The notes below the pieces were generated by a model that saw nothing but the letters and a program-made list of their open reading frames with translations, did no database searches and was not told the origin of the DNA. Source: Candidatus Siliceabacter maunaloa (lineage in GTDB: Bacteria; Actinomycetota; Thermoleophilia; Solirubrobacterales; Solirubrobacteraceae). From it: a DNA stretch of 64,000 bases. Both the position numbers and the translations under genes were made by a program. The stretch is taken from contig JANDLV010000005.1 of NCBI GenBank assembly GCA_024330185.1, positions 62,001 to 126,000 of the forward strand, in the 5' to 3' direction. Shown one piece after another: positions 1 through 64,000 of this stretch (positions within the stretch are counted from its first letter, which is position 1; each line of letters begins with the position of its first letter).

Positions 1-2
1 GC

Positions 3-332
3 CCGGCGCTGTTCGTGCTCTCGCTCAAGGCCGGCGGGACCGGGCTGAACCTCACCGTCGCCAACCACGTCATCCACTTCGACCGCTGGTGGAACCCCGC
101 CGTAGAGGATCAGGCGACCGACCGGGCCTTCCGCATCGGGCAGCACAAGAACGTCCAGGTGCGCAAGCTCACCTGCGTCGGCACGCTCGAGGAGCGCATC
201 GACCGCCTGATCGCCGAGAAGCGAGAGCTGGCCGACCGCGTCGTGGGCAGCGGCGAGGCCGGCCTGACCGAGCTGGACACCGCGCAGCTGCGCGAGCTCG
301 TCGCGCTGTCCGCCGACGCCGTGGCCGCGTGA
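3..332 (+). CDS. SNF2/RapA-type DNA translocase, C-terminal end (partial)
   Basis: The window opens inside this gene, so only the last ~109 codons are present. The visible part is the end of helicase lobe 2: the motif V stretch [10 protein letters not shown] is followed by HFDRWWNP and then the motif VI segment [12 protein letters not shown] with its arginine finger. The last ~50 residues are a charged helical tail, as in many bacterial SNF2 proteins. Family members use ATP to translocate on double-stranded DNA and displace bound proteins or RNA polymerase. The TGA stop shares one base with the ATG of the SWIM zinc-finger gene, so the two are probably co-translated. The SNF2-SWIM pairing is common in actinobacteria and suggests a shared task. 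The precise role (repair or transcription recycling) is inference. Confidence 0.9.
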
Positions 333-1195
333 TGCGCTCCGCAGACTTCGAGACCGCCCGCCCGCTGCCCGCCACCGAGGGCATCGTCGCGCGCGACGGC
401 GACGGCGAGGCCGTCGCAGCATGGTGGTCCCAGCGCTTCATCGCCGTGCTGGAGTCCTTCGGCGTCGGGGCTCGCCTGGAGCGCGGCCGCCGCTACGCCC
501 GCGACGGCCAGGTCACCGAGCTCGAGGTCGAACCGGGAATCGTGCTCGCCAAGGTCCAGGGCACGCGCTACACGCCCTACCGCGTGCGCATCCGCGCCAA
601 GCTGCTGTCCGAGCACCAGTGGCGGCGCGCGGAGCGCGCGCTGGCGGCGCAGGCCCTCCCGCTCGCCCAGCTGCTGGCGGGTCAGATGCCGCGCGACATC
701 GAGCAGCTCCTGCAGGCCTGCAAGCTCACTCTGTTTCCCGCCACCTACGACGACGTCAACTCCAGCTGCACGTGCCCGGACGCGGAGAACCCGTGCAAGC
801 ACATCGCCGCGGTCTACTACCTGCTGGCCGAGCGCTTCGACGCCGATCCGTTCCTGATCTTCACGTGGCGCGGGCGGACCGAGGAGGAGCTGCTCAGCGG
901 CCTGCGCGCGCGGCGGGGCCGCTCGAACCGCAAGCCCCGGACGCCGCCGCCCAGCACGCCCGGGCCCGCGGCGGCGGCCCCGGCCCCGGCCCCGGCGGAC
1001 CGGCCCTTCTGGAACGTCGGGCCCGAGCTCGCCGATCTGCGCATCAGCCCGCTCGCGGGCGAGGCGCCCGAGGCGCTGGTGCGTCGGCTGGGCCCCGCGC
1101 CGACCGCCGCGGGCAGCCTCGACCTGGCCGACGTGCTCGCGGGCATGTACGCGCAGCTCGCCGCGGCCGCCGAGCGGCGAGCGCTGGCCGAGTAG
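332..1195 (+). CDS. SWIM zinc-finger domain protein
   Basis: A 287-residue protein. The start is chosen at ATG 332, which overlaps the stop of the SNF2 gene by one base. The SWIM signature CxCx6CxH is complete at about residues 146-157 (CTCPDAENPCKH) and is followed by the helix HIAAVYYLL. SWIM fingers are predicted DNA- or protein-binding modules, and in bacteria they are often encoded next to SNF2 ATPases, as here. The N-terminal ~140 residues form a mixed domain containing two WW/RR-rich helices. After residue ~190 the chain is low-complexity (Arg, Pro, Ala) and probably disordered, ending in a short helical tail. It is likely the DNA-binding partner of the upstream translocase. No catalytic residues are visible. 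Confidence 0.85.
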   Translation: MRSADFETARPLPATEGIVARDGDGEAVAAWWSQRFIAVLESFGVGARLERGRRYARDGQVTELEVEPGIVLAKVQGTRYTPYRVRIRAKLLSEHQWRRAERALAAQALPLAQLLAGQMPRDIEQLLQACKLTLFPATYDDVNSSCTCPDAENPCKHIAAVYYLLAERFDADPFLIFTWRGRTEEELLSGLRARRGRSNRKPRTPPPSTPGPAAAAPAPAPADRPFWNVGPELADLRISPLAGEAPEALVRRLGPAPTAAGSLDLADVLAGMYAQLAAAAERRALAE

Positions 1196-1219
1196 CCAGC
1201 GGCGGTGCCGGTCCACCTG

Positions 1220-2215
1220 TCACCCGACGAGCGTGCCACTGCGGACGGGCGAAACAAATTGGATTGCCTGACGCGCTGGGCTGCGCGCCCGCGCTGGAAG
1301 GTCAGGCGCTACAGGCCGAACATCCGCCGCCAGCGCGGGACGCCGCCGGCTTTGGCGGCCGCGGAGTAGAGGGCACCCTTGCCTGCGGCTCCGGCCCTGG
1401 AGGCGGAGCGCCGCGAGCGCACGCTCCTGGCCGGTATTCAGCCGCAAGGGCGCACCGCTGCCGCCCGGCATCAGCGCGCTGAGGTCCGCCACGGTGGCGG
1501 CCACCCGCTCGTACTCCTCGGCGAGGCCCCGCACCAGGGAGCACGCCGGCATGCATGAGCACCGCCGTCTGGAACAGGCGCGCGACCCGTCCGCTGCCAT
1601 CGGCGAACGGGTGCACGTCGGTGATGGCGTAGTGCACGACGCCAGCCAGCACGAACGGCGGGCTGCCCGCCTCCAGCTTGCGATCCAGCCAACGAACATG
1701 CCGACCATCCGCGGCTCGACCTCATCCGGCGGCGGCCCCTCATACATGACCTTGCCGGTGAGGCGGTCGAAGACGACGGCGTGCCCGTCGCGCCAGGCGC
1801 CCTCGTGGTGAGGCTTGAAGTGAGGGTCGTCGTCGCGGCCCAGGCCGCGGGTGGCCGTGCCGTGCAGCGTCAACAGGAACCCTGGCGTCAGCTCCGGAGC
1901 CCCGCCTTCGAGTCGATGGTCGATGAGGTCCAGCGCCTTGACGTAGTTGACCAGTTCGATCTTCGCCCGGCTGTCGGTCGCCAGCTCGCCCCGGGCGGCC
2001 CGCTCGGCCTCGATGACCGGGAGCTGGTTGCCCTCTATAAGGTTGGAGTAGTGAACGGTGCCCGCGCGCGCGGAGGCCCGGAGCTGGTCAGCCACGGCTG
2101 GGAGGACCCGCGCGCCACGGATGGTCCCCAGCGCCGTGGAGATCCGCATCAGGCTCGCGGACAGCTCGGGCGTGTAGCGCCGGTAGGCGGCCGAGAACTC
2201 GATCGCGTCATCCAC
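1220..2215 (-). pseudogene. Fic-family protein, two compensating frameshifts
   Basis: The frame opening at GTG 2215 encodes an N-terminal Fic regulatory helix with the inhibitory motif SNLIEG (residues 57-62, the class II [S/T]xxxE[G/N] pattern). The Fic core motif HPFADGSGRVAR, however, lies in a second frame (about 1545-1690). The first frame resumes as LVRGLAEEYERV. A base is missing near 1690 (after FVGW) and one extra C lies near 1545 (gtgctccctggtg), so the net frame is restored but the catalytic segment is misread. Fic proteins usually transfer AMP to target hydroxyls. Here the motif also has Ser in place of Asn (DGSGR). Two small indels can be real decay or sequencing errors. The last ~90 residues are Arg/Pro-rich and unlike the family, suggesting further decay. 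Confidence 0.75.
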
Positions 2216-2939
2216 AGGCGCTTCGAAAGTCTACCGCTTAGAAGCAAAAGCCTCGCCCGGACTTCTCGGTCGCTTGCGTCGATCTACCGGTGAGTAGCAT
2301 AAGTCTTACCCGTAGGCGATCTGGTCCTGCCCTTCGAGGAGATCGAGGCGAAGGAGGCTGACGACGCGCAGGCCTACGGCGCGCTCGCCCCAGCGCGCCG
2401 GTCCCTTGGAGCGCGCTTGGTACCTGGTGAGCATGCTCGTCCAGGAGGGCTTCCCCGTGCCGCAGGTCCTTTACACGCAGTGGCGGTGTTCAACTCGAGT
2501 GGCACGCGGCGGGTACCGACCGGCCGAAGCTGTTGGCGCATGACGGCAGAGGCGGCAAGCGTCCGTCCTCGGCAGCGCTGGAGCTGCGTGGCGGTGAAGA
2601 AGGATGCTCCGGAACCGGGGCAAGCGCGACGCTCAGCCGCGGACTCGTGCTGCCAGTCAGAGCCCCGCCCGCCCCGAGTATCGCCTGGCAGCGCCGGGCG
2701 TGATGGCGCGCGTACGTGCCAGCAGCCGCTCCCTGGCGGCGGCGCGGCCGTCATCGTCGCCACCCGCCTTCACACCAAGGGTCCGTGCAAGAACAAGTGC
2801 TCGGGTTGGGGTGCCGGATCGTGGATGCCCGGGGTCGCACGATTCCGCCGTCGATACTGGTTGTATCGACAAGGAATCGGGTGGCTCCGGGCGCCACGAG
2901 ACGGTGTCCCAACCCCGCAGTTGTTCTTGGACGGGCCCC
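2216..2939. other. Gene-poor interval between Fic and the GH remnant
   Basis: About 720 bases with no reading frame that looks like a protein family on either strand. Open frames here are arginine/proline-rich shadows typical of GC-rich DNA. On the minus strand a TAGACT box lies just upstream of the Fic GTG and could be its -10. The related strings aagtctaccg and aagtcttaccc near 2228 and 2300 form a loose direct repeat. The right edge abuts a GH gene that starts abruptly in mid-domain, so the interval ends at a rearrangement junction near 2940. Confidence 0.4.
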
Positions 2940-2942
2940 AAG

Positions 2943-3624
2943 GTCTTCGCCCACGCGGCGTCGCGTCGCTACCCGAGCGCGACGTCGTGGCTGATCTGGG
3001 GCGAGCCCAACCGCGAGGGCAACTACGAGCCGGCGCTCGACGCCGGCGAGGACGTCGCGCAGGCCGAGCCGCGCCACTACGCGCCTGCTCGACGCCGCCT
3101 ACGGCGCGCTGAAGGACGCCGACGGCGCCGACAGCGTGATCGGCGGCAACACGTTCACCGTGGGCGAGGTCCTGCCGCGCGACTGGATCGCCAACCTGCG
3201 CCTGCCCGACGGCGGGCCGCCGCGGATGGACCTCTACGGCCACAACCCCTACACCACGCGCCGGCCCGCCCTGGTCAAGGAGCCGCTGGTCCAGGGCAGC
3301 GCCGACATCTCCGACCTCGACACGTTCGCCGGCTGGCTCGACGAGGACCTGCGGCCCGGGCTGGCGATCTTCGTGTCGGAGTTCACCGTCCCCACCGACC
3401 ACCCCAACTACGTCCTCAACGTGCACGTCGACCGCAAGACGCAGGCCGAGTGGCTTCAAGCGGCCTTCGCCATCGCCAAGAGCTCGCGACGCATCCACAC
3501 GCTGGGGTGGTTCCAGCTGCGCGACCAGCCACCCAACGCCCGCGGCGACCAGGCCAACTGGGGACTCATCTACGACCAGGGGCGCAGGAAACCAGCCTTC
3601 GACACCTTCGCGCGGGCCGAGTAG
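2943..3624 (+). pseudogene. Secreted GH-A-like glycosidase, 5'-truncated and frameshifted
   Basis: Homology to the intact paralogue at 7758 starts in mid-protein at FAHAASRRYPS, so the signal peptide and about 150 N-terminal residues are missing. The acid/base-like motif WLIWGEPN is present near 3000. The frame breaks near 3081-3085, where one base is missing: RHYA should run into LLDAAYGAL, which resumes one frame over. The rest (IGGNTFTVGEV, DLYGHNPYTTR, FVSEFTVP with the second catalytic Glu, TLGWFQLRDQP) is intact to the stop. It lies 133 bases upstream of a SAM methyltransferase gene, the same order as in the second block (GH at 7758, methyltransferase at 10.1 kb). It cannot give a secreted enzyme as it stands. 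Confidence 0.85.
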
Positions 3625-3743
3625 CCAGGCCCCTCAACGAGTCGAGCCCGACGCGCAGGCCCAGGCTCGAGATGCTTAGGGGGAAGAGGCCTCGAAAGGC
3701 GTCAACCCCCTTTGGAGGGCGGCCAGCACACCTGACCTAGAGG

Positions 3744-3749
3744 TACCCT
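3744..3749 (+). promoter_or_regulatory. Candidate -10 box, leaderless start of the methyltransferase
   Basis: TACCCT lies 8 bases upstream of GTG 3758. An overlapping alternative TATTAA (3749-3754) is closer to consensus but only 3 bases from the GTG. No Shine-Dalgarno sequence is visible, which fits leaderless translation. Confidence 0.35.
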
Positions 3750-3757
3750 ATTAATCT

Positions 3758-4459
3758 GTGGCCGCCGCCGACGAAGCAGACCGGCAGCGAGTGGAATCGG
3801 TCTACGGCGCCTACGCGGCCGACCCGCGGAAGGCCGCGGCCTGGGCGAGCGGGAACCCGGGCAATCGTGCGATCCGCGAGGAGGTGGCCGCGCGGATCGT
3901 GGGGCTCGCCCTCGCGACCGAGGGTCCGGTGCTGGACGCCGGGTGCGGCACGGGCTGGTGGCTGACTCGCCTGGCCGCAGCGGGCGTGCCGCCCCAGCGG
4001 CTGACCGGCGTGGACCTGCTTGCGGACCGGGTGGCGGCGGCGGGCCGGCGCGCACCCGGCACGCAGGCCCACACCGCCGACGCGCGTGCGCTCCCCTTCG
4101 AGGACGCGCGCTTCGACCTGGTCCTGCTCTTCACCGTGCTCTCCTCCCTACACGACGCGTCCGCCGTGCGACGCGCCCTCGACGAGGCCGCGCGGGTGAC
4201 GGCGCCGGGCGGCACCGTGGTCATCTGGGAACCCCGCGTGCCCACGCTCAACCGCGCGACCCGGCGCGTGCGCGAACGCGACGTGACCGCCGTCCTGGGC
4301 CCCGGCGTGTCAAGCCGGCCGATCACCCTGCTCCCTCCCCTCGCCCGCCGCCTTGGCCGCGCGACGCCGCGGCTCTACCCGGCGCTCGCCCGCGTGCCGC
4401 CGCTGCGCAGCCACCGCCTGATGGAGTGGCGCCGCCCGCAGGCGAGCACGTCAGCGTAA
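3758..4459 (+). CDS. Class I SAM-dependent methyltransferase (copy 1)
   Basis: 233 residues from GTG 3758. SAM motif I VLDAGCGTGWWL is at residues 58-69, the acidic end of strand 2 in TGVDLLADR, and the motif II/III region DARALPFEDARFDLV is followed by the post-motif PGGTVVIWEPR. This is the UbiE/Methyltransf_11 type of fold, acting on small molecules or glycolipids. The substrate is not evident. The ~70 C-terminal residues (RPITLLPPLARRLG and LRSHRLMEWRRP) are shared with a broken second copy at 10.1 kb. In actinobacterial sugar clusters such genes often methylate glycans or nucleotide sugars. It follows the GH remnant, and its stop codon overlaps the -10 box of the next small gene. Confidence 0.85.
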   Translation: MAAADEADRQRVESVYGAYAADPRKAAAWASGNPGNRAIREEVAARIVGLALATEGPVLDAGCGTGWWLTRLAAAGVPPQRLTGVDLLADRVAAAGRRAPGTQAHTADARALPFEDARFDLVLLFTVLSSLHDASAVRRALDEAARVTAPGGTVVIWEPRVPTLNRATRRVRERDVTAVLGPGVSSRPITLLPPLARRLGRATPRLYPALARVPPLRSHRLMEWRRPQASTSA

Positions 4460-4462
4460 GCT
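4457..4462 (+). promoter_or_regulatory. Candidate -10 box TAAGCT, leaderless start
   Basis: TAAGCT begins in the stop codon of the methyltransferase and ends 6 bases before GTG 4469. No ribosome binding site lies between, so transcription starting at the GTG itself is likely. Confidence 0.4.
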
Positions 4463-4468
4463 CGGACC

Positions 4469-4651
4469 GTGCCCTTTAGCTACCGGCCGCCGCGCAAACG
4501 ACTCGGCAAGCACGTCCATGTCGGGCTCTCGAGGCGTGGGGCCTCGATCGGCGTTCGCGGCGGGCGGCTCGGGCTGAACCTGGGCCGGCGCGGCCTCAGC
4601 GGCACGGTACGGCTGACCCGTGCCCTGCGCTACCGCTTCGGCCGGAAGTAA
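4469..4651 (+). CDS. Small DUF4236-like protein
   Basis: A 60-residue basic protein from GTG 4469. The pattern of alternating strands and glycines (VHVGLSRRGASIGVRGG, LGLNLGRRGLSG, ending in ALRYRFGRK) resembles the DUF4236 domain, a short all-beta repeat found at the N-terminus of membrane-associated or standalone small proteins. It lacks a membrane segment and any catalytic motif. It lies between the methyltransferase and the convergent rml operon and has its own likely leaderless promoter. Function is unknown. The family assignment rests on pattern recognition of a short sequence, so it is moderate. Confidence 0.55.
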   Translation: MPFSYRPPRKRLGKHVHVGLSRRGASIGVRGGRLGLNLGRRGLSGTVRLTRALRYRFGRK

Positions 4652-4705
4652 CGCCCTCGCGAGCCACCGCCTGCATCACGGTCGCGGGAGCGCGACGTTG
4701 AGCGA

Positions 4706-5692
4706 CTAGCCCAGCGCCCGCCCGTACTGGCGCTGGTAGTAGGCGCGGTAGTCGCCCGAGCGGATGGGCTCCCACCACCACGCGTTGTCCACATACCAGG
4801 CGACGGTCTGCGCCAGGCCGTCGGCGAAGCGCACCTGGGCCTCCCAGCCCAGGGCAGCGATCTTCTGGGAGCCCAGCGAGTAGCGGCGGTCGTGGCCGGG
4901 GCGATCGGTGACGTACTCGATCAGCGACTCGTCGCGGCCGGTCAGCTCGAGGATGCGCTGTACGACCTGGAGGTTGGGGCATTCGTCGGGGCCCCCGACG
5001 TTGTAGGCCTCCCCGGGTCGTCCGTGGGCCAGCGCGACGCCGATCGCGCGCGCGAAGTCATCGACGTGCAGCCAGTTGCGCACCTGCATCCCGTCGCCGT
5101 AGACGGGCAGGCGGTCGGCGGCCAGGGCGTTTAGGACCATGAGCGGGATGAGCTTCTCGGGGTACTGGCGCGGGCCGTAGTTGTTGGAGCCCCGGCAGAT
5201 CACGGTCTCCAGGGCGTAGGTGTGGAAGTAGGAGGCGACCAGGAGGTCGGCGCCGGCCTTGGTCGCGCTGTAGGGGGAGGAGGGCGCCAGCGGGCTGTGC
5301 TCGGTGAAGGAGCCCTGCGCGATGGAGCCATAGACCTCGTCGGTCGAGATCTGCACGAAGCGCACGGCGCGCCGGCGGGCCTCCTCCAGCAACACCCAGG
5401 TGCCCACGGCGTGGGTGGTCACGAACGCGTCGGGCTGCGCGATCGAGCGGTCCACGTGGGTCTCGGCGGCGAAGTTGACCACCGCGTCGACGCCCTCCAT
5501 CGCGCGTGCCACCGCGGCGGCGTCCTCGATCCCGGCCTCGATCAGCGCGACGTCGAGGCCGTCGAGGTTCTCGCGGCGCCCCGCGTAGGTGAGCTTGTCC
5601 AGCACCACGACCTCGTCACCGTGCTCGACCAGGCGTACCCGCACGAACGCCGAGCCGATGAACCCCGCGCCGCCGCAGACCAGCAGCCTCAC
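4706..5692 (-). CDS. rmlB: dTDP-glucose 4,6-dehydratase
   Basis: 328 residues from GTG 5692, which overlaps the rmlD stop by 4 bases (GTGA). An upstream in-frame extension lies within rmlD and is rejected because the Rossmann strand RLLVCGGAGFIG begins right after this GTG. The NAD-binding GGAGFIG is at residues 7-13, the dehydratase motif STDEVYG at 116-122 (Asp118, Glu119 as proton donor/acceptor), and the YxxxK pair in SPYSATKAG at Tyr141/Lys145. The enzyme converts dTDP-glucose to dTDP-4-keto-6-deoxyglucose in the cytoplasm. It is the last gene of the operon rmlA-rmlD-rmlB. No rmlC (3,5-epimerase) is in the window, so dTDP-rhamnose synthesis needs one elsewhere. Confidence 0.95.
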   Translation of the reverse strand: MRLLVCGGAGFIGSAFVRVRLVEHGDEVVVLDKLTYAGRRENLDGLDVALIEAGIEDAAAVARAMEGVDAVVNFAAETHVDRSIAQPDAFVTTHAVGTWVLLEEARRRAVRFVQISTDEVYGSIAQGSFTEHSPLAPSSPYSATKAGADLLVASYFHTYALETVICRGSNNYGPRQYPEKLIPLMVLNALAADRLPVYGDGMQVRNWLHVDDFARAIGVALAHGRPGEAYNVGGPDECPNLQVVQRILELTGRDESLIEYVTDRPGHDRRYSLGSQKIAALGWEAQVRFADGLAQTVAWYVDNAWWWEPIRSGDYRAYYQRQYGRALG

Positions 5693-6540
5693 GCCGAGGA
5701 CACCGCCATGCGTTCGTCGAGGTAACCCTGAAGTCCGTCCTGCCACGGGGGAAGCCACACCGGATCGGACCGCTCGGTTCCCAGCACGCTGTAGGCCGGC
5801 CGGGGCGCCGGGCGTTGGAACTGGTCGCTCGTGGTGGGCTGCACGCGGCAGTCCACCCCGGCCCGCTTGAAGGCCTCGGCCGCAAGGTCATACCACGAGC
5901 ACGCCCCGCCACCCGCGACGTGATGGACGCCGGTATCATCACCGCGCTCGGCAAGCTCCACCAAGCCACTGGCCAGATGCCCGGTCCATGTCGGCGAGCC
6001 GAGCTGGTCGGTGACTACTGCGACCTCGTCGCGCTGCGCGCCCACGCCCAGCATGGTGTCCACGAAATTGCGCCCGCCCGCGCCGAACAGCCACGCGGTG
6101 CGCACGATCGCGTGACGCGGGTTGGCGGTGGCCACGGCGACCTCGCCGCCCAGCTTGGTCGCGCCGTATACGCCCAAGGGGCCGACCCGATCGGATTCCA
6201 CCCACGGCTCGCGCTTGGAGCCGTCGAAGACGTAGTCAGTGGAGACGTGGATGATCAAAGCGCCGACCGCGGCGGCCGCGCGCGCGAGATGGCCCGGACC
6301 CTCGCCGTTGACGGCCTGCGCCATCGCGAAGTCGTCCTGCGCGCCGTCTACGTCTGTGTACGCGGCGCAGTTGATCACCGTCTCGGGGCAATGGTCGCCG
6401 ACACTCCGCTCGACCGCCTCCCCGTCGGCGATGTCCAACTCGTGCCGCACGAGCGCGCGCACGTCGTGCCCGCCTTCCCTCGCCGCCGCGGCCACGGCGT
6501 GGCCCAGCATGCCCCCGGCTCCGGTCACGAGGAGACGCAC
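5689..6540 (-). CDS. rmlD: dTDP-4-dehydrorhamnose reductase
   Basis: 283 residues from GTG 6540, two bases after the rmlA stop. The NAD(P)-binding strand RLLVTGAGGMLG is at the N-terminus. STDYVFDG and the catalytic YGATKLGGE (YxxxK) are typical of RmlD, as is the C-terminal RPAYSVLGTER segment. It reduces dTDP-4-keto-6-deoxysugar to the final dTDP-6-deoxyhexose, normally dTDP-L-rhamnose. Length matches the family (about 280-300). It is translationally coupled to rmlB by a 4-base overlap. Together with rmlA it provides activated deoxysugar for the glycan genes that fill most of the window. Confidence 0.94.
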   Translation of the reverse strand: MRLLVTGAGGMLGHAVAAAAREGGHDVRALVRHELDIADGEAVERSVGDHCPETVINCAAYTDVDGAQDDFAMAQAVNGEGPGHLARAAAAVGALIIHVSTDYVFDGSKREPWVESDRVGPLGVYGATKLGGEVAVATANPRHAIVRTAWLFGAGGRNFVDTMLGVGAQRDEVAVVTDQLGSPTWTGHLASGLVELAERGDDTGVHHVAGGGACSWYDLAAEAFKRAGVDCRVQPTTSDQFQRPAPRPAYSVLGTERSDPVWLPPWQDGLQGYLDERMAVSSA

Positions 6541-6542
6541 GG

Positions 6543-7607
6543 CTACAGGATCCCGATCTCTGAGTTGTCGCCCACCATGAACCGATACGCGCGCGGCTGG
6601 CCGGCCCCACGACCGATGCGCACATTGCGTCCCAGCAGGGAGCTCTCCATGCGGCCCTCCAGCCCGGTGACCGACGAGCCGGCCAGCAGGATCGAGTGCT
6701 CCACCTCGGCGCGCTCGATCGTGCAGTCCTCGCCGATCGCGGTGTAAGGGCCCACGTAGCAGTCCACCAGCCGCGCGCCCGCGCCGATGATCGCCGGGCC
6801 ACGCACCGTGCAGCGCTCCAGGCGCGCACCGGGCTCGACGACCACGCGGCCGTGGCAGGAGGAGTCGACCAGCTCGCCCTGCACCCGCCCGTCGACGCGG
6901 TCGAGCACGAGGCGGTTGGCCTCCAGCATGTCGTCCAGACGCCCGGTGTCCTTCCACCACCCCACCACGACATGGGGCTCCACCCGACGATCGCTGTCGA
7001 CGAGATGCTGGATCGCGTCGGTGATCTCCAACTCGCCCCGCGCGCTGGGCGTGATCGCCCGCGCCGCGTCGTGGATGGCCGGCGTGAACATGTACACGCC
7101 CACCAGCGCCAGATCGGTCGCCGGCCGGGCCGGCTTCTCGGCCAGGCGCACCACCCGGCCGTCCTTCAACTCGGCCACACCGTAGTTCTCGGGGTCGGGC
7201 ACCGGGGTGAGGAGGATGAGGGCCTCGGGGCGGTGCTCGCGAAAGGCGGCCACGAGCTCCACGATCCCGCCCTGGAGCAGGTTGTCGCCCAGGTACATCA
7301 CGAAGGGCTCCTCACCCAGGAACGGCTCGGCGGTCAGCACCGCGTGGGCGAGCCCCAGCGGACGGGCCTGCTCGATGTAGGTGATGCGCAGGCCGAACCG
7401 CGAGCCATCGCCCGTGGTCTCACGGATCTCGCCGCCCGTCTCGGGCGCAACGATGATCCCCACCTCCACGATGCCCGCCGCCGCCATCGCCTCCAGGCCA
7501 TAGAAGAGCACCGGCTTGTTGGCCACCGGCACCAACTGCTTCGCGCTCGTATGGGTGATCGGGCGCAGACGCGTGCCCTTGCCCCCTGACAAGATCAACC
7601 CCTTCAT
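6543..7607 (-). CDS. rmlA: Glucose-1-phosphate thymidylyltransferase, long form
   Basis: 354 residues from ATG 7607. The nucleotidyltransferase signature LSGGKGTRLRPIT and the following Lys-containing AKQLVPVANKP are at the N-terminus, and MYLGDN supplies the metal-binding Asp. The C-terminal ~110 residues are hexapeptide-like repeats (left-handed beta helix: CTVRGPAIIGAGARLVD, then YTAIGEDCTI), so this is the long StrD/RmlA-long type rather than the ~290-residue short form. It makes dTDP-glucose from dTTP and glucose-1-phosphate and is the first gene of the operon. The long form is frequent in actinobacterial deoxysugar and antibiotic-sugar clusters. The upstream neighbour, a GH gene, is divergent. 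Confidence 0.93.
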   Translation of the reverse strand: MKGLILSGGKGTRLRPITHTSAKQLVPVANKPVLFYGLEAMAAAGIVEVGIIVAPETGGEIRETTGDGSRFGLRITYIEQARPLGLAHAVLTAEPFLGEEPFVMYLGDNLLQGGIVELVAAFREHRPEALILLTPVPDPENYGVAELKDGRVVRLAEKPARPATDLALVGVYMFTPAIHDAARAITPSARGELEITDAIQHLVDSDRRVEPHVVVGWWKDTGRLDDMLEANRLVLDRVDGRVQGELVDSSCHGRVVVEPGARLERCTVRGPAIIGAGARLVDCYVGPYTAIGEDCTIERAEVEHSILLAGSSVTGLEGRMESSLLGRNVRIGRGAGQPRAYRFMVGDNSEIGIL

Positions 7608-7757
7608 GACGAGACCAGGTCGCGGCGGGACACGGCCCGCGCAGGCTACCGGCGTGACCCGATCGTTGAGTCCAGGGCCGAGGTCATCGAATGCGTGAAC
7701 TCGTCAGGGTCGGCGCATGCGCCAGCCGCGGCACTCTCTCTAGGATCCGTCACGTCG

Positions 7758-8921
7758 ATGCGTCGCGCCGGTGGACTCCTGCTCGTCGCGGCCCTCGTCG
7801 CGGCCCTCGTCATCGCGGTCTGGCCGGACGGATCGCCCCAGCCGGGGCCGTCGGCCGCACCCCTTGTCGAGCCGGCTCCCGGGCCCGCCGGCGCCCGCAA
7901 AGCGATGTGGGGCCCCGTGGTCCACGAGGGCCGCTCCCAGTTCCCCATCTACGAGGAGCTTGGAGTCGACACCTTCCAGTACACGCTGACCTGGGACACG
8001 GTGGCGCCTGACCGCCCCGCGGATCCGCGCGATCCCGCGGACCCCGCTTACCGCTGGCCCGCCGAGCTCGACCTCGCTGTGCGCGAGGCTGCGCGATACG
8101 GGATCGAGCTTTCGGTCACGATCACCTTCGCGCCCGAGTGGGCCAACGGCAGCCAGGGACGCACCGCGCCGCCGACCGACCCGCGGGCCTACGCCGACTT
8201 CGCCTATGCGGCCTCGCGCCGCTACCCCAGCGTGGCCTCATGGCTCATCTGGGGCGAGCCCAACCGCGCCGGCAACTTCGAGCCCCAGCTCCCCCGCGGG
8301 GAAGGTGTCGCACAGGGCAAGCCGAGGCACTACGCCATCCTGCTCGACGCCGCCTACGGCGCTCTCAAGGAGGCCGACGCCGCCGACAACGTCATCGGGG
8401 GCAACACCTTCACCGTGGGGGAGGTCCTACCGCGCGACTGGATCGCCAACCTGCGCCTGCCCAACGGCAAGCCGCCGCGCATGGATCTGTACGGCCACAA
8501 CCCCTATACGACGCGCCGTCCGGACCTCGGCGAGGAGCCACTGGTGGACGGCACGGCCGACTTCTCCGACCTCGACACGCTCGCCGGATGGATCGACGAG
8601 AACCTCCGGCCGCCGCCGCTGCGACGCGGCCCGGAGACGATGCGACTGCCGACCGAGCTCCCGCTCTACCTGTCGGAGTTCACGGTCCCCACCGACCAGC
8701 CCAACTACGTCCTGAACGTCCACGTCGACCGCGAGACCCAGGCGCAGTGGCTCGACGCCGCGTTCACCATCGTCGAGGGCTCAGATCGCATCCACACGCT
8801 GGGCTGGTTCCAGCTACGCGATCAGCCACCCAACGCCGATGGCGACGAGGCCAGATGGGGACTCATCGACAACGAGGGACGCAGGAAGCCCGCCTTCGAC
8901 GTGTTCGCCGGCGCGAGGTAG
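7758..8921 (+). CDS. Secreted GH-A-like glycosidase, copy 2 (intact)
   Basis: 387 residues from ATG 7758. An alternative start at 7695 only adds a tail before the hydrophobic segment and is less likely. The chain starts MRRAGGLLLVAALVAALVIAV, a signal peptide or signal anchor, then a Pro-rich linker. The catalytic-like domain runs from KAMWGPV to the end. The candidate acid/base Glu167 lies in WLIWGEPN and the candidate nucleophile Glu307 in LYLSEFTVP, the arrangement of clan GH-A (beta/alpha)8 glycosidases such as GH39 and GH5. The residue before the acid/base Glu is Gly, not the usual Asn. It is a paralogue of the GHs at 2.9, 47.8 and 49.2 kb and of a remnant at 16.6 kb. It probably acts on extracellular polysaccharide. 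The substrate is unknown. Confidence 0.8.
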   Translation: MRRAGGLLLVAALVAALVIAVWPDGSPQPGPSAAPLVEPAPGPAGARKAMWGPVVHEGRSQFPIYEELGVDTFQYTLTWDTVAPDRPADPRDPADPAYRWPAELDLAVREAARYGIELSVTITFAPEWANGSQGRTAPPTDPRAYADFAYAASRRYPSVASWLIWGEPNRAGNFEPQLPRGEGVAQGKPRHYAILLDAAYGALKEADAADNVIGGNTFTVGEVLPRDWIANLRLPNGKPPRMDLYGHNPYTTRRPDLGEEPLVDGTADFSDLDTLAGWIDENLRPPPLRRGPETMRLPTELPLYLSEFTVPTDQPNYVLNVHVDRETQAQWLDAAFTIVEGSDRIHTLGWFQLRDQPPNADGDEARWGLIDNEGRRKPAFDVFAGAR

Positions 8922-8965
8922 GGCTCTTGGTTTCAGATTCGGCCGTCTTTTCCGGTACGACTCGC

Positions 8966-8971
8966 TAGACT
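8966..8971 (+). promoter_or_regulatory. Candidate -10 box TAGACT, leaderless start
   Basis: TAGACT ends 6 bases before GTG 8978, placing the transcription start at or next to the start codon. No Shine-Dalgarno sequence is seen. Confidence 0.45.
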
Positions 8972-8977
8972 GGGTGC

Positions 8978-9478
8978 GTGGCCCGGACGCTTCCCAGCCC
9001 CTCGGAACTCAAGCGACAGCAGGCGCTGGCCCAACTGCAGATCGCTCAGCTGCAATCCAGATTGAATGAGAGTCGCGCGGCCCTGCACCGAGGGAGCGGT
9101 GATTTGCACCAAACGCTGCCCGATGCGCTGCTGGGCGAGATCGCCGAGACGTTGGAGCGCCTGGACACCACACTGGAAGCGCCGATCGGGCTTTCGGTCC
9201 AGCAGACGGCTGACGCGCTTCAGGTTTCGCTTCCGACGGTGCGCAAGTGGGTCAAGGGGGGTCTGCTCCAGCGGGTGCCCGACAGCGCCCCGATCGAGGT
9301 CGAGCCGAGGAGCGTGCACCGATTGGGGCGCACGTTGGAGCGTGTCCGCCTCAACTTCCCGGCCCGGGAATGGACCCGCGCCCTGGCCGCTTACCTGCAC
9401 GACACGGACCTACAAGGTCAGGACTGGGTGGCGGACGGGATCGCCGACCTGCGCGCCAGCAGGCTCGTGACGCGTTGA
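8978..9478 (+). CDS. Helix-turn-helix antitoxin-like DNA-binding protein
   Basis: 166 residues from GTG 8978. An N-terminal helical region (about 8-70, Gln/Leu-rich, possibly coiled) precedes an excisionase/MerR-like helix-turn-helix: LSVQQTADALQVSLPTVRKWVKGGLL, about residues 73-98. This is followed by a ~65-residue helical tail. The stop overlaps the TTG of the next gene by 4 bases (TTGA). An HTH protein translationally coupled to a small RelE-like protein suggests a type II toxin-antitoxin operon in which this is the antitoxin and autorepressor. The pair sits between the GH and methyltransferase copies of the second block, where the first block has no such insert, so it probably entered the locus as a cassette. 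Confidence 0.65.
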   Translation: MARTLPSPSELKRQQALAQLQIAQLQSRLNESRAALHRGSGDLHQTLPDALLGEIAETLERLDTTLEAPIGLSVQQTADALQVSLPTVRKWVKGGLLQRVPDSAPIEVEPRSVHRLGRTLERVRLNFPAREWTRALAAYLHDTDLQGQDWVADGIADLRASRLVTR

Positions 9479-10008
9479 GTCGCGGCCGGCCAGCCTTCAC
9501 CGTCAAGTCCACCCAAGCCGCCGATGCGGCCATCCGAGGGCTGCGGGGCGCCGCCGCCGACAGCTACGCGGGCTTCGAGACAGCGCTGCGGTCGAAGGGA
9601 TGCGCGGGAGCTGGCTACCGGCTGCTGGACAACGATGGCGCCTGGTCAGATTACTGCTGCAAGCACCTCTACAGTGACTGGCGAGCAGTGACCACCTTCG
9701 AAGACACCGGCGCCATCGTCGTCGCGGTTGGCCGGCACGACGGTCCCGAGTTCTACCGCGTTCTCGCCCGTCAGCTCGGGACGAGCAGGGTTGGCCAGGG
9801 CCGCGACGAGAAACCCGATTGCTGCGGTCTGCGGGCTGGCCCGAGGTCGGCCCTACGCGAGGTCAGCGTCGACGTGGCACCCGCGAGGCCGTGGCGGTCG
9901 ACGAACCGCCCAGTGGCATCGCTGAGCTGGCTCGGACGCTGTACGAGCCCCGCCGCTTCGAGACGTGATCGGCTCGTGCTCGTTCGCTGCGGCGAGACGT
10001 GGGCATGA
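9475..10008 (+). CDS. RelE-like toxin candidate with decayed C-terminus
   Basis: Reads 177 residues from TTG 9475, coupled by TTGA to the HTH gene. The first ~105 residues (FTVKSTQAADAAIRGL, CAGAGYRLL, YCCKHLYSDWRAVTTF, AIVVAVGRHDG, YRVLARQLG) have the spacing of short actinobacterial RelE/ParE-fold toxins. That family normally ends near here. The remaining ~70 residues are Arg/Pro-rich and look like readthrough after a lost stop. A different frame at about 9891-9968 encodes a protein-like tail ending YEPRRFET and a stop, which may be the original end of this or another gene. Toxin function (mRNA interference) is inference from operon layout and weak sequence pattern. Confidence 0.45.
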   Translation: MSRGRPAFTVKSTQAADAAIRGLRGAAADSYAGFETALRSKGCAGAGYRLLDNDGAWSDYCCKHLYSDWRAVTTFEDTGAIVVAVGRHDGPEFYRVLARQLGTSRVGQGRDEKPDCCGLRAGPRSALREVSVDVAPARPWRSTNRPVASLSWLGRCTSPAASRRDRLVLVRCGETWA

Positions 10009-10099
10009 CGACCCGACCGCGGCCTCTTGCCTCCCGCGCCGACCAAGCGAGCGCTTTGGGTCATGATCGCACCGTCGCGCAAAGCTACCCGCGAGCCTC

Positions 10100-10781
10100 A
10101 GGCGCATCGGCTCCGTCTACGAGGACTACGCGACCGACCCGCGGAAGACGGCGGCGTGGGCGAGCGGGAACCCGGGCAACCGCGCGATCCGCGAGGAGGT
10201 GGCGGCGCGGCTTGTGCCGCTCGCCCGAGCCAGCGCCGGAGAGGTGCTCGACGCCGGGTGCGGCACGGGCTGGTGGCTGGCTCGACTGGCCGCCGCGGGC
10301 GTGCCTCCCGAGCGCCTGACCGGCGTGGACCTGCTGGCGCAGCGGGCCGCGGCGGCGGGCCGCCGGGCACCTGGCACCTGGCACGAGCGTCCACGCCGCC
10401 GACGTGCGTGCGCTGCCGTTCGAGGACGCCCGCTTCGACCTGGTCCTCCTGCTGACCGTGCTCTCCTCCCTGCGAGGCGCCTGGGACGTGGCGCGCGCGC
10501 TCGGCGAAGCTGCGCGGGTGACGGCGCCGGGAGGGACGGTGGTGGTCTGGGAGCCCCGTATGCCCACGCGCAACCGCGCCACCCGGCTGGTGCGCGTGGA
10601 CGACGTCGCCACCGTCCTGGGCCCGGGCGTGTCCAGCCGGCCGATCACCCTGCTGCCTCCCCTGGCGCGCCGGCTCGGCCGGGCGACGCCGCGGCTCTAC
10701 CCGGCGCTCGCCCGCCTGCCGCCGCTGCGCAGCCACCGCTTGATGGAGTGGCGCCGCCCGCCGGCGAGCACGTCGGCGTAG
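10100..10781 (+). pseudogene. Class I SAM methyltransferase, copy 2 (7-bp duplication frameshift)
   Basis: Closely related to the gene at 3758: IGSVYEDYATDPRK, then VLDAGCGTGWWLARL, then a break after RRAPGT. The break is an exact tandem copy of ctggcac (10371-10377 and 10378-10384). Removing one copy restores RRAPGTSVHAADVRALP, which continues in the next frame to the same C-terminus (LMEWRRPPASTSA). No start codon equivalent to GTG 3758 is present. The frame upstream is closed by TGA at 10064 and has no ATG/GTG before the homology begins. The gene is therefore broken twice. Its 3' end overlaps the end of the convergent GT4 gene by 85 bases. Confidence 0.85.
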
Positions 10782-13150
10782 ACGGAGGCCAGCGCCCGTT
10801 CCTCCGCCAGCCACGGCCGCGCATCTACCAGCTCCTGGGCTCGCTCGCGCCAGCTCCGCTGGGCGTCCTCGTCGAGCATGGCCTCCATCGCCTGGCCGAG
10901 GCGCTGGGGATCGCCGGCCGCGCCCACGGTCCTCCCGAGGCCCAGCTCCGACAGCCAGCCGGCGATCACCGGCAGGTCGGTCCCCAGCACGGGCACGCCT
11001 CCCAACGCGTACTCGTAGAGCTTGTTGGGCAGCGACAGCCGGTAGCTCAGGCAGGCCGGCTGGATGAGCGCCAGACCGAAGGCGGGGCGCAGAGCGGCGA
11101 GCGCCTCGGGGATGTCCTCCGGGCGCAACGGCCCACGCAGCTCGAGCCGATCGGCGACCCCGTGCCGGTGGGCCAGAGCCAGAAGCTCCGTGGCGTACCC
11201 GTGCGCCCGGGGCCCGATGAAGACCAGGCGCAGGTCCGTAACGTGGGCAAGCGCCTCGATGGCCTGCTCGAGCCCTCGATGGCGGGTCACCGCCCCGATG
11301 TAGACGGCGAGGGGATCGAACCCGTGCTCCACGGCGCGCCCCACCCGGGCCTCGGCTGAGGTCACGTTGCGCACGAGCCGGGGCCGGGGAACGCGGTAGC
11401 GGCGCGCGAGCACGTCCGCGTAGCCCGGGCTCGTGGTGATGGTCGCGTGCGCGAGGCGCACCCACAGCGCCTCGAGCGCGATGAGCGCGCGGCGCGACTC
11501 GATGCGCCCGTTGCGATCGGCCCACAGCTCGTGGGAGTCGTAGACGACCCGGGCGCCGAGCAGGCGGGCGGCGACCGCCGCCGGCATCGTGTTGTGGTCG
11601 TTGGCGTGCACGAGATCCGGCCTCAGGCGCGTCAGACGGCGGGCCGCGAGCAGCTGGTAGTGCGCGGAGGCCAGCGCACGACGCACGCGCATGCGCCGCC
11701 CGGGCCGCGGTCGGGGCCCGGAGGAGGATGGGACCGAGGCCGGGGAAGGCGTCTCGGCCCGTGCCCGCCCCCGCCCGCGCACTGCAGCGAGCCCCGCCCG
11801 CAAACGCCTAGCGGATCCGAGGAGCTCGAAGCGTTCCACGACCGCGCCCTCGGCCTGCTCTCGCACAGGCAGGTCGGGCCGGGCCCGCACCGCCAGGGCT
11901 GTGACCTCGTACCCGTCGCGACTCAGCAGCCGCGTCTGGCGGCGCACCCGGGCGTCCGTACGGGCGTCCGTCCGGACCAGGACGACCGCGCGTCTGGTCG
12001 GGGTGCGGCCCCGTGCCAACTCGTCGTAGAGCGCGATCAGCCGCCGCTGCTCCACGTCCCAGCGAAGCTCCCGGCCCGCGACAGCCAGGCGCTCGGCGAG
12101 CGCCGGATCGTCGCGCTGCTCCAGCGCAGTGCGCAGCGTCGCGGCGAGCGGCTCCGGGTCCGCTCCCTCGGCGACCCACCCGATGCCGTACTCGCCGACC
12201 AGACGCCGCAACTCGGGCAGGTCGTTGACCACCACCGGAACGCCGGCGGCGACGTACTCGAAGACCTTGTTGGGCAGCGCGAGGCGATGGTTCTCACAGG
12301 TGTCCTCGAGCATCGAGAGCCCGACGTCCGCCTCGCGCGTGTGCTCGAGCAGCCGCTCGAGAGGCACACTGGCGAGGAGGTGGACCCGATCCGAGACGCC
12401 CAGCTCGGCGGCGAGATCCCCCACCCGCGCCTCGCAGGCAGGCTCTCCGTCGCCGAGGAACACGAGGTGCGCCTGAAGCACTAGCGCCGCCGCCCGAACG
12501 AGATCCTCCGCGCCTCGCCCAGTCGCCGCCGCGCCCTGGTGGAGGAGCAGCGGCTGCTCGCCCAGTCCCAGCCTCGTGCGAAGGCCCCCTCCCGAGCCCG
12601 CCCCGTCGGTTGACAGCGCGGAGACGTTGCGCAGCACCGTGGGGCTACTGGTCAGGTGGTAACGCTCGCGAAGCCGCTCCGCGATCCCGTCGGACACCGT
12701 GACGACCGCGTCGGCGCGAGGCACGGCCAGTCGCTCCAGAGCGGCGACGAACCAGGCCCAGAAGCGCTCGCGGTAGGGCACGCTCGTGGCGAGCTCGTGC
12801 GAGTCGTAGACCAGCAGCGCGCCCGTGCGCCGGGCAACGAGCAGTCCCGGCAGCAGCATCGCGGCGTCGTGGGCGTGAACGACGTCAGGGCGCAGCGCCA
12901 CTCCGCGGCGAACAAACCAGACAAGGAACGCCGCGCGGTAGATCGGGCGCGGCAGGTGCCGGCGCATCCAGGCCGGCGGAGAGGCCGATGCGCGGGAGAA
13001 GCCGTCGAGCGAGGGCGAGGAGTCGCGCAGGTCCGCGAGCTCGACCACGCAGACCTCGTGACCTGCCCCGGCCAGCGCCCCCGCCTCGCGACGGACCCGC
13101 GAGTCGTGCTCGACCGACTTGTGCAGGAGCATGGCGATTCGCAGGGTCAA
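10697..13150 (-). CDS. Tandem-domain GT4-GT4 glycosyltransferase
   Basis: About 817 residues carrying two complete GT-B family 4 units. Unit 1 (about 1-385) starts LRIAMLLHKSVEHDSRVRRE and has VVHAHDAAMLLPGLL, VYDSHELA and the donor-site stretch LALPNKVFEYVAAGVPVV. Unit 2 (about 390-815) starts AVVLVRTDARTDARVRRQ and has LVHANDHNTMPAAVA, VYDSHELW and LSLPNKLYEYALGGVPVL. The start is unclear: ATG 13132 falls inside strand 1, so TTG 13150 or CTG 13144 is preferred; the paralogue at 17.7 kb starts with GTG at the equivalent Val-Arg-Ile. Such fusions add two consecutive sugars to a lipid-linked glycan on the cytoplasmic side. It is divergent from the PHP gene. The middle (about 480-520) is an Arg/Pro linker. 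Confidence 0.85.
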   Translation of the reverse strand: MTLRIAMLLHKSVEHDSRVRREAGALAGAGHEVCVVELADLRDSSPSLDGFSRASASPPAWMRRHLPRPIYRAAFLVWFVRRGVALRPDVVHAHDAAMLLPGLLVARRTGALLVYDSHELATSVPYRERFWAWFVAALERLAVPRADAVVTVSDGIAERLRERYHLTSSPTVLRNVSALSTDGAGSGGGLRTRLGLGEQPLLLHQGAAATGRGAEDLVRAAALVLQAHLVFLGDGEPACEARVGDLAAELGVSDRVHLLASVPLERLLEHTREADVGLSMLEDTCENHRLALPNKVFEYVAAGVPVVVNDLPELRRLVGEYGIGWVAEGADPEPLAATLRTALEQRDDPALAERLAVAGRELRWDVEQRRLIALYDELARGRTPTRRAVVLVRTDARTDARVRRQTRLLSRDGYEVTALAVRARPDLPVREQAEGAVVERFELLGSARRLRAGLAAVRGRGRARAETPSPASVPSSSGPRPRPGRRMRVRRALASAHYQLLAARRLTRLRPDLVHANDHNTMPAAVAARLLGARVVYDSHELWADRNGRIESRRALIALEALWVRLAHATITTSPGYADVLARRYRVPRPRLVRNVTSAEARVGRAVEHGFDPLAVYIGAVTRHRGLEQAIEALAHVTDLRLVFIGPRAHGYATELLALAHRHGVADRLELRGPLRPEDIPEALAALRPAFGLALIQPACLSYRLSLPNKLYEYALGGVPVLGTDLPVIAGWLSELGLGRTVGAAGDPQRLGQAMEAMLDEDAQRSWRERAQELVDARPWLAEERALASVYADVLAGGRRHSIKRWLRSGGRRASAG

Positions 13151-13206
13151 GCGGAGTCCATTGTGCCGTGCGTCGGCCCGCCCGCTTCGGGCGACCGCGC
13201 GACTAG

Positions 13207-13212
13207 TAGTTT
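13207..13212 (+). promoter_or_regulatory. Candidate -10 box TAGTTT of PHP copy A
   Basis: TAGTTT followed by 7 bases and then GTG 13220. The same TAGTTTGCCG string with identical 7-base spacing precedes PHP copy B (17725-17730), so it has been kept in both duplicates. Leaderless start likely. Confidence 0.5.
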
Positions 13213-13219
13213 GCCGGTA

Positions 13220-14143
13220 GTGAGCGTGACGGCACTGTGGTTCGACCTGCAGGCCCATTCGCTGCACTCCGACGGCGCCCTCGCGCCGGCCGACGTCATA
13301 GCGCACGCGGCACGGGCGGGGGTGCGCCTGATGGCGCTGACCGACCACGACACCGTCGAGGGCGTCGACGAGGCGCTGGCGGCTGGAAGGCGCCATGGGC
13401 TAGAGGTCGTTCCAGCCACGGAGATCACGGTGGTCGACCCGGTCCGGGAGGATCTGCACATGCTCGGCTACCGCGTCGATCACCGCGACGCCGGCCTGCT
13501 CGACCTGCTCGCGGCCTCTCGCGACGACCGCGACGACCGCGACGACCGCGACGACCGAGCAGGTCACATGGTCGACGCCCTGCGGGCAACGGGTTGGAAG
13601 CTCGACGACGGGGCACTGCGCAAGCGCTCCAGGACGGGCCGCCCGGTGGGCCGCCCGCACCTGGCTCAAGCCGTCCTGGCCGAGGCCGCGAACGCGTCGC
13701 GGCTGGCGGACGAGGGGATCGCCGACGTCAGCGGCCTCATCGTCGCGTACCTCATCCCGGGTGCGCCGGCCTTCGTCGCACGCACCATGCCGGAGGTGCC
13801 CGACGCGATCAGCGCCATCCACGCCGCCGGGGGAGTCGCCGTGTGGGCCCATCCGTTCTGGGACCTCGACGACCCGGAGCTCGTCGATACGACGGTCCGG
13901 CGCTTTGCGGCGGCTGGCCTGGATGGAGTGGAGGCGTTCTATGGGACCCATACGCGCGAGCAGACAGAGCAGCTCGTGGCCCTGTGCCATGAGCTCGGTC
14001 TGCTCGCCACCGGCTCGGCCGACTTCCATGGTCCGGAGCATCGGCTCTTCAGCCGGTTCCGGGCCTTCTCGCTCCACGGCCACCCCCCGCGGCTCGGGCC
14101 GATCGCCGCTGCCGCAGAGTACCGGCCACGAACCGCGCGATGA
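13220..14143 (+). CDS. PHP-domain phosphoesterase, copy A
   Basis: 307 residues from GTG 13220. All PHP metal motifs are present: HxH in LQAHSLHSDG (His13, His16), LTDHDT (Asp42-His43-Asp44), PATE (Glu68), VWAHPF and GSADFHG. It belongs to the TrpH/YciV type, whose characterised members include a 3',5'-bisphosphonucleotide phosphatase and 5'-3' exonucleases. Its last bases overlap the ATG of a sulfotransferase gene (ATGA), so the two are coupled. Sulfotransferases release 3'-phosphoadenosine-5'-phosphate, so a PAP-hydrolysing role is attractive but unproven. It contains a four-unit 9-bp repeat giving an Arg-Asp-Asp run that copy B lacks. Usual length for the family (~280-300). Confidence 0.85.
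   Translation: MSVTALWFDLQAHSLHSDGALAPADVIAHAARAGVRLMALTDHDTVEGVDEALAAGRRHGLEVVPATEITVVDPVREDLHMLGYRVDHRDAGLLDLLAASRDDRDDRDDRDDRAGHMVDALRATGWKLDDGALRKRSRTGRPVGRPHLAQAVLAEAANASRLADEGIADVSGLIVAYLIPGAPAFVARTMPEVPDAISAIHAAGGVAVWAHPFWDLDDPELVDTTVRRFAAAGLDGVEAFYGTHTREQTEQLVALCHELGLLATGSADFHGPEHRLFSRFRAFSLHGHPPRLGPIAAAAEYRPRTAR
13520..13555 (+). repeat. Four tandem 9-bp units in PHP copy A
   Basis: cgcgacgac is repeated four times in frame, giving an Arg-Asp-Asp run. The aligned place in copy B reads ADRDARAG without the repeat, so it expanded after the duplication. Confidence 0.85.
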
Positions 14144-15154
14144 CCGGCCTCGCCCCGATCTTCGTCGGCGGGACGGGCCGCAGCGGAACGACGATCGTAG
14201 GCCGGCTGCTGGCCGAACAGCACGGGTACGTCCTCGTCCCGATCGAGCTGCGCGTTCACGCGGCACCCGGGGGACTGGCTGATCTCGAGGGAAAAGTCGA
14301 GGTCGAGTGGTTCATCGCTCGCCTGTATGACTTCTGGTACGAGCGCCCGAGCGCGTCCGGCCAACCGACGGGGCTCGTCGGGATCTGCCCACGGGCCTGC
14401 TTCGATCGAGCCGTCCAAGAGTTCGCCGAGGCCTTCACCATCGATCCGCTCGCCGCCGCCGCAACGCTCGTCCATCGCGTGGTCGCGCCCGTCCTCCAAG
14501 ACGCGGGCGCCGCAGCGTGGGTCGAGATGACACCCCACAACGCCGCCGCTGCCACCACCCTCGCGCGAGTGTTCCCCACGGGCGCATTTCGTGCACGTCA
14601 CCCGTTGTGGCCTGGACGTCGCTGCCTCCCTGCGCGAACAGGCCTGGGCGCCCGACGACGTGCGCGACTGCCTGCTGTGGTGGGAGGACCGGCTCCTTGC
14701 CTCCCACCGAGGCATGGTGGGCGTCCCGCACGCGCGCCGGCACGCCCTTGAGATGGAGGACCTCGTGGGCCCCGAGCGACACCGGGCCTACACCGCCCTC
14801 GTGACGGGCCTGGGTCTCGCGCCATGTCCGGCAATGGAGGCATTCCTTGAGCATCGGATCACCCTCGAGCAAGCGAGAGTCGGGCGCTGGCACCAGGTAG
14901 GCGCCCCCGCAGCGGGGACCCTGCTTGAACTGCACCGGCTCGCGACGCGAAGGCTGACCCGGGCGGGGGTCGGCCACACACGCTCCGCGGGGCCATCGCC
15001 TGCTACCGATCTGTCGCCCGCGCTGACCGCCCGCCTGGTCCGTCTTCGCTGGCGGCTCTGGCGTAGCCGCGCGTGGTCTTGGCGGCGGGCGTGGCGCCGA
15101 TGGGCGGCGAGGGCACGACGACGGTTCGCCCCCGCCATGGGAGCAAACCCATGA
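14140..15154 (+). pseudogene. PAPS-dependent sulfotransferase, copy A (frameshifted)
   Basis: The frame from ATG 14140 begins APIFVGGTGRSGTTIVGRLL, the 5'-phosphosulfate-binding loop of sulfotransferases, and runs through WVEMTPHN to VFPTG. There the expected strand FVHVTRCGLDVAASLREQ (3'-phosphate-binding motif region) continues in the next frame from about 14585, then runs to the stop at 15154 with LLWWEDRLLASHRG and VGRWHQVG. One indel near 14580-14590 therefore splits the gene. It is coupled to the PHP gene by ATGA at the start and to the next gene by ATGA at the end. The C-terminal ~60 residues are Arg/Trp-rich. If the indel is a sequencing error, the gene would encode a ~335-residue sulfotransferase. 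Confidence 0.75.
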
Positions 15155-15690
15155 CGAGAAGGGTGACCGAGGTACGCAGCCGGACCTTCAGGCCGGCGCT
15201 GCCGCCGGACGCACTGTCGCTGATCCAGCTCGGGACCCTGCGGACGACCTATCGGGGCAGGGGGTTCTTCAAGGATCCCTTCGACGTGGTGCTCTACCAG
15301 GAGCTGATCGGCCGCCTGCGCCCGGCGACGATCCTCGAAGTCGGGACAAAGGACGGCGGGAGCGCCGTCTGGTTCGCCGATCAGCAGGCGGCGCACGGCA
15401 TCGCGGCCCGGGTGGTGACCGTCGATGTCGCCGATCCGCCTGTACTGGACGATCCGAGGGTCACCTGCATCCGCGGCGATGCCCTCGCGCTGGACCGGGT
15501 GCTGCCGGACCAGGTGCTCGCGACGTTGGCGCGACCCTGGCTCGTCGTCGAGGACAGCGCGCATCTGTTCGAGGCCAGCCTCGCGGTCCTCGAGTTCTTC
15601 GACCCGCGGCTACAGAGGCGAGTACGTCGTCGTGGAGGACGGGATCCTCGCCGACCTACCGCAACCCGTCATCGATTGCTTGAGTCAGCC
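15151..15690 (+). pseudogene. CmcI-like SAM methyltransferase, frameshifted and truncated
   Basis: Begins at ATG 15151, overlapping the sulfotransferase stop by 4 bases. The chain has PFDVVLYQELIGRLRPATILEVGTKDGGSAVWFAD (strand 1 and motif I in ILEVGTKDGG) and VVTVDVADPP, then PWLVVEDSAH, as in the cephalosporin hydroxylase/CmcI-type methyltransferases of antibiotic and glycan clusters. The frame breaks near 15610-15625: after FFDPRL the conserved strand GEYVVVEDGILADLP is found one frame over. No family sequence follows that strand, so the C-terminus is also lost before the vapBC pair starts. Substrate unknown. Confidence 0.75.
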
Positions 15691-15829
15691 TCCGTCAGCC
15701 CGGCCCGATCATGGTCATCGCCAGCGCAGTGATGCGCCTTTCGGGGCGGAAGTACGCCAGATCGTGGCCGCAGCGCCTGCGCGCCACTCTGGAGCGGTGG
15801 CCCTCGACTCGGTACATCACCCCTGGTGC

Positions 15830-15835
15830 TACACT
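15830..15835 (+). promoter_or_regulatory. Candidate -10 box of vapBC
   Basis: TACACT lies 33 bases upstream of the proposed vapB TTG. The same hexamer precedes the lipoprotein gene (33775) and the GH gene at 47.8 kb (47715). No clear -35 is seen. Confidence 0.3.
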
Positions 15836-15868
15836 TGCCGCGTCCCCACTCGCCGCCCCCGCCACACC

Positions 15869-16120
15869 TTGACCGAGACCCCGCTGGTGGAAGAGGCGCT
15901 TCGACGGCTGAGGGCACTGCGGCCCGGTCAGCGCATCGACTTCCAGGAGCTTGTCGCCCTCGGGGCCGAGCGCAAGGCACAGCAGCTCGAGTGCGAAGGC
16001 GACGAGGGCGAGCGGCGGCGCGCGCTGATCGAGCAGTTCCTCGACCTGCGCGCCGACGCGGATGTCGACGCGACCGCGGGCCTCGACATTCATGAATCGG
16101 GCTGGAACCGCAGCACGTGA
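15869..16120 (+). CDS. vapB: VapB-type antitoxin
   Basis: About 83 residues from TTG 15869. An N-terminal ribbon-helix-like strand/helix (TETPLVEEALRRLRALRPG) precedes a charged helical tail (ERKAQQLECEGDEGERRRAL). The stop overlaps the GTG of the PIN-domain gene by 4 bases, the usual antitoxin-first layout of vapBC. The frame is open further upstream into the truncated methyltransferase, so the start is uncertain; in-frame GTC/TTG codons are the only candidates after the TACACT box. Expected role: binds and neutralises the downstream VapC and represses the operon. Confidence 0.65.
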   Translation: MTETPLVEEALRRLRALRPGQRIDFQELVALGAERKAQQLECEGDEGERRRALIEQFLDLRADADVDATAGLDIHESGWNRST

Positions 16121-16563
16121 GCAGCTACGGCGGCGCCGTGCTGCTCGACATGTCCGCGTGGGGACGAGTGCTGCTGGACAGGGTCGCCGGCGAGGCACGC
16201 GAGCGCTACGAGGAAGCCGTTCGCCAAGCAGAGGTCTGCACCTGCGAGCCCTTTCTCCTGGAGGCCCTGTACTCCGCGCGCGAGGACGAAGGCTACCGCC
16301 GGCTCGCCGCCCAGCTCGCGGCACTGCCTCGCGTTTCAGGCGGTCCGGCGACGATGCGCCGCGCGCTCGCGGCCCAGGCCGAGCTCGCGAGCACGCCCGG
16401 CGTCTCCCATCGGGTCAAGCCCATCGACCTGCTCCTGGCGGCGACGGCCGAAGAGCACCGGCTCGGCGTGCTGCACTACGACCGCGACTACGACGTCATC
16501 GCCTCGCACTCGGGTATGATGGCACGCAGCGTCTGGATCGCGCCACGCGGCAGCATGCCATAG
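16117..16563 (+). CDS. vapC: VapC-type PIN-domain toxin
   Basis: 148 residues from GTG 16117. PIN features: the N-terminal strand with the first acidic residue in LLDMSAWGR, a conserved Glu in CEPFLLEALYS, and the C-terminal acidic pair in IDLLLAATAEEHRLGVLHYDRDYDVIA. PIN toxins are Mg2+-dependent endoribonucleases that cut tRNA or rRNA. Length fits the family (~130-150). It is coupled to vapB. The module lies exactly between two gene stumps, the truncated CmcI-like gene upstream and a GH fragment starting 14 bases downstream. This suggests it arrived at, or helped fix, a rearrangement point. Confidence 0.85.
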   Translation: MSSYGGAVLLDMSAWGRVLLDRVAGEARERYEEAVRQAEVCTCEPFLLEALYSAREDEGYRRLAAQLAALPRVSGGPATMRRALAAQAELASTPGVSHRVKPIDLLLAATAEEHRLGVLHYDRDYDVIASHSGMMARSVWIAPRGSMP

Positions 16564-16577
16564 CCACGCGGCTCTAG

Positions 16578-16712
16578 GAGCCCTTGGTCGAAGGGCTCCG
16601 CCGACTTCTCCGACCTCGACACCCTCGCCGGCTGGATCGACGAGCACCTGCGCCCGCCGACCGAGCTCCACCTCTACCTCTCGGAGCTCACCGTCCCCAC
16701 CGATCATCCCAA
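16578..16712 (+). pseudogene. GH remnant (~45 codons)
   Basis: Encodes EPLVEG, then after an extra G (gaaggg) GSADFSDLDTLAGWIDEHL, followed by LYLSELTVPTDHP. This matches the part of the paralogues just before and including the catalytic Glu segment (LSEFTVPTD). The similarity stops abruptly at about 16710, where the minus-strand GT4 remnant begins. Only about 12% of the gene is left. Confidence 0.85.
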
Positions 16713-17713
16713 AGCCGCTCGGGATTGCCTGCCTCGGCGACCCATCCGATGCCGTGCTCGCCGACCAGGCGCCGGAGCTCGGGAAGGTCGTTGACCACCA
16801 CCGGGACGCCGGCGGCGAGGTACTCGAAGACCTTGTTGGGCAGCGCAAGTCGGTGGTTCTCGCAGGTGTCCTCGAGCGCCGAGAGCCCGATGTCCGCCTC
16901 GCGCGTGTGCTCAAGCAACCGCTCGAGGGGGACACTTGCGAGCAGGTGGACCCGGTCGGAGACGTCCAGCTCGGCGACGAGTTCGTGGATCCGCGCCTCG
17001 CAGGCAACCTCTCCGTCGCCGAGGAACACCAGGTGCGCTCCGGGCACGAGCGCCGCCGCCCGGACGAGATCCTCCGCGCCGCGTCCCGTCGCCGCTGCGC
17101 CCTGGTGGAGCAGCACGGGCTCGTCGGCCACCAGCCCCAAGCGTGCCCGCAGGCCCCGGCCGTCAGGCTGGCCGTGGTCCCGGAGCGCCGAGACGTTGCG
17201 CAGCACGGTGGGTCGCTCGGCGAGCCGGTAGCGCCCCTGCAGCGCCTCCGCGATGCCGTCCGACACCGTTATCACCGCGTCGGCCCGCGGCACGGCCACC
17301 CGCTCCAGTGCACCGACGAACCAGGCCCAGAAGCGCTCGCGGTAGGGCACGCTGGTGGCCAGCTCGTGCGAGTCGTAGACAAGCAGCGCACCCCGTGCAC
17401 CGGGCGATGAGCAGCCCCGGAAGCAGCATGGCGGCGTCATGGGCGTGCACCACCTCCGCGTGGAGCGCCAGCCCGCGACGGACGAACCAGAGGAGGAAGG
17501 CGGCGCGGTACACGACACGGGGCAACCGCCGCCGCATCCAGCCAAGGGGGGGCGGCCGACACGTGCGAAGCTGTCGAGATGGCGTTCGGAACCGCCGAGG
17601 TCGACAAGCTCGACGACGCTGACCTCGTGATCGGCGGCGGACAGGGCGGCCGCCTCGCGGCGGACCCGCGAGTCGTGCACGACCGACTTGTGAAGGAGCA
17701 TGGCGATGCGCAC
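16713..17713 (-). pseudogene. GT4 glycosyltransferase, copy B (N-terminal unit only)
   Basis: A copy of the first half of the GT4-GT4 gene at 10.7-13.2 kb, starting at GTG 17713 (VRIAMLLHKSVVHDSRVRRE). The segment between about 17400 and 17550 is out of frame: a seven-G run at 17546-17552 shifts the frame, and one extra G near 17395 (acggggtgc) shifts it back. The correct frame there reads WMRRRLPRVVYRAAFLLWFV and VVHAHDAAMLLPGLL. After that the sequence is in frame to GIGWVAEAGNPERL, then is cut at about 16713 by the GH fragment junction. It lacks the end of unit 1 and the whole of unit 2, so it is unlikely to work. Confidence 0.85.
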
Positions 17714-17724
17714 GATGAGGGTTG

Positions 17725-17730
17725 TAGTTT
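17725..17730 (+). promoter_or_regulatory. Candidate -10 box TAGTTT of PHP copy B
   Basis: TAGTTT, 7 bases, then GTG 17738, identical in layout to the copy A promoter at 13207. Confidence 0.5.
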
Positions 17731-17737
17731 GCCGTCT

Positions 17738-18643
17738 GTGAGCGAGGACGCCCCGTGGTTCGACCTGCAGTCCCATTCGCTGCACTCCGACGGAGCGCTC
17801 GCACCGACTGAGGTCATCGAGCACGCGGCGAGGGCGGGCGCGAGCCTGGTCGCGCTGACCGACCACGACACGGTCGAAGGCGTCGACGAGGCCCTGGCCG
17901 CCGGAGCACGCCACGGGATCGAGGTTGTTCCCGCCACCGAGGTCACGGTGGTCGACCCTGTTCGGGAGGATCTGCACGTGCTCGGCTACCGCGTCGATCA
18001 TCACGAAGCCGGCCTGCTCAACCTGCTCGAGGCGTCGCGCGCCGACCGCGACGCCCGGGCAGGTCGGATGGTCGACGCCCTGCGCGCCTCGGGCTGGGAG
18101 GTCGACGAGGGAGCGCTGCGGGAGCGCTCCCAGACCGGTCACCCGGTCGGCCGCCCGCACCTCGCCCAAGCAGTCCTCGCGGAGGCCGCCAACGCGTCAC
18201 GACTGGCCGACGAGGGGATCGCCGACGTCACGGGCCTCATCGTCGCCTACCTGATCCCGGGTGCACCCGCGTTCGTCGCCCGCATCATGCCGGAGGTCCC
18301 CGACGCGATCGCTGCCATCCACGCCGCCGGGGGAGTCGCCGTTTGGGCCCACCCGTTCTGGGACGTCGACGACCCGGAGCTCGTCGCCACGACGGTCCGG
18401 CGCCTCGCGGCGGCGGGGTTGGACGGCGTCGAGGCGTTCTACGTCACCCACACGCGGGAGCAGACCGACCAGCTTGCCGCCTTGTGCGGCGAGCTCGGTC
18501 TGCTCGCCACGGGCTCGGCCGACTTCCACGGGCCCGAGCACCGGCTGTTCAGCCGGTTCCGCGCGTTCGCGCTGCACGGACACGAGCCGAGGCTCGGGCC
18601 GATCGCAGTTGAGGCCAAGCACGGTCCGCGATCCGCGCGGTGA
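17738..18643 (+). CDS. PHP-domain phosphoesterase, copy B
   Basis: 301 residues from GTG 17738. Nearly collinear with copy A at 13220 and with the same metal motifs: LQSHSLHSDG, LTDHDT, PATE, VWAHPF and GSADFHGPEH. It keeps an intact frame although the flanking GT4 and sulfotransferase copies are broken, which suggests selection on the PHP activity itself or a recent duplication. Its end overlaps the GTG of the sulfotransferase copy B by 4 bases (GTGA). Expected activity: metal-dependent phosphoester hydrolysis on a nucleotide or oligonucleotide. A PAP phosphatase role is inferred from the coupling to sulfotransferase genes. It lacks the Arg-Asp-Asp repeat of copy A. Confidence 0.85.
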   Translation: MSEDAPWFDLQSHSLHSDGALAPTEVIEHAARAGASLVALTDHDTVEGVDEALAAGARHGIEVVPATEVTVVDPVREDLHVLGYRVDHHEAGLLNLLEASRADRDARAGRMVDALRASGWEVDEGALRERSQTGHPVGRPHLAQAVLAEAANASRLADEGIADVTGLIVAYLIPGAPAFVARIMPEVPDAIAAIHAAGGVAVWAHPFWDVDDPELVATTVRRLAAAGLDGVEAFYVTHTREQTDQLAALCGELGLLATGSADFHGPEHRLFSRFRAFALHGHEPRLGPIAVEAKHGPRSAR

Positions 18644-18975
18644 CCAGCCTCGCGCCGATCTTCGTCGGCGGGACCGGTCGCAGCGGCACGACGATCTTCG
18701 CAAGCTGCTGCCAGAGCAGCCCGGGTACGTCCTGGTCCAGATCGAGTTGCGCGTCCAGCGAAGTCCTTCGCGACCGATCCCCGCTCGTCGCGGTCGCAAC
18801 CGCGACGCTGGTACAGCCGCGGGATGAGTCGAGAGAACATCCCATAGCGCCGCCGCGGCCAGCACGCTCGCGCGACTGTTCCCGACGGCGCGCTCGAGCA
18901 AGTCAGTCACCCGCCGTGGCCTGGAAGCCGCGACGTCGCTGCGCGACGCGCGGGCTTCGCGCTTGCCCTCACGGC
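18640..18975 (+). pseudogene. Sulfotransferase, copy B (decayed)
   Basis: Starts at GTG 18640 like copy A with LAPIFVGGTGRSGTTIF (phosphosulfate loop). One base is then lost: LLPEQPGYVLVQIELRVQ, the expected continuation, is in another frame. Most of the middle is missing. A final piece (AAASTLARLFPTARS, then TRRGLEAATSLRDARAS) matches the 3'-phosphate-binding region of copy A in yet another frame. The remnant runs into the tail of a minus-strand sulfotransferase. Confidence 0.8.
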
Positions 18976-19568
18976 CCCTGCGCTCGGCTCAACCCCAAGG
19001 AAGGCGAAGATCGCCCGCATGGTGGCCAGCGGATCCTCGGCGAGATCGGCGGTCAGTGCCACATGCAGACGCTCGCGGGGGAAGACCGCGAGGTACGCCC
19101 CGAGGATGCGGGCGTATTCGCCCTGCACGACATAGGACGTGGTCTCAGTCGGCGCCCGTCGTGCTTCATCGAGCGCCTCTGGGACCACGGAGGCGCGTGC
19201 TGCATCGTCGAACGTGCGGTGCTCTTGACCGCGGAGCGTCGCCATTCGATGGTGCGAGAGAGCGCGCTTGACGGGGTCGCGCAGGAGCGCGATCAACCGG
19301 ACGTCGGGCACCGCCGCCCGTATGCGCCGGGCGATCTCGGGGACATCCGCGTCCCCGGTGCCCATCATGTAGTGAGGAGTGACGGTCCCCCACTGCGTGT
19401 TCGACGGAGCGTCGCCGAAGAACTCCTCCAGATACCAGCGCAAGCCGCGGCTGAAGGGCTGGTCGTGACTGAAGAACGCCGCCTCCTTCGAGCGCGGGGT
19501 TGCCAGAGCGATGACGTTCCCGCCTTCTGGGCGCCGATCACGATGAAGCGCAGAGACTTGGAGCCCAC
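18907..19568 (-). pseudogene. Sulfotransferase C, frameshifted, with a foreign C-terminus
   Basis: The start is taken at GTG 19568 (VGSKSLRFIVIGAQKAGTSSLW, the phosphosulfate-binding loop). Near 19505 the frame shifts and some residues are missing; SKEAAFFSHDQPFSRGLRWYLEEFF then continues in the frame ending at 18907. The 3'-phosphate region (VRLIALLRDPVKRALSHHRM) is intact, as is the dimerisation-like EYARILGAYLAVFPRERLHV. After FAFLGVEPS the last ~25 residues read through the antisense of sulfotransferase copy B, so the true C-terminus is lost. It lies 37 bases downstream of a large GT gene and was probably the last gene of that operon. Confidence 0.75.
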
Positions 19569-19605
19569 GGTGGCGAAGTATTGCGAGACGGTAAGGCAGC
19601 GGGCC

Positions 19606-21945
19606 TCATGCTCGGTCCGCCGGTCGGCGAGGTGTCGCAACATCGAGCTCTTGAAGGAACGTCAATAGCTCCGTGGCGCGCCGGTCGGCGGTGTGGCTCT
19701 CGAGGACGAGCTGGCGCCCGCGCCGCGCGACGGACGCCCTGGCGCCGGGGTCGCCGAGATAGCGCTCGATCTTCGCGCGGAGATCCTCTCGCGTGCTGAA
19801 CGTCTCGAGCCCTCCGGCGAAGAGAACCTCGAGCGCGGGGAAGTCGTCGCAGATCACGAACCCCCCGGAGGCGAGGGCGTCGCAGATCCGGTTGGACACG
19901 AAGCCGTGCCGGCGCATGTCGTCCCAGTGGTCTGCGAGCACGATGCCGGCGGACGAGTACAACCTGTGCAATTCCTCGTTGGGCACGTGGTCGCCGCGCG
20001 CGTGCTCGGGAGCGAGATAGCGCCAACCCTGGCCGTAGAGTCCGAGGTCCCGGTTCGTGGGAAGCACAGACCACACGGCCCGCCGAAACACGGAGCGCCA
20101 GTTGCCCACGAACAGTACCTCATGCCCCGGCGACTCGTCCGCCGCCGGTGCGAACACGGCGGGATCGGTGAACTGGAGCAGCTCCCGCACGGGAACGTCT
20201 ACCTGGTTTGCGAGTACGGCGGCGTGTGGTCGGGAGGCGACGGCCACAAGGTCGTAGTCGGCGAGCTCGTCCAGGGCCACCTCGTCGGGGTGGCTGATGT
20301 GCCACATGACCCGCCGCTGCCCGGGGGGGAGGTGCAACCGTCCGCGCCCCCGAACGTTGACCACGACGTCGAGCGCCGCTCCCCGCGGATCGCCCGACTC
20401 GTCGCGGACCTGCAGGCGCGTCCAGCAGCCCTGAGCGCGCAGCGCGCGCGCCAGAGCGCGAGCCAGGAAGACGTCCCCCGACGTGCTCGCCGACGGCCAG
20501 TCGCGTGCAGCGGTCTGCAAGCACACCGTCGGCCGTTCGAGGTGCTCGGCGAGCAGTCGGCGCAACGCTTCGCCGTCTACGGGCGTTTCGTCGCGACACA
20601 GGACCGACCCGGGCTCGCAACGGCGATCGTCGTCGCGCCACCGGGCCCTGAGCGTGCGTCCCTCCGCGTCGATGCGCACGTCCGCCCGATCGGCGGATGC
20701 CTGGGTCCAGCCGGACGCGAAACATGACTCCTGTCCTGCGTCCAGCGGTTCCCCGAAGTGGACGCGCAAGCCCCGGTCACACCACCGGCCTCCTCCCCAA
20801 AGGAGGTCATCGAGCACCTTCTGACGCAGCAGCGGCCCCCATCGCCGGCAGAGGACCTGGATGTCGGACGGTGCAATCGCCTCGCCCCCTCCGTCGACCC
20901 AAACCTCCACCGGCGCCACGGCTACCCCACGGCCGGCATGCCGCGCGGCCAGCGAGAGATCGAGCGCCCAGGCAGCACCACAGTAGCCGGCGCCAAGGAG
21001 CCCCGGGGTCACCGAGCGGGCTCGAACCAGCACGCACGTGCCTCCCACGGCCGGAGGGTCGGATCCCGCACAGGCGACGGGTTGAACTCCGTGCTCCCGC
21101 CAGTCGAACCGCCATCCGCCATCGAGGCGCTCCTGGGTTCCCTTGCGCCAGGACACCGCGCTGACTGCGTCGACAAGCGGGTGCGCGTCGAGATAGTCCA
21201 CCAACCCCGTCTCGAACCCCGGCGGTCCCTCGACACACCCACACAGCACCAGCACGTAGGGCTCGCTGGATCGCTCCACCGCCCGCATGATGAGCTCGCC
21301 GGATGGCCTTCCCGATGCCGCCACCAGGCGACGCACTCGAAGCCGCGCACTTCCCGCTGCACGCAGGAGGCGTCGATGCGTGCGAGCGATCTGCAGCCGA
21401 TCGCCGACGATGACCACGTCGAGAGCGAGGGATCTCCTGTCGACCTCTCCCGCGGGGTGTCCGACGCGCCTTTGCATCATCGCGCCGAGAGCTGCTCGAG
21501 ACGCGGTCGCGAGCCGCGTAACCGCCCGCCGCCGGGCACCACGGGGCCGCCGGTCGGCGGCGCGCAGGACGCGCAGTTGCCACTCGACCCGCCCGAGCTC
21601 GTGGCGAGCCGCAGCCCGCCGACGCAACGCGGCGGCAAGCTCCGGCGCACCGTCGGCACAGACGTCCGGGAGCGAACCGTCGGGCGGTGAAGCCTGCCTA
21701 CGGCCACGGGCGACCCGCCGTCCGGCGGCGTGAACGATCGTGCTCCCCAGGACGATCTTCGCTACGCGGGCTCCCCTGCCGGCGTCCGCGAGCGCGGTCG
21801 CCAGCATCCCGCGTGCCTCGAGTGCGCGCCGTGTGTACTCATCCGCCCAGAAGTCCGCCTGCGCCCGTGCCTCGATGGCCAGACGCGTCGCCTCGTCGGC
21901 GTGCTGAGGGTGGCCGCGGCCGCCGCTGGTCGACGCCGGCCTCAC
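19606..21945 (-). CDS. Large glycosyltransferase: GT2-like plus CgeB-like domains
   Basis: 779 residues from ATG 21945, overlapping the stop of the upstream gene by 4 bases. Residues ~1-150 are helical and Arg/Ala-rich. About 175-420 resemble a GT-A fold (LDVVIVGDRLQIARTHRRLL, PYVLVLCGCVEGPPGFE, VGGTCVLVRA). About 475-770 are a GT-B C-terminal unit of the CgeB/Glyco_trans_1_2 type: VMWHISHPDEVALDELADYD, VLFVGNWRSVFRR, then HGFVSNRICDALASGGFVI (from ~679), the usual nucleotide-sugar site of this group. The product probably extends a surface polysaccharide. The GT2-like part has no clear DxD and may be degenerate. It is co-transcribed with the methyltransferase/coiled-coil gene upstream. Confidence 0.75.
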   Translation of the reverse strand: MRPASTSGGRGHPQHADEATRLAIEARAQADFWADEYTRRALEARGMLATALADAGRGARVAKIVLGSTIVHAAGRRVARGRRQASPPDGSLPDVCADGAPELAAALRRRAAARHELGRVEWQLRVLRAADRRPRGARRRAVTRLATASRAALGAMMQRRVGHPAGEVDRRSLALDVVIVGDRLQIARTHRRLLRAAGSARLRVRRLVAASGRPSGELIMRAVERSSEPYVLVLCGCVEGPPGFETGLVDYLDAHPLVDAVSAVSWRKGTQERLDGGWRFDWREHGVQPVACAGSDPPAVGGTCVLVRARSVTPGLLGAGYCGAAWALDLSLAARHAGRGVAVAPVEVWVDGGGEAIAPSDIQVLCRRWGPLLRQKVLDDLLWGGGRWCDRGLRVHFGEPLDAGQESCFASGWTQASADRADVRIDAEGRTLRARWRDDDRRCEPGSVLCRDETPVDGEALRRLLAEHLERPTVCLQTAARDWPSASTSGDVFLARALARALRAQGCWTRLQVRDESGDPRGAALDVVVNVRGRGRLHLPPGQRRVMWHISHPDEVALDELADYDLVAVASRPHAAVLANQVDVPVRELLQFTDPAVFAPAADESPGHEVLFVGNWRSVFRRAVWSVLPTNRDLGLYGQGWRYLAPEHARGDHVPNEELHRLYSSAGIVLADHWDDMRRHGFVSNRICDALASGGFVICDDFPALEVLFAGGLETFSTREDLRAKIERYLGDPGARASVARRGRQLVLESHTADRRATELLTFLQELDVATPRRPADRA

Positions 21946-23954
21946 CGCCCAGCGGTGTCATGGGTGTCCAGCTCGTGAGGCCCGCCGTTGACCGAGTCGG
22001 CGTCTGGGTCAACCTCCTCCGCGCCTCGACCGGGCCCCGGCCCGAGAGCGGGTCGCTGGGGCGACGAGCCGACCGACAGAGCGGCGTCAACTCGCCCCGA
22101 CGCCTTCAGAAGCGCATCGGTGCCCCGACCTCGACGAAGGGACAGGAGGCGTAGGACTCGCATGACCCGGTGACCCAGCCGCCACGAGCGCGACTCGCGG
22201 GCTCGGTCCACCTCCAGCCGAACGTCCTCCAAGGTCTGCCGCCAGACAGCCGCATCGGCTTCGACCCGGGCCGCGTAGCTGTCCCCGGCGCGCTCGGCGA
22301 CCAGGGCTTGCTGCGTAGCCAGGTGGGCATCGCGCTCGCTGTGCTGCAGTTGCTCTTGAAGCAACTCGACCGACCGCCCCAGGCGCTCGACCTCGCTAGC
22401 GCTCTCGTCCTCGCTGAACCGGCTGCTGCTCTGCGTGGAGGCCAGCTGCCGGCACAACTCCTGAGCGAGATCCTCGCCGTCGGCGACGCGTCGCTCGAGC
22501 TCGTAGGTGTACTCCCAGAGTTGGCGCTCCCGCGCCTGCAGCAGCGCGACCTGCCGGTTCGCAGCCGCTCCATCCTTGCCAGCCGCTTCGCGGTCGCGCC
22601 GAGCACCGGCCAGCTCCTGGCGATGAGACGACGCGGATCGCTCACGAGCCGCGTCGCCCTCGGCCAGCTGACGCTCGAGCGCCGTCCGTGCGTCCTCCGA
22701 CCGCTCCTCCGCCCGCAGCAGCTCGCTGCGGAGCTGACCGGCCCGCGCAGCTAGCTCGTCCGCGCGCCCGGCCACGGAGAGCCGCGTCTCCTCGCTGCGC
22801 CGCAAGTGGTCAAGGCCTGCGTCTCGCGCAGCCGCGGCATCGCGGAGCTCACCATGCGCGCGCACCAGCTCCAACCGGACCGCCTCGAGATCGCTGCGAA
22901 TCCCGTCACGGGAGTCCTCAAGCTCCTGAGCGCGCCGTGTTGCGAGCTCGAGCTGCTCCCCGTTCGCTTGTACCGCCTGCTCAAGCTCCTCAACGCTGCT
23001 CTCCGCCTGGCGGCGAAGCTGGTCGGAGGCCGTCAGATCCTCGCTCTGGCGAGCCAGTTGCTCCGCCGAGCGGCGCTGGAGCGCCTGAGCCGCGTCGAGC
23101 TGTCGGGTATCGACCGGCGAGCTGTGCTCGCTTGCGACCTCCGCCTCCGAGGCGCTTATCTCCGCCAGATGCGATCCGAGATCCTCGACACGTACCAGCT
23201 CGCGTACGCGCTGGCCCTCCACCCACCTGGCATGGTCGCGAAGGAACTCGGCCGACTGCAGCCACTCGAAGCGACCGCGCAGGGCTGGTGCCTCATCCAA
23301 ACGCGCCTCGGAGACGAGGATGGCCAGCCCATGAGTACCGGGCAGAGAGGTGAAGGCGAGGGGCCCGGGTAGCTCCCGGAGGGCATCCTCGATCGCGGTC
23401 AGGACACCGTTGCGCGGGCCTCCGTCATGCTCCGCGTTGCAGAGATGTCGGTTGAGCCCTCTGTCACCTACGGTCGCGCTGCTTTCCGGCAGGAGACCTG
23501 CCTTGGCGTAGGGCTGACGGTCCGCCGGCGGGATATCCTCAGGCTCGTAGTAGAGGTCGCGCCGACCGTATGGCCATCCGATGTCGTGCAAGAGGACAAG
23601 GGGAAAGGGCCGATCGTCCCGCCGGCAGCCCTCGGCGAGCAGCCCCAACTCACGGGACACCGTGTACCAGTTGTGGTCCCCGTCGAGAAGCACCGCGTCC
23701 GGCCGCGCGATGACGTCCAGCACCTCCAGGCTCTTTGCCGTATGCAGCACGAAGGCCGAGCCGTACCGGCGTGCGAACTCGCCCGTGTCGAACTCGGGCG
23801 CCGGCTCGATGACATGGAGCGTGCTCTCGTGACCTTGGGCGAAGTCCAGCAGCTGGACGGTGTTGTGCCCGCTCTGGGCACCGACCTCGACGATGACCTG
23901 CGGCCGAGCAGCCGTCAACAGGGGCTCGACGACGGTCTGCCAGAAGCGGAACAC
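21942..23954 (-). CDS. SAM methyltransferase with long coiled coil
   Basis: 670 residues from ATG 23954. Residues 1-~230 are a Methyltransf_24/CmcI-type domain: VIVEVGAQSGHNTVQLLDFA (motif I), a metal/substrate motif LLDGDHNWYTVSREL near residue 88, and LYYEPEDIPP. From ~250 to ~585 the chain is an uninterrupted charged heptad-like coiled coil. It ends in SRSWRLGHRVMRVLR (~588), a motif often seen at the end of coiled coils attached to glycan enzymes. The tail is disordered. A methyltransferase on a long coiled-coil rod recalls WbdD-like chain terminators and length rulers, though without the kinase. It is divergent from a paralogue at 24.3 kb and coupled to the downstream GT. Confidence 0.8.
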   Translation of the reverse strand: MFRFWQTVVEPLLTAARPQVIVEVGAQSGHNTVQLLDFAQGHESTLHVIEPAPEFDTGEFARRYGSAFVLHTAKSLEVLDVIARPDAVLLDGDHNWYTVSRELGLLAEGCRRDDRPFPLVLLHDIGWPYGRRDLYYEPEDIPPADRQPYAKAGLLPESSATVGDRGLNRHLCNAEHDGGPRNGVLTAIEDALRELPGPLAFTSLPGTHGLAILVSEARLDEAPALRGRFEWLQSAEFLRDHARWVEGQRVRELVRVEDLGSHLAEISASEAEVASEHSSPVDTRQLDAAQALQRRSAEQLARQSEDLTASDQLRRQAESSVEELEQAVQANGEQLELATRRAQELEDSRDGIRSDLEAVRLELVRAHGELRDAAAARDAGLDHLRRSEETRLSVAGRADELAARAGQLRSELLRAEERSEDARTALERQLAEGDAARERSASSHRQELAGARRDREAAGKDGAAANRQVALLQARERQLWEYTYELERRVADGEDLAQELCRQLASTQSSSRFSEDESASEVERLGRSVELLQEQLQHSERDAHLATQQALVAERAGDSYAARVEADAAVWRQTLEDVRLEVDRARESRSWRLGHRVMRVLRLLSLRRGRGTDALLKASGRVDAALSVGSSPQRPALGPGPGRGAEEVDPDADSVNGGPHELDTHDTAGR

Positions 23955-24036
23955 GTCTCAGCGGCCCTTCGCGGGGCCAACCATTGCGGTGGGGAGGTCG
24001 GGATGGGACATTGAGGCCATCAAGCGCAAGAAAGGG

Positions 24037-24042
24037 TAGATT
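24037..24042 (+). promoter_or_regulatory. Candidate -10 box TAGATT upstream of the 64-residue gene
   Basis: TAGATT lies 42 bases before ATG 24085 in the divergent intergenic region. It is followed by the purine-rich ribosome binding site ggggaaagga just upstream of the ATG. Confidence 0.3.
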
Positions 24043-24084
24043 GCCCGCACACGGATTGCACAGCGTAAGACGGGGAAAGGATGC

Positions 24085-24279
24085 ATGGCTGCGAACATTC
24101 GGCTCACTGATGGGCGGCAGGTCATCGTGCGGTTGAGCGGGAAGCGGGTGGTGGACGAGCTCGCCAAGGTCGCGGTCGACGACGCCGGCTTCGCCCGCTT
24201 CAAGTCGACGCTCGACCTTCCGGTCTGGATCGCACCGAACCAGGTCGTGTGCGTCGAAGAGCGTTCAGACCTGGACTGA
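24085..24279 (+). CDS. Small conserved-looking protein of unknown function
   Basis: 64 residues from ATG 24085 with a good ribosome binding site (ggggaaagga) just upstream. The sequence MAANIRLTDGRQVIVRLSGK, then ELAKVAVDDAGFARFKSTL and a final strand VWIAPNQVVCVEERSDLD, looks like a compact alpha/beta or beta-barrel domain with no membrane segment. It is not assigned to a family. It lies between the two divergent methyltransferase/coiled-coil genes and 15 bases ahead of the larger one, so it is probably co-transcribed with it. A regulatory or adaptor role is possible but not shown. Confidence 0.6.
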   Translation: MAANIRLTDGRQVIVRLSGKRVVDELAKVAVDDAGFARFKSTLDLPVWIAPNQVVCVEERSDLD

Positions 24280-24294
24280 GGGCGAGGTCAGACG

Positions 24295-27200
24295 ATGTAT
24301 CGCTTCTGGTCGCCCGTGATCGGACCGCTGCTCGAGACGCTCCAGCCGGAGGTCGTCGTCGAGGTCGGCAGTGGGCGCGGACAGCTGACCGAGCCTCTCC
24401 TGCGCTGGGCCCACGCAGGCGGAGCGACCCTTCACGCCATCGATCCACGCCCTCTCGCGCAGGAGGTGGAGTGGGCGGAGCAATGGCCGAACACCCTGAC
24501 GTTCCACGCGGATCGCAGCCTGAACGCCCTCGCGCGGATCACAGAAGTAGACGTCGCTCTGCTCGGAGGTGACCCGAACTGGTACACGGTGTCCCACGAG
24601 CTGGCGCTCCTCGAGCTGATGGCTCAGAGCGCGGACTGCCCTCTGCCCGTCGTGGTGATCCACGGCGTCGACGGGCCTCACAGACGCCGGGACGGCTACT
24701 ACGAGCCGAGCGCTGTACCAGGCGCCCACCGTTTCCCCTACGAGCCTGCGGACGAGAGCCTGGACGGCGATGATGACCCCGCCAGCGCGATCTACGAGCA
24801 CAGCCTCCGCAACGGCGTGCGGACCGCCCTGGAGGACTTCCTCGCCGACCGCGCCGATCAGTGGGTGCTGCGTGAGGTGCCGGGCGACGACGGCCTCGCC
24901 GTGCTTGCCCCATCTGCGGTGGTGTCTGAGCACGATGCGTTGACCGAACTGCTTGAGCGCCTGCAGTCCGCGTCGTTCCTACGAGGACGCGTCGCAACGG
25001 TGGAGAGCGCCCGCACCGAGGCCGAGAGGGCACGGGCCGTCGCCGAACGCCGCGATGTGCAATCGACGTACGCGCTCAGGGGCCTGGACGAGCAGCAGGC
25101 GGAGCTGGCGGAGTCACTGCACTCGACACACCAGCGCCTTGAGCAAGCTGAAGCGCAGCGCGGCCAGTTGCAGGAGGCCAACGAGAGCCTGCGTGCTGAG
25201 CTTGAGTACGTGCGGTCGACCGCAGAGGCGAGCGAGCGCGGGATCGCCGAGCTACGCGGGACGATCGGGGATCTCCAGAGGCAGCAACACGCGGGAGATG
25301 ACGAGCGAGACCGTCTGCGCGATTCCCTGGCGCGCAGCGAAGCGGCGGAGGGCCGGCTCCGGCAAGCCTTGGCCGAGGCCCAGGACGTGGCTCGAGCGTC
25401 TCGTGAGCACGCGCTGGAGCAGGGAGCCCGGGTTACCGAGCTAGAAGACTTGGGCGGGCGGTTGCCCCTCCTCGAGGATGCGCTGGCCCAAGCCCGAAGC
25501 AGCGTCGAGCAGGAATCGCGCATCGTCTACGAGCTCCGCGAGGCGCTAGTAGGCCAGTCGCGGGAGGCTCACGCTCATTGGCGCGAGCGCTTGGTTGCTG
25601 AGCATTCGGCCTTCTCGAGCGCGCCCCGCGCGCTGCTCACACCGCGCGAGCCGGTCGAGCACCCGCCGCGAGCCGAGACAGTCCGCCCGATTCCACCCGC
25701 CCACGACCCCCCGCCGCCCAGCGGCGCGGTTCCCCCTGCCCCAGGACACGCAGAGTCCGCGCCCGATCTCAAGTACTCGCCGGTCGACGGCTCAGCGCCC
25801 TCGGCCGACGCAACCGCCCGTGCCTGGTTTCGCGCTCAGCACGCCAGCGCGCTGGGGACGGATGTCGACGACACCGAGGCTCTGGCGCGACTCGCCCAGC
25901 CTGCCTGCCGGAACCTCCGTCGCGTCGTCGAGGAGGAGGGGGCGCGGAAGGCGCCCGCCCAGCCGACCGTCGACATCGTGGTCTGTGTCCACGACGCACT
26001 CGAAGACGTGCGTCGCTGCCTGTGGTCGCTGAGCGCCAAGACCGATTACCCGTTCCGGCTGATCGTGGTCAACGACGGGAGCGGTCCGCCGACAACACGA
26101 GACCTCGAGCTACTGGCAGCGGAGAACAGTGAGGTGACGCTGATCCACAACCTCAGCCCGCCTCATGGCTACACGATCGCCGCGAACCTCGGCATGCGTG
26201 CGACCTCCGCTGACTACGTCGTGCTGCTCAACAGCGATACGATCGTCACACCGGGCTGGCTCAAGCGAATCGTCGCGTGCGGTGAGAAGCATCCAGACGC
26301 TGGCGTGCTCGGACCGCTGTCCAATGCGGCGAGCCACCAGTCCGTCCCGGAATTGCGCCAAGAGGGGCGTTGGGCGACGAACGAGTTGCCGGAGTGGATG
26401 ACCGAGGACGCGATGGGCGAGCTTGTCGCCTGTCTGTCGGAGCGCCGGCATCCGTCGCTGCCGTTCATCAACGGCTTCTGCTACGCCATCAAACGGAAGG
26501 TCCTCGATCGTATCGGCGCGTTCGACGAGGAGCACTTCGCCAGCGGCTACTGCGAGGAGAACGACTTCAGCCTCCGAGCTGCCGCGGCCGGCTTCCGGCT
26601 TGCGGTGGTCGACGATGCCTACGTCTTCCACGCCAAGTCACGGTCGTACACGCCCGCGGGGCGCGACGGGCACGCCAAGCGCAATTATCAGATCCTGCTC
26701 GACAAGCACGGCCCCGACAACGTCAACCGGCTCGTGCGCGACGCCGAGGCCAGCGAGGCATTGACGCCTCTCCGCGGATCGCTGCGGTCCGCCATAGGCC
26801 GTCCGGAGGATCTTGCGTCCGCCCTGCATCGAGGCCGCCGCCCGCTCAGTGTCGTCTTCGTCCTGCCGGGTCTGGGCAAGGGGGGCTCGGGCGGATCGCA
26901 CTCGATCGTGCAGGAGGTCCGGGGGCTGCGCCGGCTCGGCGTGCCCGCCCGGATCGCCCTCGTCAAGAAGGACATCGAGCGGGCGCGCAGCACGTATCCC
27001 GACGCCGGCGAGCTCTTCGAGCCCTTCGCCGACGTGGACGAGCTCGAGCGGCGGACCGCGGACGCTGACGTCATCTCGATGACGCACTTCAAGTCGGCCG
27101 CGATGGTGGCCCACATCTGGGCACAGCGCCAGGACTTCCTCCCCGCCTACTACATCCAGGACTACGAGCCTTTCTTCTCAACGAGCGATGGGGCCGACAT

Positions 27201-27945
27201 CGCAGAGGCGGTCGCGTCGTACACCGCGATACCCGAGGCGGTCCTGTTCGCCAAGACACACTGGCTGTGCAACGTCGTCGGCCAGGCGCACGGCCTAGCG
27301 GTTGCGAAGGTCGAGCCGAGCATCGACGAGACGCTGTTCTGGTCTGGCTCCCGTCCTGGTGGAGGGCCGCTTCGCGTCGCCGCCATGACGCGTCCAAGGA
27401 CGCCCCGTCGCCAGGCGCACGGCACCGTCACGGTGCTCGAGCGTGCCGCCGCAAGGCTGGGGGCGGACATCGAGACGGTCACGTTCGGGTGCGAGGCCGC
27501 CGCATTCAACAAGCTCACCTCGTCGAGCGACCTGCGCGCGGGCCATCGCGGGTTGCTCGACCGCCAAGAGGTCGCTGCGCTGCTCGGATCCGTGGATGTC
27601 TTCCTCGATCTCTCCGTCTACCAGGCGTTCGGCAGGACCGCACTCGAAGCGATGGCGTGTGGCGCGACGGCCGTCGTGCCACGGGTGGGCGGAGCGTCCG
27701 AGTTCGCGGTCCACGGCGAGAACTCCTTGGTGGTGGACACCTTCGACGAGGAGCCGGCGGTGCAGGCCCTGTGCGACCTGGCGGCAGACCGCGACCGCCT
27801 CGCCGCCCTCCAGAGCGCCGCGCGACGCGACGCCGGTCGCTACTCCATCACCCGCGCGGCCCTGTCCGAGTACCTGCTGTTCACTCGCGAGCATGCTCGC
27901 CGCTTTGAGCCTCGATCCACCGTTTTGCGTCGAGCTGGCGGCTGA
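24295..27945 (+). CDS. Four-part methyltransferase/coiled-coil/GT2/GT4 protein
   Basis: 1216 residues from ATG 24295. Residues 1-~210 are a paralogue of the methyltransferase at 23.9 kb (MYRFWSPVIGPLLETLQPEV, VVVEVGSGRGQLTEPLL). The DGDHNWYTV motif, however, has become LGGDPNWYTV (~90-98), losing the first Asp and the His. About 213-431 are coiled coil, followed by a Pro-rich linker (~440-500). A GT2 domain (from ~558: VDIVVCVHDALEDV, LLNSDTIV with the DxD-like site near 646, and GYCEENDFSLRAAAAGF) is followed by a GT4/WsaF-like domain (~850-1200: VFVLPGLGKGGSGGSHS, YQAFGRTALEAMACGATAV). It likely polymerises or modifies a repeating glycan on the cytoplasmic face. All parts are in one frame. 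Confidence 0.88.
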   Translation: MYRFWSPVIGPLLETLQPEVVVEVGSGRGQLTEPLLRWAHAGGATLHAIDPRPLAQEVEWAEQWPNTLTFHADRSLNALARITEVDVALLGGDPNWYTVSHELALLELMAQSADCPLPVVVIHGVDGPHRRRDGYYEPSAVPGAHRFPYEPADESLDGDDDPASAIYEHSLRNGVRTALEDFLADRADQWVLREVPGDDGLAVLAPSAVVSEHDALTELLERLQSASFLRGRVATVESARTEAERARAVAERRDVQSTYALRGLDEQQAELAESLHSTHQRLEQAEAQRGQLQEANESLRAELEYVRSTAEASERGIAELRGTIGDLQRQQHAGDDERDRLRDSLARSEAAEGRLRQALAEAQDVARASREHALEQGARVTELEDLGGRLPLLEDALAQARSSVEQESRIVYELREALVGQSREAHAHWRERLVAEHSAFSSAPRALLTPREPVEHPPRAETVRPIPPAHDPPPPSGAVPPAPGHAESAPDLKYSPVDGSAPSADATARAWFRAQHASALGTDVDDTEALARLAQPACRNLRRVVEEEGARKAPAQPTVDIVVCVHDALEDVRRCLWSLSAKTDYPFRLIVVNDGSGPPTTRDLELLAAENSEVTLIHNLSPPHGYTIAANLGMRATSADYVVLLNSDTIVTPGWLKRIVACGEKHPDAGVLGPLSNAASHQSVPELRQEGRWATNELPEWMTEDAMGELVACLSERRHPSLPFINGFCYAIKRKVLDRIGAFDEEHFASGYCEENDFSLRAAAAGFRLAVVDDAYVFHAKSRSYTPAGRDGHAKRNYQILLDKHGPDNVNRLVRDAEASEALTPLRGSLRSAIGRPEDLASALHRGRRPLSVVFVLPGLGKGGSGGSHSIVQEVRGLRRLGVPARIALVKKDIERARSTYPDAGELFEPFADVDELERRTADADVISMTHFKSAAMVAHIWAQRQDFLPAYYIQDYEPFFSTSDGADIAEAVASYTAIPEAVLFAKTHWLCNVVGQAHGLAVAKVEPSIDETLFWSGSRPGGGPLRVAAMTRPRTPRRQAHGTVTVLERAAARLGADIETVTFGCEAAAFNKLTSSSDLRAGHRGLLDRQEVAALLGSVDVFLDLSVYQAFGRTALEAMACGATAVVPRVGGASEFAVHGENSLVVDTFDEEPAVQALCDLAADRDRLAALQSAARRDAGRYSITRAALSEYLLFTREHARRFEPRSTVLRRAGG

Positions 27946-28115
27946 ACTGGGTGGGAGGCCGCGATCGACGGCTCGGCGGGCGGTCGTCGGCGGTGAGCGG
28001 GTCGATCGGTGCGCGGGGGTCGGTGGGCGGCGGTTGCGCCCGTGTTATTGGGCAGAGTGAAGCGCGCGGTTCTGCTGGGGTCTGGGTGTTGTCGGTGAGG
28101 CTGGCGGGGGGGCGC

Positions 28116-29548
28116 TCAGGTCGGCGCGGGGAGCGCGCGGATGCGTGCCAGCGCGGCGGTCCAGTCGTCCGGCCAGGGCCAGCGGGCGGGTAGGTGCAGC
28201 GTCCAGCGTCGCCCGGTGCTGCGTCAGGCGGCCGGGCAGTTCGAGCAGGCGGCGGCGTAGCGTGCGCGCTCTGCGCGGTGGGCGGTCGGGGAGGCCGATC
28301 ACGTCGCACCAGCGGTGCAGGTTGTGGGCCAGGCAGGCGATCACCGTCCAGGCGGCGTTGGCGTTGAACTTGCCGGAGGGGAAGTGGCGCAGGGCCTGGT
28401 CGATGAGGTCGCGGATCACCAGCTCGACGGTGGCGTGCGCGCGGTGCTCGGCCTCGACAACCCCGAGCGGCTCGGTGCGGTTGGTGATGAACGCGAAGTG
28501 CTGCCAGGTCGCGAATAGCTGCTGGTGGTCATCCATGGTGCGCACGCGACGCACCATCAGGCGGTCCTCGCCCAGGGTGCTCTGCGCGATCTGCGCCTCA
28601 CCCGACTCGGGGTAGTCCTCCAGGGTCTGCCACGCGCTGTCGTCGATCTGCTCGATCGCTGCGGCGACGGGCTTGGTGATGCGCACCCCGATCGAGTACC
28701 GACAACCCTTCTCGCGCAGGCGCTTGGTGATCTTCTGGTTCCAAAAGCCCGAGTCGGCGCGCAGCAGAATCTCACCCTGCGCGCCGGCGCGGCGCACCCG
28801 GGCGATCAGCTCGTCCACGAAGCGCTGCGCTCCGCGCTGGGTGTTCGCCGACCCCTTGCGCTGACGGATGTGCAGCACCTCGTCGGTGCCCGCCCGGGTG
28901 GCCAGCAGCGGGTGGTAGCCCAGCTTGTGGGTGTAGCCGTAGGCCGCGCCCTGCTTGTCATAGCCGTGCACCTCCCCCACGAACGAGTCGATGTCGATCA
29001 CCAGCCGCTCCTGGCCCGGGCCCGCGCCGGCCCGCAGCCTTGCGGCGATGGACCTCCAGCTGGGTGGCGTCCAGATCGATCGTCGCCTCCTCACCAGGGT
29101 CGCGGTGAATGGCGCGATCCAGACGGCCGCCGACGCGGGCGACCGCACGCTCGACGCCCTGCAGATGACAGCGCCGAAAGCGCAGCGCCAGTTGGCGGGC
29201 CGTGGCGGCCGCCGGCACCCGCGGCGCGCCGCGCAGCCGGGCGCCAGCGTGGTCGGCGCGCAGGTCTTCGAGATCGTCGAAACAGGCACCGCCGACCAGC
29301 TGGGACTCGGCCAGCGCCACCAGCAACTCGCCGCCCGAGACGCCGCGCTTGCGGACCTTGACCGCCGCCGCGCGGCGCTCACGAGCAAGCTCGCCGTCGA
29401 TCAAGCCCACCAGCCCCAACGTCCGGACCAGCGCGCCGACCACGGCCAGCCCCGCATATGGCGTCAAGCGCTCATCGTCAGCGCGAAAGACGATCCGTCC
29501 GACCCGCCTGACACCGTCAGCGACGCTCACCTTCACGGTGACCTCCAT
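28116..29548 (-). pseudogene. IS1380-family transposase with two frameshifts
   Basis: Start at ATG 29548 (MEVTVKVSVADGVRRVGRI, then TPYAGLAVVGALVRTLGLVGLIDG). One frame runs to about 29060. The DDE core (LVIDIDSFVGEVHGYDKQGA, YHPLLATRAGTDEVL, LLRADSGFWNQKI, FITNRTEPLGVVEAEH, KFNANAAWTVIACLAHNL) is in a second frame. Near 28212-28214 an extra base in a ccc run shifts it again; the natural end (LHLPARWPWPDDW, ALARIRALPAPT, stop at 28116) is in the third frame. The first Asp of the catalytic triad (DIDSF) and the later Asp (RADSG) are present. Without correction no active transposase can be made. Confidence 0.85.
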
Positions 29549-29609
29549 CAACACATCAACACTCGTGGCTGGCTTCGACGACCGCCACGATCCCGGCCAG
29601 ACCGGACAG

Positions 29610-29652
29610 AAAGCCCCGCGAACGCGCGAACACGTCACACGCGGGGCTTTTT
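29610..29652 (+). terminator. Hairpin with 11-bp perfect stem and T run
   Basis: AAAGCCCCGCG (29610-29620) pairs with CGCGGGGCTTT (29640-29650) across a 19-base loop, followed by two more T. It has rho-independent terminator form on the plus strand. It lies just upstream of the transposase start, so it may shield the element from outside transcription. Confidence 0.6.
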
Positions 29653-29894
29653 GCAACCAGCGGCCACCTCAGACGCGACTCCTCGACCGCCGCTACCGCC
29701 GACTACTCACGGATGTAGGTCAGAGCCTCCGGCAGGCGGAGCAACGGGGGCTCCCCAGCGCCAACGACGGGCGACCGCCGGGTGGCTTCTCAGACCGCGG
29801 AGCGCGCTTATTCCTCAAAGCCGGGGGCGGCGCCGGCCGCACGAACCAGCCGCAGCCAGCGACGCCTGCACGGCCCGCGGCGGTAGTGGTAGGT

Positions 29895-30866
29895 CTAGGC
29901 TCTGCGACCGCGAAACGGCCGGCGAACGCCCCGGCGGTACAGGCGCGTGCGCAACGAGAGCCTAGCGGGCGGAGACAGCGGCGGTGGAGAGAGCGCTTCC
30001 GGCGAGAACCTCGCCGGAAGCGGTTCGCCGTACTCGCCGGCACAGCGTTCGCGATAGGTCTCGAGCGACGCCCCGAATGCCATCCGTCCGACGCGCTCGT
30101 CGAAGCGCGCGAGGGCGTACTCATAGAAGCGGATCTCCCAGGCCATCGTCTCGACGATGAGCTCGATGATGGACGGGTCGGTCTCGGCGATGCTCTGGCG
30201 CCACTGATTGCGCGTGTCCTTCGTCCAAGCGGGCACTGCGGGAAGTCCGCAGACGTGTGCTAGCGCGAAGATGCTCTCCTCGAAGCGCTCAGCGATCCCG
30301 TACCAGGCGACGTCGCGCTCGAGTTGCTCGACCGCGAGCTCATAGACTTGGCGCGGGTTGAGCTCCGCCAGCTTGCTCCGCACCCGGCGCGGCTCCCAGC
30401 CTGGCGGGAACCCGATGGCCAACTGCGCCATCTGCGTATTCGTGCGCCCCTTCAGGGAACGGACCCAGGTTTCCAGGTCGGGCATGCCGTCGAGGCTTCC
30501 GTGGCGATTGACGTGGTTGCGCTCGTACCATCCGCGGACCGAGAGCGTCCGGGCGAGCGGGTGGCGGAACTGGGTCACCAGCACCGCGTCGCGCGGCAGG
30601 TCGAGCCCGTAGAGGTTGTGCGCGACGTAGAAGGCGTGTCCGCTGGACTGTTGGAGGATCCCCACGAAATGCTCGAAGTCCTTGGGCAGGCCGTGATAGG
30701 GCGAGAAGAACCGGTTGGCCCGCCCGTCGGCGTAATAGGCGCCGCGGATGACCTTCGACATCGACAGCGAGCCGCTCTTGTTCACTCCGTGGAAGACGAC
30801 CGGATGCTCGCCCGCGACGGGCAGGTCCGGGGCCTTGACCTGCACTGCGAAGAGCTCGTCGGTCAA
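29895..30866 (-). CDS. Sulfotransferase-family protein D
   Basis: 323 residues from TTG 30866, overlapping the stop of the kinase/methyltransferase gene by 4 bases (TTGA). The P-loop-like start VVFHGVNKSGSLSMSKVI fits the phosphosulfate-binding loop, and VLVTQFRHPLARTLSVRGWYER fits the 3'-phosphate-binding strand and helix (Arg-His-Pro). Long amphipathic helices follow. The tail after ~285 is Pro/Arg-rich. It would transfer sulfate from PAPS to a glycan or lipid hydroxyl. Being coupled to an APS-kinase-like gene gives direct context for PAPS use. The frame is intact, unlike the sulfotransferases at 14-19 kb. The 238 bases downstream to the IS hold no gene. Confidence 0.75.
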   Translation of the reverse strand: MTDELFAVQVKAPDLPVAGEHPVVFHGVNKSGSLSMSKVIRGAYYADGRANRFFSPYHGLPKDFEHFVGILQQSSGHAFYVAHNLYGLDLPRDAVLVTQFRHPLARTLSVRGWYERNHVNRHGSLDGMPDLETWVRSLKGRTNTQMAQLAIGFPPGWEPRRVRSKLAELNPRQVYELAVEQLERDVAWYGIAERFEESIFALAHVCGLPAVPAWTKDTRNQWRQSIAETDPSIIELIVETMAWEIRFYEYALARFDERVGRMAFGASLETYRERCAGEYGEPLPARFSPEALSPPPLSPPARLSLRTRLYRRGVRRPFRGRRA

Positions 30867-32041
30867 CGTTCGCGCTCCGCTAGCACGCGCAGCACGGCAG
30901 GGTCGTCGTCACCTAGGCAGGCGACGCCCCGGCTTTCCTCGAGGCGCCGCACCGGCAGCCCTGCGGTCTCGAGCTTGACCCGCAGCGCGTGGGCGACGAC
31001 GAAGCGACGGTAGTGTCCGTGTATCCGTTCGGTTTGGCTCAGAACCTCGCCCTTACGCGCCAGCGGATCGTTGATCGAACGGCACTCGATGTACAGGCGT
31101 CCTCCTGCGGCCAGGAGGTCCGTCGACCGCGCGACCAAGTCGTCCTCTTCCGCGAACGTCATGGCGTGCAGGGAAAAGCGGCTGTACACGACGTCGAAGG
31201 ACGCCTCGGGGGCGTCCAGGGTCGTGATGTCCCCGGCGACGAAGCGCAGCCCGCTGCCGGGATGGGCCTCGATGCAGGTGGAGATGGCCGTTTCGGAAAC
31301 GTCGAGCGCGACGACATCGTGCCCGAGGCCCGCGAGGTACGCAGCGTCGCGTCCGTTGCCGCAGCCCACCTCGAGCAGCCGAGCCGGTGGGTCTAGCTCG
31401 GCGCCGACGAGCCGGGCGAAGGTCGACGGCTCGCGCGGCGCCTGCGCGCGAGCGTAGAAGCCACGCCAGTGCTCACGGCGGCCGTGGTCGGCGTAGCGGG
31501 TGAAGCGATCGCTGAGGGCCAGCTCAACGATGCGCATGGCGGCCTGCTCGGGCGATACGCCGTCGTGGTTGGGGACCACGAGGTCGGGCGACCAGGGCTC
31601 GTCGTATAGGTCCTGCAATGAGCCGAGGTGGCCGTAGATTTGCTTCGTCGCCCGGTCGCGCTGGCGGCGCACGTCCTCGGGGACGTCGAGGTAGACCTCG
31701 ATCGCGGCAGGGATGTGCTCCCGCAGCCACGATCGGACGTCCTCGTACATCGCCACGACGGAGATCACCACCGTGAAGCCCTGAGAGGAAAGGAGGCTGC
31801 ACAGCCGGAAGTAGACCCGCGCGAGGTCGGCGCGCTCCTCGCGCGTGTAACCCCAGCGGGACGCGAAGATCGAGCGCAGATCGTCGCCATCGAGGAAGAT
31901 CACCGCCGAGCCGCGCTCGCGCAGCAGCGCCTCGACCCACCGACCGACGGTCGTCTTGCCCGAGGCCGAAAAGCCGGTGATCCAGATGATTTGAGCCGTT
32001 CGGTTGCTCTTCGCTGGGTCCTCCGTCAACAGGTCGTTCAC
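30863..32041 (-). CDS. APS-kinase-like / SAM methyltransferase fusion
   Basis: 392 residues from GTG 32041, chosen because the P-loop strand begins ~20 residues later; a longer in-frame extension to 32215 lacks family features. Residues ~15-190 are CysC-like: the Walker A GFSASGKTT (23-31), LDGDDLRSIF, TREERADLARVYFRL and the Arg-rich RQRDRATKQIYG. Residues ~225-390 are a class I methyltransferase: LLEVGCGNGRDAAYL, VVALDVSE and FDVVYSRFSLHAM. CysC phosphorylates adenylyl sulfate to PAPS. This branch differs from the CysC part of the cysNC gene in the window (DGDD for DGDN), so another phosphoacceptor is possible. It is coupled to a sulfotransferase, supporting a sulfation role. Confidence 0.82.
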   Translation of the reverse strand: MNDLLTEDPAKSNRTAQIIWITGFSASGKTTVGRWVEALLRERGSAVIFLDGDDLRSIFASRWGYTREERADLARVYFRLCSLLSSQGFTVVISVVAMYEDVRSWLREHIPAAIEVYLDVPEDVRRQRDRATKQIYGHLGSLQDLYDEPWSPDLVVPNHDGVSPEQAAMRIVELALSDRFTRYADHGRREHWRGFYARAQAPREPSTFARLVGAELDPPARLLEVGCGNGRDAAYLAGLGHDVVALDVSETAISTCIEAHPGSGLRFVAGDITTLDAPEASFDVVYSRFSLHAMTFAEEDDLVARSTDLLAAGGRLYIECRSINDPLARKGEVLSQTERIHGHYRRFVVAHALRVKLETAGLPVRRLEESRGVACLGDDDPAVLRVLAERER

Positions 32042-32184
32042 ATGGCCGGTTGTATCAGCTCGCGAGTCTGCTAGTACCCCCAACCGGTACTTGCCTGTGG
32101 ACGCCTCCGTCCCTCTTCTGCGAGCCTGTTGCACGAGCTCCGGGCTTGTATAGGGGTGCCCGTTCGGACCGTCCCCGCAGCACC

Positions 32185-32475
32185 ATGGTTCCTTTCTGGG
32201 AGATCGCCATCGCACCGGTTCTCAAGGCGATCGAGGCGCGTTCGGTTGTCGAGATCGGCGCATTTGCGCGGAGAGATGACCACCATGCTCCTCGAGGGCC
32301 TCGCGAGCGACGCCGAACTGCATCATCGACCCGCTCACGAACGGCAGGCTACCCTGTTGCTCGCCGGCGACGGGGCGGGTCGACCCTCGCCGGGCTGTAT
32401 GGGGCGGCGGTTGCCCCGGTTCGCGTACGCGCCCGCAGGTGGGCTCGTACGGCTCAGCGAAGGCGAGCGCTGCTA
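32185..32475 (+). pseudogene. Remnant of a third methyltransferase of the coiled-coil family
   Basis: ATG 32185 opens MVPFWEIAIAPVLKAIEARSVVEIGA, collinear with the N-termini of the genes at 23.9 and 24.3 kb (MYRFWSPVIGPLLETLQPEV). The frame then slips: LRGEMTTMLLEGLASDAELH is one frame over, and another slip follows at catcatcgaccc, where HIIDP would be expected. No further homology is seen before the stop near 32475. It is a short, frameshifted scrap. Confidence 0.7.
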
Positions 32476-33732
32476 GGTCCCGGGAGGAAGGAAGATCCAA
32501 TCGCTACGGAAGAAGTGCTGACCTTCGTAGCCGAGAGATTCGAGTACCTCGCGAGCGGGTTGGGGTCCGAGCCCCGGTAGCTCGCAGATCACGACGGGCC
32601 CGTGGGCGAGCGTCTGTGATGCTCCCGCGAGGACGGACGCCTCGTGACCCTCGACGTCCATCTTGAGGAGGGCGACCGGACGGTCGTCGCCTGATGTGAT
32701 CTCGTCTAGCGTGGTGATCGGTATGGGCCCCTCGGGGTCGAGCCGGAGCGTGGCGGCCGCTGGATTCAGGGGGTCGAGGTCTTCCATCCTTCCCGCACCG
32801 GGTGCGCTGCTGCACGCGACGTTCCGCGGGTCGAGATTCGGGACGTCGTTGAGGGCGATGTTCTGGAGGAGGTGGCCGTAGGTATCAGGCGTGGGCTCCA
32901 GAGCGATGAGCCGGCCGCGGTGATGGCTTGCGGCACAGATCGCATGCGCTCCGATGTTCGCGCCCACGTCGACGATCAGGGTGTCCGAGGAGCAGCGGAC
33001 CGCGAGTTCCGCCAGGAGGGCGGCAATCGGAAGCTCCCACGCGACGCCGCGTGCGAGACGCTTCTGGAGCACGTGCAAGGGGTTCGTGATATGGAACCTG
33101 CCGACACCAGCGACAGTCGCGATCGAGCCGGCCGGCCTGGGCTCGGGAACGGCGTCGGCCCAGCCCACGATGCTGTCCACCGGGTGCGCGCCAAACAACA
33201 TCTCCGCGTGGTCAAGCCGAGCGTCGCGGGCGGAGCCTTCGTCGCCGAAGTAGGGCGTCCGCGTGGTGACCAAGGCGATCAGCTCACCTATGCGCTGACT
33301 CAGCCGCGCCTTCAGCTCTGTCTGTTCGAACGCGAAACCTTCACGCCGACGAGCCTCGATCTCCTCGGCTTCGGCCTCGGCGCTCGCCGCACCTTCGGGG
33401 TCGCCACCGGATCTCAGACACGCGGCGAGCCGCCGTGCGTAGTGCGGCTCGCCCCCAAGTGCCAACGCGCGACGCGCGGCATCAGCGGCATCATCAAACC
33501 GCTTGAGCGCCGCCAAGAGCCACGCTCTGTGATGCAAGGCCGCAGGATCCTCAGGGTCGGCGCCCAGTCCAGCCTCGTGAGCCGCCAGCGCTTCAGCGAA
33601 GAGACCCTCCCGTATGAGCCTCGTCTGCTCCTCGATGAGAGTTGGCAAGGCGGGGAAGATACCACGGGCGTTTGGCAGGCTGCACGCGCGATCTCGCTGC
33701 GCTTTGTCGCCCATGCGGCGCGACCAGCGCAC
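32473..33732 (-). CDS. TPR plus FkbM-type methyltransferase
   Basis: 419 residues as drawn from 33732; ATG 33714 is an equally good start. Residues ~30-130 form TPR-like helical pairs (LFAEALAAHEAGLGADPEDPA, LKRFDDAADAARRALALG). About 240-410 are an FkbM domain: DTLIVDVGANIGAHAICA (motif I), RLIALEPTPDTYGHLLQNI, PITTLDEI and the FkbM hallmark LLKMDVEGHEASVLAG, then a strand/helix end. FkbM enzymes O-methylate sugars, polyketides or glycolipids. The TPR part probably mediates protein contacts. It is divergent from a lipoprotein gene, and convergent with the methyltransferase remnant, whose end it overlaps by three bases. Confidence 0.85.
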   Translation of the reverse strand: MRWSRRMGDKAQRDRACSLPNARGIFPALPTLIEEQTRLIREGLFAEALAAHEAGLGADPEDPAALHHRAWLLAALKRFDDAADAARRALALGGEPHYARRLAACLRSGGDPEGAASAEAEAEEIEARRREGFAFEQTELKARLSQRIGELIALVTTRTPYFGDEGSARDARLDHAEMLFGAHPVDSIVGWADAVPEPRPAGSIATVAGVGRFHITNPLHVLQKRLARGVAWELPIAALLAELAVRCSSDTLIVDVGANIGAHAICAASHHRGRLIALEPTPDTYGHLLQNIALNDVPNLDPRNVACSSAPGAGRMEDLDPLNPAAATLRLDPEGPIPITTLDEITSGDDRPVALLKMDVEGHEASVLAGASQTLAHGPVVICELPGLGPQPAREVLESLGYEGQHFFRSDWIFLPPGT

Positions 33733-33774
33733 CCGCTGAGTTCGCCGCGCCCGACTTGCTTCTGCGTCGCAGGC

Positions 33775-33780
33775 TACACT
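33775..33780 (+). promoter_or_regulatory. Candidate -10 box TACACT of the lipoprotein operon
   Basis: TACACT lies 57 bases before ATG 33838, with no strong -35. The start codon has a clear ribosome binding site (aaggag at 33828-33833). Confidence 0.35.
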
Positions 33781-33837
33781 CCCGCCTCTTTATCGGCCGC
33801 TCGGGAAGCGGCGGAGACATTGGCACAAGGAGAGACC

Positions 33838-34428
33838 ATGCCACTGCGTAGTCCGATCACCGTATGTCTCATCGCTCTGGCCGGTGTCGCGGGCGCCGGG
33901 TGCGGCGACGACGAGGCCGAACCGGAGCAGAGCGATTCGCCCAGCCCGCCTCAGGCGACGACGGCGGAGGGTCCAGACGCGGGACCTCCGGAGGATTCAG
34001 ACGGGAGCGAGCTCCAGTTGACACAACAGGTACGCGTCATCCGCGACGGCGAGGCGCAGGACCCCTCCGAGGACGCTACCGTCGAGCCCGGAGACACGGT
34101 GCAACTGCTTACGACCGCACGAGGGGAACGACCCGGTGGTGGAACGACCATCCGAATCGTCGTACCTGCGGGGTCGGGGACAGAATTGCGGACGCGACTC
34201 GCTGTCGAAGGCTCCGAGGAGGGTGAGGAGGGAGTGACCCTCCGCGCCGACGAAGGACAGGTTCGGCTGACGAACCTTCGCTACGTCTGCGAGATTCCCC
34301 CAGAGGGCTTCTGCCCCGTAGAGACTTCGCGGGAAGGAGACTCGATCTCACTCGTCGTACGGAGCCGGACGAGCGATCCGATCGCGCTGACCGCCGTTGT
34401 CGCCGAAGCAGGCGATGACGGTGAGTAG
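33838..34428 (+). CDS. Secreted lipoprotein of unknown function
   Basis: 196 residues from ATG 33838 with a strong ribosome binding site aaggag five bases upstream. The signal sequence MPLRSPITVCLIALAGVAGAGC ends in a lipobox-like Cys22, followed by an acidic Asp/Glu/Ser/Pro linker (GDDEAEPEQSDSPSPPQ). The remaining ~125 residues look like an all-beta domain (QLTQQVRVIRDGEAQ, TIRIVVPAGSGTELRTRL, VRLTNLRYVCEIPPEGFC with two Cys). No family is recognised. It is followed after 8 bases by a sulfotransferase gene, so it may be a surface component of the same glycan system. The lipobox has Gly at -3 and is not perfect. Confidence 0.7.
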   Translation: MPLRSPITVCLIALAGVAGAGCGDDEAEPEQSDSPSPPQATTAEGPDAGPPEDSDGSELQLTQQVRVIRDGEAQDPSEDATVEPGDTVQLLTTARGERPGGGTTIRIVVPAGSGTELRTRLAVEGSEEGEEGVTLRADEGQVRLTNLRYVCEIPPEGFCPVETSREGDSISLVVRSRTSDPIALTAVVAEAGDDGE

Positions 34429-34436
34429 ACCCAGCT

Positions 34437-35351
34437 ATGCGAATGGGCGTCATCGGCCCCTCACCCGATAGGAGCGATCACTCAGTGGACTCGAACGGAC
34501 CTCTCCCAGCGGCCGCCGACCAAGTGTTCGTTGGCGGCTCGGGACGCAGTGGGACCACGGTCGTCGGTCGACTTCTCGGACGCCACAGCAGGCTTGCGTG
34601 CCTCCCCTACGAGCTCAAGGTGCAGACAGTCCTACCGCGAGTGCTGCGCGGGCGCATGAGCGTCGAGGAGTTTGCGGCCACCTCCCACCGAGTACATCGG
34701 CGGGCGCGGGACCCCGCCACGTATGAGCTTCCTCTCGACCCGGCGCTTGAGGTCCTCGGCGCCACGCTGCATACCGACGGCCCTCGAGCAGGTGGACGTT
34801 TCGTCCGCGCCCTGCTGGATCCGTTCGCCACCGCCGAGCGCAAGCCCGGTTGGGTGGAGATGACCCCCGCGAACCTGACCTGCGCCGGAGATCTCGCGGA
34901 GATCCTTCCTGAAAGCCGGTTCGTGCACGTCCTGCGCGATGGGCGCGACGTCGCCACGTCGGTGTCGGCGGTATGGGGGCAGATGGCGGTGAGCGACGCC
35001 CTCGAGTGGTGGGCCAAGCGCATTCGCGGAATCGACGCGCAGGTGCGCCGACTGCCCGAGCACCGCACCACGACCATACTGCTCGAGGAGTTGGTGCGTG
35101 ATCACCGTGACGAGACCTATGAAGCTCTCCTCGCTTATCTCAACCTCGAGGACGAGTCACAGGTACGCGGCTTCTTCGATGAGACCGTGACCGCTGACCG
35201 CGCCCATCTCGGTCGGTGGCGCGACCTCGAGCCTCGGGATCGTCGCGATCTCTGCCGGCAATATGACCGACTGCTCGCCGAGATGAGCGAGAGCGAGGCT
35301 ACCTGCGCTCCGCTACTCAACTCGTCAAGAAGGCTCGAGCTCGCCCGATGA
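34437..35351 (+). CDS. PAPS-dependent sulfotransferase E
   Basis: 304 residues from ATG 34437; GTG 34485 is an alternative. The phosphosulfate loop is VFVGGSGRSGTTVVGRLL (~30-47) and the 3'-phosphate-binding motif is FVHVLRDGRDVATSV with its Arg and Ser. VEMTPANL and the long WW-containing helix resemble copy A at 14.1 kb. The C-terminal LGRWRDLEPRD helix is typical of Sulfotransfer_3-type proteins. It transfers the sulfuryl group of PAPS to a hydroxyl of a glycan or small molecule in the cytoplasm. It overlaps the next methyltransferase gene by 4 bases (ATGA). The frame is intact, making this the best candidate for an active sulfotransferase in the window. Confidence 0.87.
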   Translation: MRMGVIGPSPDRSDHSVDSNGPLPAAADQVFVGGSGRSGTTVVGRLLGRHSRLACLPYELKVQTVLPRVLRGRMSVEEFAATSHRVHRRARDPATYELPLDPALEVLGATLHTDGPRAGGRFVRALLDPFATAERKPGWVEMTPANLTCAGDLAEILPESRFVHVLRDGRDVATSVSAVWGQMAVSDALEWWAKRIRGIDAQVRRLPEHRTTTILLEELVRDHRDETYEALLAYLNLEDESQVRGFFDETVTADRAHLGRWRDLEPRDRRDLCRQYDRLLAEMSESEATCAPLLNSSRRLELAR

Positions 35352-35968
35352 CCGCTGTCGGGAAGGCGACCTTGGATAGTCTGGCCCGGCGGCACGGCAC
35401 CGATAAGGCAGGCGGGCGTCACGGCTTTGCTGAGATCTACGAACGCCATCTACAGCCATGGCGAGATCGGCCCGTGCACCTGCTCGAGATCGGGGTCAAG
35501 GACGGAGCGAGCCTACGCATGTGGCGAGACTACTTTCCCAACGGTCAGATTCTTGGGATCGACCGCACCCCCAGCTCAGCACGACACGCTGAGCCGCCGA
35601 ACGTGCAGGTGTTCGTCGGCTCGCAGGACGACCATCGCGTTCTCGGGCGAGTCGTCGACGAGGCAGGGCCGCTGGACATCGTGATCGACGACGGCTCCCA
35701 CCGCTACCCTCACCAGCGCGCATCACTTCTCTACCTCTGGCCGCATCTTGCGGATGGTGGTGTCTACATCATGGAGGATCTCCACACCTCCTACTCTGCG
35801 AGGTACGGGATGGGCTTTCGCCAACGTGAGAGCACGATCGAGTTTCTCAAGGATCTCGTGGACGATCTACATGTGCATCTTCATAAGCAGGCCGTAACGG
35901 TAGGCGATGTCGAGGCTATCGCGTTCTATCGCGGCACCTGCGTTCTGACCAAACGCGCGGTTGGGTAG
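35348..35968 (+). CDS. Macrocin-O-methyltransferase-like SAM methyltransferase
   Basis: 206 residues from ATG 35348. The opening LARRHGTDKAGGRHGFAEIY, then VHLLEIGVKDGASLRMWRDYFP (motif I) and ILGIDRTPSS, matches the TylE/MycE-like sugar O-methyltransferases of the Methyltransf_24 group. The metal-binding stretch DIVIDDGSHRYPHQ carries the acidic and His residues used for Mg2+ and sugar-hydroxyl binding. YIMEDLHTSY is the later conserved strand. Such enzymes O-methylate deoxysugars such as 6-deoxyallose. This one is coupled to sulfotransferase E, so a methylated and sulfated sugar residue is plausible. It is convergent with the GT61 gene. Confidence 0.85.
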   Translation: MTAVGKATLDSLARRHGTDKAGGRHGFAEIYERHLQPWRDRPVHLLEIGVKDGASLRMWRDYFPNGQILGIDRTPSSARHAEPPNVQVFVGSQDDHRVLGRVVDEAGPLDIVIDDGSHRYPHQRASLLYLWPHLADGGVYIMEDLHTSYSARYGMGFRQRESTIEFLKDLVDDLHVHLHKQAVTVGDVEAIAFYRGTCVLTKRAVG

Positions 35969-36003
35969 TGTTCACAGAGTGTCCTTGCCACCGCCCGCCT
36001 TCT

Positions 36004-37206
36004 TTACTCGCCCTGCTCTAGCCATCGATCCAGCCGCGCGGCGAGGTGGTCGTGATCGATCGTCCAGCTCGCCCTCCGGGGCGAGTCGTGGTCCGCGCTC
36101 ACCGTGTCGCTGATGTACCATGCTTGCCGGGCACGCCGGTAGTGAGCGATCAGCTGATCGTCGCGGAACGCAAAGCTGCGATGTGTCAGCACCAGCGACC
36201 GCTGCTTGGGCGCTTGAAAGGCCGCCAGGTACATCGCGCTTCCGGCTGCGCCCGCGAGGATCGCTGAGCCTCGCGCGGTCGCGACCTGGGTGGCAACATC
36301 CAGTTCCTGCGGGTGCACGATCTCGAAGCCCCGCGACGCGAACACCTCGTCGAGGGAGAGCGACTCGCCGGTGGTGCGAGTGCTGGCAAAGCGACTGCGG
36401 GAGAGGTATACGCGCCTGCCCCTCTGCCCACCGTCGAAGAAGTCCCCGATCCGCTGCCATACGAGATCCTGCTGGGGTGTGGACGCCTTATGAAGCTCGT
36501 AAGCGCGTGCGGGGACGATCAGGCGCTCGAACCGAGTGGGCGTCCGCACATGCAGGACGCGCTCGAGAGGCACCCCCGCTGCCTCGAGGAAGGACCGCTG
36601 CCATGGCTGCAGCTCGGGCTCGTAGACGACGAACCAGGGGTCGGTGCGGGCGAGGCGAGAGAGAAGCCACAGGCGCGAGAGGCCCTCGAGGAGGAAGTGT
36701 CCGAAGTGTCCGTAGACAGCCCCGATGAGATAGTAGAGCCCCTCCCTTTCGACTGGCTTCTCGTCGTCGAGGAGCTTCCAGGTTCCGTCGGTCTCCTTCT
36801 TGACCAGATCGCGCGGTGCGCTGGGCCGGCCACTGCGAACATGGAACGCGTCGGGAACGAGGTGCTCGCCGTCGACGACGAGCAGTTGCCCACCCGCGTG
36901 GCCGTCGACACCACCCTTTCGGAGCTGCCCACCGTACACCAGCGCGTGGTGGAGACAGACACCATAGAGCTCGGGTGTGCGAAACGGTGTGGTCCACCAC
37001 CTGCGGGCGAGGGTTCCAGTCGTTCCTCGGGGCCGGCCTGGAAGCGTGACTAGGCCTGCGATCTCCAGAGGCGGCCGGGGCCGAACAGCATGACGGCGCG
37101 CGACATAGGCGACGGAGTGACGCGTACTGGCGGCCAGTTCCGCGACCTGAGCCTCCGCGCACACCTCGCCATAGGTCACCTCACGAAGAGGCTTGTCCCG
37201 CCTCAC
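36004..37206 (-). CDS. GT61-family glycosyltransferase
   Basis: About 400 residues from GTG 37206 (VRRDKPLREVTYGEV). A longer open frame upstream runs into the preceding gene and is Arg/Pro-rich, so it is rejected. The DUF563/GT61 features are YGHFGHFLLEGLSRLWLLS, LVYLSR-like RRVYLSRSRFASTRT, the helix LSLDEVFASRGFEIVHPQEL and the Gly-rich ARGSAILAGAAGSAMYLAAF site. GT61 enzymes add xylose, mannose or related sugars to glycans or proteins. It is the last gene of the six-gene minus operon starting at 43.9 kb, 49 bases after the GT4 gene. A cytoplasmic assembly role for a surface polysaccharide is inferred from context. Confidence 0.8.
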   Translation of the reverse strand: MRRDKPLREVTYGEVCAEAQVAELAASTRHSVAYVARRHAVRPRPPLEIAGLVTLPGRPRGTTGTLARRWWTTPFRTPELYGVCLHHALVYGGQLRKGGVDGHAGGQLLVVDGEHLVPDAFHVRSGRPSAPRDLVKKETDGTWKLLDDEKPVEREGLYYLIGAVYGHFGHFLLEGLSRLWLLSRLARTDPWFVVYEPELQPWQRSFLEAAGVPLERVLHVRTPTRFERLIVPARAYELHKASTPQQDLVWQRIGDFFDGGQRGRRVYLSRSRFASTRTTGESLSLDEVFASRGFEIVHPQELDVATQVATARGSAILAGAAGSAMYLAAFQAPKQRSLVLTHRSFAFRDDQLIAHYRRARQAWYISDTVSADHDSPRRASWTIDHDHLAARLDRWLEQGE

Positions 37207-37255
37207 GCCGCGCGGGCTCGCTGACTCGAGCGTCCGCGGGCGCGCAGCCGCAGGG

Positions 37256-38215
37256 TCATCCCGCCGGGGCTGGCGTGAACCGCTTTGAGATCGAGGCGCC
37301 GACGGCTTCTGCGGTCCGGCTCCATGTGTACGCATGCATCTTGGCCATGGCCTCGAGGTACTCCGCGTGGTGCGTGCGAAGGATCTCGGTGAGCCCGTCG
37401 ACGTCGCCGACCGAGAACCATGCGGTATCGGAGGGAAGATGGGAAAGCAGGGGCTGGATCCTGCTCGCCGCGACCCTGGCGCCGCAGGCGACAGCCTCGC
37501 TGGCCGGTAGGCCCCACCCTTCGCGGTTGGCATTCTTCAGGAAGAGCCAGCACTCCTGGTAGAGACGCCGCATCTCGTCGGCGCTCAGCTCGTCGTCCAT
37601 GACGGCCGTGGGCGGCGCATCGGCGAGGTCCATCTCCAGTTGGCTCGCCATCTCGATCTTCTCCTGTGCCCAGCGGTCCGGTTTCCACCTCCATGTCTTG
37701 ACGAGCAGCTCGACGTCAGAGCGGCCGCGAAACGCGGTGTAGAAGGCCTGTAGCGTATCCCGCCAGTTCTCACGGGAGGAGCCGCTCCCGAGATTCTCGT
37801 GCGCGGTGAAGACCGTGAAGCTCGGTGTCTTCGCGGGTCGGTAGATCGCGGTCTCCACTCCCAGCGGGACCACGTCTATCGGCGTGGTGACCCCCAGGCG
37901 CTGCCAGATCTCGCGGTTCCATTCGGTGGGCGTGAGAACCAGGTCGACGCCATTGAGGATCGTCACCCAGTCGCTCTTGCTCTCCGGAAGCTCCTCCAGC
38001 TCGTGCATCGTGAAGGCAACGGTCGCGGCAGGCACCCCGCACGGCCGTATGCCGCTGGGCGGACACACATAGAGGCACACGTCAACCTCGTCGTCTGGCT
38101 TGAGAACGATCTCGTGGCCCTGACTCGGCAGGTGTCGCCAGATCCCTGCGGCGAGCTGCCCGTAGCCGCTCTGGCTGGCGAGATGCCGCCCGCCATCGCT
38201 GAGCAGGACTCTCAT
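37256..38215 (-). CDS. GT4-family glycosyltransferase
   Basis: 319 residues from ATG 38215 (MRVLLSDGGRHLASQSGYGQ). Upstream in-frame codons overlap the next gene and are rejected. It has a compact GT-B fold: VAFTMHELEELPESKSDWV, LVLTPTEWNREIW, IDVVPLGVET, then a C-terminal half with LLVKTWRWKPDRW, and the donor-binding stretch NREGWGLPASEAVACGARV holding the E-x7-E pair. The length is short for GT4, consistent with the single-operon small GTs of capsule clusters. Neighbours are a methyltransferase upstream (52 bases) and GT61 downstream, so the three may build and decorate one repeat unit. Confidence 0.85.
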   Translation of the reverse strand: MRVLLSDGGRHLASQSGYGQLAAGIWRHLPSQGHEIVLKPDDEVDVCLYVCPPSGIRPCGVPAATVAFTMHELEELPESKSDWVTILNGVDLVLTPTEWNREIWQRLGVTTPIDVVPLGVETAIYRPAKTPSFTVFTAHENLGSGSSRENWRDTLQAFYTAFRGRSDVELLVKTWRWKPDRWAQEKIEMASQLEMDLADAPPTAVMDDELSADEMRRLYQECWLFLKNANREGWGLPASEAVACGARVAASRIQPLLSHLPSDTAWFSVGDVDGLTEILRTHHAEYLEAMAKMHAYTWSRTAEAVGASISKRFTPAPAG

Positions 38216-38267
38216 GGGTCGACACGCATCGAAGACAGTCCCGAGCGTCCTGCGCGGACCTGGAGCG

Positions 38268-38984
38268 TCACGCTCGAGCCTCGATCTCCAGGACGGCGAT
38301 CGCGTTGGCGAATGGGTAGGGTCGGCCGTAGTACGTTCCGCGGCACTCTTCCTGCGTGCATTCGCGCCAGAGATTGTCCGCCGACTCACGCTTCAGGAAG
38401 CCCACCCGGTGAGTCTCGTTGCGCTCCAGGAAGTCTTCGACTCCGGGGTTGTAGCCCAGCGGCACCGTCACGAGCATCTTGCCCTGGGGCGCCAACCAGG
38501 AGGCCGCGCGGATGACCGCCTGCTCGAACGCCATCGGGCCATCACCGTCACGCCCCCGGCCGACGTGCTCCAACGTGGATACGCTGACGATGCGCTGGAG
38601 AGGCTCGGCCGGTTCGAACTCGAGCACATCCTTGTTGAAGGTGACTTTGGGGTGCTGCTCGTACTTGTCGAGGACTTCGTGTGAGGTGGGAAAGTAGTTG
38701 CAAAGGACGTTGCCGATCTCGAGCAGACGGGCGTCAGGCGGGGCCTGCTTGACGAAAGCCCAAGCGATGGGCAGCTCGACCGCCCGCTCATTGGAATACG
38801 TGTGGTTGGCGCGATGACAGAAGTACGGGTGCCTCTGTCCGCCGAAGTCGAAGACACGTCCCTCGAGGCGGGCTCGGTGGAGCATCTCGATCTGCTGTTG
38901 GAGGATGCCGACGCGGCGGGTCAACCCCTCGAGCAGCTTCGCCTGTTCTTCGAGTCCCCCCAGGTCGGAGGTGCCCGTGGTCAT
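38268..38984 (-). CDS. SAM-dependent methyltransferase-like protein
   Basis: 238 residues from GTG 38984. A short N-terminal coiled segment (LEEQAKLLEGLTRRVGILQQQIEML) precedes a Rossmann-like region: DARLLEIGNVLCNYF, FNKDVLEFEP, RIVSVSTLEHVGRG, and PQGKMLVTVPLGYNPGVEDF. The strand-1 motif is ExGN rather than the usual ExGxG, so SAM binding may be atypical. Similar proteins occur in capsule and teichoic-acid clusters. It lies between the deacetylase-like gene and the GT4 gene in one operon. Substrate unknown; assignment as methyltransferase rests on fold pattern. Confidence 0.7.
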   Translation of the reverse strand: MTTGTSDLGGLEEQAKLLEGLTRRVGILQQQIEMLHRARLEGRVFDFGGQRHPYFCHRANHTYSNERAVELPIAWAFVKQAPPDARLLEIGNVLCNYFPTSHEVLDKYEQHPKVTFNKDVLEFEPAEPLQRIVSVSTLEHVGRGRDGDGPMAFEQAVIRAASWLAPQGKMLVTVPLGYNPGVEDFLERNETHRVGFLKRESADNLWRECTQEECRGTYYGRPYPFANAIAVLEIEARA

Positions 38985-39080
38985 TCGATCCGTGCCGCCA
39001 TCTCGTCCAAATCCCCCAAGTGGAGCTCGCGTCGGGGCACCCTAGCGAGAATCCGATCGACACGCACGGTCCTCCGGCCC

Positions 39081-39956
39081 TCAGATAGGGGGATCGTCGC
39101 TCCCCGTACGCGTCCAGGTCGGATGGTCGACCGCACCCCGTGGTGCTCCGAGCACCCCCCTCGCCGCCCGGTCGACCCACAGCGACGGGCCGGCGCACCA
39201 GTTGTTGGGATGGGTCACGCAGAGGATCGGCGAGCGAAGAGAGCGGACGAGCGTCATGGGATCCACAGCGTCCTGCCAGGCACCCTCGGCGCGACTGCGG
39301 TCGGTCAGCCAGTAGTCCAGGTCGCGCCCCGTCATCCCCGCGTTGGCGTCTACGGAGATCCCGAAGGGTCCTGGCTGCTGGCCCTGCAGCAACCAGGCGT
39401 TGCGAGCCTGCGGCACGCGCGTGTCGCCATGTGGACACACGGTGCGACACGGGCCGAAGCGAGCATCGAACGCGGCGATCTCGGCGCGAAGGGCGTACCG
39501 GGCCGAAGGCACGAGGGCTTTGATGCCGGCAAGGTCGGTGACGTTCCCGGCGAGAGCCTGACGGCTCAGGGTCTCGTAGTGCAGCCCGACGGCACAACCC
39601 CGCTCGCGCAGCCCGTCGACGACCGGTCCAGATGCCGTCCGCCAGCGAAAGTACCAGGTTGACGCGACCCCGAGCTCATGTTCGACGGCAGCCATCTTGA
39701 GCGCGGTGGCGGGATGCTGATCCACATCGTGACGCAGGACGAGCATGGGCCCCTGCTTCGGACCATCCAACAGCCAGTCCTCGAACGAGACCAAGCCGTA
39801 CCCAAGGTTCCGTGCGGCTTCGAGGAACGTGCGGTACTCGGCCCATCGACTCCGCGAGAGCACCCGCAGGAGCCGGGGACGCAACCGACCGGGAACCGAC
39901 GGGCGCGCCACACCCAGAAGGTAGTCGAGAGGACGCCGACGCGGGCCTCTGCCCAC
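39081..39956 (-). CDS. Polysaccharide deacetylase-like protein
   Basis: 291 residues from 39956, 15 bases after the flippase gene. The NodB-like motif 1 appears as LVLRHDVDQHP (Asp77 and Asp79, with His81), and later VGLHYETL (His126) and VCPHGDTRV are in the places of metal/active-site motifs. Family members remove N-acetyl groups from glycans or act on related substrates. The His pattern is partly different from classical NodB (HxxxH not clear), so the reaction is uncertain. There is no signal peptide, so it would act in the cytoplasm on a lipid-linked or nucleotide-linked sugar. The C-terminus (CVTHPNNWCAG) is typical of the group seen in capsule clusters. Confidence 0.75.
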   Translation of the reverse strand: MGRGPRRRPLDYLLGVARPSVPGRLRPRLLRVLSRSRWAEYRTFLEAARNLGYGLVSFEDWLLDGPKQGPMLVLRHDVDQHPATALKMAAVEHELGVASTWYFRWRTASGPVVDGLRERGCAVGLHYETLSRQALAGNVTDLAGIKALVPSARYALRAEIAAFDARFGPCRTVCPHGDTRVPQARNAWLLQGQQPGPFGISVDANAGMTGRDLDYWLTDRSRAEGAWQDAVDPMTLVRSLRSPILCVTHPNNWCAGPSLWVDRAARGVLGAPRGAVDHPTWTRTGSDDPPI

Positions 39957-39971
39957 GCACGTCGAGCGGGA

Positions 39972-41912
39972 TCAGCGGGCCCAGGCGCGACGCGGGGAGC
40001 GGCCGAGGCGGTCGACGACCGCCTCGAGATCGGCAAGGTCGAGCGGCTCGTGGCCCTCGGCGACCAGCTCTCGCATCCGGGCGTCGCGATTGGCCACCGG
40101 GCCGTGAGCCAGGAGGGCGAGGCCGATCCGGCCATCGAGCGGCCCGGAGGAACCGAGCCCGGTCAGTTGGCGAGCGCCGCGAATAGCCAGCGTCGCGGCC
40201 TCATGCTCGTCGACACCGAGGGCGCCGGCCGTAGCAGCGAGGCTGCGCTTGTCACGAACCAGAAGCTCGAGTGCGTGGCGCCGGCGCGTCGGCAGCTTCT
40301 CGAGGCCTTCGAGCATCTGGAAGGTTCCGCTTCGTTGCGGAAGTGCCGCCCGGCCGATGCGAGCGAGCGGCGCCAGATGCTCGCGGGGCACGACGCCGAG
40401 CACGGCCAGGAGCACCGGGTAGGCGGCCAGGCAGAAGACATCGAGCGCGACTCGGGCGGCCACCCCATCGACCCCGCTGCGCGTGGCGACGAGAGCGCAC
40501 GCCACCGCGATGGCGACGCCGCCGGCAATGCGTCCCCACTCGAAGGGCATGGGCTCCGGTCCGCACTGGATGCGGACGACGAAGAGCGCACTCGTGGTGA
40601 GCATCGCAACGATCATCGCGAGGGCCGCCCCAGCGCCTCCCAGCCGGGGGATGAGCACGAGGCACAGGCCGCAGAAGAGCCCCGCGCCGAGGAGCGCCAA
40701 GGTGGCGAACACCCTCAGCCGGTGCGGGACCCGAGCGACACGCGCCAGGACGACGAAGAGGCCGTAGCACGCGAATCCCGCGCCGATGGCAGCCACGAGG
40801 TCGGCCGCGGACCGGTAGTCCTCCGAGGCGATCCGTATCAGCGCGTCGCTGGCGAGCGTGAAGAAGAGCACGATCCCTACCGCGGCCAGCACGTAGTACA
40901 TCGTCAGCTTGGCGCCCACCGCGGCCCGACCCTTCTGCTGATACGTGCCCTGGAACAACGTCGACCGCTCCAGCGGCGCCCAGGCCATGAGGAACGCCGA
41001 CACGAAGTAGGAGCCGAACGCCGCTATGCGGTTGGCGACCCGGTACTCGCCGGTCTCGGCATCGCTCGCGAGCTGCGCGAGGAAGAAGACGTCCGCGTTG
41101 GTGATGATCCACACCGACATGGCGATCGGTATCCAGGCCGGCCGGCTGCCGAGCCGGATGATCTGACGCATGTCGCCGCGGGAGGCGCGCGGTGCGTAGG
41201 CACGGATGGTGGCCGTGATCGCCAGCAGTGCGGCGACGGCGGTCCCGACCGCGGTGCCGATCAGCACGCTGACGAGCCCTTGACCGGTGACCAACAGGGG
41301 GATGGCGACGCCAAGGACCGCCAAGGGGCGAAGCACGCTGACGAGCCCGAACACGACGGGACGACGCTCCATTCGCGGCACGTTCACGACGAGTCGCCAC
41401 AGCATCCCCATCGCTCCCGAGAGGATCGCCCACCGCACCGGTTCGACGTCGGTGCCGGCTCCTAGAAGAAGACGCGCGATGGTCGCGGCAAACGGCTGAA
41501 GGATAGCGCACATGACCGCCAGCGCGACGACGACCAGCAGCAGCCCACTGGTGAGGGCGCGCCCCCTGTCGACCGCGACCCGGTCGGCGTCGTCGTCGAC
41601 CGCTTCCTCCTCCGAACCACCGAACGTCCAGGCCAGCGTGCCTCGAAGTGCCGGAACGCTGCCCAAGACGCTCAGGAGTGCGGCGAAGGTCAACAGAACG
41701 GCGAGCCGGCCGAACTCGGCCGGCTCCAGGTAGCGGGTGTAGACAGCCACCGCCGCCAGCGCGAAGGGGAAGACGACGCCCATCCCTGCGACGTAGAGCG
41801 CGGTGTCGCGACTCATCCGGCGGCCGAACGCCGTGGTCGCGGAGCCGTTGCCTGCGAGATGGCGCTCCGCCCAGCCGCTCGACCGCCGTCGATCGCCGTC
41901 CATGTCGTCCAT
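39972..41912 (-). CDS. Wzx-type flippase with C-terminal soluble extension
   Basis: 646 residues from 41912, five bases after the GT gene. Residues ~35-510 hold about 12-14 hydrophobic helices (ALYVAGMGVVFPFALAAVAVY, LLLVVVALAVMCAILQPF and so on) of a polysaccharide flippase, with the usual charged loop after the fourth helix. The protein does not stop there: ~140 further soluble residues follow. Within them QMLEGLEKLPTRRRHALELL, RSLAATAGALGVDEHEAATL (about 525-580) has the rhythm of a sigma-70 region 4 helix-turn-helix. The transporter moves undecaprenyl-linked repeat units across the membrane. The extension is unusual for Wzx and may contact other assembly proteins or DNA. The frame is unbroken across the join. 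Confidence 0.85.
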   Translation of the reverse strand: MDDMDGDRRRSSGWAERHLAGNGSATTAFGRRMSRDTALYVAGMGVVFPFALAAVAVYTRYLEPAEFGRLAVLLTFAALLSVLGSVPALRGTLAWTFGGSEEEAVDDDADRVAVDRGRALTSGLLLVVVALAVMCAILQPFAATIARLLLGAGTDVEPVRWAILSGAMGMLWRLVVNVPRMERRPVVFGLVSVLRPLAVLGVAIPLLVTGQGLVSVLIGTAVGTAVAALLAITATIRAYAPRASRGDMRQIIRLGSRPAWIPIAMSVWIITNADVFFLAQLASDAETGEYRVANRIAAFGSYFVSAFLMAWAPLERSTLFQGTYQQKGRAAVGAKLTMYYVLAAVGIVLFFTLASDALIRIASEDYRSAADLVAAIGAGFACYGLFVVLARVARVPHRLRVFATLALLGAGLFCGLCLVLIPRLGGAGAALAMIVAMLTTSALFVVRIQCGPEPMPFEWGRIAGGVAIAVACALVATRSGVDGVAARVALDVFCLAAYPVLLAVLGVVPREHLAPLARIGRAALPQRSGTFQMLEGLEKLPTRRRHALELLVRDKRSLAATAGALGVDEHEAATLAIRGARQLTGLGSSGPLDGRIGLALLAHGPVANRDARMRELVAEGHEPLDLADLEAVVDRLGRSPRRAWAR

Positions 41913-41917
41913 GTCGT

Positions 41918-43933
41918 CTAGCCCGGAAGAACGGAGGGGCGACGGCTTGCCACCGCCGCCATGAGCGCGACCGCGGCCGACGACCCGTCGTGCCTGCGCG
42001 CTGCACGTAGGGCGGCCTCCTGGAGCAACCGCAGCTCTGCATGGTTGCTCAGGAGCGTCACGATCGTGGCGACCCGGACAGCTTCATCATCGTCGCCGAT
42101 CACGCGAACCGCCTCGTTGCTCGCGCCATCCACGGTGTCCTGGCCGAGCGCAACGACCGCAGCTCCGCAGGCCATCGCCGCCAGGCGGGCGCGGACCGAG
42201 CCGTCCGTACCGGGGAGATCGACGAACATGTCCGCGCCGCGGAGCAGCTCGCCGAGGTCACGATCACTCTGCTGCGCGGTGTCCTCGAGGAGTCTGAGCC
42301 TGGCGGAGGAGCCCAGCCGAGATCGCAGGGCATCACGCAGACCTCCGGCTTCGGCGACCCGCTCGGACGCAGCGTCGAGGATCACGTCGAACTGGGCCTC
42401 GCGCTCCGTGGCGTCGGACGCCGGGCCCAGCTCCGACAAGTCCAGAACCGGGGGCACGACCACCGCATCGATACGACGAAGCGTGCGCGCCCGCCGGCGA
42501 AGCCAAGCCGACGGGACCGCCACGAGGCGGGCGGCGGACTCGTCGCCCATGGGCAGATCCGAAGCCTGCTCGCACAGCAGCACCTCGAGGCCGGCGCGCC
42601 GGCCATGCCCGGCGCCGGCGTGCGTCGCGGGCATGACAACGACATCGTCGACACCAAGGGCGGGCTTCTCCCCGCTGCTGACCGTCGCCCCGAGGTCCAA
42701 GAGGGCGCGAGCCAGCAACTCCGCCCGCCGATCGGCCACGGTCATCCCCGAGCTCAAGAAACAGAAGGCCGGCGCCGGCGCGGGGCCCTCGAAGAGCTCC
42801 AGCGCGCGCTGGGGATCCTCGACAAGCGACCGTGCCGCGGCGAGGGACGCCTCGACGGGCCGATCCGATGCGCGGGCGCGTAGCCGGCCCACGCGGCGCC
42901 GCCCGTACTCGTGTCCGAGAGAACGCAGGCTTGCTCGGTCGCGACCGTTGGCAGGGCCTCCGTCCCCGGCCGTGACGGCAGGACCGGCGCTGAGCACCAT
43001 CAGGCGCTGGCGCTCGGCTCTCAGCAGAAGGTCGTCGAGCACGTCGTCCAAGACGGGGTAACGCTCGCAACGCAGACCACCCACGCGCTCGAGCGCACGG
43101 ACGTTGAGCACGAAGCAGCCCGATCCGGAGAGACACCCGTACCCGGGCTCGTCGTCCGAGGCGCTCGTGCCGATCGCAGCGAGCGTCAGATCATCGACCC
43201 AGTGAGGCAAGGTGCCGAACCGGTCAGCCGGCGTGGCCACCACCCCAAGCGTCTCGGTGGGCGCCCGACGCGCGACTGACAGGAGCCCCGAGAAGGCGCC
43301 CGGGAGTGGAACACAGTCGGCGCGCACCACGATCAGCCACTCTGAGTCCGACTGCTCGACTCCGGCACGCAGGCCGGAGGCGCTCGCCGACGAGGCCGAG
43401 TCCCTGGTCGCGATGATCCCCGCGAGCTCGACACCCGCCTCTCGCGCTGCCTGCTCCAGGCGCCGGCTGCCGGGACCGTCCACGGCCAGCACGGGGGCGT
43501 CGAGTGCCTCAGCCTCGCGCGCCGTCGCCTGAAGCCAGTCGATCGCCGCGGGAGACTCTGCGTCTCCCAGCACGAGCACCTCGACCGCGCTGCGCCTGGC
43601 CGCAGGGGTCGCCAGATACAGGAGGCCCGTAGGTGGCGCCACCGGCCCGATGCTCATCGCGTTGATGCTCGCGACGACGGGCTCTAACAGGGCCGGGCCC
43701 GGACGACGACCCGAGAGGCGCTGGCGAAGACGCGCGAGCAGGTCGGCGAAGCGCAACGTGCGGCTATCGGCGACCGCGAGGGTCAGCCGCAGCAGTTCCG
43801 CGCGCTCGGCGCGCAACCGCTGCATCGCCGTGGCGTGCCCGCGCTCGAGATCGTGTATTCGGGGGTCGGGCTCCGGCGCATCCGAGTCGGCCAGGTCCTC
43901 GGCGCAGGGGCCACCCGCATCAACGCCTCGCAT
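41918..43933 (-). CDS. Large two-domain glycosyltransferase
   Basis: 671 residues from 43933, first gene of the six-gene minus operon. Residues ~25-75 are a short coiled helix. About 115-330 are GT2-like (VEVLVLGDAESPAAIDWLQA, SEWLIVVRADCVPLPGAF, CLSGSGCFVLNVRALERVGG). About 395-660 resemble a GT-B C-terminal half (FCFLSSGMTVADRRAELLA, LVAVPSAWLRRRARTL, RGADMFVDLPGTDGSVRARL). The layout is the same as in the gene at 19.6-21.9 kb although the sequences are far apart. The classic DxD is replaced by RADCV, so activity of the GT2 part is unsure. It starts 50 bases from the divergent methyltransferase at 43984. Confidence 0.75.
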   Translation of the reverse strand: MRGVDAGGPCAEDLADSDAPEPDPRIHDLERGHATAMQRLRAERAELLRLTLAVADSRTLRFADLLARLRQRLSGRRPGPALLEPVVASINAMSIGPVAPPTGLLYLATPAARRSAVEVLVLGDAESPAAIDWLQATAREAEALDAPVLAVDGPGSRRLEQAAREAGVELAGIIATRDSASSASASGLRAGVEQSDSEWLIVVRADCVPLPGAFSGLLSVARRAPTETLGVVATPADRFGTLPHWVDDLTLAAIGTSASDDEPGYGCLSGSGCFVLNVRALERVGGLRCERYPVLDDVLDDLLLRAERQRLMVLSAGPAVTAGDGGPANGRDRASLRSLGHEYGRRRVGRLRARASDRPVEASLAAARSLVEDPQRALELFEGPAPAPAFCFLSSGMTVADRRAELLARALLDLGATVSSGEKPALGVDDVVVMPATHAGAGHGRRAGLEVLLCEQASDLPMGDESAARLVAVPSAWLRRRARTLRRIDAVVVPPVLDLSELGPASDATEREAQFDVILDAASERVAEAGGLRDALRSRLGSSARLRLLEDTAQQSDRDLGELLRGADMFVDLPGTDGSVRARLAAMACGAAVVALGQDTVDGASNEAVRVIGDDDEAVRVATIVTLLSNHAELRLLQEAALRAARRHDGSSAAVALMAAVASRRPSVLPG

Positions 43934-43983
43934 GCGGCTAGGGTACTGCCCATCGAGTTCCGGATGAGCTCGCTTCCTGGACC

Positions 43984-44862
43984 ATGTCGCGCTCCGACTT
44001 CGCCCCCATCTCGGCGACGCTACGCGAGCAGCTCTTCGATCACTACCGGGCGCGGGGGCGCGCGGGACGCGCCTCCGACATGCGCCTGTGGCGCCTCACG
44101 ATCGAAACGAATTCGGGGTTGGTCGAACGCCGGTTTGGTCCCGTGCTCGATCGCTATCTGCAGGCGAGCGGGAGAAGCACTGCCGAGGGCCTCGACGTCG
44201 TCGACCTCGGATGTGGCTTCGGCAGCATCGCGGTGTACCTGGCGTATCGCGGAGCGACCGTGCTCGCGATCGATCCGGACCGTGGGCTGCAGGAGGTGGG
44301 GGCGGCCGCGGCCGCCCGCCACGGACTGCCGGCGATCTTCATGCAAGGGCGGATGGAGGAGTCTCCCGCGATCTCGATGAACTACGACCTCGCCGTCCTC
44401 AACAACTCCTCATGCTTCGTGATGGACCCGATCCTTCGGCGCCGGGCGATGGCGGAGACCTTTCGTGTCCTGAGACCCGGCGGTCATCTCGTGTCGACGA
44501 ACCCGAACAGGTCCTGCCCAGTCGACCCGTTCACGGGTTGGCCCATGATCCACTGGCTGCCGGCCCGCCACGCCACTGCCGCCGCTCGACTCCTGGGTCG
44601 GCCCCGGTCAGCGGTACGGCTTCTCTCGGGCCGAGCCGCGCGGCACGAGCTCGAAGGAGCGGGGTTCATCGACATCGAGGCGTGGGCACCGGCGCGGGGC
44701 CTGCTCGGGCGCGCGATGCGACCCATCGCGCGCTACCAGCACCTTCTCGCCCGCAGACCGCCGGCCGCGTCGCTGGGCACCATCGCCTGGTCGGATGAGC
44801 ACCCCACCTCTCACGGCCAGTCGACGCCCCGCGATCCCTCCCTCTCCCGCGAGCGAGCCTGA
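43984..44862 (+). CDS. Class I SAM methyltransferase
   Basis: 292 residues from ATG 43984. Motif I is VVDLGCGFGSIAVYL (~73-87), strand 2 ends in VLAIDPDRG, and the motif II/III stretch is YDLAVLNNSSCFVMD followed by LRPGGHLVSTNP. The C-terminal ~100 residues contain a basic amphipathic part (RLLGRPRSAVRLLSG, ARGLLGRAMRPIARYQH) and a disordered end. It is of Methyltransf_11/25 type. It is read alone on the plus strand between two minus-strand operons and converges with cysNC with a 14-base gap. It may methylate a sugar or lipid carrier of the surrounding glycan pathway. The substrate cannot be told from the sequence. Confidence 0.82.
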   Translation: MSRSDFAPISATLREQLFDHYRARGRAGRASDMRLWRLTIETNSGLVERRFGPVLDRYLQASGRSTAEGLDVVDLGCGFGSIAVYLAYRGATVLAIDPDRGLQEVGAAAAARHGLPAIFMQGRMEESPAISMNYDLAVLNNSSCFVMDPILRRRAMAETFRVLRPGGHLVSTNPNRSCPVDPFTGWPMIHWLPARHATAAARLLGRPRSAVRLLSGRAARHELEGAGFIDIEAWAPARGLLGRAMRPIARYQHLLARRPPAASLGTIAWSDEHPTSHGQSTPRDPSLSRERA

Positions 44863-44876
44863 CCGCGCTCGACGAA

Positions 44877-46793
44877 TCAGGTGGAGCGGACGTCGAGCAG
44901 CCGAAGCTCCCGGAGCGCCGCGAGAACGCGGTCGACCATCGCCTCGGCACCGTGTTCCGCAGCACGCAGCTCGACCTCGGGAGCTGCGGGCGCCTCGTAG
45001 AAGTCGTCCACCCCGGTGAAGTTGCTCAGCTCGCCCGCGCGCGCCTTCGCGTACAGGCCCTTGGGGTCGCGCCGCTCGCACTCCTCCAGCGGCGTGTTGA
45101 CGTAGAGCTCGAGGAAGGGCAGACCCATGTCTTGATGGATCGCGCGTGCGGCCGCGCGGTCGCTCGCGTAGGGGCTGACGAGGCTCACGATGGCGATCGA
45201 GCCGGCGTCGGCCATGAGCGCGGCGACGTGGGCCGTGCGGCGCACATTCTCCGCCCGTTCCTCCGGAGCGAACCCGAGGTCTCCGTTGAGGCCGTGGCGC
45301 AGGTTGTCGCCGTCGAGGCGGTAGGCGACCCGACCGTCTGTCACAAGCCGATGCTCGATCCCGGCAGCGATCGTCGACTTGCCCGAGGCGGGGAGACCGG
45401 TCAACCACAGGGTCACGCCGTAGTGGCCCAGGGCCTTGGCGCGCTGTCCGCGGGTGACAGCGGGAGGGCTCCAGACCACGTTCGTGCTGCGCTGCGTGGG
45501 CTCGGCCTCGGAGAGCACGTCGGTGCTCGCATCGATGACCATGCCGCCGCCCACGGTGTCGTTCGTAGCCTCGTCGATGAGCACGAAGCTCCCCGTGGCT
45601 CTGCTGCGGCGGTAGGCGTCGACCGCGAGGGGGCGGCTGGTGCGCAGGACGACCCGGCCGACCTCGTTGAGGCGCAGCTCCGTCGCCCCTTCGTCTCGAT
45701 GAAGCGTCGTGACGTCGATGCCATGGACGATCTCCGCGACGTGGGCCCGTACCGTCGTCGTCGTGTGCTTGAGGGCGTAGCGCGTCCCCGCCTTCAGGGG
45801 CTGCTCGCTCATCCAGCACACGATGGCGTCGACCTCGCGCACGAGCGCAGGCTGGTTATGCGGGCGGCAGATCATGTCGCCACGGGAGACGTCGACGTGA
45901 TCGGCCAGGCGCATGGTCACCGACATCGGCGACACGGCCTCCTTGAGTGGGCCGTCGAAGGTCTCGATCGCCGCGATGCGGGTCGCGGTGCCCGCGGGCA
46001 GGACGACAACGTCGTCGCCCGGACGCAGGACGCCGCTGGCCATCTGCCCGGCGTAGCCTCGCTCCTCCGAGCGGCCGTCCCCGCGGATCACCCACTGCAC
46101 GGGGAAGCGCGCGTCGATCAGGTTGCGATCGGAGGCGATGTGGAGGTTCTCCAGGTGGTAAAGCAGCGACGTGCCCTCGAACCACGGCATGTTGGACGAG
46201 CGCGTGACGACGTTGTCGCCCGCCAGGGCGCTCATCGGCAGGAAGGTCACGTCGGTGATCTCGAGTTTGCCGGCAAACTCGGCGAAGTCCGCGCTGATGG
46301 TGTCGAACACCGCTTGGTCGTAGCCCACGAGGTCCATCTTGTTGACGGCGACGACGAGGTGGGGGACCCGCAGCAGGGAGGCGATGAAGGCGTGGCGACG
46401 GGTCTGCTCGAGCACGCCCTTGCGCGCGTCGATGAGCACGATGGCCAGATCGGCTGTCGATGCGCCGGTGACCATGTTGCGCGTGTACTGCACGTGGCCC
46501 GGCGTGTCGGCGATGATGAACTTGCGCCGGGCGGTGGCGAAGTAGCGGTAGGCGACGTCGATAGTGATGCCCTGCTCGCGCTCGGCCCGCAGCCCGTCGG
46601 TGAGCAGTGCCAGATCGGTGTAGGCGTCGCCGCGGCGCTGGCTGACCTCCTCCACGTGGGCGAGCTGGTCGGCGAGGATGCTCTTGGTGTCCAGCAGCAG
46701 GCGGCCGATGAGCGTCGACTTGCCGTCGTCGACCGAACCTGCGGTCGACAGGCGCAGCATCGTGGACGCTGTGAGGTCGAGCTCCGCGGTCAT
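44877..46793 (-). CDS. cysNC: Sulfate adenylyltransferase large subunit / APS kinase (CysNC)
   Basis: 638 residues from ATG 46793, overlapping the permease stop by 4 bases. The N-terminal GTPase has GSVDDGKSTLIG (19-30), ADTPGHVQYTRNM and NKMD, followed by EF-Tu-like beta-barrel domains. From ~450 is the APS kinase: GLPASGKSTIA (~463), YRLDGDNLRHGLNGDLGF, PEERAENVRRTAHVA and KGLYAKARAGELSNFTGVDD. It activates sulfate to APS (with CysD) and then to PAPS. The small catalytic subunit CysD is not encoded in the window; in many genomes it directly precedes cysN. Here the upstream gene is a TauE/SafE permease. PAPS is the donor for the sulfotransferases nearby. Confidence 0.95.
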   Translation of the reverse strand: MTAELDLTASTMLRLSTAGSVDDGKSTLIGRLLLDTKSILADQLAHVEEVSQRRGDAYTDLALLTDGLRAEREQGITIDVAYRYFATARRKFIIADTPGHVQYTRNMVTGASTADLAIVLIDARKGVLEQTRRHAFIASLLRVPHLVVAVNKMDLVGYDQAVFDTISADFAEFAGKLEITDVTFLPMSALAGDNVVTRSSNMPWFEGTSLLYHLENLHIASDRNLIDARFPVQWVIRGDGRSEERGYAGQMASGVLRPGDDVVVLPAGTATRIAAIETFDGPLKEAVSPMSVTMRLADHVDVSRGDMICRPHNQPALVREVDAIVCWMSEQPLKAGTRYALKHTTTTVRAHVAEIVHGIDVTTLHRDEGATELRLNEVGRVVLRTSRPLAVDAYRRSRATGSFVLIDEATNDTVGGGMVIDASTDVLSEAEPTQRSTNVVWSPPAVTRGQRAKALGHYGVTLWLTGLPASGKSTIAAGIEHRLVTDGRVAYRLDGDNLRHGLNGDLGFAPEERAENVRRTAHVAALMADAGSIAIVSLVSPYASDRAAARAIHQDMGLPFLELYVNTPLEECERRDPKGLYAKARAGELSNFTGVDDFYEAPAAPEVELRAAEHGAEAMVDRVLAALRELRLLDVRST

Positions 46794-47692
46794 GCCGCGC
46801 GCTCCGTCGTCGGCTCCGCGACCGCGGGCGAGCGCAGCCGCTCCATGACCGCGGCAAGCAGCCCCACGGCCAGCGGCAGGCCTAGGATTACCCAGACCGG
46901 CACGTCGAGTCCGGCCTTGCTGAGCACTCCGAGAGCTGAGCCGAGCAGCACGCACCCCAAGCCTACGCGCAGGCCCCCTACGGGGACGTGCGGCATGAGC
47001 GCCGCTCCGACCCAGACACCCGGCACCGAGCCCAGCAGGATGTTGGCCATCAGGCCAAAGTCGACGTTGCCGGCGATGAGATGGGCCAGTCCGGCCGCCC
47101 AGAGAAGGATGGCGGCATGAAAGACGTCGGTGCCCACCACCCGGCCCGGGGTCAGCCGGAAGAAGAGGATGAGCGCGAAGCCGACCAGGGCGCCGCTGCC
47201 CAGCGACGTGAAGCCCAGCACCAGCCCCAGCACCGCGCCGATGAGCACCGCGGCAGCACGCCGGCGCCCGGTCAGATCAGCACTCACGACCTCCCGCGAC
47301 GCCAACTTGCGCAAAAACAACGCACGCCCCAACACCGTGAACGCAACCACCAGCAGCGCGCCAGCGATACACCCCAGCAAGATGCCCTGGAAGCCGTCCC
47401 CATAGGCGTTGTTCAGCCGGTCCACCAGCCAGACCCCAAGCACCGCGCCGGGCACGCTGCCCACGGCCAGCCACGTCGAGAGCCGCAGGTCGACGGTGCG
47501 CTGGCGAAGGTGTCGCCACCCTCCGACCGTCTTCGTTATGGCCCCGTACGCCAGGTCGGTTCCGATGGCGACGATCGGCGGCGTGCCGACGACCAAGAGC
47601 AGCAAGGGAGTCATGAGCGAGCCTCCACCGATGCCCGTGAGCCCAACCAGGATCCCCACGCCCAGCCCGAAGACGACTACGAGCGGGTCCAC
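46790..47692 (-). CDS. TauE/SafE (TSUP) family anion permease
   Basis: 300 residues from 47692, about eight hydrophobic helices. The two halves each begin with the family's Gly-rich motif: GVGILVGLTGIGGGSLMTPLL near the N-terminus and GLVLGFTSLGSGALVGFALIL in the second half. TSUP members transport sulfite, sulfonates, sulfate or related anions, often exporting or importing sulfur compounds. The gene is coupled by ATGA to cysNC, so sulfate or sulfite transport for PAPS synthesis is the likely job. It is the first gene of this two-gene operon and diverges from the GH gene at 47.8 kb. Confidence 0.88.
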   Translation of the reverse strand: MDPLVVVFGLGVGILVGLTGIGGGSLMTPLLLLVVGTPPIVAIGTDLAYGAITKTVGGWRHLRQRTVDLRLSTWLAVGSVPGAVLGVWLVDRLNNAYGDGFQGILLGCIAGALLVVAFTVLGRALFLRKLASREVVSADLTGRRRAAAVLIGAVLGLVLGFTSLGSGALVGFALILFFRLTPGRVVGTDVFHAAILLWAAGLAHLIAGNVDFGLMANILLGSVPGVWVGAALMPHVPVGGLRVGLGCVLLGSALGVLSKAGLDVPVWVILGLPLAVGLLAAVMERLRSPAVAEPTTERAA

Positions 47693-47714
47693 GCGCGTAG
47701 TCTATGTCGGCGCG

Positions 47715-47816
47715 TACACTGCGTGGGGCGCAACATCAGAGCCCTTCAGTGGTTCAGGCTGGCGACGGAACGGATTCAGGTTGCAGCAGCGAATCGGGGG
47801 AGGGTTCCGACCCTCC
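47715..47816 (+). promoter_or_regulatory. Promoter and leader hairpin of GH copy 3
   Basis: TACACT (47715-47720) is a likely -10. The ~115-base leader contains a perfect 7-bp hairpin GGAGGGT (47799-47805) / ACCCTCC (47810-47816) with a 4-base loop, 27 bases before GTG 47844. It may tune translation. No known riboswitch pattern is seen. Confidence 0.35.
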
Positions 47817-47843
47817 GTCCACATCTACAAGGGGACATCGAGC

Positions 47844-48947
47844 GTGACTGGGACCAAGACACGCAGGGCGGGACTGCTGGCCGGGCTGACGATGCTCGCG
47901 AGCATCGTCGCCGCAACGCCGGCGCAGGCCGTTTTGAAGAAGAAGGCCATCTGGGGGCCGGTCACCCTTCCCGGCGGGGGCTCGGCCTTCCCGCTCTATG
48001 AGGAGCTGGGCGTCGACATCCTCCAGCTCCAGCTCGACTGGTCGAGGATCGCCGCCACCGAGCCGCCGAGGCACCTCAGCCGCCGGCCCGGCGGCTACGC
48101 CTGGCCGGCAGAGGTCGATCGCGCCATCCAGGAGGCCGAGGCGCGCGACATGGAGATCGCGCTGACGATCGTCAACGCGCCAGGTTGGGCCAACGGCGGT
48201 CAGAGCCCGCAGCACGCGCCGCTCGAGGAGATCGATTTCGCGCGCTTCGCCCAGGCCGCCAGCCGCAAGTACTCCAGCGTGCGCTTCTGGATGATCTGGG
48301 CCGAGCCCAACCTGGAGGGGCGCTTCTTGCCCATGCCACCCAACTCAGCGATGGGCCCGCGCAAGTACGCCGACGTGCTCGACGCCGCCTACGTCGCGCT
48401 CAAGAAGCAGAGCCGGCGCAACCGGGTGATCGGCGGCATGACGTGGACATCCGGGATCATCCGACCCAAGTACTTCATCGACGACATGGAGCGCTCCAAC
48501 GGGCGCCCGCCACGCATGGACTTCTACGGCCACAACCCGTTCTCCACGCGCTACCCGGAACTGCTCGACAAGCCGATCGCTCCCGCGACGCGGGACTTCG
48601 GCGACATCGACTCGCTGTATCGCAACGTGCGCTCGAAGTACAAAGGCTCCTACTTCCAGTACCGAAGGAACACGCCGCGTCTGTGGCTGTCGGAGTACAC
48701 CGTGCAGTCCGACCGCAACAGCCGCGCGTTCAGCTTCCACGTCAGCCGCGAAGAGCAGGCCCAGTGGCTCAAGCGCGCCTACGAGCTCGCCGACGACAAC
48801 GACTTCGTCTACACGCTGGGCTGGTTCAACCTCCTCGACGAGCCGACCAGCGTCGAGTTCGGGCTCACGACGGGGCTGATGACCCACGCGGGCGAGCGCA
48901 AGCCGTCCTTCGGCGCCTACCGGGAGGCGGAGCTGGAGTCTGACTGA
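47844..48947 (+). CDS. Secreted GH-A-like glycosidase, copy 3
   Basis: 367 residues from GTG 47844, with a signal peptide ending at about ATPAQA (RRAGLLAGLTMLASIVA). An open frame extends upstream into the divergent permease and is not used. The domain begins LKKKAIWGPVTLPGG. Acid/base candidate Glu154 lies in FWMIWAEPN (Ala before the Glu) and the nucleophile candidate Glu284 in LWLSEYTVQ. YTLGWFNLLDE and LMTHAGERKPSF close the barrel. It is more like copy 4 than copies 1 and 2. It lies in tandem with copy 4, next to the sulfur and Wzy operons, so it probably acts outside the cell on the glycan made here. The reaction is inferred only. Confidence 0.8.
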   Translation: MTGTKTRRAGLLAGLTMLASIVAATPAQAVLKKKAIWGPVTLPGGGSAFPLYEELGVDILQLQLDWSRIAATEPPRHLSRRPGGYAWPAEVDRAIQEAEARDMEIALTIVNAPGWANGGQSPQHAPLEEIDFARFAQAASRKYSSVRFWMIWAEPNLEGRFLPMPPNSAMGPRKYADVLDAAYVALKKQSRRNRVIGGMTWTSGIIRPKYFIDDMERSNGRPPRMDFYGHNPFSTRYPELLDKPIAPATRDFGDIDSLYRNVRSKYKGSYFQYRRNTPRLWLSEYTVQSDRNSRAFSFHVSREEQAQWLKRAYELADDNDFVYTLGWFNLLDEPTSVEFGLTTGLMTHAGERKPSFGAYREAELESD

Positions 48948-49225
48948 GCTGAGCCGCCGACGCCTTGGTGCTGGGCACGGTGGCCGTGTGTTACTCGCCA
49001 GTCGCGCTCCAGACGCTGGGTAGGCACCTGATGGAAGGCCGCAGCCAGCGGCCCAACCACCGCCCTACTTCTCGACGCCGTAACTCGCTGCGGATCGAGC
49101 AGGCACGGGCTGGCACACCCTCACGCGGGAGGGATGAACGGGTTGCGAGGGCCGCCTTGAGCAGAGCCACCTCGTGCACGGCCTTCGCGCCCGCGCTGCA
49201 GCGCAACTCGCCCCAGCCGCTCGTG

Positions 49226-49231
49226 TACTAT
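49226..49231 (+). promoter_or_regulatory. Candidate -10 box TACTAT, leaderless start of GH copy 4
   Basis: TACTAT ends 6 bases before GTG 49238, in the AT-rich patch tactatatttct that stands out in this DNA. The 290-base gap between the two GH genes holds nothing else recognisable. Confidence 0.5.
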
Positions 49232-49237
49232 ATTTCT

Positions 49238-50323
49238 GTGCGTCGCCTCCTCCTCGCAGCTCTCGCGGCGCTCACCGCCCTGAGCCTCGCGGCCCCCGCC
49301 CAGGCCGAACTCAAGAAGAAGGCCATCTGGGGGCCGGTCACGCTCCCCAGCGGGGAGTCGGCCTTCACGACCTACGAGGAGCTGGGCGTGGAGGTCTTCC
49401 AGATACAGGTCGACTGGTCGGAGGTGGCGGCCATCGAGCCGGCCACTGCTAGAGACAAACGCCAGCCGAGCGCCTACGACTGGCCCGAGGACGTCGGCTT
49501 CGCCGTGCGCGAGGCCCAGGAGCACGGCATCGAGGTCGCGCTGATGCTGACCAACACCCCGAGTTGGGCCAACGGCGGCCAGAGCCCGCAGCACGCGCCC
49601 ACCGACGAGATCGAGTTCGCGCGCTTCGCCCAGGCCGCCAGTCGCAAGTACCCGGCCGTGCGCTTCTGGATGATCTGGGGAGAGCCGAACCGGGAGGGTT
49701 CGTTCCTCCCGATGCCCCCGGACTCCCCCGTGGGTCCGCGCAAGTACGCCGACGTGCTCGATGCCGCCTACGTCGCACTCAAGAAGCAGAGCCGAGCGAA
49801 TCGCGTCATCGGCGGGATGACCTTCACGGCCGGAGTGATCGCTCCGAAGTTCTTCATCGAGGATCTGGTTCGCTCCAACGGTCGCCCGCCGCGCATGGAC
49901 TTCTACGGCCACAACCCGTTCACCACGCGCTACCCCGACCTCGACAAGGGCGGCGTAGGCCCGGGGTTTCGGGACATGAGCGACGTGGACGTCCTCCACC
50001 GCGACGTTCGCGAGCACTACGAGCGCTCCTACTTCCGCTACCGCGAGAGCACGCCGCGCCTGTGGCTGTCGGAGTTCACCGTCCAGGCCGACCGCACCAG
50101 CGGGGCGTTCGACTTCTTCGTGTCGCGCCCCGAGCAGGCGCTGTGGCTGCGCAAGGCCTACCGCATCCAGAACGAGACCGACTACATCTACCTTCTCGGC
50201 TGGTTCAATCTGCAGGACGCGCCCGAGGGGACGAACGGAGTCACGACGGGGCTGATGACCCACGAGGGCGAGCACAAGCCGTCATTCGACGCCTACAGGG
50301 GGATCGAGATTGAGTCCGACTAG
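49238..50323 (+). CDS. Secreted GH-A-like glycosidase, copy 4
   Basis: 361 residues from GTG 49238; the mature part begins after the signal peptide VRRLLLAALAALTALSLAAPAQA. ELKKKAIWGPVTLPSGESAF is nearly the same as in copy 3. Acid/base candidate Glu149 is in FWMIWGEPN and nucleophile candidate Glu279 in LWLSEFTVQ. YLLGWFNLQDAP and LMTHEGEHKPSF follow. The protein is about the same length as copy 3. The start is fixed by the leaderless promoter and the signal peptide, although the frame is open further upstream. It ends 26 bases from the convergent Wzy-like gene. Its position at the edge of the Wzx/Wzy operon fits a role in trimming or releasing the polymer. Confidence 0.82.
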   Translation: MRRLLLAALAALTALSLAAPAQAELKKKAIWGPVTLPSGESAFTTYEELGVEVFQIQVDWSEVAAIEPATARDKRQPSAYDWPEDVGFAVREAQEHGIEVALMLTNTPSWANGGQSPQHAPTDEIEFARFAQAASRKYPAVRFWMIWGEPNREGSFLPMPPDSPVGPRKYADVLDAAYVALKKQSRANRVIGGMTFTAGVIAPKFFIEDLVRSNGRPPRMDFYGHNPFTTRYPDLDKGGVGPGFRDMSDVDVLHRDVREHYERSYFRYRESTPRLWLSEFTVQADRTSGAFDFFVSRPEQALWLRKAYRIQNETDYIYLLGWFNLQDAPEGTNGVTTGLMTHEGEHKPSFDAYRGIEIESD

Positions 50324-50349
50324 TAGACGAGAAGGGAAATTCCAGTTCG

Positions 50350-52260
50350 CTACCTTGAGGCGCGGCTGGACTCTGCCTGAGCCTCGCGCGCCAGCTCCAC
50401 GAGCTGGCGCAGGCCGATGTCCTGCGGGTTGAGCCTCAACGCCATGGCGTAGAGGCGCTGGGCCTCGGCCGGGCGGCCGGCGCGCAGCTCGAGGTCGGCG
50501 AGCAGCGCGTAGTTGACGAAGTTCTCGGGCTCCAGCTCGATCGCCTCGCGCAGTGCTGCACGGGCGTCGTCGACGCGGTCGAGTGACTCCAGAGCTCCCG
50601 CCTGCAGGCGCAGGGGCGCCAGGGCAAACGGGTTGAGGGTCTCGGCGGTACGTGCCCGGTCCAGGCGCGGGCGGGGATCCTCCGCCGCCCGTGCCTGGCG
50701 GACGGACACGTCGGCGAGGAACAGGAGGGCCACCAGCACCCCGCCGAGCGCCGCCACGGCCGCGAAGGCGATCCGCGGCGCGCGGCGCACCCTGATGCCC
50801 TCGTCGTCGCCGGCCGCCGTGCGCACGGCCAGGCCGAGCGCCAGGAACGCGAGGCCCACCACGCCGGGGACGAGCCACAGCCAGTCCACGGTGGTCTGGC
50901 TGAGTGCGACCGCCCCGACGGCCGCGAGCGCAGAGGCGTCTCGGCGCGGCACATGCTCGGCGCCGCGCGCCCCGCGTATCAGCACGACCGCCGTCGCGAC
51001 GACGAAGGTCGCCAACAGGAGGACGCCCACGAGCCCCAGCTCGGCGGCCAGGCGCAGCGGAAGGCTGTGCGGGGTGATGAGGTTGCGATCGGTGGCCCGC
51101 TGCGCGTAGTAGGCGATGGGGTAGCCGCCCTCGCCCGCGCCCAAGAGCGGGGCCGAGGCGAACTGATCCCACGCGATGCGCCACAGGTCGTAGCGCTGGC
51201 CGCCCACCGAGCCCAGGCGCGTCTGGGTCTCGCCGGGCGCGGCCGTGTCCAGCGAGCGAAACTCCGCGAGCTTGTCGCCCGCCAGCGCGATCGGATCGCC
51301 GACCACCGCCAGCCCTGCCACGGCGCCGGCCAGCGTGAAGATCACGAGCGTGCCCAGCGCGAGGCGCCGGGCGACACGTATCGCGCCATCGGTCGCGCGC
51401 AGCCCACGGTCGAACAGGCCGCCCAGCAGCGCCAGCACCGCGATGCCCGCGGCGAGGACCAGCAGCGCGTCGGCGGCCGTGTCGAGGTCGCCCGCAGCGA
51501 CCGCACCGACGTCCAGGAAGGCGTTGTACGGGCGCAGCAGCGGGTCGCTCAGCAGCGCAACCCCTATGACCGCGGCGATGGCCAGCCACGCACGACGCAC
51601 GCGCTCGGGCCCCAACCCGATGGCCACCACCGCTCCGGCGACCAGGCCGACCGCCGCGCCGCGCGACTGGGTCAGGAAGACGAGGCCCAGCGCGAGGGCG
51701 GCAAGCGAGCATGCGGGCACCCGCGCCCACAGGGGCCGCAGACGGCTGGCGCCCACGCAGCCCAGCGCCCAGAAGGCCATGGCGAAGATCGCGGCCGTGC
51801 CGTTGCGGTAGCCGATCGGGGCGTCGAGACGGCCGGCCAGGAAGGCGTCCTGCGCGTCGGTCAGCACGGCGACCACAGTGACGGTCACGATCGCCGCCAG
51901 GCCGAGGGTGATCAGGTCGCCGAGGCGACGGGCGTCATGGCGGGTGCTGACCAGCAGGACGCCGCAGGCCGCAAGCCCGGCGTAGAGCATCGTCCTCGCC
52001 GCGCCCTCCACGGCCGGCCCCGGCGTGTCGCCCCAGACGGCCGACAGCAGCGCCCAGCCCGCCAGGACGGCGAGTGCGGCGGCGGGGAGGTGCTCGAGGC
52101 GCGGGCGGGTGACCCGGGTCCCCACGGCCAGCAGGACGAGCACCAGCAGCGCCACGGGCGTCCACCAGCGCAGCGCGAAGGCGCCTTCGAACAGCGTGGC
52201 CAGCAGGAGCAGGGAGGCGACGAGGCCAGCCGGCGCCAGCTCCGCCGACCTACGGGCCAA
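50350..52260 (-). CDS. O-antigen ligase/Wzy-like polymerase with TPR tail
   Basis: 636 residues from 52260, overlapping the phosphoglycosyl transferase by 11 bases. About twelve hydrophobic helices occupy residues ~10-520. The large periplasmic loop with the Wzy_C pattern is around GSVGGQRYDLWRIAWDQF, LLGAGEGGYPIAYY and TPHSLPLRLAAELGLVG, where the conserved Arg and His of O-antigen ligases sit. The last ~100 residues are TPR-like (VDDARAALREAIELEPENFVN, RPAEAQRLYAMALRLNPQDI). It polymerises or ligates undecaprenyl-linked repeat units outside the membrane. It is the last gene of the four-gene operon from 55.5 kb. Confidence 0.87.
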   Translation of the reverse strand: MARRSAELAPAGLVASLLLLATLFEGAFALRWWTPVALLVLVLLAVGTRVTRPRLEHLPAAALAVLAGWALLSAVWGDTPGPAVEGAARTMLYAGLAACGVLLVSTRHDARRLGDLITLGLAAIVTVTVVAVLTDAQDAFLAGRLDAPIGYRNGTAAIFAMAFWALGCVGASRLRPLWARVPACSLAALALGLVFLTQSRGAAVGLVAGAVVAIGLGPERVRRAWLAIAAVIGVALLSDPLLRPYNAFLDVGAVAAGDLDTAADALLVLAAGIAVLALLGGLFDRGLRATDGAIRVARRLALGTLVIFTLAGAVAGLAVVGDPIALAGDKLAEFRSLDTAAPGETQTRLGSVGGQRYDLWRIAWDQFASAPLLGAGEGGYPIAYYAQRATDRNLITPHSLPLRLAAELGLVGVLLLATFVVATAVVLIRGARGAEHVPRRDASALAAVGAVALSQTTVDWLWLVPGVVGLAFLALGLAVRTAAGDDEGIRVRRAPRIAFAAVAALGGVLVALLFLADVSVRQARAAEDPRPRLDRARTAETLNPFALAPLRLQAGALESLDRVDDARAALREAIELEPENFVNYALLADLELRAGRPAEAQRLYAMALRLNPQDIGLRQLVELAREAQAESSRASR

Positions 52261-52978
52261 CAGCGCCCTGGGTGACGAACAGGGCGAGCAGCGTCACCCC
52301 CGTGCAGAGGAAGAACGTCGTGGCTCCCAGGGCGGCCGGCGCAGGTCTCGGCCCGCTGAGCGACGTCCACGCCCGCGCGGCCAGGCGCTGGAAGGGCAGC
52401 AGCGCCGTCCGCGTCAGGTAGACGAGATCGGCGAGGACGCCTCCCTCCGTCTCGACGTAGCGCAGGTCGATCTGGACCTTCAACGGCAGGATCGACTCGA
52501 GGTAGACCCCTTCGCGGTCGGCGACGTCGGCGAGCAGCCGGCCCTCCTCGGCGTAGGCGAGCTGGGCCGGACCCGTCAGCCCGGGAGAGACGCTCAGAAT
52601 GCGGTCGTACTCATCCGGGAAGAAGTTGACGAACTGCACCAGCTCGGGCCGGGGGCCCACGAGGCGCATCTCGCCGCGCAGGACGTTCCAGAGCTGGGGC
52701 AGCTCGTCCAGGCGCCAGCGCGCCAGCCAGAGGCCCAGCGGCGTGTAGCGCTCGTCGCCGGCGGCGCTCAACGACGGGCCGCTCGCGCCGGTGCGCATGG
52801 TGCGGAACTTGAGCATCGCGAAGGGCCGCCCGCTTCGACCCACGCGCGGCGAGCGGAAGAAGACGCTGCCCGGCGAGTCGAGGAAGACCGCCAGTGCGAG
52901 GGGCAGGGCGGCAAGTGCCGCCACGGGCAGCAGCGCGAGCGTCAGCGCCACATCGAACGCACGGGAGCCTCTCCTCAC
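52250..52978 (-). CDS. Undecaprenyl-phosphate phosphoglycosyl transferase
   Basis: 242 residues from GTG 52978, overlapping the aminotransferase stop by 4 bases. The N-terminal hydrophobic hairpin (DVALTLALLPVAALAALPL) is followed by the bacterial sugar transferase core: FFRSPRVGRSGRPFAMLKFRTM, RRWRLDELPQLWNVL-like RWRLDELPQLWNVLRGEM and LVGPRPE, then SPGLTGPAQLAY. It is the small PglC-like catalytic form with no N-terminal CoA-binding-type or multi-helix extension. A short hydrophobic helix at the C-terminus (FFLCTGVTLLALFV) is extra. It starts repeat-unit synthesis by moving a sugar-1-phosphate to the lipid carrier. Confidence 0.93.
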   Translation of the reverse strand: MRRGSRAFDVALTLALLPVAALAALPLALAVFLDSPGSVFFRSPRVGRSGRPFAMLKFRTMRTGASGPSLSAAGDERYTPLGLWLARWRLDELPQLWNVLRGEMRLVGPRPELVQFVNFFPDEYDRILSVSPGLTGPAQLAYAEEGRLLADVADREGVYLESILPLKVQIDLRYVETEGGVLADLVYLTRTALLPFQRLAARAWTSLSGPRPAPAALGATTFFLCTGVTLLALFVTQGAVGP

Positions 52979-54171
52979 GCGAGCGGGCCCTCCAGCGCCT
53001 CAGCCAGCGCGCCGACGACATCGTCCTGATCGCCGTCGCTGACGCCCGGATGCAGCGGCAGGCTGAGCGAGCGCAGCGCCCAGTCTGTCGCGTGCGGGAG
53101 ATCCCGGTCGTTCAGCCCGTAGCGCTCGCGGAAGAAGCTCTGACGATGGATGCCCTGGAAGTGGACGCTGGTGCCGATGTTGTGATCGGCAAGTCGGCGG
53201 ATCACCTCGTCGCGGTCGCTGGGCGCGTCGGCGGCCACCTTGACCGTGTACAGGTGGCGCGCGTGGCGGGCGTGAGCGGGCAGCGAGGGGGGCGACTCGA
53301 GCGGTAGCCCGGCCAGCAGCTCGTCGTAGCGGCGGGCCAGCGCCTCCCTGCGCGCCAGCCAGCCCTCCAGGCGCGGGAGCTGGTGGATGCCGATGGCGGC
53401 GGCCACGTCGCTCATGCGCAGCTTGAAGCCCGGCTCCACGACGTCGTAGTCGGCGGGACCCGAGCGCCCGTGGCGAGACCACGACGAGCGGCTGAGTCCC
53501 TGCACGGCGAGACGCTCGACCCTGGCGGCTTCCTCGACACTGCGCACGACGAGCGCTCCGCCTTCGACGGTGGTGATGTTCTTGGACGCGTGGAAGGAGA
53601 ACGAGACGAGGTTGCCGTGGGCGCCGATGCACCGGCCGCCCCACCGCGCACCGATGGCGTGCGCGGCGTCCTCGACGACCGTCAACTGGTGGCGGTCGCG
53701 AAGGTCGGCCAGCGCGTCCATGTCCAGCGGGCGGCCGCCCAGGTGGACGGGCATGAGCGCGCGGGTGCGCGGCCCGACCATGGCGTCGGCCTGGTCGAGG
53801 TCGATCAGGCCCGTCGCGGGATCGCAATCGACCAGCACCGGCCGGGCGCCGGTGTGCTCGACCACGTTGGCGCAGGCGACGAAGGTGTTGGCCGGCAGCA
53901 GCACCTCGTCGTCCCGCTTGACCCCGGCCAGGCGCAGCGCGAGCAGCAGCCCGGCCGTGCAGGACGAGAGCGCTCGGATGTGCTCCGCGCCCAGGTAGCT
54001 GCTCAGCTCGTGCTCGAGGCGCCCCACACGCGGGCCGGCGACCACCCACCCCGACTGCAGCACGGCGAGGACCTCCTGCTGTTCGGCCGCACCGATCATT
54101 GGCTGGGTGACCCCCAGGAAGTCGCGGTGGCGGCGCGCAGGCTCGATCACTCCGCTTTGTAGCGCGTTCAT
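52975..54171 (-). CDS. DegT/DnrJ/EryC1/StrS-family aminotransferase
   Basis: 398 residues from ATG 54171. The PLP-binding Lys is Lys197 in SFHASKNITTVEGG, preceded by VVEDAAHAIGA with the cofactor Asp, and GWVVAGPRVGRLEHEL opens the domain. LPANTFVACANVV and LYTVKV are typical of sugar aminotransferases. These enzymes make amino sugars from keto-sugar nucleotides such as the RmlB product. It lies between a GT4 gene (76 bases upstream) and the phosphoglycosyl transferase (4-base overlap). The first sugar of the repeat may therefore be a 4-amino- or 3-amino-deoxyhexose. The exact regiospecificity is not visible. Confidence 0.93.
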   Translation of the reverse strand: MNALQSGVIEPARRHRDFLGVTQPMIGAAEQQEVLAVLQSGWVVAGPRVGRLEHELSSYLGAEHIRALSSCTAGLLLALRLAGVKRDDEVLLPANTFVACANVVEHTGARPVLVDCDPATGLIDLDQADAMVGPRTRALMPVHLGGRPLDMDALADLRDRHQLTVVEDAAHAIGARWGGRCIGAHGNLVSFSFHASKNITTVEGGALVVRSVEEAARVERLAVQGLSRSSWSRHGRSGPADYDVVEPGFKLRMSDVAAAIGIHQLPRLEGWLARREALARRYDELLAGLPLESPPSLPAHARHARHLYTVKVAADAPSDRDEVIRRLADHNIGTSVHFQGIHRQSFFRERYGLNDRDLPHATDWALRSLSLPLHPGVSDGDQDDVVGALAEALEGPLA

Positions 54172-54247
54172 CTATCCCCCGCGGTTGTTGGTGTCGCGTG
54201 ACATCTGCTTCGCCGTTTCCGTTCGGCGCTGTTCCCAACTCGAAACG

Positions 54248-55474
54248 TTAGCTCAAACCCCGCGCCTCGTGTTGCCAACCCGGGGATATGACGGTCCCCA
54301 GGAGTTCGTGCCACGAGACAATAGCGCGTTGCCGTTCAAAGCTCTGCTTCACGGTGTGACGGCCCGCCGCGCCGAGCGCCCGAACGTGTTTGCGGTCCCG
54401 ATGAAGAGCCAGCAGCGCTTCGGCGAGCGCGCCGGGATCCTGGGGAGGGACGACCACGCCCGCGCCGGCGCCCGCCACGAGCACTGCCGCCTCGCCGCGG
54501 GCGCAGAGCACGACGGCACGCCCGGCGGCCATGATCTCCAGCAGCTTCGTGGGCAGGGCGCCCGCGAAGATCGGACGATCGCGCAGCAGGACCGCGCCGG
54601 CGTCGGCCCAGGCATAGAGGGCCGGGATCCCGGCCGCCGGCACGACGCCCAGCAGCTCGACGTTGCCGGCGCCCGTCCGCTCGACGGCCGCGCGCACCGA
54701 GGGCGCCTCCGCGCCGGAGCCGGCGACCCGGACCTGGACCGTCCCGGGCCCGGCGCGCACGGCGGCCTCCACGAGCGTCTCCAGGCCCTGGGCGAGCCCG
54801 ACGGTTCCCGCGTAGACGACGCGCAGCGGGCCATCGCGATCGGGGCGCGGCGGGGTGGGCGCAAAGCGCTCGACATCGACGGCGGGCGGGATCCGCTCCA
54901 CCTTGCCCGCGGCCTCGGGGAGCGTCTGCAGGTCGTCGACGAGGCCGCGAGTGGGAACGGTCACCGCGGCGGCATGCCGGTAGCACCAGCGCTCGAGTGC
55001 CCGCGCGGCGCGGATCGCCCCGGGGTCGGTGAGCGCGCCGAGTTCGACCGCGCTCGCGGGCCAGCGATCGGCCACGTTGACCACGAGGGCCGCGCGCTTG
55101 GCCCAGGCGTAGGTCACCCCCGCCGCCGCGAGGAAGAGCGGCGGCGACTCCACCACGACCACGTCGGCCGGGCCGGTGAGTGGGCTGGTGGCCAGCGCGG
55201 ACGCCGCGAACGAGAGGTGGTTGGCCAGCCGGCGGGCGAAGCCGCGGTTGGGTGCGGCGTAGACGGCGCTGCGCACCACGCCGGCGCTGCGGTCGCGCTG
55301 GGCGAGGCGGTTGCGGTAGGGGGGCTGGACGACGCCGTCGGGGTAGTGCGGGAACGCCGTGTGCACGCGCACGTCCACCCCGCGAGCCCGCAGACCCGAA
55401 GCCAGCCCCGCCAGGCGCGCCTGCGGAGCGCCCACCTCCGGAGGGAAGTAGTGGGTCAGAAGGACGACGCGCAG
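54248..55474 (-). CDS. WbuB-like GT4 glycosyltransferase, probable non-standard start
   Basis: The first standard start, GTG 55435, would remove the Rossmann strand. The 13 in-frame codons upstream read LRVVLLTHYFPPEVGAPQ, which is how WbuB/WcaI-like GT4 enzymes normally begin (usually with ATG-Arg). Translation therefore probably starts at CTG 55474, just 7 bases after the minus-strand -10 box, in leaderless fashion. The total is then about 408 residues. Later motifs: VVVVESPPLFLAAAGV, VNVADRWPASAVELG, VVYAGTVGLAQGLETLV and the donor site GALPTKLLEIMAAGRAVVL. It is the first gene of the Wzy operon. It probably adds the second sugar, often a FucNAc/QuiNAc-type residue in relatives. Confidence 0.8.
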   Translation of the reverse strand: MRVVLLTHYFPPEVGAPQARLAGLASGLRARGVDVRVHTAFPHYPDGVVQPPYRNRLAQRDRSAGVVRSAVYAAPNRGFARRLANHLSFAASALATSPLTGPADVVVVESPPLFLAAAGVTYAWAKRAALVVNVADRWPASAVELGALTDPGAIRAARALERWCYRHAAAVTVPTRGLVDDLQTLPEAAGKVERIPPAVDVERFAPTPPRPDRDGPLRVVYAGTVGLAQGLETLVEAAVRAGPGTVQVRVAGSGAEAPSVRAAVERTGAGNVELLGVVPAAGIPALYAWADAGAVLLRDRPIFAGALPTKLLEIMAAGRAVVLCARGEAAVLVAGAGAGVVVPPQDPGALAEALLALHRDRKHVRALGAAGRHTVKQSFERQRAIVSWHELLGTVISPGWQHEARGLS

Positions 55475-55482
55475 GACGTGGT

Positions 55483-55488
55483 CTATAG
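55483..55488. promoter_or_regulatory. Symmetric bidirectional -10 element CTATAG
   Basis: The palindrome CTATAG gives TATAGT on the plus strand (55484-55489) for the gene at 55494 and TATAGA on the minus strand (55487-55482) for the GT4 gene. On the minus strand TAGACA (55510-55505) matches a -35 with 17-bp spacing. Both start codons lie within 4-8 bases of the -10. Confidence 0.6.
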
Positions 55489-55493
55489 TCGGC

Positions 55494-56129
55494 GTGGTGC
55501 GGGTTGTCTACCTAGCAGCAGTGCTTGGCGCTGCGCTGCTGGCCCTTCCGGCGGTCGCAGGCGCGCAGTCCCCCTCGTCGGACCCGGAGTCCGGCAGTCC
55601 GCCGGGCGTCATCTACGAGCTTCCCGTCGAGTCGGGCCGCGACGATGCCGCGCCCCGGGGCGGATCGGGCGACAGCCGCCGCCCGGGCTCACGCGGCGGT
55701 GGCTCCGGCTCGGGTGGCGGCGATCGCGCCGACGGGGGCCCCGGAGGCTCAGGGTCGGGCTCCGATGGGTCGGGCTCCGGCTCCGGCCGAGCCGGCTCGG
55801 GTGGCTTCGACGGCTCCGCGGGCGAGGGGGGCTCGGGCACGGGAGGATCGGCAGGCAGCGGGATCTCCGGCGGCGTGGGCGGCGGCGAAGACTCGGGAGG
55901 CGGCGAGGGTGGCGAAGGGTCGACCGGCGACTCGCCGCTGCGCTCGGAGAACGGGTTCGGCTCCTCGAGCGACGTGCCGGGGCTCGATGACCGCGGCACG
56001 CTCCCCGCAGTGGGCGAGTCGACCGGCGGCCTGGGGACCGGCAGCATTCTCGCGATCGCCCTCCTGGCGGCGGTGGTCCTCGCCGGCGTCGGCCTCGGCG
56101 TGGCCCGGCAGCTCCGTAGTCGCGGCTGA
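55494..56129 (+). CDS. Gly/Ser-rich surface protein with C-terminal membrane anchor
   Basis: 211 residues from GTG 55494; a second GTG at 55497 fits the promoter equally well. The signal peptide is VVYLAAVLGAALLALPAVAGAQ. Residues ~50-170 are almost entirely Gly, Ser, Asp and Glu with some Arg (long runs such as GSGSDGSGSGSG), clearly disordered. A hydrophobic helix (LGTGSILAIALLAAVVLAGVGLGV) and a basic end (RQLRSRG) form a stop-transfer anchor. It is likely an extracytoplasmic tether or linker protein at the cell surface. It shares a symmetric promoter with the Wzy operon, suggesting co-regulation with polysaccharide assembly. No family is recognised. Confidence 0.75.
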   Translation: MVRVVYLAAVLGAALLALPAVAGAQSPSSDPESGSPPGVIYELPVESGRDDAAPRGGSGDSRRPGSRGGGSGSGGGDRADGGPGGSGSGSDGSGSGSGRAGSGGFDGSAGEGGSGTGGSAGSGISGGVGGGEDSGGGEGGEGSTGDSPLRSENGFGSSSDVPGLDDRGTLPAVGESTGGLGTGSILAIALLAAVVLAGVGLGVARQLRSRG

Positions 56130-56240
56130 CGGCGACTACGAGCGCGGCCTCACCCGGTTTTCTGGTATATGTCTCTACGTTATGTGTGGGCGGCGAAGGA
56201 TCGGCCGCTCATCGAAGCCACAAGACCCTTGGGGGTTCGC

Positions 56241-56816
56241 ATGGACGTAGGACGCGTGTTGGGTGGGCTCAAAGCTGGGCGCAGCGGGCCGTGGGCCCTG
56301 CTGTGCTCTTTCGTGCTCGCAATCATGATCACGCCGCTCGCCATGGCCGTCGGCGAAGGCGACCCCATCACCGGTGGCGAGCGCAACCCGAACAACAACC
56401 AGACGCAGGAGCTGACCGAGGAGACGGAGATCATCGCCGACACTCCGACGGACAGCTACGGCACCCGTCAGTCCAACAAGGGCGAGGGCGGCGGCGCGAT
56501 CTACGGCTGTCGCGCGGATCTCGATTCAAGCGCTCTCGGCGACCCCGCGAGCACGACGCCGTGCCTCCGTGCGAACAACCTCGGCGGCGGGGAGGCCTTC
56601 CAGTTCGAGACCGACGGTCAACTCGCCGGCGTCATCCAGAACGGGGACAGCCTCGGTACGCTCAACCCCAACGCCAAGCCGTTCATCACGAACGCCACCG
56701 GCGTCGCCAACGGCCTCAACGCCGATGACGTGGACGGCATGGACGCTCAGCAGATCATCGCCGAGGCAGTGCGGCAGGCCAACGAGAACGTGGATCCGCA
56801 GTACCGTCAGCCGTAG
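56241..56816 (+). CDS. Secreted protein of unknown function
   Basis: 191 residues from ATG 56241; the open frame reaches back to 56169 but the signal sequence starts here. Signal peptide: PWALLCSFVLAIMITPLAMA. The mature part has an Asn/Gln-rich stretch (NPNNNQTQE), a Gly-rich segment with two Cys (AIYGCRADLD and TTPCLRANN), and a C-terminal motif ATGVANGLNADDVDGMDAQQI. This NADxVDGxDA pattern recurs in many secreted actinobacterial proteins of unknown role. It is followed by a strong hairpin terminator. It lies downstream of the Gly/Ser-rich protein and may be exported with it. Confidence 0.7.
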   Translation: MDVGRVLGGLKAGRSGPWALLCSFVLAIMITPLAMAVGEGDPITGGERNPNNNQTQELTEETEIIADTPTDSYGTRQSNKGEGGGAIYGCRADLDSSALGDPASTTPCLRANNLGGGEAFQFETDGQLAGVIQNGDSLGTLNPNAKPFITNATGVANGLNADDVDGMDAQQIIAEAVRQANENVDPQYRQP

Positions 56817-56843
56817 GGCTTCTCCGACACAGAAGCGGTGGAA

Positions 56844-56872
56844 AGAAGGGCCGGCTCTGCGCCGGCCCTTCT
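56844..56872 (+). terminator. Hairpin terminator, 12-bp perfect stem
   Basis: AGAAGGGCCGGC (56844-56855) pairs perfectly with GCCGGCCCTTCT (56861-56872), 5-base loop, 28 bases after the stop of the secreted protein gene. No long T tract follows, as often in GC-rich actinobacteria. Confidence 0.7.
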
Positions 56873-57033
56873 GCTGTGGCGCACAGGCACGCGCCCAGCG
56901 CGTGGTCGGCGGGAGCCCGTGGGGCCTGGCGGTCGTCACATGCCGCGGCGGGCCGGAAGCGGGCGGCATACGATGCGCGGCCGGCGGCACGATGCGCGCG
57001 TCGCTTCGCGTGCCGTCGGCTGAGGAGATAGCG

Positions 57034-57180
57034 ATGGAAGTCCTGCTCACCACCCACACGCCCGAGGGCGTCGAGGTCGTCCTGCCCGCCATCGTTTGGG
57101 CCAAGGTGCTGGAGGAGCATCACGAGATCGCCGAGCTTGGGCGCTCGTCGTCGTGCTTTACGCGCCGGTACCCGCCATAA
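57034..57180 (+). CDS. Small protein of unknown function
   Basis: 48 residues from ATG 57034 with the ribosome binding site gaggag 6 bases upstream. The sequence MEVLLTTHTPEGVEVVLPAI then WAKVLEEHHEIAELG looks like the first half of a small alpha/beta protein. The end (SSSCFTRRYPP) looks accidental, so the gene may be cut short by a frameshift. It precedes a DUF2283-like gene by 34 bases. The function is unknown; a toxin-antitoxin or nuclease-related origin is possible but not supported by motifs. Confidence 0.45.
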   Translation: MEVLLTTHTPEGVEVVLPAIVWAKVLEEHHEIAELGRSSSCFTRRYPP

Positions 57181-57214
57181 TCGTCACGGCGTTCACGCCT
57201 GAGCACCCGCCCGC

Positions 57215-57529
57215 ATGACCGACCTCACAATCCACGCCGTCGCCGACTTCGCGTTACGCGCCGACTACCTGCCGGCACCCGTCGACGCGTTGCATCTACG
57301 CGCGGTCGACGATCCTGGCCAAGGCGCCGCGCACACCACCGTCGAAGGGCACATCGTCCGTCTGGCCGACGACGGCCGCCCGACGCTCGTCGAGTTCCAT
57401 GCGGCCCGCCGGCTGCTGGACCGCGACGGCGCGCTCTCGGCCACCCTGCCCGACGGCCGACGGCTTGAGCTCGATCGCCAGGGGCTCGAGACACTGCTCG
57501 CGCACGAATCCCAGAACGGCGATCACTGA
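57215..57529 (+). CDS. DUF2283-like protein
   Basis: 104 residues from ATG 57215. The central part FALRADYLPAPVDALHLRAV followed by VEGHIVRLADDGRPTLVEF and HAARRLL has the alternating strand pattern of DUF2283 (usual form: tyrosine-aspartate, DALYIRL, then a strand with V-D-G and an I-E-I strand before a helix). A second short strand/helix unit (ATLPDGRRLELDRQGLETLL) follows. DUF2283 genes often lie beside toxin genes (RelE or DUF4258 types), and the small gene upstream could be such a partner. Function unknown. Confidence 0.5.
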   Translation: MTDLTIHAVADFALRADYLPAPVDALHLRAVDDPGQGAAHTTVEGHIVRLADDGRPTLVEFHAARRLLDRDGALSATLPDGRRLELDRQGLETLLAHESQNGDH

Positions 57530-57609
57530 CCGTCGCGTCCTCGTCGCTCGCCCCAGGCTCGGGGGAGAGCATCAGCTTCAGCGCGTCGAGCACGTTGGCG
57601 CGAGCCTCC

Positions 57610-58104
57610 TCACGGGTGGCTCCGACCGGTGCCCTTGACGCGGCGGAGTGCGCCGCTTGGACCCTCGGTGAGGCCCTCTGCGCATCGATCACCCCGCTCG
57701 CCGATCTCGAGCCCTGCCTGGCGGAGCTCCTCGCGCAGGCCGGGCGGGCGGCGCAGCGAGTCGTGGGTGTCCGAGGACACCACGTGGGCGTGGCCGTCCT
57801 CCAGCAGGCGGCGGGCGACCTGCTCGACGCGGCGGCCAAAGCGCCCGACCAGCGACCCGGCGGTGACCTGCAGCAGGAAGCCGCGGTCGCTCAGGCGCCC
57901 GGCGAGCTCGTCGTCCTCGTGGAAGGCGCTGCAGCGCTCGACGTGGGCCAGCAGGACCGGCCGGCCGCGACCCACGGCGAACAGGGTCCTCTCGACCAGG
58001 CTGGGAGCCGTCACGAAGGGCAGCTCGAGCTGGGCGAGGGCCTCGTCGATGGTGGCAGGCCCATCGTCCAACCCCGGCAGCACATGGCAATGGAGGTCGA
58101 TCAC
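57610..58104 (-). pseudogene. CpsB/YwqE-like tyrosine-phosphatase with internal deletion
   Basis: 164 residues from GTG/ATG-type start 58104. It begins with the PHP motif of capsule tyrosine phosphatases, MIDLHCHVLPGLDDGP, and ends with VVSSDTHD and LREELRQAGLE, matching the two ends of the ~250-residue family. Between DEALAQLE and LPFVTAPSLVERTLFAVG about 85-90 residues are missing, including the second His/metal motif and the conserved Glu of family members; VLLAHVERC, the next conserved part, is present. The frame is intact, so this is an in-frame deletion. CpsB removes phosphate from a Wzc-type tyrosine kinase that controls polymer length. Without the metal site, activity is unlikely. The C-terminus also looks replaced. 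Confidence 0.6.
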
Positions 58105-58116
58105 GGCCGGACGTCA

Positions 58117-58706
58117 TCAGCTCGCTCGCGAAGCTCGCAGAACGACGAGCGAGAGCATCCGCTCGAGGTAGGCGTCTCCGCGGTTGTTGCTCAGCAGATC
58201 CAGCGCTTGCTTCGCATCGTCGACCAGCGCGATGGCTCGGCTCTTGTCGAAGCGGTCGAGGTGGTCGTAGTCCGCGGCCTGTCGTGCGAGATACAGATCG
58301 ACGAACGACTGCGCGAGATCTTGGACAAACAGAGGGACCGCCGATGCGCGCTGTCCCGGTCCCGAGGGAATGGTGAAGAGGGGCCATACACGATCTCCTC
58401 CCGTTCCGCGCGGGGCCGTGGCGTGCCCACCGGGCAAGGAGGCGATCCGCGTGACCCAGCCACAGACCTTTGCCACATCTGCGTGGTGTACCCAGCGCGG
58501 CGCGAGCAGACGTTCGTCGCGGCCTCCGACCGTGGGCGGCACGGCGATCTCCGCGGCCGCGAGCAGGATCGCGTGGAACAGGCCGTAGTAGGCGGACGAG
58601 ACTGCGCGTCGGTATTCGTAGGGGAGGGCCTTCCTCTTCCCGCGCCGGTGCCCGCCAGCAAGTAGGCCTGCTCGATCAGGCGCGGAGGGCTGATGGGGTG
58701 ACTCAC
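58117..58706 (-). pseudogene. HEPN-domain-like protein, frameshifted
   Basis: The frame from ATG 58706 reads MSHPISPPRLIEQAYLLAGTG and then breaks at about 58640-58650. One frame over, the HEPN-type helix KALPYEYRRAVSSAYYGLFHAILLAAA continues, then FVQDLAQSFVDLYLARQAADYDHLDRF and a helical end to 58117. The stretch RQAADYDH fits an Rx6H pattern, a possible HEPN ribonuclease motif. HEPN proteins act as RNase toxins or in defence, often with a coupled partner. The start overlaps the stop of the upstream 118-residue gene by 4 bases. One base would restore the full ~195-residue protein. Confidence 0.65.
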
Positions 58707-59059
58707 CGAGGTCGCTGCGCGAAGACAGACTCGACGTCATCCTCCGCACCCGCGTCGGCCTCGACCGGAAGGGCGCGAATAGCTACGGGAGGAAGATCGA
58801 TGTCGAGCCGATCGAACCGTGCCCTTACCTGCCTGGTGAGAGCCTTGAGGTCGTCGTGGGACCAGGAGGCATCCTCACGGCGAGAACGCACCGTGACCGT
58901 GACCTGGGTGAGCGCCTCGCCTTCGGTGTCGGTGATCAGGTCGGCGCTCACGCCTGTCACCTCGAGATCCCCCGCAGTCAGCCCCACCGAGCTCTCCCCG
59001 GTTTCCTCTAGCAGACGGCTTTCGCTCACAACGGCAGAGTACCGGGTGCCACGGTCCAA
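58703..59059 (-). CDS. Protein of unknown function upstream of the HEPN gene
   Basis: 118 residues from 59059; GTG 59029 (VSESRLLEETGESSVGL) is an equally good start. The sequence is acidic with alternating strands (LEVTGVSADLITDTEGEALTQVTVTVRSRRED) and a helix (HDDLKALTRQVRARFDRLDI), ending in an acidic tail. It resembles no family I recognise. Its stop overlaps the HEPN gene start by 4 bases, so it is co-translated with it, as antitoxins are with HEPN toxins, but the usual partner (a MNT nucleotidyltransferase) is clearly absent. A neutralising or scaffold role is speculation. Confidence 0.55.
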   Translation of the reverse strand: MDRGTRYSAVVSESRLLEETGESSVGLTAGDLEVTGVSADLITDTEGEALTQVTVTVRSRREDASWSHDDLKALTRQVRARFDRLDIDLPPVAIRALPVEADAGAEDDVESVFAQRPR

Positions 59060-59146
59060 GCCGACTGCGCGTCATCACCCAGCCGACCTCGTAGCTCGAG
59101 CGGTGTCCACCCGGCGGCTGGCAGAGCGAGCGCCCGATCTCATCGC

Positions 59147-60355
59147 GTGCTGCACACTGGCCCTGTCTTGAGCCGCTCTTCCACGTCCGCGCCCGTCTAT
59201 CGCTTCCTGTTCAAGCTCGTTCTCGAGCGTCTGGACGCGGAGACCGTGCATCGGCTTGCCGCGACGGCGATGCGTGTGGGGACCCATCCGCGCTTCGTCC
59301 GTTCGTTGGTGAAGCGCCTGCTGGCGCCGAGGGATCCGAGACTGCGGGTTCGGGCGCTCGGTCTCGACTTCCCCAGCCCTATCGGCGTGGCGGCGGGGGT
59401 GGACAAGGAGGGGACCTGGTTCGAAGGGCTCGGTGCGCTGGGCTTCGGCTTCGTCGAGGTCGGGACCCTGACGGCACGCCCCCAACCCGGCAACCCTCGT
59501 CCTCGGGTGTCTCGCCGCAGCGGTGAGCGCGCGCTCGTGAACAGCATGGGCTTTCCCAATTCGGGCGCAGCCGTGGTGGCCGGGCGTCTGCGGCGGCGAC
59601 GCAGGCAGACGATCGTCGGTGTGAACATCGGCAAGACGAAGGTCGTGGCGATCGAGGACGTCGGGGCCGACTACGCGTCGTGCGCGCGGCAGGTGGCGGG
59701 CTGTGCCGACTACCTGGTCGTCAACGTGAGCTCGCCGAACACGCCCGGGCTGAGGGACATGCAGGCCGCCGATCGGCTCGCCGCGCTGATCGGCGCCGTG
59801 CGCAACGGCCTGCCGGCGGATGGGCCCCACCTTCCGCTGCTCATCAAGATCGCCCCCGACCTGCGCGACGAGCAGATCGACGCGATCGCCGATCTCGCGC
59901 TGGAGCTGGGAGTGGACGGCATCGTCGCCGTCAACACGACGGTCGACGCGACGGTGTTGCGCGGTGGCGCGCACGGCGAGGTCTCCGGTGGGATCTCGGG
60001 CGCTCCGCTCAAGGCGCGAGCCCTCGAGGTGCTGCGGCGTCTACGCAGCCGGGTCGGAGAACGGTTGGTGCTCATCTCCGTCGGCGGCATCGAGACCCCG
60101 GGCGAGGCCCTCGAGCGCATCGCCGCCGGCGCGACGCTCGTCCAGGCCTACACCGCGCTCGTCTACGGCGGGCCGCTGTGGCCGTGGCGCATGAACCGCA
60201 GGCTCTCGCGGCTGGTGCGCGAGGGCGGCTGGTCCGGCGTCCAGGAGGCCGTCGGCACCGCGGCGAGCGAGGATGCTTCTAGGAGACCCGGATCCAGCAA
60301 GCCCCGCGCCCGGTTCCCTCAGGCCGGATCCGGCCAGAAGCCTTCAGATCGTTGA
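59147..60355 (+). CDS. pyrD: Dihydroorotate dehydrogenase (quinone), class 2
   Basis: 402 residues from GTG 59147; TTG 59168 gives a shorter form. The N-terminal helices (VYRFLFKLVLERLDAETVHRLA) are the membrane/quinone-binding extension of class 2. FMN and substrate motifs follow: PIGVAAGVDKEGTW, NSMGFPNSG, VNVSSPNTPGLRDMQ with the catalytic Ser, LLIKIAPDL, AVNTTV, GGISGAPL and LISVGGIETPGEALERI. It oxidises dihydroorotate to orotate for pyrimidine synthesis, passing electrons to quinone. This is a housekeeping gene at the edge of the accessory region. Its last ~25 residues are disordered and overlap the end of the convergent Fic gene by about 77 bases. Confidence 0.95.
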   Translation: MLHTGPVLSRSSTSAPVYRFLFKLVLERLDAETVHRLAATAMRVGTHPRFVRSLVKRLLAPRDPRLRVRALGLDFPSPIGVAAGVDKEGTWFEGLGALGFGFVEVGTLTARPQPGNPRPRVSRRSGERALVNSMGFPNSGAAVVAGRLRRRRRQTIVGVNIGKTKVVAIEDVGADYASCARQVAGCADYLVVNVSSPNTPGLRDMQAADRLAALIGAVRNGLPADGPHLPLLIKIAPDLRDEQIDAIADLALELGVDGIVAVNTTVDATVLRGGAHGEVSGGISGAPLKARALEVLRRLRSRVGERLVLISVGGIETPGEALERIAAGATLVQAYTALVYGGPLWPWRMNRRLSRLVREGGWSGVQEAVGTAASEDASRRPGSSKPRARFPQAGSGQKPSDR

Positions 60356-61322
60356 GTACCAGGCGGATCGTCTGGTCGCTCGTAGCCGGCACTACGCGGC
60401 GGACATCCCCGATCGTGAACCGTGGCGGGGCCTGCTCGAGAATGAAGGTGCGGACCCGATCCTGCTTGCCGGCGCCTCGCGCTCCTCGCTGCGCTGCGAC
60501 CCGATCCTCGAGGCGTTCGTATGTCTCGGCGAGCGATGTGACCAGGTACTGCGTCCAGGGCCAGATCGTGTGCTCAGCCTCATGCCAGTCGCGCTGGGAC
60601 TCGTACAGGGCCGCGTAATAGCCGTTCTTGGTCTCGAACACCTGCTGCTCGAGACTCACGTACCGGGGGACGCCGTAGCCGAGCCGGAGCAGTTCGTGCG
60701 TGGTCGTCAGCCGCGCGAGGCGACCGTTGCCGTCCGCCACCGGGTGGATGGCCAGCAGGTCGAGGACGAAGGCGCAGAGGAGGACCAACGGGTGGGCTAT
60801 CGCGTTGGTCTGCGCATCGAGGTAGCGGTCGACGAGCTCCGTGGTCATGAAGGGTGTCTCCCTCGCGGACACCGGACGGGAGACGACCTGCCGGCGTCCC
60901 GTCTCGAACGAGACGATCTGGTTGTCCTCTGACTTGAAGTGGCCGCCGCGGCCACCGACATGCTGGAAGACCCGGCGGTGGAGATGGAGGATCAGCGGCA
61001 CGGAGATGGGCTCCGGCCGCGCGCGCATCAACTCGTCCACCGCGTCCCGGTAGCCCGCGAACTCGCGCTCGTTGCGATTGCGAAAGCGTCCGCCACCCGC
61101 GAGCCCGGCGGCCCGCTGGGTCCCGACCTCGACACCCTCGATCGCGTTGGATGCTCGGATCGAAGCGATGCGAGCGCTTTCGGCCAGCGAGCCCAGCAGC
61201 TCTGGGAGCTGGTCCGTCAAGAGCTCCTCCCGACCGCGGCCGACATCGACACGGTGCAGGAGCACACCGAGCCGAGCGGGCTGGCCGGAGAACGTGCGGT
61301 CCGTGTCGATGAAGCTCTTCAT
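60279..61322 (-). CDS. Fic-family AMP-transferase-type protein (intact)
   Basis: 347 residues from ATG 61322. The inhibitory helix motif SNAIEG lies at 58-63, and the catalytic Fic motif HPVADGNGR at 193-201 is complete, with the His and the phosphate-binding loop. The flap region HFKSEDNQIVSF is as in class II Fic proteins. The last ~60 residues (FTIGDVRRVVPATSDQTIRLVLNDLKASGRI) form a winged helix, so the protein may bind DNA. It likely AMPylates a target under auto-inhibition by Glu62. Its 3' end overlaps pyrD convergently. In contrast to the Fic gene at 1.2-2.2 kb all motifs are in one frame. Confidence 0.88.
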   Translation of the reverse strand: MKSFIDTDRTFSGQPARLGVLLHRVDVGRGREELLTDQLPELLGSLAESARIASIRASNAIEGVEVGTQRAAGLAGGGRFRNRNEREFAGYRDAVDELMRARPEPISVPLILHLHRRVFQHVGGRGGHFKSEDNQIVSFETGRRQVVSRPVSARETPFMTTELVDRYLDAQTNAIAHPLVLLCAFVLDLLAIHPVADGNGRLARLTTTHELLRLGYGVPRYVSLEQQVFETKNGYYAALYESQRDWHEAEHTIWPWTQYLVTSLAETYERLEDRVAAQRGARGAGKQDRVRTFILEQAPPRFTIGDVRRVVPATSDQTIRLVLNDLKASGRIRPEGTGRGACWIRVS

Positions 61323-61365
61323 GCCAATCGAGCACTAAAGGTACTAAACCGGGCTTGTGATTAGC

Positions 61366-61548
61366 ATGTTTGGGGCCCTGTTGCTAGCTGCGGTGGTTCT
61401 CTCGAGCGAGGAGTACGACGCGCTGGCCGAGACGCTCGAGGTGCTCGACGACGACGCCCTCGAGGCACTGCGCGAGAGCGAGGCGGACGTCCAGGCGGGG
61501 CGGGTGTACTCCCTCGACGAGGTGAGACGAGAGCTCGGGCTTGCCTGA
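61366..61548 (+). CDS. Phd/YefM-type antitoxin lacking its N-terminal domain
   Basis: 60 residues from ATG 61366. The part VVLSSEEYDALAETLEVL, then a short helix DDALEALRESEADVQAG and LDEVRRELGLA, is the C-terminal toxin-binding half of Phd/YefM/RelB antitoxins. Relatives have ~40 more N-terminal residues forming the DNA-binding fold before the same strand. Here only MFGALLLAA precedes it. The stop overlaps the toxin start by 8 bases. It should still neutralise the toxin but not repress the operon by itself. Confidence 0.65.
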   Translation: MFGALLLAAVVLSSEEYDALAETLEVLDDDALEALRESEADVQAGRVYSLDEVRRELGLA

Positions 61549-61801
61549 GCCGCGCCTGACGCGGCGCGCGCGCGACGACCTGGAGGCGCTTCCCGAGACG
61601 GTCCGTGAGGCCGTCCTCGAGACGCTCATCGTGATAGGCGCCGAGCCTGAGCGAGCCGGCAAGAAGCTCGTCGGTCGGCTGGATGGGCTGTGGTCGGCGC
61701 GCGTGGGCAACTACAAGGTGCTCTACACGGTCGAGTCGGGAGGAGTCGTCGTGCGGGCGATCCGACATCGCGCGGTCACATACCGCCGTGGCCGTCGCTG
61801 A
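61541..61801 (+). CDS. relE: RelE/ParE-family toxin
   Basis: 86 residues from TTG 61541. The RelE fold is seen as RLTRRARDDLEALPETVREAV, then GKKLVGRLDGLWSARVGNYKVLYTV, and the end RAIRHRAVTYRRGRR. The basic and aromatic residues (Arg in RVGNYKVLY, His/Arg in IRHRAVTYRR) are where RelE cleaves ribosome-bound mRNA. Length is normal (~85-95). It is coupled to the truncated antitoxin. Together they form a relBE/yefM-yoeB-like module between the Fic gene and an empty 460-base stretch. Confidence 0.85.
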   Translation: MPEPRLTRRARDDLEALPETVREAVLETLIVIGAEPERAGKKLVGRLDGLWSARVGNYKVLYTVESGGVVVRAIRHRAVTYRRGRR

Positions 61802-62263
61802 ACGCCCTCGGCGTCCCCCGTGGATCGCCCGCGAGACGCTGGAGCAAGCCCTCCCGCGACTTGCCGCCAGGGCTCGAGAAGAGCATCCTTCAACAGGCGG
61901 ACAGGACTGGCCGAAGGGGACGAGCCGACCCCTGCGCCCTCCGGTCCCGGCATCTACATCAGCGCCGAGGCGGCCAAGACGGCGGTCGCCTGAGGGAAGG
62001 TGCACCGCCTCCCGAGACGGGCCGTGGCGCGAGGGTGGGGGCCGACTGGGCCTCCGCCTGCTTCGGTCCGACTGCGCTGGCAGCATGATGTCGCTAATGG
62101 AGTTCTTGCCGCTCGGCATACTCTTTGTCGCTCAGCAGGCTGCTGGCGCTCGTCCCCGGTGGCACGTGCGACTGCAGGGCGCGAGCGCTTCCGTAGCGGG
62201 AGGAGGCTCTACCGTGTAGATGCCGAGAACATGATCGGGCACAATCTGAAGAGCTGAACAACG
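61802..62263. other. Gene-poor interval downstream of the RelE toxin
   Basis: About 460 bases with no convincing reading frame. One short stretch reads SGPGIYISAEAAKTAVA followed by a stop (~61938-61993) and could be the end of a vanished gene. No repeat, hairpin or RNA gene is evident. Confidence 0.4.
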
Positions 62264-62776
62264 ATGTCCACGGTTTCCAACCTCCTCACCCACATCAGGA
62301 CATCCGACGCGCAGGCCGAGGCCGCGGTGGAGGCGCTCGTCGTATTCTTCGAGCAGGGCTCTCCGCCGCCGTACGTGGCCGAGGATCCGGCGTGGGCACC
62401 AGCTTTCCGCCTGGATGAGGTGGTGACCGACCCTTACCCGGTGCCTGCGCAGCGACGCAATCCCATGCGAGCGGAGTGGGACCGCGCCCTCGTGGGCGTG
62501 ATGGCCTTTCTCAAGGCCGATCCGGAGCACCCAGACCTCGTTTTCGCGCTCGGTAAGAGCCATGACCAGCGCATCAAGCCGCTGCTCGAGAGCTTCGTGC
62601 TGCGTTACGCGGACGACGAGGCGCATGAGGAACTGCTGTGGCAGTCACTTGTCGCGCTCGACAACTTTGACGACGCGCCCGCAGACGTCTTCGAGCGGGT
62701 GGTCGAGCAGGCGTCCTCCGGGCGCGCTCGTCGTCTAGCCGAGCAGCGGCTTGACTTCGCTCACTTCCCCGACTGA
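62264..62776 (+). CDS. Hypothetical protein
   Basis: 170 residues from ATG 62264. The sequence is mostly helical and acidic (SNLLTHIRTSDAQAEAAVEAL, KADPEHPDLVFALGKSHDQRI, PLLESFVLRYADDEAHEEL, VALDNFDDAPADVFERVVEQ), suggesting a HEAT/TPR-like or immunity-type helical bundle. There is no signal peptide, membrane segment or catalytic motif. It stands alone on the plus strand between the RelE toxin and nth. Proteins of this look are often toxin-immunity partners, but there is no toxin beside it. Function unknown. Confidence 0.6.
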   Translation: MSTVSNLLTHIRTSDAQAEAAVEALVVFFEQGSPPPYVAEDPAWAPAFRLDEVVTDPYPVPAQRRNPMRAEWDRALVGVMAFLKADPEHPDLVFALGKSHDQRIKPLLESFVLRYADDEAHEELLWQSLVALDNFDDAPADVFERVVEQASSGRARRLAEQRLDFAHFPD

Positions 62777-62907
62777 GCGGTCGCGCCTGCTCACCTGCAC
62801 AGCGCGACCGGGGAACTTGCTGTCCTGTCCATCCGCGAGGATGTCGCTCGATGGCCGTCGTTCAGGATCTGCCTTTCGCCGAGCAGCGACGGGGCGCTCC
62901 CACATCG

Positions 62908-63618
62908 CTACGCCCGCCTGCTCGGGCACATCAGGCGCAGCGCGCACTCGTCGCAACGTGGGCGGCGGGCCTCGCAGGTGCGCCGGCCGTGGCGCAGGAG
63001 GTTGACGTGGAGCTCGAGCTCGGCGCCGGGGGGCGTGAGGGCGAGCATCGCGTCGTGGAGCTCCTCGAAGGGGGCCTTCTCGCGCAGGAGGTGCAGGCGG
63101 CCGGCGACGCGGCTGACGTGGGTATCGACGGGCACGTCGCGGCGGCCGTAGGCGAAGAGCAGGACGCAGGCGGCGGTCTTGCGCCCGACGCCGGGCAGCG
63201 CGCAGAGCTCGCGCTGGGCGTGCTCGACCGACAGGTCGGCGAGGTGCGTGAGGTCGAGGGGGTCGCCGATGGCCTCGAGGATCATCTGGATGCGCCGGGA
63301 CTTGACCTTGGAGATCCCGCCCGGGCGGATGGCCTGCTCGACCTCCTCGTTGGGCGCGTCGCGGACCGCCTCCCAGGCCCCGAAGCGGTCGCGCAGGCCC
63401 AGGAAGGCGACGTCGCGGTTGCGGTCGTTGGTCGACTGGCTGAGGACGGTGAGCACCAGCTCGGCCAGGCCGTCGCCGTGGGGCGGCGCGACCGGGACGC
63501 CGTAGACCTCGGCCAGGCGAGCGCGGATGCGTGTGACGCGGGCACGGTCGGGCGCGCGCCAGGGTGCGCGGGCTGCGGCCGCGGTGCCACCGGCGGCCCG
63601 ACCCCGCCCGGCGCTCAC
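62908..63618 (-). CDS. nth: Endonuclease III
   Basis: 236 residues; the start is taken at GTG 63618, which overlaps the stop of the PfkB gene by 4 bases. HhH-GPD DNA glycosylase: LVLTVLSQSTNDRN, the helix-hairpin-helix LPGVGRKTAACVLL with the catalytic Lys, and VDTHVSRVAGRL with the catalytic Asp. The C-terminal 4Fe-4S ligands CEARRPRCDECALRLMC follow the Cx6Cx2Cx5C pattern. It removes oxidised pyrimidines and nicks the abasic site in base excision repair. The N-terminal ~30 residues are Arg/Ala-rich. A housekeeping gene marking the end of the accessory region. Confidence 0.93.
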   Translation of the reverse strand: MSAGRGRAAGGTAAAARAPWRAPDRARVTRIRARLAEVYGVPVAPPHGDGLAELVLTVLSQSTNDRNRDVAFLGLRDRFGAWEAVRDAPNEEVEQAIRPGGISKVKSRRIQMILEAIGDPLDLTHLADLSVEHAQRELCALPGVGRKTAACVLLFAYGRRDVPVDTHVSRVAGRLHLLREKAPFEELHDAMLALTPPGAELELHVNLLRHGRRTCEARRPRCDECALRLMCPSRRA

Positions 63619-63998
63619 TCCACGGCGCCCCACCGCGTCACGGCCTGCGTGGCCGCGGCGACGGCGTCAGGCAGGCCGGCGGCGAGGGCGGGCGGGTAGA
63701 AGTCGGTCTGGCCCATGCGGGCCAGCAGCACGCCGACGAAGGCGTCGCCCGCGCCGGTGGTGTTGACTGCCTGCACCGGCGCGCAGCGCACGTCGCGGCG
63801 CAGCCCCCGGGAGCGCAGCATCGCTCCGGCCGCGCCGCGCGTTATGACCACGTGACGCACGCCTGCCGCGAGCAGCCCGGCGGCGGCGGCATCGGGGTCG
63901 CTCTCGCCCGTGATGAAGGCCGCCTCGCGCTGGTTGCACTTGACCAGGAAGCACCCCTCGAGCAGCCCGCGCGCCTCGGCCGCCGCAGCGCCGGCGCC
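63615..63998 (-). CDS. PfkB/ribokinase-family carbohydrate kinase (partial)
   Basis: The gene enters from the right edge; about 127 C-terminal codons are seen. The PfkB signature 2 is present as NTTGAGDAFVGVLLA with the catalytic Asp, although the usual first Asp is Asn. FLVKCNQREAAFITGES and VVITRGAAGAML are the preceding conserved strands (the NxxE motif is NQRE). Family members phosphorylate ribose, fructose-phosphate, adenosine or related sugars. The N-terminal substrate lid is outside the window, so the substrate cannot be named. It is coupled to nth by a 4-base overlap. Confidence 0.88.
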   Translation of the reverse strand, partial: GAGAAAAEARGLLEGCFLVKCNQREAAFITGESDPDAAAAGLLAAGVRHVVITRGAAGAMLRSRGLRRDVRCAPVQAVNTTGAGDAFVGVLLARMGQTDFYPPALAAGLPDAVAAATQAVTRWGAVE

Positions 63999-64000
63999 CG

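Follow-up and report, generated by a model that had tools for sequence, protein, structure and literature searches.

Gene organization of the locus

The DNA examined, referred to here as the window, is a stretch of 64,000 nucleotides from the genome of Candidatus Siliceabacter maunaloa. It contains two divergent genes, P1 and P2, separated by 340 bp as judged from their ORF coordinates. The products are paralogues whose methyltransferase (MT) domains are about 40% identical (E 1.4e-40 in a within-genome search), which agrees with a first-pass annotation of the DNA that had placed two paralogues facing away from each other at these positions. Both frames are fully open and their GC content by codon position has the coding signature of the genome. 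Besides P1 and P2, the only sign of this type of MT found in the genome is a third paralogue reduced to a frameshifted fragment. The genes and remnants in and around the pair are as follows.

19606..21945, minus strand: gene for a protein of 779 aa with a CgeB-type glycosyltransferase C-terminus (Glyco_trans_1_2, 1.1e-22)
21942-23954, minus strand: P1, 670 aa, MT followed by a long coiled coil (CC)
24295-27945, plus strand: P2, 1216 aa, MT-CC-GT2-GT4
28045-29388, minus strand: DDE transposase (DDE_Tnp_1_4, 3.7e-34), directly downstream of P2
32185-32323, plus strand: frameshifted N-terminal remnant of the third MT paralogue (tblastn E 1.7e-10, in two frames)

The gene at 19606-21945 overlaps the P1 stop by 4 bp (21942-21945); P1, like P2, is linked to glycosyltransferases (GTs), in its case through gene order instead of fusion. 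The interval separating the two genes holds an ORF of 64 aa with a coding-like GC pattern, close upstream of P2 (24085-24279, plus strand). The first-pass annotation had not picked up the overlap of P1 with the GT gene, the decayed third paralogue or the loss of conserved residues in the P2 MT described below.

Domain architecture and predicted structures of P1 and P2

23310..23954, minus strand: P1 MT domain (residues 1-215), Methyltransf_24 type, DGDHN (91-95) and HD (123-124) kept
22194..23252, minus strand: P1 CC region (about residues 235-587), heptad z 4.6, low-confidence helix 283-587
22080..22193, minus strand: P1 post-rod tail SRSWRLGHRVMRVLRLLSLRR (residues 588-625), carrying the motif SxxW[RK]xG
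24295..24915, plus strand: P2 MT-like domain (residues 1-207), in which alignments show DGDH changed to GGDP and HD to HG
24970..25617, plus strand: P2 CC region with breaks (residues 226-441), from a heptad z of 4.8 and the model
25618..25962, plus strand: P2 linker (residues 442-556), rich in proline and for the most part disordered, pLDDT <50 over most of 435-554
25969..26694, plus strand: P2 GT2 domain (residues 559-800), Glycos_transf_2, 3e-18
26842..27942, plus strand: P2 GT4 domain (residues 850-1216), Glycos_transf_1, 1.1e-11

P1 matches the Pfam family Methyltransf_24 above the curated cut-off (1.6e-6, 29.3 bits versus 26.3). The N-terminal domain of P2 gave no Pfam match at the threshold used, and was modelled as an MT fold with a pLDDT of about 80-90. 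A helical region directly follows the MT in both proteins, neither of which has a Pfam match to a kinase domain. The P2 GT4 domain has weak similarity to WsaF_C (4e-4, under the Pfam cut-off), and its fold is secure given a Z of 33.9 to BshA (6d9t) in a fold search with the P2 model, the matches of which were mainly to GT domains. In the model of P1, which was folded alone, the MT domain came out poorly (pLDDT about 35-45), and this model was kept out of fold searches. The first-pass annotation was thus correct in assigning an N-terminal MT and a CC to both proteins and in extending one of them into GT2 and GT4 domains.

Heptad content was assessed with a simple home-made score tested against composition-preserving shuffles. 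The regions following the MT domains exceed the shuffles in both P1 and P2 (z 4.6 and 4.8, respectively), the strongest stretches being residues 297-432 and 516-588 of P1 and 258-368 and 392-419 of P2, while the MT domains, which served as the negative control, scored 0%. The P1 model, obtained from single-sequence input with a mean pLDDT of 49, has a nearly continuous helix from 283 to 587. The P2 model, based on 12 sequences with a mean pLDDT of 73.6, consists over the same region of helices 226-256, 266-284, 292-376 and 381-441, interrupted at 257-265, 285-291 and 377-380, and the disordered linker of ~100 residues joins this rod to the GT2 domain. The models agree with the heptad score that rods exist, but the rod of P2 is interrupted and its attachment to the GTs is loose. 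The span from an NGV landmark to the tail tryptophan is 409 in P1. P2 lacks the post-rod Trp tail, and its rod ends about 260 residues past the same landmark. The amphipathic character of the P1 tail was not above that of shuffles (0.29 of shuffles were equally high), and no membrane anchor is claimed for it.

Conserved catalytic-type residues of the MT domains

Eight residues (D91, G92, D93, H94, N95, E102, H123 and D124 in P1 numbering) are invariant in 86 intact relatives, and P1 keeps all of them. P2 has the substitutions D91G, H94P and D124G at these positions and retains the SAM-loop residues E23, G25 and G29. The lost positions presumably resemble the metal and base residues known from COMT and other metal-dependent O-methyltransferases, to which profile matches were weak (E 0.3-0.5). 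From this tentative mapping we infer that the P2 MT is probably inactive. P1 has, by architecture, a terminating-type catalytic domain on a long CC; P2 has the CC with its MT residues lost.

The first-pass annotation had envisaged the ruler, capping enzyme and polymerizing transferases in one chain, namely P2. Given the loss of D91, H94 and D124, such a chain would probably be capless, and its rod ends in the disordered linker, so this part of the proposal is not supported. The cap, if present, would probably be added by P1 rather than P2. Another genome, G059, encodes a homologue of P2 (P0010; 44.4 bits to Methyltransf_24) that shares about 50% identity with it across the aligned chain and has its catalytic-type residues intact. 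Its neighbour, P0009, is a degenerate MT.

Association of coiled-coil members with Wzm/Wzt exporters

Across about 85,000 species genomes from Bacteria and Archaea, a single scan identified 525 relatives of the MT family, and the best 80 of the 525, ranked by similarity to P1, were taken as the family set. Family architectures include a stand-alone MT of about 232 aa, MT-CC, MT-CC-GT2 and MT-CC-GT2-GT4. Wzm/Wzt-type genes were sought in the fetched flanks of 78 loci, the probes being the Wzt and Wzm proteins encoded in the genome of the window itself. They were found near 14 of the 18 loci with a CC of at least 60 residues versus 6 of the 60 with less (Fisher p 8e-8, a nominal value since the loci are related and the flanks unequal in length), and other CC thresholds gave p values of 5e-4 to 5e-8. 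The wzm-wzt genes are immediately upstream of the MT-family gene in three loci (L087, L089 and L110), and in the first of these (Anaerobacillus, Bacillota) they directly precede an MT-CC-GT2-GT4 gene.

Known CC chain terminators are encoded next to a Wzm/Wzt exporter, and the CC-bearing family members beside Wzm/Wzt would, by analogy, fit a terminator role like that of WbdD or WsaE. Of 27 proteins from Wzm/Wzt loci, 13 carry the post-rod motif SxxW[RK]xG, as against 3 of 74 others, and P1 and P0009 are two of those three. This tail motif is the best evidence for a putative origin of P1 in a terminator-like lineage.

The Acidimicrobiales contain family members of about 1090 aa that have no detectable CC (L091, L063/L111 and L064/L086), often with several per contig and no Wzm/Wzt nearby. 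The remnant at 32185-32323 is closest to these proteins.

No match to Wzt_C or ABC2_membrane was found on the 131-kb contig (C66) to which the window belongs, and thus Wzm/Wzt genes are not in the same cluster as P1 and P2. The only Wzt_C genes of the genome, two in number, are on contig C88 of an assembly of 120 contigs. In G059, which is a single contig, the pair is at least about 195 kb from the nearest Wzt_C gene. The neighbours of P1 and P2 in the window include the following.

18907-19443 and 34437-35351: two sulfotransferase genes
30863-32215: APS-kinase/methyltransferase fusion
39972-41912: Wzx-like flippase
44877-46955: CysNC-like sulfate-activating gene
50350-52260: Wzy_C gene
52250-52978: initiating transferase (Bac_transf)

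The window also carries a DegT aminotransferase and other methyltransferases. Based on the CysNC-like, sulfotransferase and APS-kinase genes, the polysaccharide may be sulfated. In Wzx/Wzy-type systems, the length of the polymer is normally determined outside the cytoplasm. The Wzx-like, Wzy_C and Bac_transf neighbours, together with the lack of Wzm/Wzt matches on the contig, count against a ruler role and against the capping module proposed below. The strongest rival explanation is that P1 and P2 work in a Wzx/Wzy pathway as tethered decorating enzymes, with P1 methylating the sugars of the repeat unit and P2 building the unit; the CCs would only oligomerize the enzymes and anchor them at the membrane, and Wzy and a Wzz-type co-polymerase would set length. 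This is a serious possibility, if an uncertain one, as it accounts for the flippase-like, Wzy_C, initiating transferase, sulfotransferase, CysNC-like and additional methyltransferase genes of the window, is compatible with the two Wzz-family matches in the genome (both on contig C2), and is in keeping with the many relatives in the MT family that have neither a CC nor a nearby exporter. It does not, however, explain why long CCs in the family go with Wzm/Wzt rather than with non-ABC contexts, or why the tail motif of P1 is the ABC-associated one. The proposal that the CCs act as chain-length rulers is only partly supported: the company that CC members keep and the P1 tail speak for it, but the contig has no Wzm/Wzt match, and length control at the P1/P2 locus is unproven.

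Recurring pairs of intact and degenerate methyltransferases

Adjacent intact and degenerate MT-CC genes occur in five genomes, namely that of the window, G059 and the genomes containing loci L065 (G101), L185 (G128, found by searching the phylum of G101) and L096 (Thiobaca, G102). The pair is divergent and beside Wzm/Wzt in L096/L191 and L185, divergent with a Wzm-like ORF nearby in L065, and side by side in G059. No pairs beyond these were found in the Gammaproteobacteria, the order of Thiobaca or the class of the window. H94 is replaced by proline in all six degenerate MTs seen, which are the five adjacent partners and an unpaired protein from G059 (L025). Pairs in which both copies are intact also exist (L053, L060 and L091), and degeneracy is thus no rule for neighbours. 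For the degenerate members, the tree favours two or more origins, with a single clade not rejected (AU p 0.144).

It could be argued that the locus is a remodelled or decaying ABC-type terminator locus which lost its exporter, in which the P2 MT drifted to inactivity and which has no length-setting role now. The degenerate P2 MT, the transposase gene at 28045-29388 that immediately follows P2, the frameshifted MT fragment at 32185 and the lack of Wzm/Wzt on the contig would all be expected of such a remnant. We nevertheless regard it as improbable, since the long frames of P1 and P2 are fully open with a normal coding signature, the GT2/GT4 portion of P2 is about half identical to the homologous G059 protein, and the recurrence of intact/degenerate pairs in other genomes means that degeneracy need not signify decay.

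Within three of the pairs, none of them P1/P2, the CC spans, measured between the NGV landmark and the Trp of the tail, are matched within 6 residues (315/309 in L065, 262/257 in L096 and 236/233 in L185), a sample of three pairs only, in which the tree shows L065 to be related to L185 and the tail of the intact L185 member is less clear. Matched spans are the expectation for two strands of one rod. It is conceivable, though rather unlikely, that capping is carried out by a heteromeric rod in which an active methyltransferase subunit is combined with a pseudo-methyltransferase. P2, as a GT-bearing pseudo-MT, would then provide the scaffold and P1 the capping strand, although the rods in the window are unequal in length. 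Literature searches found no pseudo-methyltransferase/coiled-coil glycan systems.

Two of the loci also encode giant proteins of about 1800-2000 aa of the MT-CC-GT4-GT4-GT2 type (L185, 7547-13534; L065, 6001-11418). Each has a second MT-like domain at its C-terminus and is divergent from the degenerate MT-CC gene; the L185 giant is adjoined by Wzm/Wzt, and that of L065 is near the Wzm-like ORF.

Comparison with known chain terminators

WbdD of E. coli O8/O9a and K. pneumoniae O5/O3 has an N-terminal MT and a C-terminal CC that sets length. The O9a protein has a kinase between the two, which P1 and P2 lack; the O8 protein, and likewise the O5 form, is an MT-only CC terminator and in this respect resembles P1 (PMC3482155). 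WbdD cooperates with an ABC exporter encoded next to it, whereas none adjoins P1 or P2. WbdD was not among the matches when PDB sequences were searched with a profile of the MT family, and at the level of sequence comparison the family is not recognizably that of WbdD, as the first-pass annotation had suggested. Its further ideas, an independent solution and the joining of all activities in one chain, have precedents in O8 WbdD and in the proteins described below.

Single-chain proteins that combine cap, rod and polymerase are known from K. pneumoniae, namely WbbB (O12) and ORF6 (O7) (PMC11231755). WbbB of K. pneumoniae O12 and Raoultella terrigena has these activities in a single polypeptide, but its cap is added by a Kdo transferase and not a methyltransferase (PMC11231755). 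ORF6, which was shown to terminate its polymer (PMC11231755), has an MT, a coiled coil and two GT modules in one chain as does P2. It differs in having an extra kinase, a CBM and two GT2 modules, whereas P2 has no kinase or CBM, combines GT2 with GT4, and probably has no active MT. WsaE, which functions in S-layer glycan synthesis in Geobacillus stearothermophilus, resembles P2 in having an N-terminal MT, proposed to be capping, and two GT domains in one protein; its gene adjoins wzm/wzt (PMC2943079). The MT of P2 is degenerate and no exporter is nearby, in contrast to WsaE with its adjacent wzm/wzt, and P2 has a CC, whereas none is described for WsaE in the searched text of that paper (PMC2943079). 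The comparison with WsaE covers architecture and the wzm-wzt context of the relatives L087, L089 and L110. What is new here is that the CC/exporter association also holds for a different MT family, together with the recurring active/inactive pairs.

A possible two-protein module for assembly and capping

Our preferred reading, which we hold tentatively and at a little short of an even chance, is that P1 and P2 act together as a two-protein module that assembles and caps a surface polysaccharide. The GT2 and GT4 domains of P2 would add sugars, and the intact MT of P1 would methylate the growing chain, most likely as a terminating cap at the non-reducing end. The long CC of P1 could keep its active site away from the site of synthesis, such that only sufficiently long chains would be capped. 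The MT-shaped, probably inactive N-terminal domain of P2 would sit on its own CC, and the P2 rod may pair with or dock onto P1. The data show the domains of the two proteins, the lost motifs of P2, the link of CCs to Wzm/Wzt across the family and the recurring intact/degenerate pairs; we infer each of the four elements of this scheme, which are complex formation, the identity of the cap, length control and the exporter used. The scheme is favoured by the intact motifs and the tail of P1, the CC/exporter link, the recurring pairs and the precedents of WbdD, WbbB, ORF6 and WsaE. Two features of the proteins count against it: the rods of P1 and P2 are unequal, unlike those of the three matched pairs, and the flexible linker of P2 would loosen the fixed spacing that a ruler requires.

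For the family as a whole, the findings point to a widespread group of MTs in which CC members mark ABC-exported glycans, extending the principle known from WbdD, WbbB and the O7 protein to Actinomycetota, Bacillota and Myxococcota. The recurring pairing of active and inactive members suggests that heteromeric rods are possible, which would make length control testable strand by strand.
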